Below are positions 1 through 40,327 of a DNA stretch of 40,327 nucleotides, one piece after another. Under the pieces are notes generated by a model. That model made no database searches and was not told the origin of the DNA. It saw nothing but the letters and a program-made list of their open reading frames with translations. Position 1 is the stretch's first letter; each line of letters begins with the position of its first letter. A program made the position numbers and the translations under genes. Source of the stretch: Candidatus Hebobacteria bacterium (GTDB lineage: Bacteria > Armatimonadota > Hebobacteria > Hebobacterales > Hebobacteraceae); assembly GCA_029821885.1 (NCBI GenBank), contig JALGXV010000024.1, positions 1-40,327 on the forward strand. The letters are read 5' to 3'.

Positions 1-143
1 TGGATGATCTGCTCCGGCGTGTGTGCCTTTCTCGGCATCTGACCTGCTCCTCCTTGACTCTCCAGATCCCTCATCCTAACATACAACCTGGACCCGTTTT
101 CGGGGGCAAGGTCATTGCCGTTCAGACGCGCGAAAGGAAAGTC

Positions 144-323
144 ATGTCCAACGAAGAGATCGCTGTTCAGCTCACCGCCGCCGTTCTCGCACCGAGTGTC
201 GTTCTGCCGGCTCGGCGCGCGAACGTCCAAGATAGCGAGGAGATGATCCGCAAGGCCGCAGAACTCGCGGTGCGTGTCTATAGAACCATGCTCGAGGTTA
301 TTGAGCAGCCGCCGTCGGCCTAG
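144..323 (+). CDS. small hypothetical protein (in-frame start inside ORF 21..323)
   Basis: ATG at 144 preceded by AAAGGA; product MSNEEIAVQLTAAVLAPSVVLPARR... has ordinary composition; no family recognised. Confidence 0.35.
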   Translation: MSNEEIAVQLTAAVLAPSVVLPARRANVQDSEEMIRKAAELAVRVYRTMLEVIEQPPSA

Positions 324-813
324 CAGAGGTGCGCGGCCTGCACTGCGGGAGATTGCTGTCCTGATCAGCCGCCTGCGACCGCCGGCAGGGCTGGCGGGAG
401 CGCGTATGTGGCAAGGGACTGTGTGCGGGTGTCGGGCGGGTGTAGGACCGTTCCAGGAGGTTCACAGCGTTCCGTTGTCCAGCGCTCTGGGTCTTTCTCG
501 GCGTGCCGATTGGGTCTGTATGCGCCGTTCTGTGCCCACAAACTGGTGTTGCCCGGTGGTTGTCAGTAGCGCGTGGCGGAGGCTGACGAACGGCAACACT
601 GTGCTGATTCCTGGCAGGATCCGGCTCAGATCTGGCACGATCTGGTGTGGGTTCAGCAGCTCCGCGCCAGAGCAGCGGTTGGGCTCACCTCGCTTCTCTG
701 CCTCGCGAGGGCTCATGCGAAGAGATTCGAATCTAGCTCCACGGTCGGATGCCATCGCAGGCGGGTGTGCCAATGCTGGCAGACTTGAGAACGGGGTTAT
801 TCGACCAACGCGG

Positions 814-902
814 CCGCTACCGGGCCGCTGCTAAACTGCTACTCCAGGCAGGGCCGGGCCGCTACCGATCCGCCACCCAACCGCTACCGAACCGCTACCC
901 CA
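814..902. repeat. 11-bp-phased direct repeats, cluster 1 (consensus CCGCTACCnnn)
   Basis: CCGCTACCGGG(814) CCGCTGCTAAA(825) CTGCTACTCCA(836), then CCGCTACCGAT(859) CCGCCACCCAA(870) CCGCTACCGAA(881) CCGCTACCCCA(892). Confidence 0.8.
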
Positions 903-1037
903 ATCGGGGTCGTCTCGACCCTGCATCGCGAGTCACGCGGGGCCGATTTGTCCAGCACTTATGCGGATGAATCGCCCTTCGCTGACGATGGCCGCCCGGA
1001 CGAGAATGCGCGGAAGTCCCGTACAACCCCCCGAATT

Positions 1038-1070
1038 CCGCTACCTATTCGCTACCTTTTCGTTACCCTT
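1038..1070. repeat. 11-bp-phased direct repeats, cluster 2
   Basis: CCGCTACCTAT(1038) TCGCTACCTTT(1049) TCGTTACCCTT(1060): same core and 11-bp period as cluster 1. Confidence 0.75.
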
Positions 1071-1252
1071 GGATCGACAACTCGGCTTACAGGCCCACTC
1101 CACTCTCGATTCCAGGCGGCAGATCGCGTGGGCGCATAACCGTACATACGTGCCTAGGTCCCTAGAATACCGGACTTTGTGCCCTGGACTTTCTTGGGCT
1201 TCCAAGCGATGAATGCGACGCCTGAACCTACTCCAGAAGGAGGCGTCACATC

Positions 1253-2215
1253 ATGGCTGGAAGCACTGCCGATCCCATCGCAGCAGCACCGGCTGTTGAG
1301 GCTGAAGAAGGCTCCATCACCTTCGATGAGGCCGTGCCGAAGTTCATTGAGTACCTGGCGTCGTACCGCAGCTACTCGCCGTCCACAGTGAGAGCCTATC
1401 GCCGAGACCTCCAGCTGCTGCGGGAGTTCCTGAGCGCGGGCAACGGTCACCTGCCGCGGCCCGGAGAGATCACTCGCCAGCAGGTGATCCAGTTCGGGGT
1501 GAGCCTCTCGGGGATGGCCCCGCTCAGCGTGCGGCGCAAGCTCGCCTGCCTCTCCTCCTTCTTCGGGTTCCTGCAGGACATGGGCTACATCCAAGGCAAC
1601 CCGGCCCGCCGGCTGCCACTGCCGAAGACTGAGCAGCTCGTGCCGGTTACGCTCAGTCAGGAGGAAGCACACCAGCTCGTGGCAGCGGCCGACAGGCCGT
1701 GGACGAGGTGTCTCGTGGTATTGCTGCTGACAACTGGCATGAGACGAAGCGAGGCCGTCGACATCACACTTGAGGATATCGACCTGGACAACGGGCAGCT
1801 GCTCGTGCACGGCAAGGGATCGAAGGAGCGGACGGTGCCGTTGACCCAAGAGGCTACGGAGGCCATCCGACACTACCTCAAGCACCGCAAGAAGACCAGC
1901 TGCCAGCGACTGTTTGTGAGCCAGACGGGGGAAGCCTTTCAAGGTCGCATCGTGAACCGTATCCTCAACCGAGTGGTCGCGAAGGCGGGGCTGAAGGGCA
2001 GAGGCATCACCCCACACGCCTTGCGCCACACCTTTGCCACCCACCTCATCCGCAATGGCACCGACATCAGGACCGTGCAGGAACTGCTCGGCCACTCCGA
2101 TATCCAGACGACGGCGCGCTATCTCCACTCAGACACGCGGACGAAGCAGACGGCCGTGTGCAAGCTACGTGGTCTGCTGGGGCCGGTGACCGAAGATGGC
2201 TACCTCGGCGATTAG
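1253..2215 (+). CDS. tyrosine recombinase/integrase (XerC/D-like)
   Basis: SAM-like core-binding N-terminus (ITFDEAVPKFIEYLAS..YSPSTVRAYRRDL) and catalytic motifs TTGMRRSE, HALRHTFATHL, LLGHSDIQTTARYLH. Confidence 0.95.
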   Translation: MAGSTADPIAAAPAVEAEEGSITFDEAVPKFIEYLASYRSYSPSTVRAYRRDLQLLREFLSAGNGHLPRPGEITRQQVIQFGVSLSGMAPLSVRRKLACLSSFFGFLQDMGYIQGNPARRLPLPKTEQLVPVTLSQEEAHQLVAAADRPWTRCLVVLLLTTGMRRSEAVDITLEDIDLDNGQLLVHGKGSKERTVPLTQEATEAIRHYLKHRKKTSCQRLFVSQTGEAFQGRIVNRILNRVVAKAGLKGRGITPHALRHTFATHLIRNGTDIRTVQELLGHSDIQTTARYLHSDTRTKQTAVCKLRGLLGPVTEDGYLGD

Positions 2216-2471
2216 GACTCGAAGGAGCGTTCTTGGCAGGGAAGACGCGCCCTGGGCCATTGGGCTATGCCGGTGTCGTGGGCCTTTGCCGGGCATCAAT
2301 GTCATCAGACCGTGCACATGGTGCCTGTGGGTAGGACGCTCCCCCAGTGTGTTGGACAGCCGAGAGGTCCGCCACGGCCGCACAGAGGAAGTCAGCGGCC
2401 AGCGGTCGAAGCAATATTGGGCACGTGCCCGGACGGTGTTCGGTGGGGGAGAAGGGCAGAAGGGATGGTAG

Positions 2472-3905
2472 ATGACGAGCAGGCAGAGACGATCGATTGC
2501 TGGCACGGTATCCACGGGGGGCATGTGGGGAGCGCGAAGCGGCGGGCAGACAAGTCCGCGGCGGCGGGCGCCCAATGCTGCTTGGGTCAGCGTGCTCCTC
2601 GTCCTTGTGGCAGTGTTGGCGCCACCTCAGATCTCGGCGTCAGCGGCAGACCACAACGTCATCATAGTCGTCATTGACGGAGCGCGCTACACCGAGACCT
2701 TCGGCGATCCTCTGCATCGCTACATTCCCCACATCTGGAATCGTCTCCGGCCGAAGGGGACGATACATACGAACTTCTACAACCGCGGCGAGACCATCAC
2801 TCTGGGAGCGCATGTTAGCATGCTGACGGGCAATCGCTCCTGGCTCAGGTGGCCAGCGGAGGGGGAGATCAACCGCCCTGCCACGCCGACCCTCTTCGAG
2901 CACTACCGCGCAACTACCGGGGCAGAGCAGAGCAAAGCATGGATGATCGCGAACCACGTGCCGGCTCTGGAGGGGATGACATACAGCACCCACCCAGCAT
3001 ACGGGGCGCCCTATGGGGCAAGCTGGCATCTCGGGCCGGGGTCGGACTACAAGATGTGGGGTGACCTGCAGAGGATCATGGATCAGCAACATCCCGAGCT
3101 GATCATGATCAACTTCCACCAGACTGACAAGGCCGGCCACGAGAACGACTGGGAGAAGTACACGAACCGGATCATGGTGGCCGACCGCATAGTCTTTGAG
3201 CTCTGGAGGAAGATACAGCGCCATCCGTTCTATGCGAGCCGAACCACTTTGATCGTCACCAACGACCATGGACGGCATACGTGGGGCATCAAGTGGCATG
3301 GTGACTGCTGTGAGGGATGCCAGCATGTCATGTTCCTGGCGCTGGGTCCTCACATCCGCCGGGGACATAGGGCGGGAGCGATAGAGCGCGACCTCGATGA
3401 CATCTCGGCCACCGTGTCGGCGCTCATGGGGCTGACCATGCCGTACGCCCTCGATGGGCAAGTGATGCACGAGTTGTTCGTGCCGGACGTTGAGATTCCC
3501 CCGGTGTCGGATGCCGGCATCGAGGAGCTTGGGGTTAGCCTGGCAACGGTCAACCTGGCGGGGGAAGCCTGCTCGGCCTTCCTCCCGGGTGAGACTGTAG
3601 GCCTGCAGACCACGGTCCACAACCAGGGGACAGGCCAGGTCTGCATCTTCCAGGGAGAGATCGAGATCGAAGAGACCTGTCACATCGGGAAGAGCTACGT
3701 CGAGGGTCCCCTGTGCCTGGCGCCGGACGAGTGGATCACTGAGCCGGACTATGTGGTGATTCCGGAGATTACCCCGGCGGGGGACTGGTTGGTGCTGGTC
3801 GAGGTGCGGGGTCTCGATGATGCGGGGGAGGTGGTATACGGAATCGGTCTGGCGTCCGTCGTCGTCAAGCGCCCCCGAACACGGCCGGAATGGCGCCAGA
3901 GGTGA
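2472..3905 (+). CDS. secreted alkaline-phosphatase-superfamily (sulfatase/phosphodiesterase-like) protein with C-terminal CARDB-like domain
   Basis: Signal-like N-terminus; VIIVVIDGARYTET; ETITLGAHVSMLTG; VTNDHGRHTWG; beta-rich C-terminus. Confidence 0.8.
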   Translation: MTSRQRRSIAGTVSTGGMWGARSGGQTSPRRRAPNAAWVSVLLVLVAVLAPPQISASAADHNVIIVVIDGARYTETFGDPLHRYIPHIWNRLRPKGTIHTNFYNRGETITLGAHVSMLTGNRSWLRWPAEGEINRPATPTLFEHYRATTGAEQSKAWMIANHVPALEGMTYSTHPAYGAPYGASWHLGPGSDYKMWGDLQRIMDQQHPELIMINFHQTDKAGHENDWEKYTNRIMVADRIVFELWRKIQRHPFYASRTTLIVTNDHGRHTWGIKWHGDCCEGCQHVMFLALGPHIRRGHRAGAIERDLDDISATVSALMGLTMPYALDGQVMHELFVPDVEIPPVSDAGIEELGVSLATVNLAGEACSAFLPGETVGLQTTVHNQGTGQVCIFQGEIEIEETCHIGKSYVEGPLCLAPDEWITEPDYVVIPEITPAGDWLVLVEVRGLDDAGEVVYGIGLASVVVKRPRTRPEWRQR

Positions 3906-3939
3906 CGGCGCCTACGGCTCAGATGTGTGGGAGCGAACA

Positions 3940-5073
3940 ATGACCGCCAGCCGGCCGGCCCGGCTCTGGCGGCGCGCCCGTCGCGGCATTAACAAGCGCT
4001 GGACTCGGCTGTACAACAACCAGGTCGCGAGGCGCCTGGGTAGGGTGCCGAAGGCGACCCGCGTCCCCCGCTTCTTCATCGAGCTGACGAACCACTGCAA
4101 TCTCCGCTGCAACATGTGCCCTCGGCCCAGCCTGCGGCGAGAACTCGGCCACATGGACTGGGAGCTGTACTGCGATATCATAGACCGCATCGGACGTCTC
4201 GGCGGGTGGTATGTCGGACTGAATCGGTTCGGCGAATCGCTTCTCTACCCGCGTTTCGTTGACGCAGTCCGGCGGGCAAAGGAGGTCGGCGTCAATCAGG
4301 TCGTTGTGGTGACCAACGCCACTCTGCTCAGCGAGGAGAGATCCTCCGAGATCCTGGATTCGGGCTTGGACCAGCTTCTGATCTCGCTCGACACGCTGGA
4401 CCGAGCGACTTATGAGGCCAACCGCCGAGGTGCGAAGCTCGACCAGGTTGTCGCCAACGTCGACCGCATCATCGACATGCGCCGTCAGCGCGGTGCAGTG
4501 CGGCCGCGCATTATCCTCAACTCGGTGATGGTGCAGGAGGACATAGAGCAGATCCGCGCTCTCTTCGACAAATACTACGATCAGGTGGACAAGATCTCTC
4601 TGAAGCCGTGTGCGCGCTATGGGGAAGGGCAGGACCTGCCGTTCGAGGGCGTACCCAGGAAACGGTGGCGGGCATGTACACAGCCATGGGAGCGCCTCAA
4701 CATCTTCTGGAACGGCGACGCCACCGTCTGCTGCGGAGATCTGGAGGGGGAACTGGTGGTGGGGAACGTGCGGCAGGCCTCCATGGAGCAGCTCTGGCTG
4801 GGGAGCCGGAGGGCGCTGGAGATCCGCCGACTTCACCACCATCACGAGTTCGGGACGTTGCCGGTGTGCCAGCGTTGCGACGCCACGAACGCGGACTTCT
4901 TTGAGGGGGCAGTGGAGCAGCTCAGGCGCGTCTATGGAGCGATGGGGATGGGTGACCAAGTTGTGGGCCTGCGGGACACCACCCCGCTTGTCAAGTGGCC
5001 GGAGAGGGAGAGCAAGGTTAATCGGAACGAGGGCCGGAAGCCGGCCGTGGAGGCCGACGACCTGGAACCTTAA
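3940..5073 (+). CDS. radical SAM protein with SPASM-like C-terminus
   Basis: CNLRCNMC (CxxxCxxC), GESLLYPRF, C-terminal cysteines CTQPW...VCCGD...CQRCD; ATG 3940 chosen over the ORF start 3817. Confidence 0.9.
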   Translation: MTASRPARLWRRARRGINKRWTRLYNNQVARRLGRVPKATRVPRFFIELTNHCNLRCNMCPRPSLRRELGHMDWELYCDIIDRIGRLGGWYVGLNRFGESLLYPRFVDAVRRAKEVGVNQVVVVTNATLLSEERSSEILDSGLDQLLISLDTLDRATYEANRRGAKLDQVVANVDRIIDMRRQRGAVRPRIILNSVMVQEDIEQIRALFDKYYDQVDKISLKPCARYGEGQDLPFEGVPRKRWRACTQPWERLNIFWNGDATVCCGDLEGELVVGNVRQASMEQLWLGSRRALEIRRLHHHHEFGTLPVCQRCDATNADFFEGAVEQLRRVYGAMGMGDQVVGLRDTTPLVKWPERESKVNRNEGRKPAVEADDLEP

Positions 5074-5155
5074 TCCAGCCCTCGGCAGGGCGGCGAATCC
5101 GCTGAGTTTCATGCCCGACCTTTCGTTCGGCGGGCGCCCGAACTGAGATGCCGCG

Positions 5156-6007
5156 ATGTGTGACTTCTGCATCCAGCATGGTGACGGTAGGAAGTGGTAC
5201 CTCCAGGCGAGGAACTACTCCGAAGATCTGCTGAGCGACGTGCGCCGCCGCCGCCTTATCGCTGATTTCTTCAGCCCCGGCAAGCGGCCGGCGCGGCGCC
5301 GGTGGCCCAGAGGGACGGGCCTACTCAAGCGTCTACCACCCTTCATCCGCCGTGCTCTCAAGGCGCGCGCGAGCCGCCGCATGAGGAAGTCACATTTCGG
5401 GCAGGTGCTCCCCTTCGAGGACGTCGAGCGGATCTTCGGCTTCGTCAACTCCATTGTTCGGGTGCCATGCGCCTGCCGCTACACCACGCTTGGCAGGGAG
5501 GAGGGGTACTGCTACGGTGTCTCCGTCGGGCCTGGCGGCGGGGCCCTTGGCGATCTGCTGCAGGGGCTGGATGAGAGCTTCCTGCACGGCCCGGACGGCT
5601 CAGGCTTCGATACGCTCCCTGTCGAGGAGGCGCTTCTCGCTTTCGCAGAGCACGAGAAGGAGGGGCTCTGTCATACCGTGTGGACCTTCCTGACACCGTT
5701 CATTGGGGGCATATGCAACTGCGACCGCTCTGATTGCCTGGCCATGAAGGCCACGGTAACGCACGACGTGAAGGCCATGTTTCGCGCCGAGTACGTGGCG
5801 GCCATCGATCCGGACTCGTGCGTCGGGTGTCGCTCGTGCATGCGCGTCTGCCAGTTTGGCGCACTGGGGTACAGCGCCGCTAGCAGGAGGGCCGTGGTCG
5901 ATCAGACTGCCTGCTATGGCTGCGGGATATGTCGCGCGGCGTGTACCAGTCAGGCCGTAAGCCTCCTGCCCCGCGCCGCCGTCCCGGGGGTCGCAGGTGT
6001 CTGGTAG
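5156..6007 (+). CDS. 4Fe-4S ferredoxin-type Cys-rich protein
   Basis: CVGCRSCMRVCQFGAL and CYGCGICRAACTSQAV ferredoxin motifs plus N-terminal Cys pairs (MCDFC, CAC, CNCDRSDC). Confidence 0.85.
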   Translation: MCDFCIQHGDGRKWYLQARNYSEDLLSDVRRRRLIADFFSPGKRPARRRWPRGTGLLKRLPPFIRRALKARASRRMRKSHFGQVLPFEDVERIFGFVNSIVRVPCACRYTTLGREEGYCYGVSVGPGGGALGDLLQGLDESFLHGPDGSGFDTLPVEEALLAFAEHEKEGLCHTVWTFLTPFIGGICNCDRSDCLAMKATVTHDVKAMFRAEYVAAIDPDSCVGCRSCMRVCQFGALGYSAASRRAVVDQTACYGCGICRAACTSQAVSLLPRAAVPGVAGVW

Positions 6008-6170
6008 GCGCCCTCCAAGATTGCCGACGGAGCGACCCCCGCGGGAGTGTATCTGTCGGGAGACCGACAGCTCATCGGCGTGCCTTTACTCGAAGTCCGG
6101 TGCATGCAGGACATATGCTGGCACCGCAGCCACCGTTGCCTTGCCTGAGCGCTGACGGGATGGTTGCGTG

Positions 6171-6198
6171 TTGACAGGGCAGATTCGACTGGTAGAAT
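6171..6198 (+). promoter_or_regulatory. sigma70-like promoter upstream of fabG
   Basis: TTGACA (6171-6176), 16-bp spacer, TAGAAT (6193-6198), within a 250-bp intergenic region. Confidence 0.65.
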
Positions 6199-6261
6199 GG
6201 CGGCTCGGCGTGGGCGCTCACCGGAGGTTTCCGGCAATCCACTGTGGGAGGGGTATGGAAG

Positions 6262-7011
6262 ATGCGGCTTGATGATCGCGTTGCCATCGTCACTGGGGGC
6301 GCTCAGGGGCTCGGGCGCCAGGTATGCCTGAGTCTGGCCGAGGCGGGGGCGGCCGTGGTCATCAACGCCCGACCGGGAGGCACCCCCCCCGATCCGGTTG
6401 CCGAGGCGGTTAGGTCCGCAGGTGGGCGCTGTGAGGTCGTGCTTGCAGATGTCTGCGAGGCGGAGCAGGCACAGGAGTTGGTGAAGCAGGGGATATCCGC
6501 CTTCGGGCGCATCGACGTGTTGGTCAACAACGCCGCCGTGACTCGGGACGCCCTCCTGCTGGAGATGTCGGAGGAATACTGGGATCAGGTGTTCGCCGCC
6601 AACGTGCGCGGTGCGTTTAACTGCATCCAAGCTGTCGCGCCACACATGATCGAGCAGCGACGGGGGTCCGTGGTCAATATCTCGTCGGTCGTGGCGGACC
6701 TCGGGACGGTGGGTGCCTCGAACTACGCCGCGTCGAAAGGAGCCGTCAACAGCCTGACTCGCTCGGCCGCCGTGGAGATGGCGCGGTTTGGCATACGGGT
6801 CAACGCGGTGGCGCCTGGTGTCGTCGAGACCCGACTCATGGAGCGCGTGCTCGGCAAGCGGCGAAGGCAGTTGACGGGGCGCATCCCGCTGCGCCGGTTC
6901 GCGGCGCCAGAGGAGGTCGCCAACGTGGTGCTCTTCCTTGCCTCCGACCTCTCGTCCTACATCACGGGAGAAGTTGTACGTGTTGCGGGCGGAATGGGAC
7001 TTGCGCACTGA
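6262..7011 (+). CDS. fabG: SDR, 3-oxoacyl-ACP reductase (FabG-like)
   Basis: TGGAQGLGR, NNAAVTRD, S...YAASKGAV catalytic motif, PGVVETRL. Confidence 0.9.
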   Translation: MRLDDRVAIVTGGAQGLGRQVCLSLAEAGAAVVINARPGGTPPDPVAEAVRSAGGRCEVVLADVCEAEQAQELVKQGISAFGRIDVLVNNAAVTRDALLLEMSEEYWDQVFAANVRGAFNCIQAVAPHMIEQRRGSVVNISSVVADLGTVGASNYAASKGAVNSLTRSAAVEMARFGIRVNAVAPGVVETRLMERVLGKRRRQLTGRIPLRRFAAPEEVANVVLFLASDLSSYITGEVVRVAGGMGLAH

Positions 7012-7130
7012 GGGAGGAAGCGCAGCACGACTGTCGACAGAGACAGCACACTGCGCCTGGAAGCGCCGTCGAGACCGGCACCCGACGGCTGGCCCAGGTG
7101 GGTCGTGAAGTCAGTAGGGATGGCAGCCGA

Positions 7131-8384
7131 ATGAGAGCAAGGCGTGTGGTCGTCACCGGCCTGGGAGCGGTCACCCCGCTCGGCCTCACTCTGGATGAAA
7201 CCTGGCAGGCGATAGCGGCCGGGAAGAGCGGAATCGGGCCTATCACCAGCTTCGATGCATCGACCTTCCCAGTCCAGATCGGGGCCGAAGTCAAGGGGTT
7301 CTCGGTCGATCCATATGTCAGTAAGCGCGGGACGCGACGGGTGATCTCGCGCGCGGCTGGCTTCGGACTGGGCGCCGCCAAGATGGCTTGGCAGGATGCA
7401 GGGATTGACGGATCAGTGGACTACGAGAGTGTTGGCGTCATGCTTGGCGGCTGCTTGACCGCGCCATCGCTTCCCGAGTCCAGCGCCTGGCTGCGTGTCA
7501 ACGACGACGGCATAGCGCCGGAGAAGGCGTCTGAGGACCCGTTCGGTTTCCTCCGCCGGGCATCCCACACCGGGACTAGTCAGATAGCGTCGGAGATTGG
7601 AGCCCGCGGGCCCACCGCGAGCATCTACGTTGCCTGCGCATCCGGGACCCAGGCCATCGGCATGGCACTGAACGCTGTCCGGTGGGGCGAGGCGGAGGTG
7701 GTGTTGACCGGGGCCTACGACTCGATGATAAGCGAATGGTACATACTGCTGTTCGCCGCGATCAATGCTCTCTCCACGCGCAACGATGATCCCGAGCGGG
7801 CCAGTCGACCGTTCGACAGGGACCGGGACGGATTCGTGATGGGCGAGGGCGCGGCGGTGCTGGTCCTGGAGGACATGGAGCACGCCTTGCGCCGAGGCGC
7901 CCGCATCCACGCGGAAGTACTGGGCTACGGCAGCTCGCTGGACGCCTACCACATTACCGACGCCCCGCCCAATGGCGAGGGAGCGACCGCGGCCATGACG
8001 AACGCGCTGGCGGATGCCGGCCTCGGACCCACTGACATAGACTACATCAACGCACACGGGACGTCGACGAGAGACAACGACGTGTCGGAGACGCGCGCCA
8101 TCAAGAACGTGTTCGGGGATCAGGCATACGAAGTTGCCATCAGCTCCACCAAGTCGATGACCGGGCATCTGATCTCTGCGGCCGGCGCTCTCGAAGCGTG
8201 CCTCTGCGTGCGCGCGCTGCAGGACGGTCTGATGCCCCCGACGATAAACCTGGAGAAGGCAGACCCGGAGTGCGACCTCGACTATGTGCCACACAAGGCC
8301 AGGCGCGCTGACACTGCCCTCGCAATGTCGAACTCGTTCGGATTCGGCGGCAGCAACGGCACGGTCATACTGCGTCGAGGCTAG
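7131..8384 (+). CDS. fabF: beta-ketoacyl-ACP synthase II-like (KS, intact active site)
   Basis: VACASGTQAIG (Cys), NAHGTSTRDND (His), KSMTGHLISAAG (His), NSFGFGGSN. Confidence 0.93.
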   Translation: MRARRVVVTGLGAVTPLGLTLDETWQAIAAGKSGIGPITSFDASTFPVQIGAEVKGFSVDPYVSKRGTRRVISRAAGFGLGAAKMAWQDAGIDGSVDYESVGVMLGGCLTAPSLPESSAWLRVNDDGIAPEKASEDPFGFLRRASHTGTSQIASEIGARGPTASIYVACASGTQAIGMALNAVRWGEAEVVLTGAYDSMISEWYILLFAAINALSTRNDDPERASRPFDRDRDGFVMGEGAAVLVLEDMEHALRRGARIHAEVLGYGSSLDAYHITDAPPNGEGATAAMTNALADAGLGPTDIDYINAHGTSTRDNDVSETRAIKNVFGDQAYEVAISSTKSMTGHLISAAGALEACLCVRALQDGLMPPTINLEKADPECDLDYVPHKARRADTALAMSNSFGFGGSNGTVILRRG

Positions 8385-8417
8385 ACGTCTGACCAGCGCT
8401 GCCGGGGAAGTGATGGG

Positions 8418-9704
8418 ATGAAGGCAAGTAGACGAGTCGTGGTGACGGGCATAGGTCTGGTGACGCCCTTCGGATTGGGGACCGAGACATTCTGGTCCGC
8501 CTTGACGGCGGGCAAGGGGGCCGTCGGCCGCGTGGACTTGCTGAACGGCTCGGGCGACGGGGAGCAGCTCGCGGCGCGAGTCCCCGAGTTCAGGGCGCGG
8601 GATCATGTGTCGAACCGCAGGCTGCTCCGGATCATGTGCAGGACCGACCATTTCGGCCTGGTGGCCGCTCAGATGGCGATCGAAGAGGCCGGGGAGGCAG
8701 AACCGGAGCCTGGCCGCAAGGGAGCCTTCATCGGCACATCGAAGGAGATGGGCCCGATCGAGCCGTTGTTCGACGCGGCACGGCCCTCACGCGACGAAAC
8801 GGGGGAGATGACCTCCCGCGGCCTCGGGTCGGACGGATTCGGCGAGATTCCGCCGCTCACCCTCGTGGAGGGATTGCCGAACGGATGTCTGTTCGCCTCC
8901 TCTGTGATTCACTCGATCAAGGGGGCCAACACCAACTTCCTCGGCTCCGGCGAGGCCGGTCTGGTCGCCATAGGCGGCGCCTATCGTGCCGTTCAGCGAG
9001 GGGATGCTGACTGGGCCCTTGCTGGCGGCCATGACAGCGGCGTCGATCGCTGGTCCTACGCCAACTTCCACCGACTGCAGATGCTCTCCCAACGCCGCGA
9101 TGATCCAGAGAGGGCTGTGCGACCCTTCGACCGGACTCGAGACGGGTTCGCGGTGAGTGAGGGGGCCTGCATGGTGGTGCTCGAGGAACTGGAACGCGCG
9201 CGCACGCGCGGCGCGAACATCTATGCCGAGATCCTCGGCTACGGTGCCACCTGCGACGCGGCCGGGCAAGTGTCTCCCCGCGAGGACGGGGAAGCGCTGG
9301 CGGCGGCGATCACGGGGTCGCTGCGGGAGGCAGACCTGGGTCCAGGGGGTGTGGACTACGTCAATGCCTATGCCAGCGCCACTCCAGTGGGAGACCGTAC
9401 CGAACTGAGGGCGCTGGAGCTGGTCTTCGGCGGCGCCTCGCGCCGGCCACTGGTGAGCGGCATCAAGGGGGCGCTGGGACACATGCTGGCGGCCTCCGGC
9501 GCGGTGGAGTTCGCCGCGACCGCGCTCGCCCTCCATCATCAGACTGTCCCGCCAACACTGAACCTGACGGAGCCGGACGCCGACTGCCACTTCGATTGTG
9601 TGCCGGCCACGGCGCGGTCCGCTGATGCCGCCGCTGCCCTGACGGTGAGCAGGGGAATCGGGGGGCAGAATGCCTCCATGGCGCTGAGCCGGGCGGGGAA
9701 CTGA
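8418..9704 (+). CDS. KS-like protein lacking catalytic Cys and first His (chain-length-factor-like)
   Basis: KAS fold motifs RRVVVTGIGLVTPFG and RPFDRTRDGFAVSEGA; Cys motif replaced by LGSGEAGLVAIG; NAHGTST replaced by NAYASAT; GALGHMLAASG retained. Confidence 0.88.
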   Translation: MKASRRVVVTGIGLVTPFGLGTETFWSALTAGKGAVGRVDLLNGSGDGEQLAARVPEFRARDHVSNRRLLRIMCRTDHFGLVAAQMAIEEAGEAEPEPGRKGAFIGTSKEMGPIEPLFDAARPSRDETGEMTSRGLGSDGFGEIPPLTLVEGLPNGCLFASSVIHSIKGANTNFLGSGEAGLVAIGGAYRAVQRGDADWALAGGHDSGVDRWSYANFHRLQMLSQRRDDPERAVRPFDRTRDGFAVSEGACMVVLEELERARTRGANIYAEILGYGATCDAAGQVSPREDGEALAAAITGSLREADLGPGGVDYVNAYASATPVGDRTELRALELVFGGASRRPLVSGIKGALGHMLAASGAVEFAATALALHHQTVPPTLNLTEPDADCHFDCVPATARSADAAAALTVSRGIGGQNASMALSRAGN

Positions 9705-9792
9705 CGAGCTTCCCGTATCGCTCACCGACGCGGCCGAGCATCATTGGACCGAGATGTCGCGTGGCCTAGCACCAACCAGGCCCCGCACGCAG

Positions 9793-10572
9793 TTACAGCC
9801 GCAGCAGCCGATGCTTGGCAAAGAACCGGAGGCAGCTCCTGACGTGGGTCCACAGCGCACGGCTGATGAGGCGTTGGGCGCTGGTTCTCTGGTAGTGGTG
9901 CATGATGACGGCCTCGGGGACGTAGTGGACCTCCCAGCCGTTCTGCCACATCCGGTAGCACCAGTCGATATCCTCATAGTAGAGATGATAGCCTTCATCG
10001 AGAAGTCCCACCTGCTCTGCGGCGGACCGTCTGACACATAGGCAGGCGCCCATGAGCCAGTCCACTGCGCGGGCGGAAGCGTGGTCCCAGTCGGCCATCA
10101 GGTAGTCGCGCAGTGCCCGGTCCCGAAGCGCGCTGGGACAGGCTGGCAGCCAGCGGAAGAACACCGAACGCGCAGAGGGGAACTTCCGACAGGAGCACTG
10201 CAGCGTCCCGTCCGGATTCAGGAGCCGGGCGCCCGCGATGCCAGCCTTGGGATGGTGGTCGAGATACCGGACCAGCGTGGCCAGCGCGCCCGGATGTACC
10301 TCCGTGTCGGGGTTTAGAACTAGCAGATGACGGCCCCCCGCTTGCCTCAGAGCCACATTGTTGGCCCGCGCGAAGCCGTAGCGTTCGGGATTGCGGATGA
10401 TCTTGGCGTCCGGGAACACAGTCCGCGTAACCTCGACAGTGTCATCTTCACACAAGTTGTCCACGACGAAGACTTCGGCTGTGATGCCACCCAAGCCGCG
10501 GTCGAGCGCCGACAGGCACGCACGCAGGAAGTGAGCTTCGTTGGTCGAGACGATGACTACTGAGATGTCCAA
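9793..10572 (-). CDS. glycosyltransferase family 2 (rhamnosyltransferase-like)
   Basis: DISVVIVSTNEAHFLRACL, NPERYGFARANNVAL, LVLNPDTEV, DEGYHLYYEDIDWCYR. Confidence 0.9.
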   Translation of the reverse strand: MDISVVIVSTNEAHFLRACLSALDRGLGGITAEVFVVDNLCEDDTVEVTRTVFPDAKIIRNPERYGFARANNVALRQAGGRHLLVLNPDTEVHPGALATLVRYLDHHPKAGIAGARLLNPDGTLQCSCRKFPSARSVFFRWLPACPSALRDRALRDYLMADWDHASARAVDWLMGACLCVRRSAAEQVGLLDEGYHLYYEDIDWCYRMWQNGWEVHYVPEAVIMHHYQRTSAQRLISRALWTHVRSCLRFFAKHRLLRL

Positions 10573-10608
10573 GGTCCAGCTCCAAGGCTGCCCGAGGAGT
10601 GCAGCAGC

Positions 10609-11673
10609 TCATCGTACACATCGATCACGGCGCTGACATGCGACCCGATGTCGAACCGTGACTGCGCTTCCTTCCTGCCCGTTGCCGCTGTACGAAGTCG
10701 CCTCGGGCGGTCCCCCGTGGTTGGCCGCCACCACCGGCCGCCCCATCGCCATCGCCTCGACGACCCCCAGGCCGAAGGGCTCCGGTCTGACCGACGGCAC
10801 GACGATGACGTCCAGGGCAGCAATCGCGGGCTGAACGGGATCCATGAAGCCCACCCACTGCACACTATCGTCGAGCCCCAGATCCCTACACAGCGCATGG
10901 AGTCGTCTCTTGTAGCTCTCATTGCGCGGTGTGTCGGCATCGCCGACGATGACGAACCGGACCCCTGGGCGCGCCGTGACGATCCGTAGGGCGGCCCTGA
11001 GGAACACTTCGTGCCCCTTCCACGGCGTGAGGCGGGCGACGACCCCGACATGTAGTGGCTCCATCTCCCAACCCAGGGATGAGCGCGCTTCCCTTGGCTG
11101 GGCATCGCCGCGGAATGCCGAGATATCAATGCCGTCATGGATGACGCGCACTTTGGAGTGAGAGGCACGCTCGCCGAGGAACTCGACCGCCGCTCCCCGA
11201 CTCACAACGATTAGGCGGTCGCTCAAGCCGAATAGCAGGCTGGCGATACCGGTCGAGACGACCCTGGGAGGGAGGATGTTCTCTCGCACGTGGGTGATGT
11301 GAGGTACCTGCGCCCTTCTCGCGGCGAAGGCTCCGGACAGAATATGGGTGTTGTTCGTGTGGATGGCAGCCACCGATCGCTCTCGCACCAAACGCACGAG
11401 CCCGCGGCGTCCCGTCACGTTACCCCACATGATGCTCGCGACCTGATCAGGTCTGAAGGTGCGCCTGAGGCCGCCCAGCGGGAGAATCACGACCGGCACA
11501 CCGCGCGCTCGAAGGGCATGGGATAGTGGCCCTTCAGTCGGCAAGGCGACCAGCGCTCGGTAGCGGTCTGGCGGCAGGTGTGAGGCCAGCTCGAGCAGGC
11601 ACACGCCCGAACCGTAGATGCCCGCGTCGGGGTTCACGTACAGTATCAACGGCGCCCGCTGAGCGTCTCCCAT
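10609..11673 (-). CDS. glycosyltransferase family 4, C-terminus apparently deleted/frameshifted
   Basis: YVNPDAGIYGSGVCLLELA, VGVVARLTPWKGHEVFL, VVPSVRPEPFGLGVVEAMAMGRPVV; a GT4-like C-terminal tail continues in another frame to 10557. Confidence 0.8.
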   Translation of the reverse strand: MGDAQRAPLILYVNPDAGIYGSGVCLLELASHLPPDRYRALVALPTEGPLSHALRARGVPVVILPLGGLRRTFRPDQVASIMWGNVTGRRGLVRLVRERSVAAIHTNNTHILSGAFAARRAQVPHITHVRENILPPRVVSTGIASLLFGLSDRLIVVSRGAAVEFLGERASHSKVRVIHDGIDISAFRGDAQPREARSSLGWEMEPLHVGVVARLTPWKGHEVFLRAALRIVTARPGVRFVIVGDADTPRNESYKRRLHALCRDLGLDDSVQWVGFMDPVQPAIAALDVIVVPSVRPEPFGLGVVEAMAMGRPVVAANHGGPPEATSYSGNGQEGSAVTVRHRVACQRRDRCVR

Positions 11674-11678
11674 TGGCC

Positions 11679-13394
11679 TCAGTCGAGATACCCCAGTCCG
11701 CGGAGTCGGCGTGCCATTTCCTCTCTCTCGGCATCGCTGTAGGGGGTATCCGGAGACCCCGCCGTGCGGCCTGCACTGCTCTGTCCCCTCGTCCCCTTCG
11801 CCACTGTTCCAGGACTCGTCGCCGGCAGCAGGTCTGCGATCGGGCGACCGTCCATGTCCGACGGCACGGGAACGCCGAGCAGAGAAAGCGCAGTCGGGGC
11901 GAGATCCATGATGCCTGCCCCCGAGATCTCTGCGCCGGCGGGAATGCCAGGGCCTGTGGCCAGGAGCATTCCCTCCGGGCGGTGGCACGCGCTGAGCTCC
12001 AGCGACATGAGACGAGCTGCCTCCCCGACCTTGATTCCACTCTCGACGATGACGCCGGGGGAGGCCGCGGGCTCTCCCCACGCGCGCCTTACCACGTACT
12101 CCGAGTTCCGCCACATGATGACGAGGTCGGGCAGCAGCGCCATCTGTTCGCTCTGCCCGTGGTAGATCTCTTCCCGTCGGTAGACCCGATCGACTACGGC
12201 CTCCCCAGTCTCCGGATCCACCAGCTCCGACAGGCCTTCGATGATCCTATCGCAGAGCTTCTCCGCCTCAGGGCCGGGCTGCACCAGGCCCTGGGGGAAC
12301 CTGTCCTGCGAGTTCAGGTAGACGTAGGCGCTTTCCGTGCCGAGGAAGAAGGCCCGAGTGTGCGACCAGTCGATCGGGTCGCGGACGATCGAGCTCTCTA
12401 TCTCCTGGCGGACCCCATGCCACTTAGTCTTCATCCAGTCCTTGACCCGGCGAGGCAGAGACCTGCGTGCAAGACCGTAGGCTCGTTCCACCAACCGCCG
12501 TTGCCAACTCAGGCCGCTCTCCCGGTAGGATAGTAGTCCATGTCTCTCTAACCAGCGGTCCAGATAGACGACCTTGCTGCACGGACCCGCACCGTGGTCG
12601 GACATGACGAGGGCGATGACATCATCGCCCATGAGAGACAGGCAATCGGAGATCGCCTTGTCTACGGCGACATAGACGGCGGCCAGTGGGTTCACTTCAG
12701 CGAACTGCTCCGCTGCCTCGCCGGCAACATGCGTCGGGTCAGCGTACTTCCACAGGAAGTGCTGAGCCCGGTCCGTCGAACCAAAGACGCCTATGAACAG
12801 ATCCGGCTCGAAGCGTCGCAGCAGGTATTGCCAGGCATTCTGATGGTTCTCTACAGTCCCGATGAGCCGCCTCAGGTAGTCCTGCGGCGTAGTCCTGCCC
12901 CAATAGTCACCATGGATCTCGTACGGTCCCGCCGCCGTCAGGAGGTCACCCTTGAGGTGTGCGGGCCATGTGAACTGCGCCTGCACGCCGGGCGCATCGG
13001 GCCCGGAGACGAAGAACCCATTGACCTCCTCGGGCGGGTAGGTCATCGGCACGTTCACCACGCCAACCGTCGCGCCAGCGTCGCTGGCGAGCCGCCAGAA
13101 GGGCGTGCCGCGGCGTAGAGCGCCGCAGGAGAACTGAAGCTCATAGCTGCCGGGCATGGGTTGCACGAAGTTGACAATGCCATGCTTGCCGGGGTTGTTG
13201 CCGGTGGCGAACGAGGCCCAGGCCTCGGGACTGAGCGGCGGCGTCGTGGACGCCAAGCCTCCGCAGGACCCCTCCCGATAGAGCCGGGAGAGACAGGGAA
13301 GCGTACCGTCCTCCAGCCAGGGTCGCAGCAGGTTGAGATCTGCTCCGTCCAGACCGAATACAGCGAGCTTCCTCCTGCTGCCGGACGTGCTCAC
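11679..13394 (-). CDS. alkaline-phosphatase-superfamily / type I phosphodiesterase-like protein
   Basis: VFGLDGADLNLL, SPEAWASFATGNNPGKHGIVNF, MSDHGAGP, C-terminal RRLRGLGYLD. Confidence 0.85.
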   Translation of the reverse strand: MSTSGSRRKLAVFGLDGADLNLLRPWLEDGTLPCLSRLYREGSCGGLASTTPPLSPEAWASFATGNNPGKHGIVNFVQPMPGSYELQFSCGALRRGTPFWRLASDAGATVGVVNVPMTYPPEEVNGFFVSGPDAPGVQAQFTWPAHLKGDLLTAAGPYEIHGDYWGRTTPQDYLRRLIGTVENHQNAWQYLLRRFEPDLFIGVFGSTDRAQHFLWKYADPTHVAGEAAEQFAEVNPLAAVYVAVDKAISDCLSLMGDDVIALVMSDHGAGPCSKVVYLDRWLERHGLLSYRESGLSWQRRLVERAYGLARRSLPRRVKDWMKTKWHGVRQEIESSIVRDPIDWSHTRAFFLGTESAYVYLNSQDRFPQGLVQPGPEAEKLCDRIIEGLSELVDPETGEAVVDRVYRREEIYHGQSEQMALLPDLVIMWRNSEYVVRRAWGEPAASPGVIVESGIKVGEAARLMSLELSACHRPEGMLLATGPGIPAGAEISGAGIMDLAPTALSLLGVPVPSDMDGRPIADLLPATSPGTVAKGTRGQSSAGRTAGSPDTPYSDAEREEMARRLRGLGYLD

Positions 13395-13400
13395 TGCGGG

Positions 13401-14660
13401 CTACTCCCTCTCCCCCGCGGATCTGCCCACCACCCCGGGAATCTCGTCGAGAAGCTCGCGGTACAGGTCAGCCATCTCGCCGCCAGTCTTGTTCACGTCG
13501 TACATCTGCTCCACTCGCAGGCGTCCCGCGGCGCCGAGTCTCTCGGCGAGCTCTGGTCGGGCGCGGACTCGTGCAATCGCCTCTGCCAGAGGGCCGGGAG
13601 AGCCCGGGGGGACGAGCAGCCCCGACTCGCCGTTCTCTACCACGTCGGGAATGCCCCCTACTCGTGTGGCGACCACCGGCCGGTGCGCCGCCATTGCCTC
13701 CAGCAGTGCAAGGGGAACACCCTCCACTCGAGAGGAGAGAGCGAAGACGTCGAAGGCTGGCATCAGACTGCGCGCGTCCGGGATCCGCCCGGGCAAGACC
13801 ACCTGTTGCCCCACCCCTGCCGAACGGACGCGGGCCTGCAGTCTCTCTCTCTCCGGCCCTTCCCCGATAATCGCCAGCTTCACGGGGGAGTCGCTCAACA
13901 TCATCGGAATCGCAGCCTCCAGCAGGGCCATCTGGTCCTTCACGGGGTCTGCCCTCGCTATGTTCCCGATCACCCAGTCCGTCCTCTCCAAACCCAGGAA
14001 CTCCCTCGCCCCGAGGGCGTCTCCTAGCGTGTTCAGATCTATCCCGCAGCGGATGACGCGGATACGGTCCGCCGGCACGCGGGCTGTCAGCAGCCAGTCC
14101 CGGACCCCCGGCGAGACGGCCACGATTCGATGTACGAAGCGATTCATGAGCTGATTCTGCCAGAAGAGCAACCGGTTCCCGATGCCGCCGGCCGGATCGT
14201 GTTGCAGCAGATCAGCCATGAAGCTGTGGACGCTGGTGATCCGTACCGGCACCCGGGCGAGGACCGCCGCGAAGCGGCCGTAGAAGTTGGTGGAGAGCGT
14301 GTGGGTGTGGACGACCGAAGCGCGCAGTTCGCGCAGGACTCGAGCCAGCCGAAGCACCGCAAGCAGGTCGCCGCGCCCGCGCTTCTTGACCGCCCTCGAC
14401 GGAATGCCCCGCGCCTCGGTCTCCCGTAGAGTGGCGCCCCCGCCGAGGAAGACGACCTTCACATGGAACCCGAACTCCTGAAGCCGTGGTACCAGAGACC
14501 AGAGATGCTGGCTGACGCCGCCGATGGCAGAGCCTCCGTCGCACACGTGGACGACGACCGGTCTTCTATCGGGGGCCGTCACCTCACGCACCGCGAGCAG
14601 GTCGGCCGTGACCCGCGGCTCTGGGAACATGAGAACAAGGGGTGACGAGCATCTTCCCAC
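13401..14660 (-). CDS. glycosyltransferase family 4
   Basis: GGSAIGGVSQHLWSL, IGNIARADPVKDQMALL, FALSSRVEGVPLALLEAMAAHRPVVATRVGGIPDVV. Confidence 0.9.
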   Translation of the reverse strand: MGRCSSPLVLMFPEPRVTADLLAVREVTAPDRRPVVVHVCDGGSAIGGVSQHLWSLVPRLQEFGFHVKVVFLGGGATLRETEARGIPSRAVKKRGRGDLLAVLRLARVLRELRASVVHTHTLSTNFYGRFAAVLARVPVRITSVHSFMADLLQHDPAGGIGNRLLFWQNQLMNRFVHRIVAVSPGVRDWLLTARVPADRIRVIRCGIDLNTLGDALGAREFLGLERTDWVIGNIARADPVKDQMALLEAAIPMMLSDSPVKLAIIGEGPERERLQARVRSAGVGQQVVLPGRIPDARSLMPAFDVFALSSRVEGVPLALLEAMAAHRPVVATRVGGIPDVVENGESGLLVPPGSPGPLAEAIARVRARPELAERLGAAGRLRVEQMYDVNKTGGEMADLYRELLDEIPGVVGRSAGERE

Positions 14661-15525
14661 GCGGCGCGCCAGAGGAGACCAGGCCGACAGAGTTCGGAGC
14701 CGCCTCGCCGGCCGCTCCGCATGTCGTGGCAGGCGCGGAGACGCTGGGCGTCGTCATGTCTCGGAAGGTTCGCCCCAAATGTGGAACCTTCAACTACAGC
14801 CGCCTCGAACGCCGTTGGGGGAACGACAAGGGATGGCTTGGGAACCTGCGATACTGGGCGCGTCTGCAGCCGCCTTCGCGCTCTGGCTGGCCGGCATGCT
14901 GCGAGCCGCTGCCGCCTCCGATCCATGGCCGACGAGCACAGATCGAGTGAGCCGGCCTGGCGTTGCCCGAAGAACTCGATCTTCCAGTACCGCATCCCTT
15001 CCCACACATCGGACCGTGACTGCTGCCCCCCGGGCCCGTTCTCGCTGAGACTCCTGCTCTTGACGCTCGCCCCCGGATGATGAAGTTCTCTGACGGGCCG
15101 CCCTTTCCTGCATGGCTCTCTCCGGCCTCGCATCGTGTGGCGGAATCCGGTCATCCCGCCTCCGGACGCGCGACCCCGTGGCCGAGTCCTTCCCACGCCG
15201 GCATCCTAATGCACTGCCGCTGTCGGCTGGACCTGCAGCATCCTCCGCGACGAGCGCCGGCAGGACCGACGCCTGGAGGCGGCGAAAACAAGAGCACGTC
15301 CGGCTAATCGCAAGCCGGCCTGTCACACGGGTGGGGGCAGCGCTGGAAGCCATCCCGGAACTCCCGCTGGATGACGCGCAGCACGTCGGCGGGAGGTCCG
15401 GACACTGGACGGCAATCTCAGTTGACGTCAGATGGCGCGCCGGTGACACAGGCGGCCGTGGTGTTGGTTGTATGCGAGACGGGCTGGACTTCTGGGACTG
15501 CTTCTGGCCTGAGGGCAATCGATCT

Positions 15526-16224
15526 ATGTCTCGTATCCTGAAGCGCCTGTACATGGCGGTCGCCTGGCGACTCCACAGGCTGCGCGCCTTCCTGTACCAC
15601 GCCCAGGACGTGGCGTTCTGGGAGGGCACCGTCGATGAGGCGCCATGGTATCCGGACCTCGAGAAGCTGCATGAGATCGCTCGCGCCATCGGCTTCGAGA
15701 CGCGGCAGGCCGCCCCCGAGGATCTCCCGCTCCTCCGTGAGTACCACGACCGAGTAGGGCGTCCTCTGGGGCGCCGGCGCATCCGCAAGCTGCGCGAGCG
15801 GTGGGCAGCGGGGGACGAATGCTATGTCGCTCTGGACAGACACGGCGATGTCGTCGCCTACATGTGGGCAGCGTACAACGACCACTACCTCGAGGCCATA
15901 CACGACGTTGTGCAGGTGGGTCCCACTGATGCGCTCAGCTACGACGTGGACACTCGGTCTGACAAGCGCGGCAGCATGGGCTTCCTCGCATGTTCGTGCG
16001 CTGCAATCGCCGGGGGGCTCCGCCGCGGCCGGCGTCGCGGCATCTCGTGGTGCCCACCGGAGCTGTTCGAGAAGTTCGCCCGCCTGCACTGGTTCAGCGG
16101 TCTCGGGAAACCCCGGCTCCTTCGCATCGAGCGTTGCAGGTGTGTATGCGGCATACGGTCTCGCCGCGTGATTGAGGGAGCGGAGGACCCATCTGCTGTG
16201 GAGCCTCAAGAAGATGCCCAATGA
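15526..16224 (+). CDS. GNAT-like acyltransferase
   Basis: Credible protein begins at ATG 15526 within ORF 15112..16224; ECYVALDRHGDVVAYMWAAYNDHYLE...DVDTRSDKRGSMG resembles a GNAT core. Confidence 0.6.
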   Translation: MSRILKRLYMAVAWRLHRLRAFLYHAQDVAFWEGTVDEAPWYPDLEKLHEIARAIGFETRQAAPEDLPLLREYHDRVGRPLGRRRIRKLRERWAAGDECYVALDRHGDVVAYMWAAYNDHYLEAIHDVVQVGPTDALSYDVDTRSDKRGSMGFLACSCAAIAGGLRRGRRRGISWCPPELFEKFARLHWFSGLGKPRLLRIERCRCVCGIRSRRVIEGAEDPSAVEPQEDAQ

Positions 16225-16245
16225 GACTGAGACACGGAGGAGGGG

Positions 16246-17781
16246 ATGCTCGGCCTCGACTCCTGTGGCCAGCCCACCGTGTCCAGCTGTGTCAGCATGC
16301 CGGCCGAGGCGCAACTCGGGACCGATGCCCCTGGCCGATCTCCGATGAGACGTGTTGCGAAGAACGTCGGCTTCCTGCTGATGACCCATGGCGTCTCCCT
16401 GGCCGCCGGGATCGTGGTGCTCGCCCTGAGTGCCCGCTACCTGGGTCCAGCGCTCTTCGGCGAACAGGCAGTGCTGCGATCCGTCGCGCACATTGCGCTG
16501 CCCCTGTTAACGGGGGGCCTCCGCGTCAACATGGCCAAGGAGATAGGACGCGACCCTGAGGGAGCTGCCTCCTACTTGGGCAGCGTTCTCACTCTGCGCT
16601 GGCTGATGGCCGCCGTAGTGGCCGCGGCCGCGGTGGCAGTGGTGCTCGCCCTCCCTCTGACGCCGGCCAGGGAGAGAGCCGCCTACGCGATGGTCTTGAT
16701 GCTGCTAGCGGGCATGTGGGGAGCGGTCGCGAGCGCCGTGTTCGTTGCCTACGAGCGAAACGAGTACAACCTGGCGATGAGCACTGCGAACGGTCTGCTG
16801 ATAGTCCCGCTGACAATGCTGGCCATCCGGCTCGACGCTGGGGTAGCAGGGATTCTGGCGGCCGCCGCAGTGGGGCCGTTTGTGACGGCCCAGATCGCCT
16901 TCAGCTTCGCCTGCCGCCGCTTCGTCCGGCCGAAGCTGGCAGTGGATCTGGTGCGGTGGCGACAGATACTGCGAGCCTCCCTCCCGTTGGGGGTCGGAGC
17001 CATGCTCAAGCGGTCATACGCCAGAGTCGATGTATTCCTCCTGGCTGCGCTGCAGAGCGCTGAGGCTGCCGGGATCTTCTCCGTCGCCTATAGGGCGGCT
17101 ATCCAGTTTACCTCAGCGTCGACCACGGTTGGGACGGCAATTCTCCCCCGTCTCTCTCTGCTTGCCAGGAGGGCAATGGAACAACTGCGGGCCGCCCTGG
17201 AGCACCTGCTGTTGATCTTCCTGGCGGTGTCGGTTCCGGCGGCAGGGATGATAGCGGCCTTCGCGGCCCCACTTCTCACCCTCGTAGTGGGAGCGGAGTT
17301 CGCCTCTTCCATCGCCGCGCTCCGCCTGATCTCCATCGCCATCGTGACTGCTGCTCCCGACGCGCTGCTCTTCTTCTGCCTAGTCGCTCTGGGCAGAGAG
17401 GCGGTCGCCGTCAGGTACCTTGCGCTCAGCGTTATCGCCAATGTGGTCCTCGACGTGCTGCTCATCCCGCTCTTGGGTGTGAGCGGGGCCTGTCTCGGGA
17501 CCATTGGCGCGGAATGGATATTCTTCAGCCTCTCTCTGGTCGCACTACACCGGGCACTCAAGCTGACCGTCGTATGGCGATCCCTGCTGAAGATAGCCGC
17601 ATCTGGAGTGGCAATGGGGCTGGTGATCTATGTGGCCGGACCGGAGAGACCGGTGATAGCGGCCGGGTTCGGACTGGCCGCCTTCCTGCTGCTGTTCGTC
17701 TTGTCTCGAGCCTTCCCGCCAGGAGGCATCAGAGCTCTGCGCCGAGCGCTGATACCTCCGCCACCCACTGTGCAACACTGA
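16246..17781 (+). CDS. polysaccharide flippase (Wzx/MATE-like); start may be 16345
   Basis: Polytopic; LSARYLGPALFGEQAVLRS, LPLGVGAMLKRSYARVDVFLLAALQSAEAAGIFSVAYR. Confidence 0.88.
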   Translation: MLGLDSCGQPTVSSCVSMPAEAQLGTDAPGRSPMRRVAKNVGFLLMTHGVSLAAGIVVLALSARYLGPALFGEQAVLRSVAHIALPLLTGGLRVNMAKEIGRDPEGAASYLGSVLTLRWLMAAVVAAAAVAVVLALPLTPARERAAYAMVLMLLAGMWGAVASAVFVAYERNEYNLAMSTANGLLIVPLTMLAIRLDAGVAGILAAAAVGPFVTAQIAFSFACRRFVRPKLAVDLVRWRQILRASLPLGVGAMLKRSYARVDVFLLAALQSAEAAGIFSVAYRAAIQFTSASTTVGTAILPRLSLLARRAMEQLRAALEHLLLIFLAVSVPAAGMIAAFAAPLLTLVVGAEFASSIAALRLISIAIVTAAPDALLFFCLVALGREAVAVRYLALSVIANVVLDVLLIPLLGVSGACLGTIGAEWIFFSLSLVALHRALKLTVVWRSLLKIAASGVAMGLVIYVAGPERPVIAAGFGLAAFLLLFVLSRAFPPGGIRALRRALIPPPPTVQH

Positions 17782-17848
17782 TCCCGGTCGTGCCGATCGG
17801 CCCATGTCCGAGGATTCCCTGGTTTCCGTGTCGAACAACTACTGGGGA

Positions 17849-17865
17849 CGTAACCGAAGGTTACG
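17849..17865. promoter_or_regulatory. perfect 7-bp inverted repeat in the wzx-femAB intergenic region
   Basis: CGTAACC-GAA-GGTTACG. Confidence 0.4.
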
Positions 17866-17990
17866 GTTTGCTCCCGCGCCGGTCGCGTGCCTTGCATCGA
17901 GGTATGGTGCCAGTGTGTCTGACGCTGCCATAGGTGCGGGGAATCGGCTCAACCAGTCATCCGGGGGGTCTTGGCGGAACGGAGTGGGCA

Positions 17991-19145
17991 ATGCAGCTGC
18001 GCGTGCGCGAGGTGACGACTCGGCGGGAGCTGTCTAGCCTCGAGCCCCAGTGGGACGAAGTGGTAAGGCGGTCCGGCGATGGTTCCCTGTTCGTCAGCTT
18101 CGACTGGATCACTACCTGGTGGGACCACTTCGACGGCGGGCGTGAGCTGCTCGTGCTGGTGGCGGAGGACGACGAGGGCATCGCCGGTATCGCGCCCTTC
18201 GCGATCGGCCGGTATCGGTACCTGAAGATCTCGCTGCGAGTGCTGGAGTTCATAGGAGCGCCCTTCCGCGGACGTTCGCTATCTACCCGCCTCAATCTCA
18301 TCGTGAGTCGGCGGCACGAGCAGTGCCTGGCCGGTTTCGCCGAGGCAATGGCAGGTAACGCCAACCGTTGGGATCTTTGCAGCCTCCGTGGCGTGCCGGC
18401 CACAAGCGTACACCTGGAACGGCTGAGCAGTCTCCAGGGATACCCCCTGACTCTCCTCAGCGCCGGCGTCAACCAGGTGGCCTTCATACCGGTTCTGGGC
18501 CGGGAGTGGTCGAAGTACCTGGAGTCGCGCAGCCGAAGCTTCCGCTACTGGCTCCGACGCATTCAGCAGCGTGCGGAGAAGGCCGGTATGGGTCCTGTTG
18601 AGCGCGTAGAGAGCCTACGGGGTCTGGAGGCGGTGCTGCCGCATCTGTCGCGGGTCTGTGAGGCAAGCTGGAAGGCCGCTCAGGACAAGGGAATGTTCTT
18701 CAGCCGCGATGCAACGGCGGAGTTCCTGGCCGCCTTCCTGCGGCGCGTGTGCGCGAACGGTGGACTTCTTCTCACCACCCTCTCCTCGCACCAGCAGATC
18801 ATCGCCTATCATCTCGCCCTCTTCCACTCGGGGACGCTGTGGTTCTACGATACTGCCTACGATACGGAATATGGCCGCGCGGCGCCTGGCTTCAACCTCT
18901 TCGCGCACATGATCCAGGAGGGCTTCCGTGCCCGCGTGGACCGCATCGACCTCGGCCCGGGACTGCAGCCCTACAAGATGCGTTGGGCTGATGACCGCGA
19001 AGAGAGGGTCCATTGGCTGGGATTCCACCGGAGGCGGCGCTCGCGGCTGCTGCAGTTCGGAGCACGCTGGGCCGTGCGCCTGCGGCAACTCAAGGCAAGG
19101 CGTGGCGAGCACCCCTCCAGCTCCTCGGAGGGTGCATCGCGGTGA
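17991..19145 (+). CDS. FemAB/CelD-like (BcsL-type) acyltransferase
   Basis: W..VVRRSGDGSLFVSFDWITTWWDHFDGG, FRYWLRRIQQRAEKAG, FYDTAYDTEYGRAAPGFNLFAHMI. Confidence 0.85.
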   Translation: MQLRVREVTTRRELSSLEPQWDEVVRRSGDGSLFVSFDWITTWWDHFDGGRELLVLVAEDDEGIAGIAPFAIGRYRYLKISLRVLEFIGAPFRGRSLSTRLNLIVSRRHEQCLAGFAEAMAGNANRWDLCSLRGVPATSVHLERLSSLQGYPLTLLSAGVNQVAFIPVLGREWSKYLESRSRSFRYWLRRIQQRAEKAGMGPVERVESLRGLEAVLPHLSRVCEASWKAAQDKGMFFSRDATAEFLAAFLRRVCANGGLLLTTLSSHQQIIAYHLALFHSGTLWFYDTAYDTEYGRAAPGFNLFAHMIQEGFRARVDRIDLGPGLQPYKMRWADDREERVHWLGFHRRRRSRLLQFGARWAVRLRQLKARRGEHPSSSSEGASR

Positions 19146-20446
19146 CTGGCCCTCCACCTTCGATGCCATCCGACATGAGCTGGCCGCCCGCAGTCATCCT
19201 CGGGCTCGACTCCTCCGCCCTCGAAGTGTGTCGATGTCTGGGCCGTCGCGGCGTCCCTGTCGTCGGTCTCGACACGCGAACCAGCATCGCTGCCTCTTCC
19301 CGCTACTGCCGTCCCCAACTGTGCGCCGACCCGCGGATAAAGGGCGCTCAGTTGCGCACCGAGTTGACGGCGCTGGCCGGAGAGCTGGGCAGCCGGCCGG
19401 TTCTGATGCCCCTGGCCGACGACTGGGTGGTCTTCATGGCGGATCACCGGGCCGGTCTGGAGACCTACTACCGTTTCGTGCAGCCGTCTTCGGGGCTGCT
19501 GTCGGAGCTCACAGACAAAGGCACAACCTACGAACTCGCGGATCGCCACGGCCTGGATGTTCCAAGGCATGTGGTAATCGAAGATGGGTCGGACCTGGCA
19601 CGCGTGGCCACAGAGGTGGGCTACCCCTGTGCGCTCAAGCCAGCGCGCTCCCCGGACTGGCGCCAGCCTGAGGCGCTCGCCGCCCTGTCCGGAGAGAAGC
19701 TCCTGTACGCCAACGATGCAGTCGAGCTACGCGCTGCCTACGAGCGCGCGTCACCGTTCTCCCAGCGTCACCTTGTGCAGGAGTGGCTTCCCGGTCCGGA
19801 CAGCGATCACTACTACGTGGTCTCGTACATTGATCGCGACGGCGTTCTGCGCGGCCAGTTCACCCACCAGAAGCTCCTGATGCGCCCCCCGGGCCGAGGG
19901 GTCGGCTGCCTCATCGTGAGCGTGCATCAGGAGGGCCTCGCCGCGCGTGCCTCTCATTTCCTCCTCAGCATAGCGTACCGAGGCCTGGTGGGCATGGAGT
20001 TCAAGCACGACCGTAGGGACGGTCGGCTCAAGCTCCTCGACCTCAACCCTCGATGGGGCCAGGGAGACTCACTAGCTGCGATCGCCGGGATCGACATGGC
20101 CTGGCTCTACTACTGCGACTGTCTGGGCCTTTCGCCGACGGTTCCCGACCATTACCGGTCGGGCCTGAGATGGGTCCACTTGCGCGCTCATCTGGCGGCA
20201 ACCTGGCGGGCGCACCGCGAGCGACGCGGCAGCATCTGGCGGAACCTACTCGAGCTCCGCGGGCGGCTGCACCACTCAGTGCTCGCGCTCGACGATCTGT
20301 CCCCGGCTGGATGGATGCTGCACGATATGCTGGGGGCACGACTGGGATCAGTTGCAGGCCGTCGGCATCAGCGTCAGGCATCCTCTCGTAAGCGGCGGTT
20401 CCATCAGCAGGCTGAAGATGTTCGCACCAAGGGGCGCCTCCCATGA
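19142..20446 (+). CDS. ATP-grasp ligase
   Basis: ILGLDSSALEVCRCLGRRGVPVVGLD, YPCALKPARS, LVQEWLPGPDSDHYYV, GMEFKHDRRDGRLKLLDLNPRWGQ; GTG 19142 overlaps the upstream stop. Confidence 0.85.
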   Translation: MTGPPPSMPSDMSWPPAVILGLDSSALEVCRCLGRRGVPVVGLDTRTSIAASSRYCRPQLCADPRIKGAQLRTELTALAGELGSRPVLMPLADDWVVFMADHRAGLETYYRFVQPSSGLLSELTDKGTTYELADRHGLDVPRHVVIEDGSDLARVATEVGYPCALKPARSPDWRQPEALAALSGEKLLYANDAVELRAAYERASPFSQRHLVQEWLPGPDSDHYYVVSYIDRDGVLRGQFTHQKLLMRPPGRGVGCLIVSVHQEGLAARASHFLLSIAYRGLVGMEFKHDRRDGRLKLLDLNPRWGQGDSLAAIAGIDMAWLYYCDCLGLSPTVPDHYRSGLRWVHLRAHLAATWRAHRERRGSIWRNLLELRGRLHHSVLALDDLSPAGWMLHDMLGARLGSVAGRRHQRQASSRKRRFHQQAEDVRTKGRLP

Positions 20447-21282
20447 GAGCTGTGCTCAAGCGATGGCTGCTTAGGGTCCTCGTGCGGCCCGGAGTAGACG
20501 GGCGACGCTCCTGCCTGCCTGCCCTCGCCTACCACTCCATCGATGAGTCGGGCTCACCGGTGTCCTTCCCGCTCTCGCACTTCCGCGCCCAGATAGAGTG
20601 GCTGGCATCCCACGGGTACCAAGCTCTGACGGCCCGGGAAGCTGGCGCCGCTTTGGCCGGACGGGCACGGATTGGGGAACGTGCCGTCGTCCTCACCTTC
20701 GACGATGGGCTCCGCTCGGTGAGTGAGACAGCGCTCCCTGTCCTCGCCGAGTTCGGCTTCGCGGCAACCGTGTTCTGCGCGGCCGGATATGTCGGCAAGG
20801 TCTGTGGGTGGGACCGCGCTCCCGGAATTCCCGAGATGGACATGATGTCGTGGGAGGACATCCGGCTCCTCGCCGATCAGGGATGGGAGATCGGGGGGCA
20901 CAGCGTCTCACACGCGCACCTGCCAGCGCTGGCGGAAGCAGCCAGACGGGAGGAGATCGCTGAGAGTCGGCGCATTCTACAGGACAGAACGGGCTGTTCC
21001 GTGACCAGCTTCGCCTATCCATTCGGAGAGTTCGATCAAGTGTCCGCCGATGCTGTGGCAGAGGCCGGGTTCAGCTCGGCCTGGACTATGGACCCGATCG
21101 GCAACCTTCCGGGGTGCGACCTGTTCTCGCTGGGCAGGTTCAACTGCGACCGCATCCAGAGCGATAGCCCAGATGCAGCCGAGCTCGCCATCCGGACGTA
21201 TCTCTCGGGCCGATATGGCTGGTATGCCCTGCTAACTGCGCGCCGCCTCCGGATCCGTCGGCGTGCGAGAAGGAAGCAATAA
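20443..21282 (+). CDS. polysaccharide deacetylase (NodB-type)
   Basis: VVLTFDDGLRSV, GGHSVSHAHL, SFAYPFGEF; ATGA overlap with upstream gene. Confidence 0.93.
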   Translation: MRAVLKRWLLRVLVRPGVDGRRSCLPALAYHSIDESGSPVSFPLSHFRAQIEWLASHGYQALTAREAGAALAGRARIGERAVVLTFDDGLRSVSETALPVLAEFGFAATVFCAAGYVGKVCGWDRAPGIPEMDMMSWEDIRLLADQGWEIGGHSVSHAHLPALAEAARREEIAESRRILQDRTGCSVTSFAYPFGEFDQVSADAVAEAGFSSAWTMDPIGNLPGCDLFSLGRFNCDRIQSDSPDAAELAIRTYLSGRYGWYALLTARRLRIRRRARRKQ

Positions 21283-22770
21283 GTGGCAGTCGGGTACTGG
21301 CCCAGGCGACATTCCGGCATCGTTCGGCGCGCAGGTCTGTGGGCCGTGCTCGCCGTTGCGATGCTGCTCTACGGCCTTGTCTTCGCCTGGTCGCCGCCCG
21401 TGGCGATCGGTCTGTGGCTGGCTGCCGTCCTAGCCTGGCATGCTGCCCGCCGTCTGGAGTGGACGGCACTGGGCATCTTCCTGATCGTGCCGCTCGGCCG
21501 CCTGACCTGGCTGAACGAGACGGGGACTCTCGACCTCACAAAGCTCTTCGTCGGCGCTCTGGCTATCGCCTGGGTGGCACGCGCCCTGCTGCGCAAGGAT
21601 CGCGACCTGGTCGCAGTGTGGACGGAGAGCCCAGTTACAGTTCTTATCCTGCTGTTCCTGCTGGTCAACTTCCTCTCCCTGTTGAACGCCTACGATCTTC
21701 CGCGCAGCGCGCTCAGCCTGATCCGCCTCTCGGCCTTGTTCGGGATGTACATACTGATACTGGCGTTGGTGCAGAGAAGGCGACAGGTGGAGGTGGCCGT
21801 CGGGTTCCTGGTGTTAACGGGCCTCGTGGTGTGTCTGCTTGGAGTGTGGGAGTCGCGGACGCACGAGTACCTCTGGCACATCTTGGGACAGGACCGTAGT
21901 CTGCCGCCGGGGCTGGCAAGCTCGGAGGGCGGCGGCCCCTTCGCGCTGAGGATCATCACGGTCTTCATCGACTACAACTTCATGGGCGGATACATGGCCG
22001 TCCTGTTCGGCATCGTAGGTGGGTGTGCGCTGGCGATACGTCGCTGGTACGTGTGGCTGGCGCTCGGGCCCCTGGCGGGTCTCATCATCTACAACGTGAT
22101 ACACACGGGCTCGCGGGGGGGCGTCATGGGCCTATCGGTGACGATGCTCGTGCTGCTGCTGCTGTCGCGCATCCGGATTCGCTGGTTCGTGCTGGCGCTC
22201 ATCGTGATCGGCGCTATCGCCGTCTTCCCCGTTGCGGATCAGTTCATCCCGCAGTTCCGCGGTGGCATTTCGCTGGAGGACCTGAAGCAGGACCAGCGCT
22301 GGGGATACTGGCAGATGGCCTTCCGGATGATGCAGGATCACCCCATCATTGGGGTCGGCACGGACAACTTCCCTTCACTGTACTCCTGGTACCGGGTCTC
22401 ACCGGCCCTCATGTCGCCCTACTACTGCCACAACATCTACGTCCAGATGTGGGCGGAGGGCGGGATCTTTGGTCTGATCTCTCTGCTCACGCTCGTGATC
22501 GCGGTGGGAGTGTCGTACGTGAAGGCGCTGCGCGGGGCAGGCGACGAGCAGTGGCGAGGGATCGTCGCGGGTCTTCTCGCCGCCTTTCTGGGGTATGCCG
22601 TCTTCTCCAGTACCTGCAATACTCTTCACGACCAGCCCTTCTGGATGTTAATGGCATTGTCAGTGGTCGTGCTCCGCGTCACGCGGGACGAGGGAACGCG
22701 CGCAGCTCTTCACAGCACTGCGGGCCCCGCCTCGCCGGAAGAGGAACAGCCGCTCCACGCGGCAGCATAG
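21283..22770 (+). CDS. O-antigen ligase/polymerase-like (Wzy) membrane protein
   Basis: Multiple hydrophobic segments; NVIHTGSRGGVMGL, MMQDHPIIGVGTDNF, CHNIYVQMWAEGGIFGLI. Confidence 0.9.
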   Translation: MAVGYWPRRHSGIVRRAGLWAVLAVAMLLYGLVFAWSPPVAIGLWLAAVLAWHAARRLEWTALGIFLIVPLGRLTWLNETGTLDLTKLFVGALAIAWVARALLRKDRDLVAVWTESPVTVLILLFLLVNFLSLLNAYDLPRSALSLIRLSALFGMYILILALVQRRRQVEVAVGFLVLTGLVVCLLGVWESRTHEYLWHILGQDRSLPPGLASSEGGGPFALRIITVFIDYNFMGGYMAVLFGIVGGCALAIRRWYVWLALGPLAGLIIYNVIHTGSRGGVMGLSVTMLVLLLLSRIRIRWFVLALIVIGAIAVFPVADQFIPQFRGGISLEDLKQDQRWGYWQMAFRMMQDHPIIGVGTDNFPSLYSWYRVSPALMSPYYCHNIYVQMWAEGGIFGLISLLTLVIAVGVSYVKALRGAGDEQWRGIVAGLLAAFLGYAVFSSTCNTLHDQPFWMLMALSVVVLRVTRDEGTRAALHSTAGPASPEEEQPLHAAA

Positions 22771-23089
22771 GAGAACGTGCCGCCCGGCAGTCGGAGTCGG
22801 GACCGAACCACCGAGGCGAGAGAGCGACGTGCAGGTCTTCGACAGCATGCAAGTCACCTTCCATCGATGGACCTGGAGGGCACCCGCTGATGGACGATAG
22901 ATGGCGGCCGTCGCGGCGAACCTGCTCGACGCCGCGCATCGTCTCGCTATGGTGGCCCTGTCGGCGCGTGGCCGGACTCGATCTTCTTCCCTGCCCGCCA
23001 GCGGGCAGTCCGCGGGGCCGAGGAGTCGAAGCAGAGGCGAACATACGGCAGACCAACGTCCTGGGCAACGCTGGTCAGAAGGAGTTGGG

Positions 23090-24466
23090 ATGAGAGCCTG
23101 GAGGTCACTTATCGTCGTTGGGGCACTGGCCGCAGTTGCCACCGCAAGCTGCAAGCGCACCGGCCCTCGTGTGTGGACCGGACCCGAGGACACGGGTGTT
23201 GCCCAGGCTGCAGGCCAGATGAACTATCGGTTCGGCGTGGTCGGCCGCACCAACGTCCCGGGGTCAACCAGACTGCTTGGCGATCTGGGAGTGGGCTGGA
23301 TCCGGGTGCCAGTGACCTGGAGCCAAGTACAGCCGCGCCCGAGCTCGCACAACTGGGACAAGGTCGCGGAGGCTGTGGCATCTCAGGCTCGCACCAGGCC
23401 CGGGATGCGAGCGATGGTGACTCTGGAGGCGAAGAGCCCCTGGGCCGGCCGTCAGATGGCTGTCGAGGTGCGGGAGAAGGCCACCGTGCCCCCTCGCGAC
23501 CTAGACGCCTATTACCAGTTCGTCCACGGGATCGCGAGCCGCGGTCGAGGCGTCGTCGACTGCTGGCAAATCGAGAACGAGATGGAGAGTCGCCACTGGT
23601 GGGCGGGCACTTCTGGGGACTACCTCGCGCTGCTGCGGACCGCGCACCGGGCTGTTCGGTCCGCCGATCCTGGCGCAAAGATCGCCGTCGGCGGCTTCAC
23701 GAGCCAGACAATGACGGCTGGGGCCCTCCTCGACGCCGGAGAAAGCAAGGGCGAGATAGCGCGGCAGCTAGGTTTCGGTGAGATCCGCGGCCGTGACACA
23801 TCAGAGGTGGAGGCCGGACTGCGCCGCAGTCTGGCCTTCGTAGACGACGTGTTCGCGAACGGGAGGGACTACTTCGACATCGTGGACATCCACCTCTACC
23901 ACAGCTACGAGACCATACCTCTTCGCGTCGAGTGGCTGCGCGGCAAGATGAGAGAGAACGGGTGCGAGAAGCCCATCTGGGCGACGGAGGTCGGTGGACC
24001 GGACCCCCTGGTCGTCTCGCACAACGAACAGGTGCAGGCCCAAGAGGTGGTGAAGCGAGTCGCGCTTGCCTTGGCCAGTGGTGTCGAGCGGGTGTTCTGG
24101 CTCGGCCTGACCGAGATGGATGACCAGGGAGAGCGGTTCAACAGGATGGGCCTAGTCACCATCGGCGGGCGTCGGAAGCCCGCATTCCGTGCCTACCAGC
24201 TAGTTGTCCGGAAGCTGGACGATGTCGAGTATGGCGAATCCCCAAATGTCCCTGCAGGCCACGGCCTGCAATTCCAGAGGCAGGGGCAGCCGTTGTGGGT
24301 GCTGTGGGCCGATCACGGGGCACGACTCCGCCTGGAGACAGGTCGTCCCAGCGTCCTCATCACCTACCTCAATGGACGCGAGGAGCGGCGCTCGACCGTT
24401 GGCGGGTCATTGATGCTTGACTTGACGGCCGATCCCATCTTCGTCGAGGCAGACTCCGAGCAATAG
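23090..24466 (+). CDS. secreted or lipoprotein GH-A-clan-like glycoside hydrolase
   Basis: Signal-like N-terminus ending TASC; WIRVPVTWSQVQP, VDCWQIENEM (acid/base), PIWATEVGGPD (nucleophile candidate). Confidence 0.75.
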   Translation: MRAWRSLIVVGALAAVATASCKRTGPRVWTGPEDTGVAQAAGQMNYRFGVVGRTNVPGSTRLLGDLGVGWIRVPVTWSQVQPRPSSHNWDKVAEAVASQARTRPGMRAMVTLEAKSPWAGRQMAVEVREKATVPPRDLDAYYQFVHGIASRGRGVVDCWQIENEMESRHWWAGTSGDYLALLRTAHRAVRSADPGAKIAVGGFTSQTMTAGALLDAGESKGEIARQLGFGEIRGRDTSEVEAGLRRSLAFVDDVFANGRDYFDIVDIHLYHSYETIPLRVEWLRGKMRENGCEKPIWATEVGGPDPLVVSHNEQVQAQEVVKRVALALASGVERVFWLGLTEMDDQGERFNRMGLVTIGGRRKPAFRAYQLVVRKLDDVEYGESPNVPAGHGLQFQRQGQPLWVLWADHGARLRLETGRPSVLITYLNGREERRSTVGGSLMLDLTADPIFVEADSEQ

Positions 24467-24525
24467 TCGTTCGGCCGAGGGGGAAGCCGCCAGACGCAGC
24501 ACACGGGGGGGCAGTTGGGGTCTGC

Positions 24526-26685
24526 TCAGTCGAACCTAACGTCGTTGAGCACGACGCCCAGAATCGTATCACCGTCCGGGCCGGCGAGCAGGTCCCGCGC
24601 GTTCTGAGCTGCTGTCCGATCAGTCTGGTCCGCACGCACTGCCATCAACACCTTGTCCGACGTCCTCGCCAGGGCCTGTACCTCAGGACTGTCTTCGATC
24701 GGGGGCGCGTCCATGAGAACGACCGCCGCGCGGGCTCGCATGCTCTCGACTGCGCTGCCCATGGCATCGGAAGTCAGGAGCATGCAGGCGTTCTGAGCGT
24801 CCTTGCCCGCCGCCAGCAGCACGATGTTGCCCGTGTCAGTGCCCTGAACGGCGCTCTGGAGGTCCGACCTCCCGAGCAGGATGTCACTGAGCCCCGGAGA
24901 CACGCTTGCCCCGAACAGCTCGTGCAGCCTGGGGGACCGCAGGTTGGCGTCCACGGTGAGAATGGTCTCGTCCGGCAGTGCGTCGGCCAGCGCTTCCGCG
25001 AGGCCAGCGACGACAGACGTCGTGCCCTCGCCCCTGCGGGCGCTCGCCACCAGGAGCACCTTCGGGAAGCTCCCGTCACCTCTCACCCACACCTCGTCGC
25101 GAAGCCGCGCGAACGCGTCATGGCCCTTCGCATAGGAGACAAGGACCGGCAGCGCAAGCCGATCGGCCACCTCCTCCGGCGTGCCAAGGGTATCGTCGAA
25201 GTACTCCACTACGAAGGCCCCCGTCAGGCCGATCAAAACGGCGAGCACCGGCCCTAGGATCAACACCACCAGATAGGGCGGCGAAGCGATATCCCAAACA
25301 CCCTTGGGAAGTCTGGGCGGGTCGATCACGCTGATGGCAACGGGCGGTCCGCCCATCTGACTTGCCAGGCGCAACTCGTCGGCCCGCTCGACTAGCTGCA
25401 TGTGGCTCTTCGATGCTGCCCGCTGCTCTCGCGTCAACTCCTGCAGCCGCCGCTCCTTAGCTGGCAAGCGGGCCAGCTGAGCGCGCGAGTCGGCCAGGAG
25501 TCTGACAATGGCCTCTCTGCGGGCCTGCATTCCCATGCGGTCGCCCTCCAGCGAGACGAGCAGCTGCGCCAATGTCTCGTACTCCGGCGACAGTCCTCTT
25601 GTCTCGGCGACAGCAACGCGCTCGACTTCGCGCGCCAGACGCTGCTGAGCAGCATCAATCTGCGATTTGAGCCGGACGACCTCGGGATGCTCCTCCGTGT
25701 GCGTCGACAACAGAGCAGCCAGTTGCTGCTCCCTCTGGTAGAGGTCGCTCTCTATCTGTCGGACCTCGGGGCTCTCTGTCAACACCTCTGTCAGTGTGAC
25801 GGGCTCTCCGTGGCTGGCGAGCGACTGGTGCACAGTAGCCAGGCGCGCCTCGGTCTCCTCCAGTGCGGCCTTCGCCTGCAGGTGCTGCATTTCGAGATTG
25901 CCGAGTTGCTCCATCTGGCGCTGTTGCTCATCCGTGAGGGTGACAATGCCCTCTTCCCGCTTGAACTCCGACAGCGCTCGTTCGGTCTCCTCCAAGCGAG
26001 ACGCGGTTGCCGGAAGTGCTGCCGCAACCGCCTCGTAGGCGCTCGCGGCATCGGCTCGCGTCATAGTGGTCGCCCGCATGACCAGGATGTCAGCCATCTG
26101 CTGGCATATGGACTGCGCGAGCTGGCGATCAGGATGCAGCGCTGTTATCAGGATCAGCTCCGTGTCCTGGTCGATCTCCGCCGAGACGAGAGTCCGGAGA
26201 TCGTCAACCGTCTCGCGGAATCTGTCCTCTGGGGCTTCCTGAACGCCCCCGGCCATGGTACGGGTGACAAGCGAGAGGATGCTGGAGACTGCCCCGGTCA
26301 CTGCGCGCTTCATGCGGTCGCGAAGCGCGTTCGGCGGCGGAAGCGTATCCAACTCGAGGTCCTGTACCACTCGTTCCGCGGTCGTGCGGCTCAGCAAGGT
26401 CTCGACGTAGCTGTTCATGACAGCGAGAGGGCTTACGGTGCCCAGCCGAGACGACCTGACACTATCCTGGCTCAGGGGGTCAACAGGCGCCTGTTCCATG
26501 CGGACATACAGGCTGGCGGAGGCCCTGTACTTGGGCGTCACCATCAGCGTGGAAAGGACGATCGCAGCCAGCACGACGATCGCCGTTCTCGTCGCCAATC
26601 TACGCCGCTTGGCAAGGGTACGCAGGGCGCGGCGCAGATGATCTCTCGGGCTCAGTTCCCGATCTTGGTCAGGTCCAGTAGCCAT
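24526..26685 (-). CDS. Wzc-like chain-length determinant/co-polymerase with degenerate BY-kinase domain
   Basis: Wzz N-terminal TM and coiled-coil; C-terminal P-loop-like LLVASARRGEGTTSVVAGLA, VDANLRSP, VLMDAPP. Confidence 0.9.
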   Translation of the reverse strand: MATGPDQDRELSPRDHLRRALRTLAKRRRLATRTAIVVLAAIVLSTLMVTPKYRASASLYVRMEQAPVDPLSQDSVRSSRLGTVSPLAVMNSYVETLLSRTTAERVVQDLELDTLPPPNALRDRMKRAVTGAVSSILSLVTRTMAGGVQEAPEDRFRETVDDLRTLVSAEIDQDTELILITALHPDRQLAQSICQQMADILVMRATTMTRADAASAYEAVAAALPATASRLEETERALSEFKREEGIVTLTDEQQRQMEQLGNLEMQHLQAKAALEETEARLATVHQSLASHGEPVTLTEVLTESPEVRQIESDLYQREQQLAALLSTHTEEHPEVVRLKSQIDAAQQRLAREVERVAVAETRGLSPEYETLAQLLVSLEGDRMGMQARREAIVRLLADSRAQLARLPAKERRLQELTREQRAASKSHMQLVERADELRLASQMGGPPVAISVIDPPRLPKGVWDIASPPYLVVLILGPVLAVLIGLTGAFVVEYFDDTLGTPEEVADRLALPVLVSYAKGHDAFARLRDEVWVRGDGSFPKVLLVASARRGEGTTSVVAGLAEALADALPDETILTVDANLRSPRLHELFGASVSPGLSDILLGRSDLQSAVQGTDTGNIVLLAAGKDAQNACMLLTSDAMGSAVESMRARAAVVLMDAPPIEDSPEVQALARTSDKVLMAVRADQTDRTAAQNARDLLAGPDGDTILGVVLNDVRFD

Positions 26686-26809
26686 GTTCCTGCTTCGGGG
26701 TGCGCAGCTTGCCCACAGTGCGCTAGATTCACAGACCGTCTCAGCCTTCGTCAATCGAACGTCGAGCGGCAGATGCCCATTCGGTTGGCAGGCGCCTCAG
26801 GGAGTCGTG

Positions 26810-27844
26810 CTACCTCCAGATGAAGATCCCCACAGCGGCTCGCAGGACGTCACTCCACTCGAGAGTGCCGGCCAGGAAACGCTCCGGCACTGTCACGGTA
26901 TCGCCCGGCGCGAGCACTGGGTTCAGCTCGGGATCATCTGGCTGCCCCACGGCGGCCCCCAGGTCGACATGGAGGACGGCACTGGTGCCGTCCCGGGCCG
27001 TGTGCTTCACCGCGGTCTTCCCGAGTTCGGCTCGATTCGTCGGACCCCCGGCCAGCCCCACATAGTCACTGAGTCGCAGACCGTGGTGGTAGTCGGTGGC
27101 GCCAGGCCTGTTAACCGCGCCCAGCACAGCGACCGGAAGTGCCCGGCCCACCCAGACGGTGTCACCCGGCTTCAGTATCGGATTCGGCACACTCTGACCT
27201 TCCGAAGACACTGCGCTCATGTCCATGGTTGTCTTCAGTGTCACGCCGTTCTCGTGTGAGACGATGCCGATCCCCGAGAGATCCGCGTCCGAGGCGAAGC
27301 CGCCAGCTAGACCGATGTAGTCAAGCAGTCGCCGTCCAGTCGAGTATTCAACCGGGCCGGGATTTCTGACATTGCCATGAACATACACGCTTGGCCACAC
27401 AACGGGCGTGACGAGGACCGACACCCGCGGGTCCCTGTAGTAACGCAGGTACCCCTTTCGCACCTCTTCGGTCAGCTCGGCCACGGTCTTGCCGGCCGCC
27501 CCCAACTCGCCCAGGAGTGGGAAGGGAACCTGCCCATGGGTCATCACAATGGTATCGGTGGCAAGGCTGGGCTCGCCCCAGACCGACATATGGAGCCTGT
27601 CGCCTGGCTGGATGCGGTACTCGCCAAAGATCAGCCTGGGCCCGTCGACATCTGCCGGTACCGCAGGTGTGGTGGCTGCCGGTGCGGCTGGCGCGGGGAA
27701 CGACTGGGGAGGTGGAACCGGTCGCTCAGCGGCGACAGGCGCTTGCTCTTCAGCGCATGCGGCACCCGCGGCGAACGCGAGCGGCAGCATGCAGCAGACC
27801 ACTCCCTGCAGAATCGAAGTGAAGCGCTTCTTGGGGCCGCCCAT
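26810..27844 (-). CDS. Wza-like polysaccharide export protein with SLBB domains
   Basis: YRIQPGDRLHMSVWGEPSL, YYRDPRVSVLV, VYVHGNVRNPGPVEY, VAVLGAVNRPGATDY. Confidence 0.93.
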   Translation of the reverse strand: MGGPKKRFTSILQGVVCCMLPLAFAAGAACAEEQAPVAAERPVPPPQSFPAPAAPAATTPAVPADVDGPRLIFGEYRIQPGDRLHMSVWGEPSLATDTIVMTHGQVPFPLLGELGAAGKTVAELTEEVRKGYLRYYRDPRVSVLVTPVVWPSVYVHGNVRNPGPVEYSTGRRLLDYIGLAGGFASDADLSGIGIVSHENGVTLKTTMDMSAVSSEGQSVPNPILKPGDTVWVGRALPVAVLGAVNRPGATDYHHGLRLSDYVGLAGGPTNRAELGKTAVKHTARDGTSAVLHVDLGAAVGQPDDPELNPVLAPGDTVTVPERFLAGTLEWSDVLRAAVGIFIWR

Positions 27845-28062
27845 AATCGCACTCTCCGGACTTGGCTCGGACCGCGTGGCCCGGGCTTCTCGCGAGCTCG
27901 AGCATCATGGGGAGGACCGCGGCTGCACTGCGTGTTCCCGGCGCAAGACTGCTCGGAATGCCCTTATCGAACGGGTAGTTCGACATCCTTGCCGGGAAGA
28001 CCTTCACGAGACCGACGGGGCTCCGAGGCCAGATGCCGGCGCCATACGACCGCACGCATGGC

Positions 28063-29733
28063 CTAAAGGTATCCCAGACCCCTGAGCCGCTCTTCCACCT
28101 GGCGCGTCTCCTCCTCCGAGTACGGGCTTTCCTCGCGGCGGTCCGGTCCCGGCCTCTCCCTGTCTGGAGGAGGCCGTTCGTCGTCCTCCCCGTCCCTGAC
28201 CGGCACGCATCCGGTGGCCTGCGTGAGCAGGGGATGCAGGACGCGCCCATCCATGTGGCCGGGAACGGGCACATGGAAGAGCTTGAGGATGGTGGGAGCG
28301 ACGTCGATGATCTCGGCTTCCGGCAGTCGCTTGCCCCGCTGGATGTTGGGGCCGCAGGCGATCAGGATGCCGTCGAAGCGGTGCATACCTGTCCCTGTTC
28401 TCCAAGTGGCTCTCTCGAAGAGGGGTCCCTCCAGCCGCAGGTCCGCGGTGCACGCTCCGTCCTCCAGGACGTAGACAATGTCTGGAGCATCCTCCAGGTG
28501 CGAGCCGTCGAAGATCTCCTCGCGCCGGCAGGCCATAGTGAGCAAGGGTCGCCCACTCTCCGGATGTCGCAGCCGCCGCAGACCTGCCAGAATGCTGTCC
28601 CGCACCTTCTCATACTCCTCGCCTGGCGCCACGATGCCGTTCGGCTCTCGCCCTCGGAGGTTCACGTAGATGCCCATCTCCGTTGTGGATGCGGCGTAGG
28701 CGCGTGTCCTGGACCAGTTGATCCAACGCCAGAACGGCGTCGCTCCAGATATCTTCCCACGTGCCAGCAGACGCGCCACGCGATGCCGTAAGCGCAGGAC
28801 ATCTGCGGAAGCAACCAACCGGCCGACCCTGCCGCGGCGTCGCGAAGGTGTGAGCAAGCCCTCCTGCGCCAGCCACTTGTTCACCCTGAACTTGCGCAGC
28901 AGCGGACCGAAGCCGTGATCGGACACGAAGAAGACGTCGGTCTCCGCCGGGCGGGCGCCCACGATGTCGCCGATACACTCGTCAAGCAGCGACATGAAGC
29001 TCTCTGCTCTCTCCTTGTACCGCTCCAGTTCGGCCGTCCGCGGGTAGAGCTTGAACTGACCGGACAGCACATCCCACAGCACATGCTGAAGTCGATCGGT
29101 TCCCACAAAGACCACCATCGAGAAATCCCACTCGCGGGTCTTGAGCAAGTGGACGGTGTACCTGGTGCGCTGCCGCGTGCACTTCTCCAGCGCGTCGAGG
29201 AAGGGCGCTATCGCCTGGCGTCCTTTGAGATGGTTGGGCGGCGCATCGATAATGTACTCGCCAAGTTGGGGCCGCAGCTCCTCATAGAGGGATGGAGGGT
29301 TCGTGAACTGCACGTCAGTGCTGGGCGTGAGCATGTCCGAGATACCGAACGAAGTGCGGTCTGACAGAGGATAGGTGACGGGCACGTTGATCAGCGCGGT
29401 AGCCAGATCGGCGTCGTCGAGCAGGTCCCACATCGTGGGGACCTGCACGTCTCTCGAGCTGACTATGCGGCGGGCGGGGCGGTCAGGCTGACGCTTCGCG
29501 AAGTCGAATACCCCGTGCTTTCCAGGCCTGACGCCAGTGGCAAAGGACGTCCACGCCGGAGCGGTGACCGGCGGCATGACCGAGCGCAGCACAGCTCGCG
29601 AGCCTTCACCGGTCAACCGTCGAAGGTTAGGCATCAGCCCGCGCTCCATCCAACCATCGAGGAGCGCGAAGGTGGCCCCATCGAGGCCGATAACGAGGAC
29701 GCGCGCCTGCGTGGCCGCCTCGGCTTCAGACAT
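28063..29733 (-). CDS. alkaline-phosphatase-superfamily / type I phosphodiesterase-like protein (paralog of 11679..13394)
   Basis: VIGLDGATFALLDGWMERG, PPVTAPAWTSFATGVRPGKHGVFDF, VSDHGFGPL, C-terminal RLRGLGYL. Confidence 0.88.
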   Translation of the reverse strand: MSEAEAATQARVLVIGLDGATFALLDGWMERGLMPNLRRLTGEGSRAVLRSVMPPVTAPAWTSFATGVRPGKHGVFDFAKRQPDRPARRIVSSRDVQVPTMWDLLDDADLATALINVPVTYPLSDRTSFGISDMLTPSTDVQFTNPPSLYEELRPQLGEYIIDAPPNHLKGRQAIAPFLDALEKCTRQRTRYTVHLLKTREWDFSMVVFVGTDRLQHVLWDVLSGQFKLYPRTAELERYKERAESFMSLLDECIGDIVGARPAETDVFFVSDHGFGPLLRKFRVNKWLAQEGLLTPSRRRGRVGRLVASADVLRLRHRVARLLARGKISGATPFWRWINWSRTRAYAASTTEMGIYVNLRGREPNGIVAPGEEYEKVRDSILAGLRRLRHPESGRPLLTMACRREEIFDGSHLEDAPDIVYVLEDGACTADLRLEGPLFERATWRTGTGMHRFDGILIACGPNIQRGKRLPEAEIIDVAPTILKLFHVPVPGHMDGRVLHPLLTQATGCVPVRDGEDDERPPPDRERPGPDRREESPYSEEETRQVEERLRGLGYL

Positions 29734-30004
29734 TCGTGTGCGCCTCGGGCCTGTGGCCCCAAGTTCGGATGAGGTTCTTCACGTCCACCACGTCGGCCGT
29801 AGAGATAGTTCGCTCTGCCGGACCTGATTGGCAGAGCGAACCTGGTGTGCCGCAGGCATCTGTCTCGGACGACCGTCCGTAACTCGTCTCATCGACTGGC
29901 ACTGCTGGTACCCGTCTTCTTCTTTCGACGGCCGAGGGGCGTTACCTCCCGCCGCCGGATGTGTCCCTTGCTCAGTCTCCCCTATGGAATAAGTACTAAT
30001 AGAG

Positions 30005-32104
30005 GTGGCGCGGGGACCTCACTCCATGCACTGGCTACTCATTCGGGGAACGAGCAGCGGCCGTGCCGGCGGGAGGGACAGACAGTCGCAACCGGCTGGA
30101 TCACAGGTGGCTCCGAGGCTACCACGGCTGTCTCTGACCGGCCTAGCCGTCATAGGGCTGCTATTGACCGCCGAGCCGCCCACATCGGCCGCCGTCGAGC
30201 GGCCCGCGGCGCCTGTGACTGGCCACTACTGGGGGCTGACAGGCCTCGCGACGGGCGACATCGACGAGCCGCGGGTCGTCGCGGGCCTCGTCCGTGGCTT
30301 GGGCGTCACGCACTTCCGGCCGGTCGTTCGGTGGAGCGACATCCAGCCGACCGGTCCCCAACACTGGGACTGGAGCGAGACAGACGAAGTCTTTGACGCC
30401 TACCGCGAGACGGGCGCGCGAGCGCTCGTCCTCCTGAACTCCGGGCTCGCTGGATGGGCCACAGACGTGAGCCTGCTGACAGCAGACGGCGACCGCAGTG
30501 CTGACTGCCCGCCCCGGATCCTGCCCGGGCCAGACGAGCCGATTCGCGGTGATGAGCCCTATTACCTCTTCGTGCGGGAAGCCGTCCGCCGCTATGGTGA
30601 CGTCGCGGCCGTCTGGCTGATCGACAATGAGGCGAGCGAGCCCTGGAGTTGGGCGGGGAACGCCCACTCCTATGCCGCCATGGTTCGACTGGCGGCCGCC
30701 GCCATCCACGACGCGGATCCGGCCGCCACTGTGGCCATGGGGGCGATTCCTCTCGGCACAGTCAAAGCTATGGTCATCGCCGATCGACTCGATGATCCCT
30801 CACAGCACGAGTTCGTCGTTGACTTCGCCTCTCGCATGTGGGGCCATCCTGTGACGATCGACGAGATACAGGCGATCTTCGATGCGCCGCAATTCAGGGT
30901 CTGGGACCGCGTCGACTTCTATCGACAGGCGCTTGCTGTCCTTCCACACACAGATGCTCTCGCCGGGAATGTGCTCGGGACCAGCGCCCGGGGCGAGCTG
31001 GCCGCCGACATTGCATGGGCCTACGTGGACCAGATGCTCACCCACGGTGGCGGCGAGCTCCCCCTGATATACACGGAGCTCAACCCATACCTGTCAGATG
31101 ACCTGGCCCTCTCCCAGCAGACCACACAGCTCATGATCGGCTCACTCGCGACCGGGATCGTGCTCGGACAGGCCTACCATCAGTTCATCGACAACAGTGT
31201 GGAGCGGGTCTCTGAGCCGTACTGCGGCCTCGTAACAGAGTCTCTGCAGCCCAAGATGGGCTACCACGCCTATCGGACACTGATCTCTCTGCTCGCTGCC
31301 GCTGTACGCGCAGACACCTTGCCCCTCCCGGAGCCCTTCACCGGATACCGGTTTGTTACCGATCAAGACCTTGCTATCTACGCTTTGTGGGCCTCGGAGG
31401 ATGCCGAGTTCGATCTCCGCGACATGACGGGTCGCACCAGCGTCGCCCTCATGGACATGGTGGGCGATCCGCTGCTGGCAGACACGGAGCGCGTGCTGTT
31501 GAGCCCCAGCCCGACATATGTCGTTGTGAGCCCTGACGGAATGGCAGATATCCCATTCGATCACTGGGCATTCGGTCCCATTCTCGCCTGCCTCAGTGCA
31601 GACGTTGTTGCCGGTTACCCCGACGGGACCTACCGCCCAGAGCTCCGGGTCACGCGAGACCAGATGGCAGCCTTCATAGCACGCGGGCTGGCCGGCAGCG
31701 ACGCGGAGGTCCCAACCGGGCCGGCTCAGGCATCGTTCGCAGACGTCCCCGTCAATCACTGGGCCTTCCGTCACGTGGAATATGCGAGAGCACAAGGGGT
31801 GGTGACCGGCTACCCCGATGGGCTCTACCGACCCGGCGCGGACGTCGACCGCGCACAGATGGCCGTCTTCGTATCCCGCTCCCTCCTGGGGCCAGGCACC
31901 GCGCCGCCGGAGCCACAGGGCGAGCCCACCTTTGCCGACGTGGCGCCTGCGACTGAGTGGGCCTGGTGTCACAGACATGTCGAACACCTGGCGCGGCTCA
32001 AGATCGTAACCGGGTACCCGGATGGCCTCTACCGTCCGGAGTATCCCTGCACCAGAGATCAGATGGCGGCCTACATCGCGCGTGCCTTCGGCCTTGCTCA
32101 CTAG
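30005..32104 (+). CDS. surface-anchored GH-A-like protein with three C-terminal SLH domains
   Basis: HFRPVVRWSDIQPTGPQHWDW, WLIDNEASEPW, LIYTELNPY; three SLH units (HWAF, GYPDGxYRP, TRDQMAAFIAR) from about 31546. Confidence 0.9.
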   Translation: MARGPHSMHWLLIRGTSSGRAGGRDRQSQPAGSQVAPRLPRLSLTGLAVIGLLLTAEPPTSAAVERPAAPVTGHYWGLTGLATGDIDEPRVVAGLVRGLGVTHFRPVVRWSDIQPTGPQHWDWSETDEVFDAYRETGARALVLLNSGLAGWATDVSLLTADGDRSADCPPRILPGPDEPIRGDEPYYLFVREAVRRYGDVAAVWLIDNEASEPWSWAGNAHSYAAMVRLAAAAIHDADPAATVAMGAIPLGTVKAMVIADRLDDPSQHEFVVDFASRMWGHPVTIDEIQAIFDAPQFRVWDRVDFYRQALAVLPHTDALAGNVLGTSARGELAADIAWAYVDQMLTHGGGELPLIYTELNPYLSDDLALSQQTTQLMIGSLATGIVLGQAYHQFIDNSVERVSEPYCGLVTESLQPKMGYHAYRTLISLLAAAVRADTLPLPEPFTGYRFVTDQDLAIYALWASEDAEFDLRDMTGRTSVALMDMVGDPLLADTERVLLSPSPTYVVVSPDGMADIPFDHWAFGPILACLSADVVAGYPDGTYRPELRVTRDQMAAFIARGLAGSDAEVPTGPAQASFADVPVNHWAFRHVEYARAQGVVTGYPDGLYRPGADVDRAQMAVFVSRSLLGPGTAPPEPQGEPTFADVAPATEWAWCHRHVEHLARLKIVTGYPDGLYRPEYPCTRDQMAAYIARAFGLAH

Positions 32105-32368
32105 CAGGCATCCCGCCCCACATCCACCGTCGTGTGGTTCCCCAGGTCGCCACCAGCTGGGCAGGCTTTCCTGCCGCTTCGTCGGCTTGCTGTCATCCGT
32201 GCCTCCTACGTTTCCCCGTAGCACACGTACATCGGACTGACTCGCTTCCGAGTTGGGTGTGCGACAACAGGACCGCGGTTTCTCGGGATGTCAATCACAA
32301 GGAAGCAGTTGTGCACCGGCGAAACGCGAGCCAGAGAGCGGAGACTGATCTCGTCTGGAGGGGATGCC

Positions 32369-33646
32369 ATGGGTCGTGAGCGACGTATGATTCGGGACTG
32401 GCTGAAGATCGGGGCCCTGTGCCTTGCCGCGATTGCGTTGTGTCACAGCGGATCGGAGGCGGCATCGGCGAACCGAGAGAAGGTCCTCATAGGCTTCCGG
32501 AAGACACCCAACGTGGCCGCGGTTCGGGCGGTCGGCGGCCGCGTGGAGTACGTCTACGGTCTGGTGCCAGCAGTGGCCGCGCGAGTCCCTCGGTCAATGG
32601 TATCGGTGCTGCGCCGTCAGCCGGGTGTGCTGTACGTTGAGCCCGATTACCCGGTATACGCGACCGGCTCGCGGGTGGCGCCTGAGTACCGCCGCCTCCA
32701 GGACAGCGGCGCCCTCCTGCCCCTATTTGACCCCGGCGTCGAGATCCTGCCGTGGGGAGTGGTGCGAATAGGCGCGCCCTCAGTCTGGCTTGGGACCCCT
32801 GACGGGCCGCCACCTAACATGGGGGAGAGCATCAAGGTAGGGATCATCGACACCGGCATTGACTACACCCACCCGGACCTCGCCGAAAACTACGTCCTCG
32901 GGTACGACTTCGTCAACAAGGACTGGGACCCATTGGACGACAACGGACACGGCACTCACGTCGCTGGCATCATAGCCGCCGTTGACGATGGCCCGAACTG
33001 GGGCGGCGCCAACACGGATGGGGTGCCGCGCATCGAGCTCTACATCGCGAAGTCGCTCGACCGCGAAGGTGTGGGCCACATGAGCGACATCGTGGCAGCG
33101 CTCGACGTGGCGGCCGACTACGACGTCGATATCGTGAACATGAGCCTCGGCAGCCCCTTCGTGAGCCGCACGTTAAGGCGAGCATGCGACACGGCCTACA
33201 GGTCAGGAGTGCTGCTAGTGGCGGCGGCAGGCAATGAAGGCCTGAGTTGGCTCGACGTCCCAGCCCGCTATTCGAGTGTCATCGCGGTGGGAGCGACCGA
33301 CGAGGCCGATCGGCGCGCCTCGTTCAGCAACTACGCCAGCAAACTGGAGCTCTGCGCTCCCGGCGTGGGCGTCCTGTCGGTCATGCCTGACCATCCCGTC
33401 CGCCTGAACGAGTCGCCCTATGGCTACCACCAGCTATACGACTACCTAAGCGGCACCTCCATGGCGTGCCCGCACGTGACGGGCGCGGCAGCTCTGGTGT
33501 GGGCGGCCCACGGGGAATGGAGCCACGCTCAGGTGCGCTCCCAGCTTACGGCAACGGCCAAGGACCTAGGAGCGCCCGGCCGGGACAAGTACTTCGGCCA
33601 TGGGATCGTCGATGCTGCGGCGGCCGCGATGGGGTCGGTAGAATGA
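32369..33646 (+). CDS. subtilisin-like (S8) serine protease
   Basis: IIDTGIDYTHPD, NGHGTHVAGI, AAAGNEG, SGTSMACPHVTGAAA; SD-like TGGAGGGG before ATG 32369. Confidence 0.95.
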   Translation: MGRERRMIRDWLKIGALCLAAIALCHSGSEAASANREKVLIGFRKTPNVAAVRAVGGRVEYVYGLVPAVAARVPRSMVSVLRRQPGVLYVEPDYPVYATGSRVAPEYRRLQDSGALLPLFDPGVEILPWGVVRIGAPSVWLGTPDGPPPNMGESIKVGIIDTGIDYTHPDLAENYVLGYDFVNKDWDPLDDNGHGTHVAGIIAAVDDGPNWGGANTDGVPRIELYIAKSLDREGVGHMSDIVAALDVAADYDVDIVNMSLGSPFVSRTLRRACDTAYRSGVLLVAAAGNEGLSWLDVPARYSSVIAVGATDEADRRASFSNYASKLELCAPGVGVLSVMPDHPVRLNESPYGYHQLYDYLSGTSMACPHVTGAAALVWAAHGEWSHAQVRSQLTATAKDLGAPGRDKYFGHGIVDAAAAAMGSVE

Positions 33647-33662
33647 GAGGAGCGGAGGGCGG

Positions 33663-34436
33663 ATGATCGATTTGCAGCAGCGCCGGGCGATGGTCATGGG
33701 AGTTGCGAACGACAGGAGCATAGCGTGGGGCATCGCTGAGAGCCTATCCAGAGCAGGGGCCGAAATCGCCCTGTCCTACCTCCCCGACGAACGAGGGCGC
33801 GCCCAGCGGCGAGCGGAGAAACTGGCCGAGTCAATCGGCTCGAAGCTGGTCATCGGATGTGATGTCACGGAGGACGAACAGGTCGAGTCCATGTTCGGCC
33901 AGATCCGCAAGCAGTGGGAGTCTCTCGACATCCTGGTCCATTCCATCGCCTGGGCCCACGTCGAGGACCTGCGCGGGGGAATCAGCAAGACGCCACGAGA
34001 TCACTTCGCCGCGGCCAACGACGCAAGCGTGTACTCGTTCATTGCTGTCTGCCGCCATGCCAGCCGCCTCATGGAGGGGCGGTCGGGGAGCATGGTAACC
34101 GTGACCTACCTCGGGTCACAGCGCGCGATGCCGAGCTACAACATCATGGGGGTGGCCAAGGCAGGACTCGAGTCGGCAGTGCGGTACTTGGCGGCGGAGC
34201 TGGGTCCGGCGGGGATCCGGGTGAACGCGGTCTCGCCGGGGCCGGTCGAGACTCTCGCCTCGGCCGCCTTCCCGGACTTCGACAGGATGCTCAGGGCCTC
34301 AGCCGAGCGTACTCCGCTGCGGCGAAACGTCACTACCGATGAGGTGGGAGACGTCGTCGCGTTTCTCTGCAGCGACCTGGCGCGGGGCATCACAGGACAA
34401 GTCGTGTACGTGGACGCTGGCTACAACATCACCTAG
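33663..34436 (+). CDS. fabI: enoyl-ACP reductase (FabI-like)
   Basis: GVANDRSIAWGIA, HSIAWA, TYLGSQRAMPSYNIMGVAKAGLE (Y-x6-K), ITGQVVYVDAGYNI. Confidence 0.9.
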   Translation: MIDLQQRRAMVMGVANDRSIAWGIAESLSRAGAEIALSYLPDERGRAQRRAEKLAESIGSKLVIGCDVTEDEQVESMFGQIRKQWESLDILVHSIAWAHVEDLRGGISKTPRDHFAAANDASVYSFIAVCRHASRLMEGRSGSMVTVTYLGSQRAMPSYNIMGVAKAGLESAVRYLAAELGPAGIRVNAVSPGPVETLASAAFPDFDRMLRASAERTPLRRNVTTDEVGDVVAFLCSDLARGITGQVVYVDAGYNIT

Positions 34437-34493
34437 GCTGTCTAGGGCCGCGCAGCCCAATCAGGCGGTCCCGCACTGCCGGCGCCAGACAGC

Positions 34494-35426
34494 TCACCGG
34501 ACGCAGGTGGACGAATCCAGCCTGACTCGTGAGAAGGCGAGGCGCCGTAGAGTCACCGCCGGAGCGCCACCGACCTCCCCGACACCACTGAGGATCGCTG
34601 CACCTTCGCTCTGATCACGCACGCGCACTCGCAGCACCAGCTCGTCGCCAGGGCACACGCACTTCTGGAACCTGGCTCCGTGGATTGCGTTCAGCTGCCA
34701 CTGAGTGCTGCAGTTGCAGCTCGGCGGCAGTACTTGCCGCGCGAGGCTGACTATGCTCTGCATCAGGAGCACTCCTGGCACGACTGCCAGGCGGGGGAAG
34801 TGAGTGCCGAAGATGGGATCAGCCATCACGATTGACTTCACAGCGCTGCCCTCGACTCCTGGAACCACCTCGCCCAGTGCATCGTATGGGATCCACTGAG
34901 GCGCTTCGGATAGAGTGCGAGCTGCGGGCCGATACGATAGGCCATCCGCTGGCTCCTCTTCTGAGAAGAGCGCCTCGTAGTGGGCCTTCGTCTGCTTCGG
35001 ATCCTCGAGCTGTTCAGCACCTATGAGGAAGCACAGAGCTCCCTCGATTCGCACGACTGACGCGCCGTTGTGGGATGCCTCGACGTTGAAGACAACCGCC
35101 TCGTCCGACCAGGAGTCCACCTCGGACATCAGGTCGAGCCGACTGCCCAGGGGAGCGGGCGCACCGAACTCGATGTGTCGAAGGCCAGCAAGAACCCCCC
35201 GCTGGGCGAAGTCGCTCGTCGCCAGAATCAACCACGCGCTGGTCTGCGCAAGCGACTCGATGATGAGGATGGGGGAGAGAACGGACCCGGCCGTCGGATG
35301 CTCTTCGACCACCAGATCATTGCTCGAGGCGAGCTTCAGGGCCCGGATCCGCTGGCGGGGCTGCACTTCCAGAATTCGGTCGACGAGATAGAATCGCACG
35401 GGTCCCTCAAGGCCTGTGAGAGCCAC
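34494..35426 (-). CDS. double-hotdog 3-hydroxyacyl-ACP dehydratase (FabA/FabZ-like)
   Basis: First half FYLVDRILEV..EEHPTAGSVLSPILIIESLAQ; second half PIFGTHFPRLAVVPGVLLMQSIVSLA. Confidence 0.8.
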   Translation of the reverse strand: MALTGLEGPVRFYLVDRILEVQPRQRIRALKLASSNDLVVEEHPTAGSVLSPILIIESLAQTSAWLILATSDFAQRGVLAGLRHIEFGAPAPLGSRLDLMSEVDSWSDEAVVFNVEASHNGASVVRIEGALCFLIGAEQLEDPKQTKAHYEALFSEEEPADGLSYRPAARTLSEAPQWIPYDALGEVVPGVEGSAVKSIVMADPIFGTHFPRLAVVPGVLLMQSIVSLARQVLPPSCNCSTQWQLNAIHGARFQKCVCPGDELVLRVRVRDQSEGAAILSGVGEVGGAPAVTLRRLAFSRVRLDSSTCVR

Positions 35427-35817
35427 CGGCTCGAGTCAGTGCAGCCAGCGCAAGCACCGTGCCGGCACTGCTGGATGCTGAGCCGATGGCACAGTTGACC
35501 CCGCTGCGCTCGGCAGCTCGCTTAGCGGCCCCGCGAAGCACAATCCTCGGCTCGAACAAGGCCCCGACCGCCTCCACATCGGTCCACTCGACATCGCCTC
35601 TCCAGCCCGTCCCCAGAGCCTTGAGGACCGCCTCCTTGAGGGCCCATCGCGTCGCGAGGTAGAGATTGCGCTGTCTGCCTGCGTCGGCGGCCGCCAGCTC
35701 CTGCCGCGTGAAGATCTCGCATAGATGCTCCTCATTCCGGGCAAGGAAGGCGTTGAAACGGTCCAGCTCGAGGATGTCTACCCCTATGCTGCCGACACCG
35801 CCAGCAGGGAACTGCAT
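35407..35817 (-). CDS. acpS: holo-ACP synthase (AcpS-type phosphopantetheinyl transferase)
   Basis: GVDILELDRF, IFTRQEL, LATRWALKEAVLKALGTG, WTDVEAV; overlaps the dehydratase gene. Confidence 0.9.
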   Translation of the reverse strand: MQFPAGGVGSIGVDILELDRFNAFLARNEEHLCEIFTRQELAAADAGRQRNLYLATRWALKEAVLKALGTGWRGDVEWTDVEAVGALFEPRIVLRGAAKRAAERSGVNCAIGSASSSAGTVLALAALTRAGGSHRP

Positions 35818-35900
35818 CCGGCCGACCTCCTCCTACTCGATGGGCAGGCCGGCAACGCAACCTGCCATCTGCGGGGCACGACACACTCCAGAGAAAGGGA

Positions 35901-36227
35901 TCAGGCCGAGATTCGGCTCTCAACCCAGCCTACCACGTCCCGAACCGTCACCTCGTCGAAGAGGGCGTCGTCCCACTGCTCCCCGGCCTCTGCCTGGGAC
36001 TCTCCCTGATCGCTCCCGGCGTCGGCGGCGAGTTCCTTCCGCACCTCCGCCAGGGTCAGCTCGATCCCGAAGGCCTTCTTCATCTGGAACAGGAAATCGA
36101 CAACGTCGAGGGAGGAAGCCTCGAGGTCGCCGGTCAGCTTCGAGTCCGGACTGATCTCATCCTCGTCCATGCCCAGCACCTCGCTGAGCGCAGCCGAAAC
36201 CTTCGGATACACACCATCCGATCCCAC
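35901..36227 (-). CDS. acyl carrier protein with extended acidic insert
   Basis: LGMDEDEISPDSKLTGDLEASSLDVVDFLFQMKKAFGIEL; candidate phosphopantetheine Ser in ASSLD; C-terminal VTVRDVVGWVE. Confidence 0.88.
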   Translation of the reverse strand: MGSDGVYPKVSAALSEVLGMDEDEISPDSKLTGDLEASSLDVVDFLFQMKKAFGIELTLAEVRKELAADAGSDQGESQAEAGEQWDDALFDEVTVRDVVGWVESRISA

Positions 36228-36284
36228 GTTAAGTCCTCCTGCAGTTCTTCTTGGCCGCTCGCATGGGGGGCTCTTCGGGGCGGA

Positions 36285-37058
36285 TCAGACCGCCCCTCGC
36301 CCAGTGAGCACTACGAGCGGCGTTAGAACGAGTATCTTGGCGTCAAGCATCGCGCTTCGCCTCTGCACATATTCCATGTCATAGCGGATCCATCCCGGCA
36401 GCGGCAGCAGACTGCGACCATTGATCTGCCAGAGGCCCGTGATCCCGGGGCGCACCGCCTGGCGCACTCCAAGCCACTGCTCGACCATGTCTTCTGTAAC
36501 ACCGTCCGGTAGCGGCCCGTGGTGGCCGATGTCAGACGCTGGCAGAGGACGGGGGCCGACGAGGCTCATGTCACCCGCCAGCACATTGAGGAACTGGGGG
36601 AGTTCGTCGAGGCTAGTCCGCCGCAGGATGCGCCCCACGCGAGTGATGCGAGGATCGTTGCGCATCTTGAAGACGGGCCCGTCCGCTCTGTTCTCCCTGA
36701 TGAGGCGAACGCGACGCGCCTCGGCGTCGCTCACCATGGAGCGGAACTTCAGCATATTGAACGGCCCGCCATTCCGCCCTGCTCGTTCTTGTCTGAAGAG
36801 AACGCCGCCGCGGCTGTCCAGCCGGATGGCAACAGCGATCAGAAGGCACAGCGGCAGGCAGAGGATGACAACGGTCGCAGAGATCAGGATGTCCATCGCG
36901 CGCTTGCCAAGCTCGTAGGCGCAGGACACCCTGGGAAGAACCGCCGGGACACGAGCGGCCGTGCACGATGGGTCGCCGATACCCCCCCGAAGAACTTCGC
37001 AGCCAGGGCAGTCCCCCCGCCCGCCAGACAGCGGCTGCGAGCCGCTGGTCTCACACAC
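36285..37058 (-). CDS. initiating sugar transferase (WcaJ/WbaP/bac_transf type)
   Basis: KRAMDILISATVVILCLPL, FRQERAGRNGGPFNMLKFRSM, LDELPQFLNVLAGDMSLVGPRP, RPGITGLWQINGR. Confidence 0.93.
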   Translation of the reverse strand: MCETSGSQPLSGGRGDCPGCEVLRGGIGDPSCTAARVPAVLPRVSCAYELGKRAMDILISATVVILCLPLCLLIAVAIRLDSRGGVLFRQERAGRNGGPFNMLKFRSMVSDAEARRVRLIRENRADGPVFKMRNDPRITRVGRILRRTSLDELPQFLNVLAGDMSLVGPRPLPASDIGHHGPLPDGVTEDMVEQWLGVRQAVRPGITGLWQINGRSLLPLPGWIRYDMEYVQRRSAMLDAKILVLTPLVVLTGRGAV

Positions 37059-37103
37059 TCCCCACTACCTCAACCAGAATCTAACTCAACATGATATGCA
37101 GCA

Positions 37104-37132
37104 AGTATAGCAGGTCATGTGCTGCGGCACAA
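37104..37132 (-). promoter_or_regulatory. sigma70-like promoter for the sugar transferase-ACP-AcpS-dehydratase block
   Basis: On the minus strand TTGTGC-N17-TATACT, about 45 bp upstream of the 37058 start. Confidence 0.5.
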
Positions 37133-37447
37133 GCATACAACGGCTTCATCCGCAATCTGCATCTGCACATCCGACCCCCGTCCACCTGTCTCCACCTCAT
37201 GTGTTCCGGCTCTCTGCCAAGGCAGAGCAGCCTGACATCCTCGCCGCTGTAAGCTTGGTTAGCTGATAAGGAAGAAGTCGACAGGCGCCGCGGCGATGAT
37301 GGGACAGCGGCACGGATTCGTGGCTGCCGCAGGCTCGATCATCCCGGTCTGCCGCGGCACGGCACATGCCGCCCTTGGGAGGAGCGGAGTGCTCCGGGGC
37401 GAAGGCAGGTCACGTTCGGACATCGGTCCCCGAGGAGGTATACCGAC

Positions 37448-38314
37448 ATGCGACGCACTGCAGCAGGCTGGCTGATGCTCGTGCTTCTGGTGTTCGCGGT
37501 GCTCCCGGCAGCGGCGTGGGGGCCAGGAGGGCATGCCGTGATCGCGGCGGGGGCCGCTGTGGAGAGAGGCATCGTGTTCCCCAGTGACTATCTGCTTCTC
37601 CAGGTCATCTATGGAGCAGCCGCGCCGGACCTGGCGTGGGGAGCAGATGAGCCGCTGAAAGGCGCACTCGGAGTCGCGACCCACGACAGCCCGGGATGTT
37701 TCAAGCCATGGCAGTTGGCACGTTCTTGGTCGACAGTAGAGCGGTTTTTTGCTGGCGGTTGGGTGAGCCACAACGAGGAGTGGGGAGCCGACCACTATGC
37801 CCATACTGAGTACCCGCTTCCCACCGCTGCGTCCGCGTCCAGGCCGGGGTACGTTGTAGATCGAGCTGGAGCGCTGGCGGTCTCGCAGGGAATCTCGGAA
37901 GAGATTGCGCACTACTACATCGAAGTGGCGATCGACCTGTTGGTGGATCAGCAGTTCCCCGAGTTGTCCCTGGGGAGCATGCTCGCGAGCGCATCGTACC
38001 AGCGGGACGGCCGCGTCCCGCCGCTTCTGGCCAAGAGCTATCGCGACGTGCCGGGTGCGAGCGGGATCGGCGTTCGATTGCTCGAGACGGAGTTCCGTGC
38101 GAGTCTGGCGGTGTACGGGGAGACGCTTGCACTGCCGACCGGATCGGATGATGCGGCCTTCGCGGCCGGGATGGCCATTCTCTACGGCCTGACGCCTCAG
38201 AAGTCTGCGAGCTGTCTCGCCGCGGCCAAGGCGATGTGCCAGGAGCCAGAGGCCCACTACGCGGACGCCATATACGCCACCATCGATCTAGTCGCCGCCA
38301 CTCCGTGGCCGTAA
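37448..38314 (+). CDS. secreted zinc-dependent phospholipase C-like protein
   Basis: Signal peptide then AWGPGGHAVIA, YGAAAPDLAW, GGWVSHNEEWGADHYAH, EEIAHYYIEVAIDLLV: metal-ligand spacing like the Zn_dep_PLPC family. Confidence 0.65.
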   Translation: MRRTAAGWLMLVLLVFAVLPAAAWGPGGHAVIAAGAAVERGIVFPSDYLLLQVIYGAAAPDLAWGADEPLKGALGVATHDSPGCFKPWQLARSWSTVERFFAGGWVSHNEEWGADHYAHTEYPLPTAASASRPGYVVDRAGALAVSQGISEEIAHYYIEVAIDLLVDQQFPELSLGSMLASASYQRDGRVPPLLAKSYRDVPGASGIGVRLLETEFRASLAVYGETLALPTGSDDAAFAAGMAILYGLTPQKSASCLAAAKAMCQEPEAHYADAIYATIDLVAATPWP

Positions 38315-38520
38315 CGAGCGGATGGCTTGAGGGAGATCCCGTCGACCTCGTTGTCGTACTCGTCAAAGAGAGCGCGGATCTGCTTGACGTCCTTCTCCAC
38401 CACGACCGAGTTGACAGCGATCTGCGGCCGCGCTGCGCCAGGCTGAGGACGCATGTCGATGATGCGGCCGACGTTCGCGACAACCTGGTCGAGCTTCGCA
38501 TCTGGGCGGCTGAACTCATA
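38302..38520 (-). pseudogene. internal fragment of a radical SAM/SPASM gene, paralogous to 3940..5073
   Basis: AKLDQVVANVGRIIDMRPQPGAARPQIAVNSVVVEKDVKQIRALFDEYDNEVDGISLKPSARYG aligns without gaps to the intact protein (about 51/74 identical by hand). Confidence 0.85.
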
Positions 38521-38555
38521 TGTGCCCGTCAAGGCCCCGTGACACCGGCCTCAGA

Positions 38556-39758
38556 CTAGGCGGCCAGCCGGAATGCTGTGACTCTGACGTCTAGGAAGGA
38601 GCGTTGCTCGACGAGGCCGGAGACGGTCTTCGCTTCGCGATCTGGTCGCTCCCAGATAGCCCCGCAGTGAATCACCCATGGCACAGCTCCACCAATCGTG
38701 CTATGCCCGCGGCACTCGTTGTAGTAGTCCGAGAAGTCATCCAGTAGCTGGCTTAGGTGATCCCTGCCCCGGATGACCGGGACGCGTCGAAGCCACTCCT
38801 GCTTCAACGTCAGAATGGCTCGTTCTGTTACGGCGATGGAGCCGTGTTTGCCCACTGCCCCGAAGCGCTGTCTGACATTCCATTCGTGCAGCAGATCGCG
38901 GAACGCGTCGGAAGCAAAGACGCCTTCCTGATCGGTGATGATGTGCTTGGGTGGTCCGTGCCGCACGAACGCCTGCTCCAGTGCCTCAACGACCCAGCCA
39001 GCGTTGGGGCCCTCCAGAGCTGACACCGCAGTCATGCTACGGGAGAAGTGGTCCACGGCTACCAGCACCCAGGTGGGCCAGAGTCCCCACCGCCACACGC
39101 GGGTCCGATCGACGCTCCAGACGTGATTCGGGTAGCGGGCGACGATTTGTCGGGGGTCGGCTTTGATCCCTTCAGCTGCTGCTAGTCCCGGGGACGACCT
39201 TCTGGGCCTGGGGCGGCGCAGGATGTTGCGTACCGTCGAGGCCGCTACGAAGATCCCCAATCCCCACAGGGTCATAGCGATACGCTCCTTGCCCCACATG
39301 GGATTCTGCTGGAAGATCTCCCAGATCAACTGGGCAATCTCCCTCGGCGTCTTGTTCACTGGCTCCTTGGGTTCATATCGCTTACCAAGGCTACCTCTCT
39401 CAAATGCCTTCAACCACCGTCGTACGCTGGAACGAGAAACGCCAAGAGTCTTCTCGAGGCGTCGATGCGGGATCTGGAAGTACTCCATCAGCCAGATGAT
39501 GCGGAGCCGCTCCGTGAGCGGATATGGCTTCCGGGGACGCTTCTCTCCCAGTCGTGACTCGAGCACCTCGATGTGGGCATCTCGGAGCTCGACGATGTCC
39601 TCCAGCGTCGCCACTCGAGCCTCCAGCTCGGCGACGCGGCTTGTCTCCGCCGCTGCTGTCATCTCCTCAAGCGTGGACTGTCGACTTCTGCCCGCCCAGC
39701 GGGCGCTCACCACTAGGGCTCGGATGATGAGCGCGACAGATGCAGGAAAGGCCTCCAT
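38556..39758 (-). CDS. DDE transposase with HTH and rve integrase core
   Basis: Coiled-coil and HTH N-terminus; WSVDRTRV (D), IITDQEGVF (D), AVTERAILTLKQEW (E); AGGAGG before the start. Confidence 0.92.
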   Translation of the reverse strand: MEAFPASVALIIRALVVSARWAGRSRQSTLEEMTAAAETSRVAELEARVATLEDIVELRDAHIEVLESRLGEKRPRKPYPLTERLRIIWLMEYFQIPHRRLEKTLGVSRSSVRRWLKAFERGSLGKRYEPKEPVNKTPREIAQLIWEIFQQNPMWGKERIAMTLWGLGIFVAASTVRNILRRPRPRRSSPGLAAAEGIKADPRQIVARYPNHVWSVDRTRVWRWGLWPTWVLVAVDHFSRSMTAVSALEGPNAGWVVEALEQAFVRHGPPKHIITDQEGVFASDAFRDLLHEWNVRQRFGAVGKHGSIAVTERAILTLKQEWLRRVPVIRGRDHLSQLLDDFSDYYNECRGHSTIGGAVPWVIHCGAIWERPDREAKTVSGLVEQRSFLDVRVTAFRLAA

Positions 39759-39785
39759 GTTAGTGCTCCTCCTCTAAAGGGGAAA

Positions 39786-39805
39786 GCGGCGCCCGGAGGC
39801 GCCGC
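39786..39805. terminator. 8-bp perfect stem-loop upstream of the transposase start
   Basis: GCGGCGCC-CGGA-GGCGCCGC. Confidence 0.45.
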
Positions 39806-39869
39806 TCGTTGGACTCAGATCGTACAGGAGCACGACTGACCAGGCAAGCCTAGGCTGCCCTCAGGCCGG

Positions 39870-39917
39870 TATCACTGGCCCTTGACGGGCACATATCACT
39901 GGCCCTTGACGGGCACA
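39870..39917. repeat. 24-bp perfect tandem duplication of the IS right terminus
   Basis: TATCACTGGCCCTTGACGGGCACA at 39870-39893 and 39894-39917. Confidence 0.95.
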
Positions 39918-40065
39918 CGAGGGATCATTCTCCTTATCTCGGTCGTGCCGAAGCGATACGGACGATCTCACGCCCGGCGCGCGGCCCGGAGACTATAACC
40001 CACTCGGCGACAAGGAAGACACCTCAGACAAGCCAACACATACTATAGGAGCGATACCAGCACAG

Positions 40066-40326
40066 TCAGGCAGGCTCCACGGGCGGTTGACAAGCACATT
40101 TGTGCTCAAGTTGCTGAAGTTGAGATTCCCTTTGCCGGGTGAACTCACGCCCTCTTCCCGTTACGATTGACTTGTCTTCCTCAATAGCACCGATCAGTTG
40201 CATCAACTTCCAGGCGCTGTTATCCCATCTCATCTCGTAGCCTCTGGTGCGGGCATTCTGCTCCATTTCGAAACGCTCTTTCTCATTGAACACCAAGTAG
40301 TCAAGTCCCTGCGCAATCTGATCCAC
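40066..40326 (-). CDS. partial CDS cut by the window edge, possibly a glycosyltransferase C-terminus
   Basis: IAQGLDYLVFNEKERFEMEQNARTRGYEMRWDNSAWKLMQLI resembles a GT4 C-terminal helix region. Confidence 0.4.
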   Translation of the reverse strand: MDQIAQGLDYLVFNEKERFEMEQNARTRGYEMRWDNSAWKLMQLIGAIEEDKSIVTGRGREFTRQRESQLQQLEHKCACQPPVEPA

Positions 40327-40327
40327 C

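Follow-up and report, generated by a model that had tools for sequence, protein, structure and literature searches.

Genes at the locus

The window, that is, the whole stretch of DNA analysed here, is a 40,327-nt contig (C418, in its entirety) of the 444-contig genome of a Candidatus Hebobacteria bacterium (G000). It carries two adjacent ketosynthase-fold genes, KSa and KSb, together with the other genes of a putative, near-complete type II fatty acid synthase cassette and a polysaccharide locus (Table 1). The cassette is split in the window into FabG-KSa-KSb (6244-9704) and subtilase-FabI-DH-AcpS-ACP (32288-36227), where DH is the fused dehydratase, with the polysaccharide locus between the two halves. 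In G002, a single-contig genome that belongs to the same family but to a different genus, it is one contiguous cluster in the order subtilase-FabI-DH-AcpS-ACP-KSb-KSa-FabG. KSb lies directly 3′ of KSa in both genomes, with a gap of 33 bp in the window and an overlap of 4 bp in G002. An integrase-core transposase gene (38556-39758, minus strand) is located near one contig end and a XerC/D-like recombinase gene (1253-2215, plus strand) near the other; these might be connected with the separation of the two cassette halves by the polysaccharide locus.

Table 1. Features of the window, with the basis for each assignment.
Feature	Position	Strand	Basis
FabG-type ketoreductase	6244..7011	+	S-Y-K intact; 68% identical to G002
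KSa, intact FabF-type ketosynthase (Cys-His-Lys-His-Phe)	7098..8384	+	TIGR03150 497.6 bits vs cut-off 493.75; sites
KSb, ketosynthase fold, predicted catalytically dead CLF-type partner; 428 aa	8418..9704	+	Pfam domains, site alignment, trees, AlphaFold model
Gly178 codon, catalytic Cys position of KSb	8949..8951	+	alignments
Tyr318 codon, first catalytic His position of KSb	9369..9371	+	alignment
Lys350-His355 of KSb (Lys and second His retained)	9465..9482	+	alignment
Ile414 codon, gating Phe position of KSb (SRGIGG)	9657..9659	+	alignment
Polysaccharide locus between the cassette halves	16246..29733	.	Wzx-like flippase, GNAT/FemAB-like, ATP-grasp, polysaccharide deacetylase, Wzy_C, Wzz/tyrosine kinase, SLBB export protein, phosphodiesterase
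Subtilase adjoining FabI, here and in G002	32288..33646	+	linked
FabI-type enoyl-ACP reductase	33663..34436	+	FabI models are top matches; Y-x6-K and YLGSQRA motif
Fused double-hotdog (FabZ-like) dehydratase	34494..35426	-	domain matches; N half resembles Streptomyces DHa, C half DHb
AcpS-type phosphopantetheinyl transferase, dedicated	35407..35817	-	domain/profile matches
Acyl carrier protein, dedicated, with C-terminal extension	35901..36227	-	PF00550; alignment
Polyprenyl glycosylphosphotransferase adjoining the ACP gene	36285..37058	-	domain/profile matches

KSb has lost key active-site residues

KSb is a single complete ORF with a ribosome-binding-like sequence, GGGGAAG, directly 5′ of its ATG. 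The protein matches both ketosynthase Pfam domains (PF00109, 1e-25; PF02801, 7e-31), and it scores 338.7 bits against the FabF model TIGR03150, below the cut-off of 493.75, with the Cys and the first His gone. Membership in the FabF (KAS II) family was rejected on that cut-off and on the missing Cys-His-His set. Alignment to FabF and KSa places FabF Cys163, His303, Lys335, His340 and Phe400 opposite Gly178, Tyr318, Lys350, His355 and Ile414 of KSb: YVACASG is replaced by LGSGEAG, NAHGTST by NAYASAT, STKSMTGH by GIKGALGH, which retains Lys350 and the second His, His355, and SFGFGG by SRGIGG. The other ketosynthases compared read CHKHF at these five sites, with a few CHKHI or CHKHM, and the exceptions are partner subunits of other pairs.

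The original prediction had described KSb as lacking the Cys (replaced by Gly) and the first His (replaced by Tyr) while keeping the second His in GALGH, and the alignment bears out all three statements; the loss of the Phe gate had been missed, and the retained Lys is likewise an addition to it. Around the Cys position it had placed LGSGEAGLVAIG (12 letters) opposite an 11-letter partner, one letter too many. The right counterpart is GSGEAGLVAIG, and the reading of Cys to Gly is unaffected. The prediction had also stated that a Cys elsewhere in the nucleophile elbow would refute it, which is not the case. In the AlphaFold model of KSb, a ketosynthase fold with a pLDDT of 88 and a pTM of 0.91 in which the segment from about 110 to 150 is poorly predicted, Gly178 sits at the elbow between strand 171-175 and helix 180-193, with no Cys there. 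A Foldseek search of the PDB returned FabF structures first (TM about 0.9), a comparison that does not discriminate between CLF and FabF. A fused KSa-KSb fold, with the TAG read as Gln, reached a pTM of 0.51 from homologous alignment rows that all lay on the KSa half and none over KSb.

A sequencing or assembly artefact, or a gene in decay, is unlikely on comparison with the KSb ortholog of G002 (L034:15106-16392; 65% identity), because that protein has the same Gly, Tyr, Lys, His and Ile at the five sites and the pairwise NG86 estimates between the two (dN 0.29, dS 1.34) give a dN/dS of about 0.22, close to the values for the rest of the cassette.

Two enzymatic roles for KSb were weighed against these residues. 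KSQ-type decarboxylases have Gln in place of the Cys and retain both His residues. Both His have been described as indispensable for malonyl decarboxylation (PMC2649909). That KSb acts as a stand-alone malonyl-ACP decarboxylase of this type, priming with acetyl-ACP, would be in keeping with a cassette that has no FabH and with the retention of Lys and the second His, but KSb carries Gly and Tyr where such an enzyme has Gln and the first of its two His; since the first His is lost and the Gln is absent, we consider this role very improbable. That KSb uses the ketosynthase fold for a different reaction, such as transferring an acyl group to a sugar or carrier lipid, is improbable. Pocket residues that are conserved and specific to KSb (G-Y-K-H-I; PPLTLV-GLPNG), with the second His again retained, could be taken as signs of it. 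Against this stand the grouping of KSb with partner subunits, its position directly after KSa and the lack of an obvious nucleophile, given that the nearest kin have Tyr or Thr in place of Ser177, the residue beside the elbow.

Phylogeny of the KSa-KSb pair

Evidence for a CLF-type affinity of KSb came from a tree of 47 ketosynthase sequences, assembled without Iga12, PfaC, FabF2XL and the anammox sequences. KSb grouped with KS2 of Streptomyces plasmids (support 96/88), and KSb and KS2 together grouped with aromatic CLFs to the exclusion of FabF (98/96). KSa grouped with KS1 of the same Streptomyces clusters (99/95), so that its topology mirrors that of KSb. The tree was rerun under a C20 mixture model with the active-site columns and long branches removed, and the supports were then 98/90 for KSb with KS2, 91/84 for these with the aromatic CLFs and 99/98 for KSa with KS1. 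The CLF-like affinity proposed in the original prediction is therefore recovered with the active-site columns in or out.

An AU test rejected trees in which KSa and KSb were forced together as a local duplication (p-AU 0.000273); placing KSb with the aromatic CLFs alone was not rejected (p 0.148), which makes the branching order inside the CLF-type clade tentative. Because the two trees mirror each other and local duplication is rejected, KSa and KSb are an old couple that was inherited jointly. The neighbouring paralogous ketosynthase genes and the active-site losses of KSb might also suggest that KSb arose by recent duplication of KSa or is a functionless, decaying paralogue. This is extremely improbable in view of the same AU test, the full-length ORF, a dN/dS between genera like that of the neighbouring genes and the retention of the same substitutions.

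The residue at the Cys position varies among the relatives of KSb. The Streptomyces KS2 proteins read ADKHI or AHKHL at the five sites, with Ala at the Cys site and Lys and the second His kept, and the aromatic CLFs read QDKRR, with no second His. Other adjacent ketosynthase pairs occur in the same phylum (L091:1534-3959, L092:1896-4420 and L093:1644-4094, from genomes G014, G028 and G022), and their partners read ASKEA, ASKEP and MSKEK. These second members, with no Cys and with Glu at the second His, resemble the pattern of anammox Kuste3606 (PMC2649909). Gly is best read as a further variant at a position that tolerates change, since the nearest kin have Ala, the aromatic CLFs Gln and the partners from the phylum Ala or Met. 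The original prediction had called Gly atypical; this holds in so far as classical aromatic CLFs have Gln, but Gly is less odd than was implied, given the Ala of the kin and the Val, Phe, Ser, Asp and Glu published at this site for FabF paralogues of FASII clusters (PMC2649909).

The searches yielded two KSb orthologs in all, those of the window genome and G002, and coverage outside the host phylum consisted of one GTDB scan with a single query sequence, and of plasmids. A DNA pattern of the NAYASAT type gave 12 matches in 291 genomes of the phylum, among which KSb was present only in the window and in G002. The match to Thiomargarita in the GTDB scan was an ordinary intact FabB-like ketosynthase, unrelated to the pair. 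Viral contigs scanned with the KSb profile gave no match, and the 47 loci from a FabF-type scan of viral contigs served only as alignment rows.

A putative fully reducing fatty acid cassette

The ketosynthase, ketoreductase, dehydratase, enoyl reductase and ACP of the cassette each have an intact catalytic motif (C-H-K-H in KSa; one His and one Glu in the dehydratase), and the ACP retains its Ser in SSLDVVD. The dehydratase is known from three members (34494-35426, minus strand; L034:11966-13042; L085:3-818), and in all three the C half keeps the His of HFP with the Glu replaced by Gln, and the N half keeps the Glu. FabA and FabZ active sites combine a His and an acidic residue from two subunits, and because of this each fusion is expected to hold one live composite site, apparently an asymmetric pair like KSa and KSb. 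Pfam searches of window ORFs recognised neither FabH nor FabD among those checked. The original prediction's frame of aryl polyene and aromatic PKS systems fits poorly, because the cassette, with its FabI-type enoyl reductase, resembles a fully reducing fatty acid synthase.

FabI is found in only three of the eight genomes of the family (the window genome, G002 and a third, G006), and a full-length dehydratase in the same three alone among the 291 genomes of the phylum; judged by this distribution, the cassette is accessory. KSb orthologs are seen in the first two of these; G006 is 74% complete, and its matching contig stops inside the dehydratase gene. The subtilase next to FabI has an inhibitor-like N part and is 71% identical to that of G002 over 276 aa.

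Comparison with known systems

Among the sequences compared, the best matches of all parts except FabI were in type II PKS-like cassettes of Streptomyces plasmids (NBC_01003, NBC_01260, NBC_00727 and NBC_00335), organized as ACP-AcpS-KS1-KS2 and ACP-KR-DHa-KS1-DHb-KS2. KSa and KS1, and KSb and KS2, are sister pairs, and DHa and DHb correspond to the halves of the fused dehydratase. Identities are 43% for the ketoreductase, 44-47% for KSa, 36-40% for KSb, 38% for AcpS and about 36-40% for the ACP. The Streptomyces cassettes differ in having Ala rather than Gly in KS2, separate dehydratases and no FabI in the stretches read, and in the presence nearby of an additional KS3, a KAS III-like protein and FabD. 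KS3 (L087:10326-12692; L090:8012-10375) has a weak second KS-like half after the first ketosynthase, and the Streptomyces clusters may hold both split and fused KS-CLF.

The CLFs of aromatic type II PKSs (actinorhodin; PDB 1tqy, chain B) share with KSb a Cys-less ketosynthase fold, a gene position after KSa and a gate motif that reads [AS]RG instead of SFG. They have Gln, Asp, Arg and Arg at the Cys, first His, second His and gate positions, whereas KSb has Gly, Tyr, His and Ile, and the classical aromatic systems, unlike the cassette, have neither dehydratase nor enoyl reductase. With Gly178 in place of Gln, KSb was rejected as a classical aromatic CLF. The highly reducing type II PKS for ishigamide (Iga11-Iga12) and the aryl polyene pair ApeO-ApeC likewise combine an iterative KS-CLF with a ketoreductase, a dehydratase and an ACP, but they are described without an enoyl reductase, their products are polyenes and ApeC is a half-size CLF (PMC10698177, PMC8358021).

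The nearest functional parallel is the rhizobial very-long-chain fatty acid set acpXL-fabZXL-fabF2XL-fabF1XL-adh2XL-lpxXL, where a private ACP, a dehydratase and two adjacent ketosynthases feed a surface glycolipid (PMC11901934). Mutants in fabF2XL lose the very-long chain (PMC11901934). That set differs in having no FabI and no double-hotdog fusion. In the genome search, KSb scored 46.9 bits, against 320, for NF005084, which from its length is probably the FabF2XL model; this weak match places KSb outside that model. Anammox bacteria and planctomycetes also have FabF paralogues that lack the Cys (Kuste3606, Kuste2805, Kuste3348 and R. baltica), and several of these lie in FASII clusters; by description, their Cys site is occupied by Val, Phe, Ser, Asp or Glu, and the anammox proteins have Glu or Asn at the second His (PMC2649909).

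A proposed role for KSb

Taken together, we favor a model that casts KSb as a catalytically dead subunit of the CLF type, one that pairs with the adjacent KSa to fix chain length in a fully reducing cassette, with a probability of about 0.68. KSa and KSb would most likely form an obligate heterodimer, in which KSa would provide the Cys-His-His site and, by analogy with KS-CLF pairs, KSb would close and shape both the acyl tunnel and the face where the ACP docks, fixing the chain length. Heterodimers and control of chain length by KS-CLF are established (PMC7949117, PMC8358021). From the gene set, AcpS would activate the ACP, FabG would reduce the keto group, the double hotdog would dehydrate and FabI would reduce the enoyl group, so that the dedicated ACP would be expected to end up carrying a saturated acyl chain. 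Priming and malonyl loading would probably be supplied by the housekeeping fatty acid synthase, since the cassette has no FabH or FabD. Observations that speak against this model are that KSb keeps the second His and Lys where aromatic CLFs have Q-D-K-R-R, with no second His, and that the G002 cassette lies outside this polysaccharide locus.

If the model is correct, CLF-type control would extend from polyketides to an apparently fully reducing fatty acid synthase. The Cys position in such subunits may be Gly, Ala or Gln, while the Lys, and sometimes the second His, persist. The compact cassette would also be one in which the ketosynthase and the dehydratase have each turned into an asymmetric pair with one live site.

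The polysaccharide surroundings and a possible fate of the chain

The cassette lies around a Wzx/Wzy-type locus for a capsule or exopolysaccharide, and this position suggests that the acyl chain may be attached to the polysaccharide, to the lipid that carries it or to a glycolipid. This is the weakest step of the model and a guess, since no acyltransferase for the chain was identified. G006 has the gene order of the window, namely DH, FabI, SLH protein, phosphodiesterase, SLBB and Wzz, and the Wzz/kinase protein occurs in the window genome and G006 only, among eight family genomes. It is absent from G002, where a Wzy_C gene and a glycosyltransferase gene lie at some distance from the cassette. 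Of the three genomes, two thus show the cassette linked to this polysaccharide locus. A search of the open-access literature returned no fatty acid synthase cassette associated with an exopolysaccharide locus, and the association of a private fatty acid synthase with such a locus is a testable link.

The fuller proposal is tentative, a possibility more than an expectation: in this uncultured family, a dedicated, fully reducing type II fatty acid synthase, with a dead ketosynthase of the Gly type and a dehydratase that is fused and asymmetric, would make a saturated chain of defined length, and this chain would lipidate or anchor a Wzx/Wzy polysaccharide. Rather unlikely is a chain left partly reduced (polyene) or hydroxylated, a specialized metabolite like those of highly reducing type II PKSs, with the cassette lying beside the polysaccharide genes by coincidence; KSb would still be CLF-type in that case. 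The nearest relatives are consistent with such a product, being clusters on Streptomyces plasmids that also carry SARP regulators, oxygenases and genes for sugar transfer, as is the separation of the G002 cassette from this polysaccharide locus. However, FabI has an intact motif in all three genomes and is absent from those Streptomyces cassettes in the stretches read, and G006 keeps the order DH-FabI-SLH-phosphodiesterase-SLBB-Wzz.

Several further observations concern the genes around the cassette. The GNAT/FemAB-like gene (17934-19145, plus strand) is close to the polysaccharide deacetylase gene (20443-21282, plus strand), and by analogy with NodB/NodA the two may be a deacetylate-then-acylate pair able to use the acyl-ACP of the cassette. 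The protein encoded at 30005-32104 (plus strand) has three SLH domains, with 34 matches in its own genome, mostly via the SLH part, and 58 in the congener G001, numbers that point to a large S-layer-bound proteome. Three genes for phosphodiesterases or metalloenzymes of the alkaline phosphatase superfamily lie on the contig (2472-3905, plus strand; 11679-13394 and 28063-29733, minus strand), and the G006 homolog of the last also shares 32% identity with the second.
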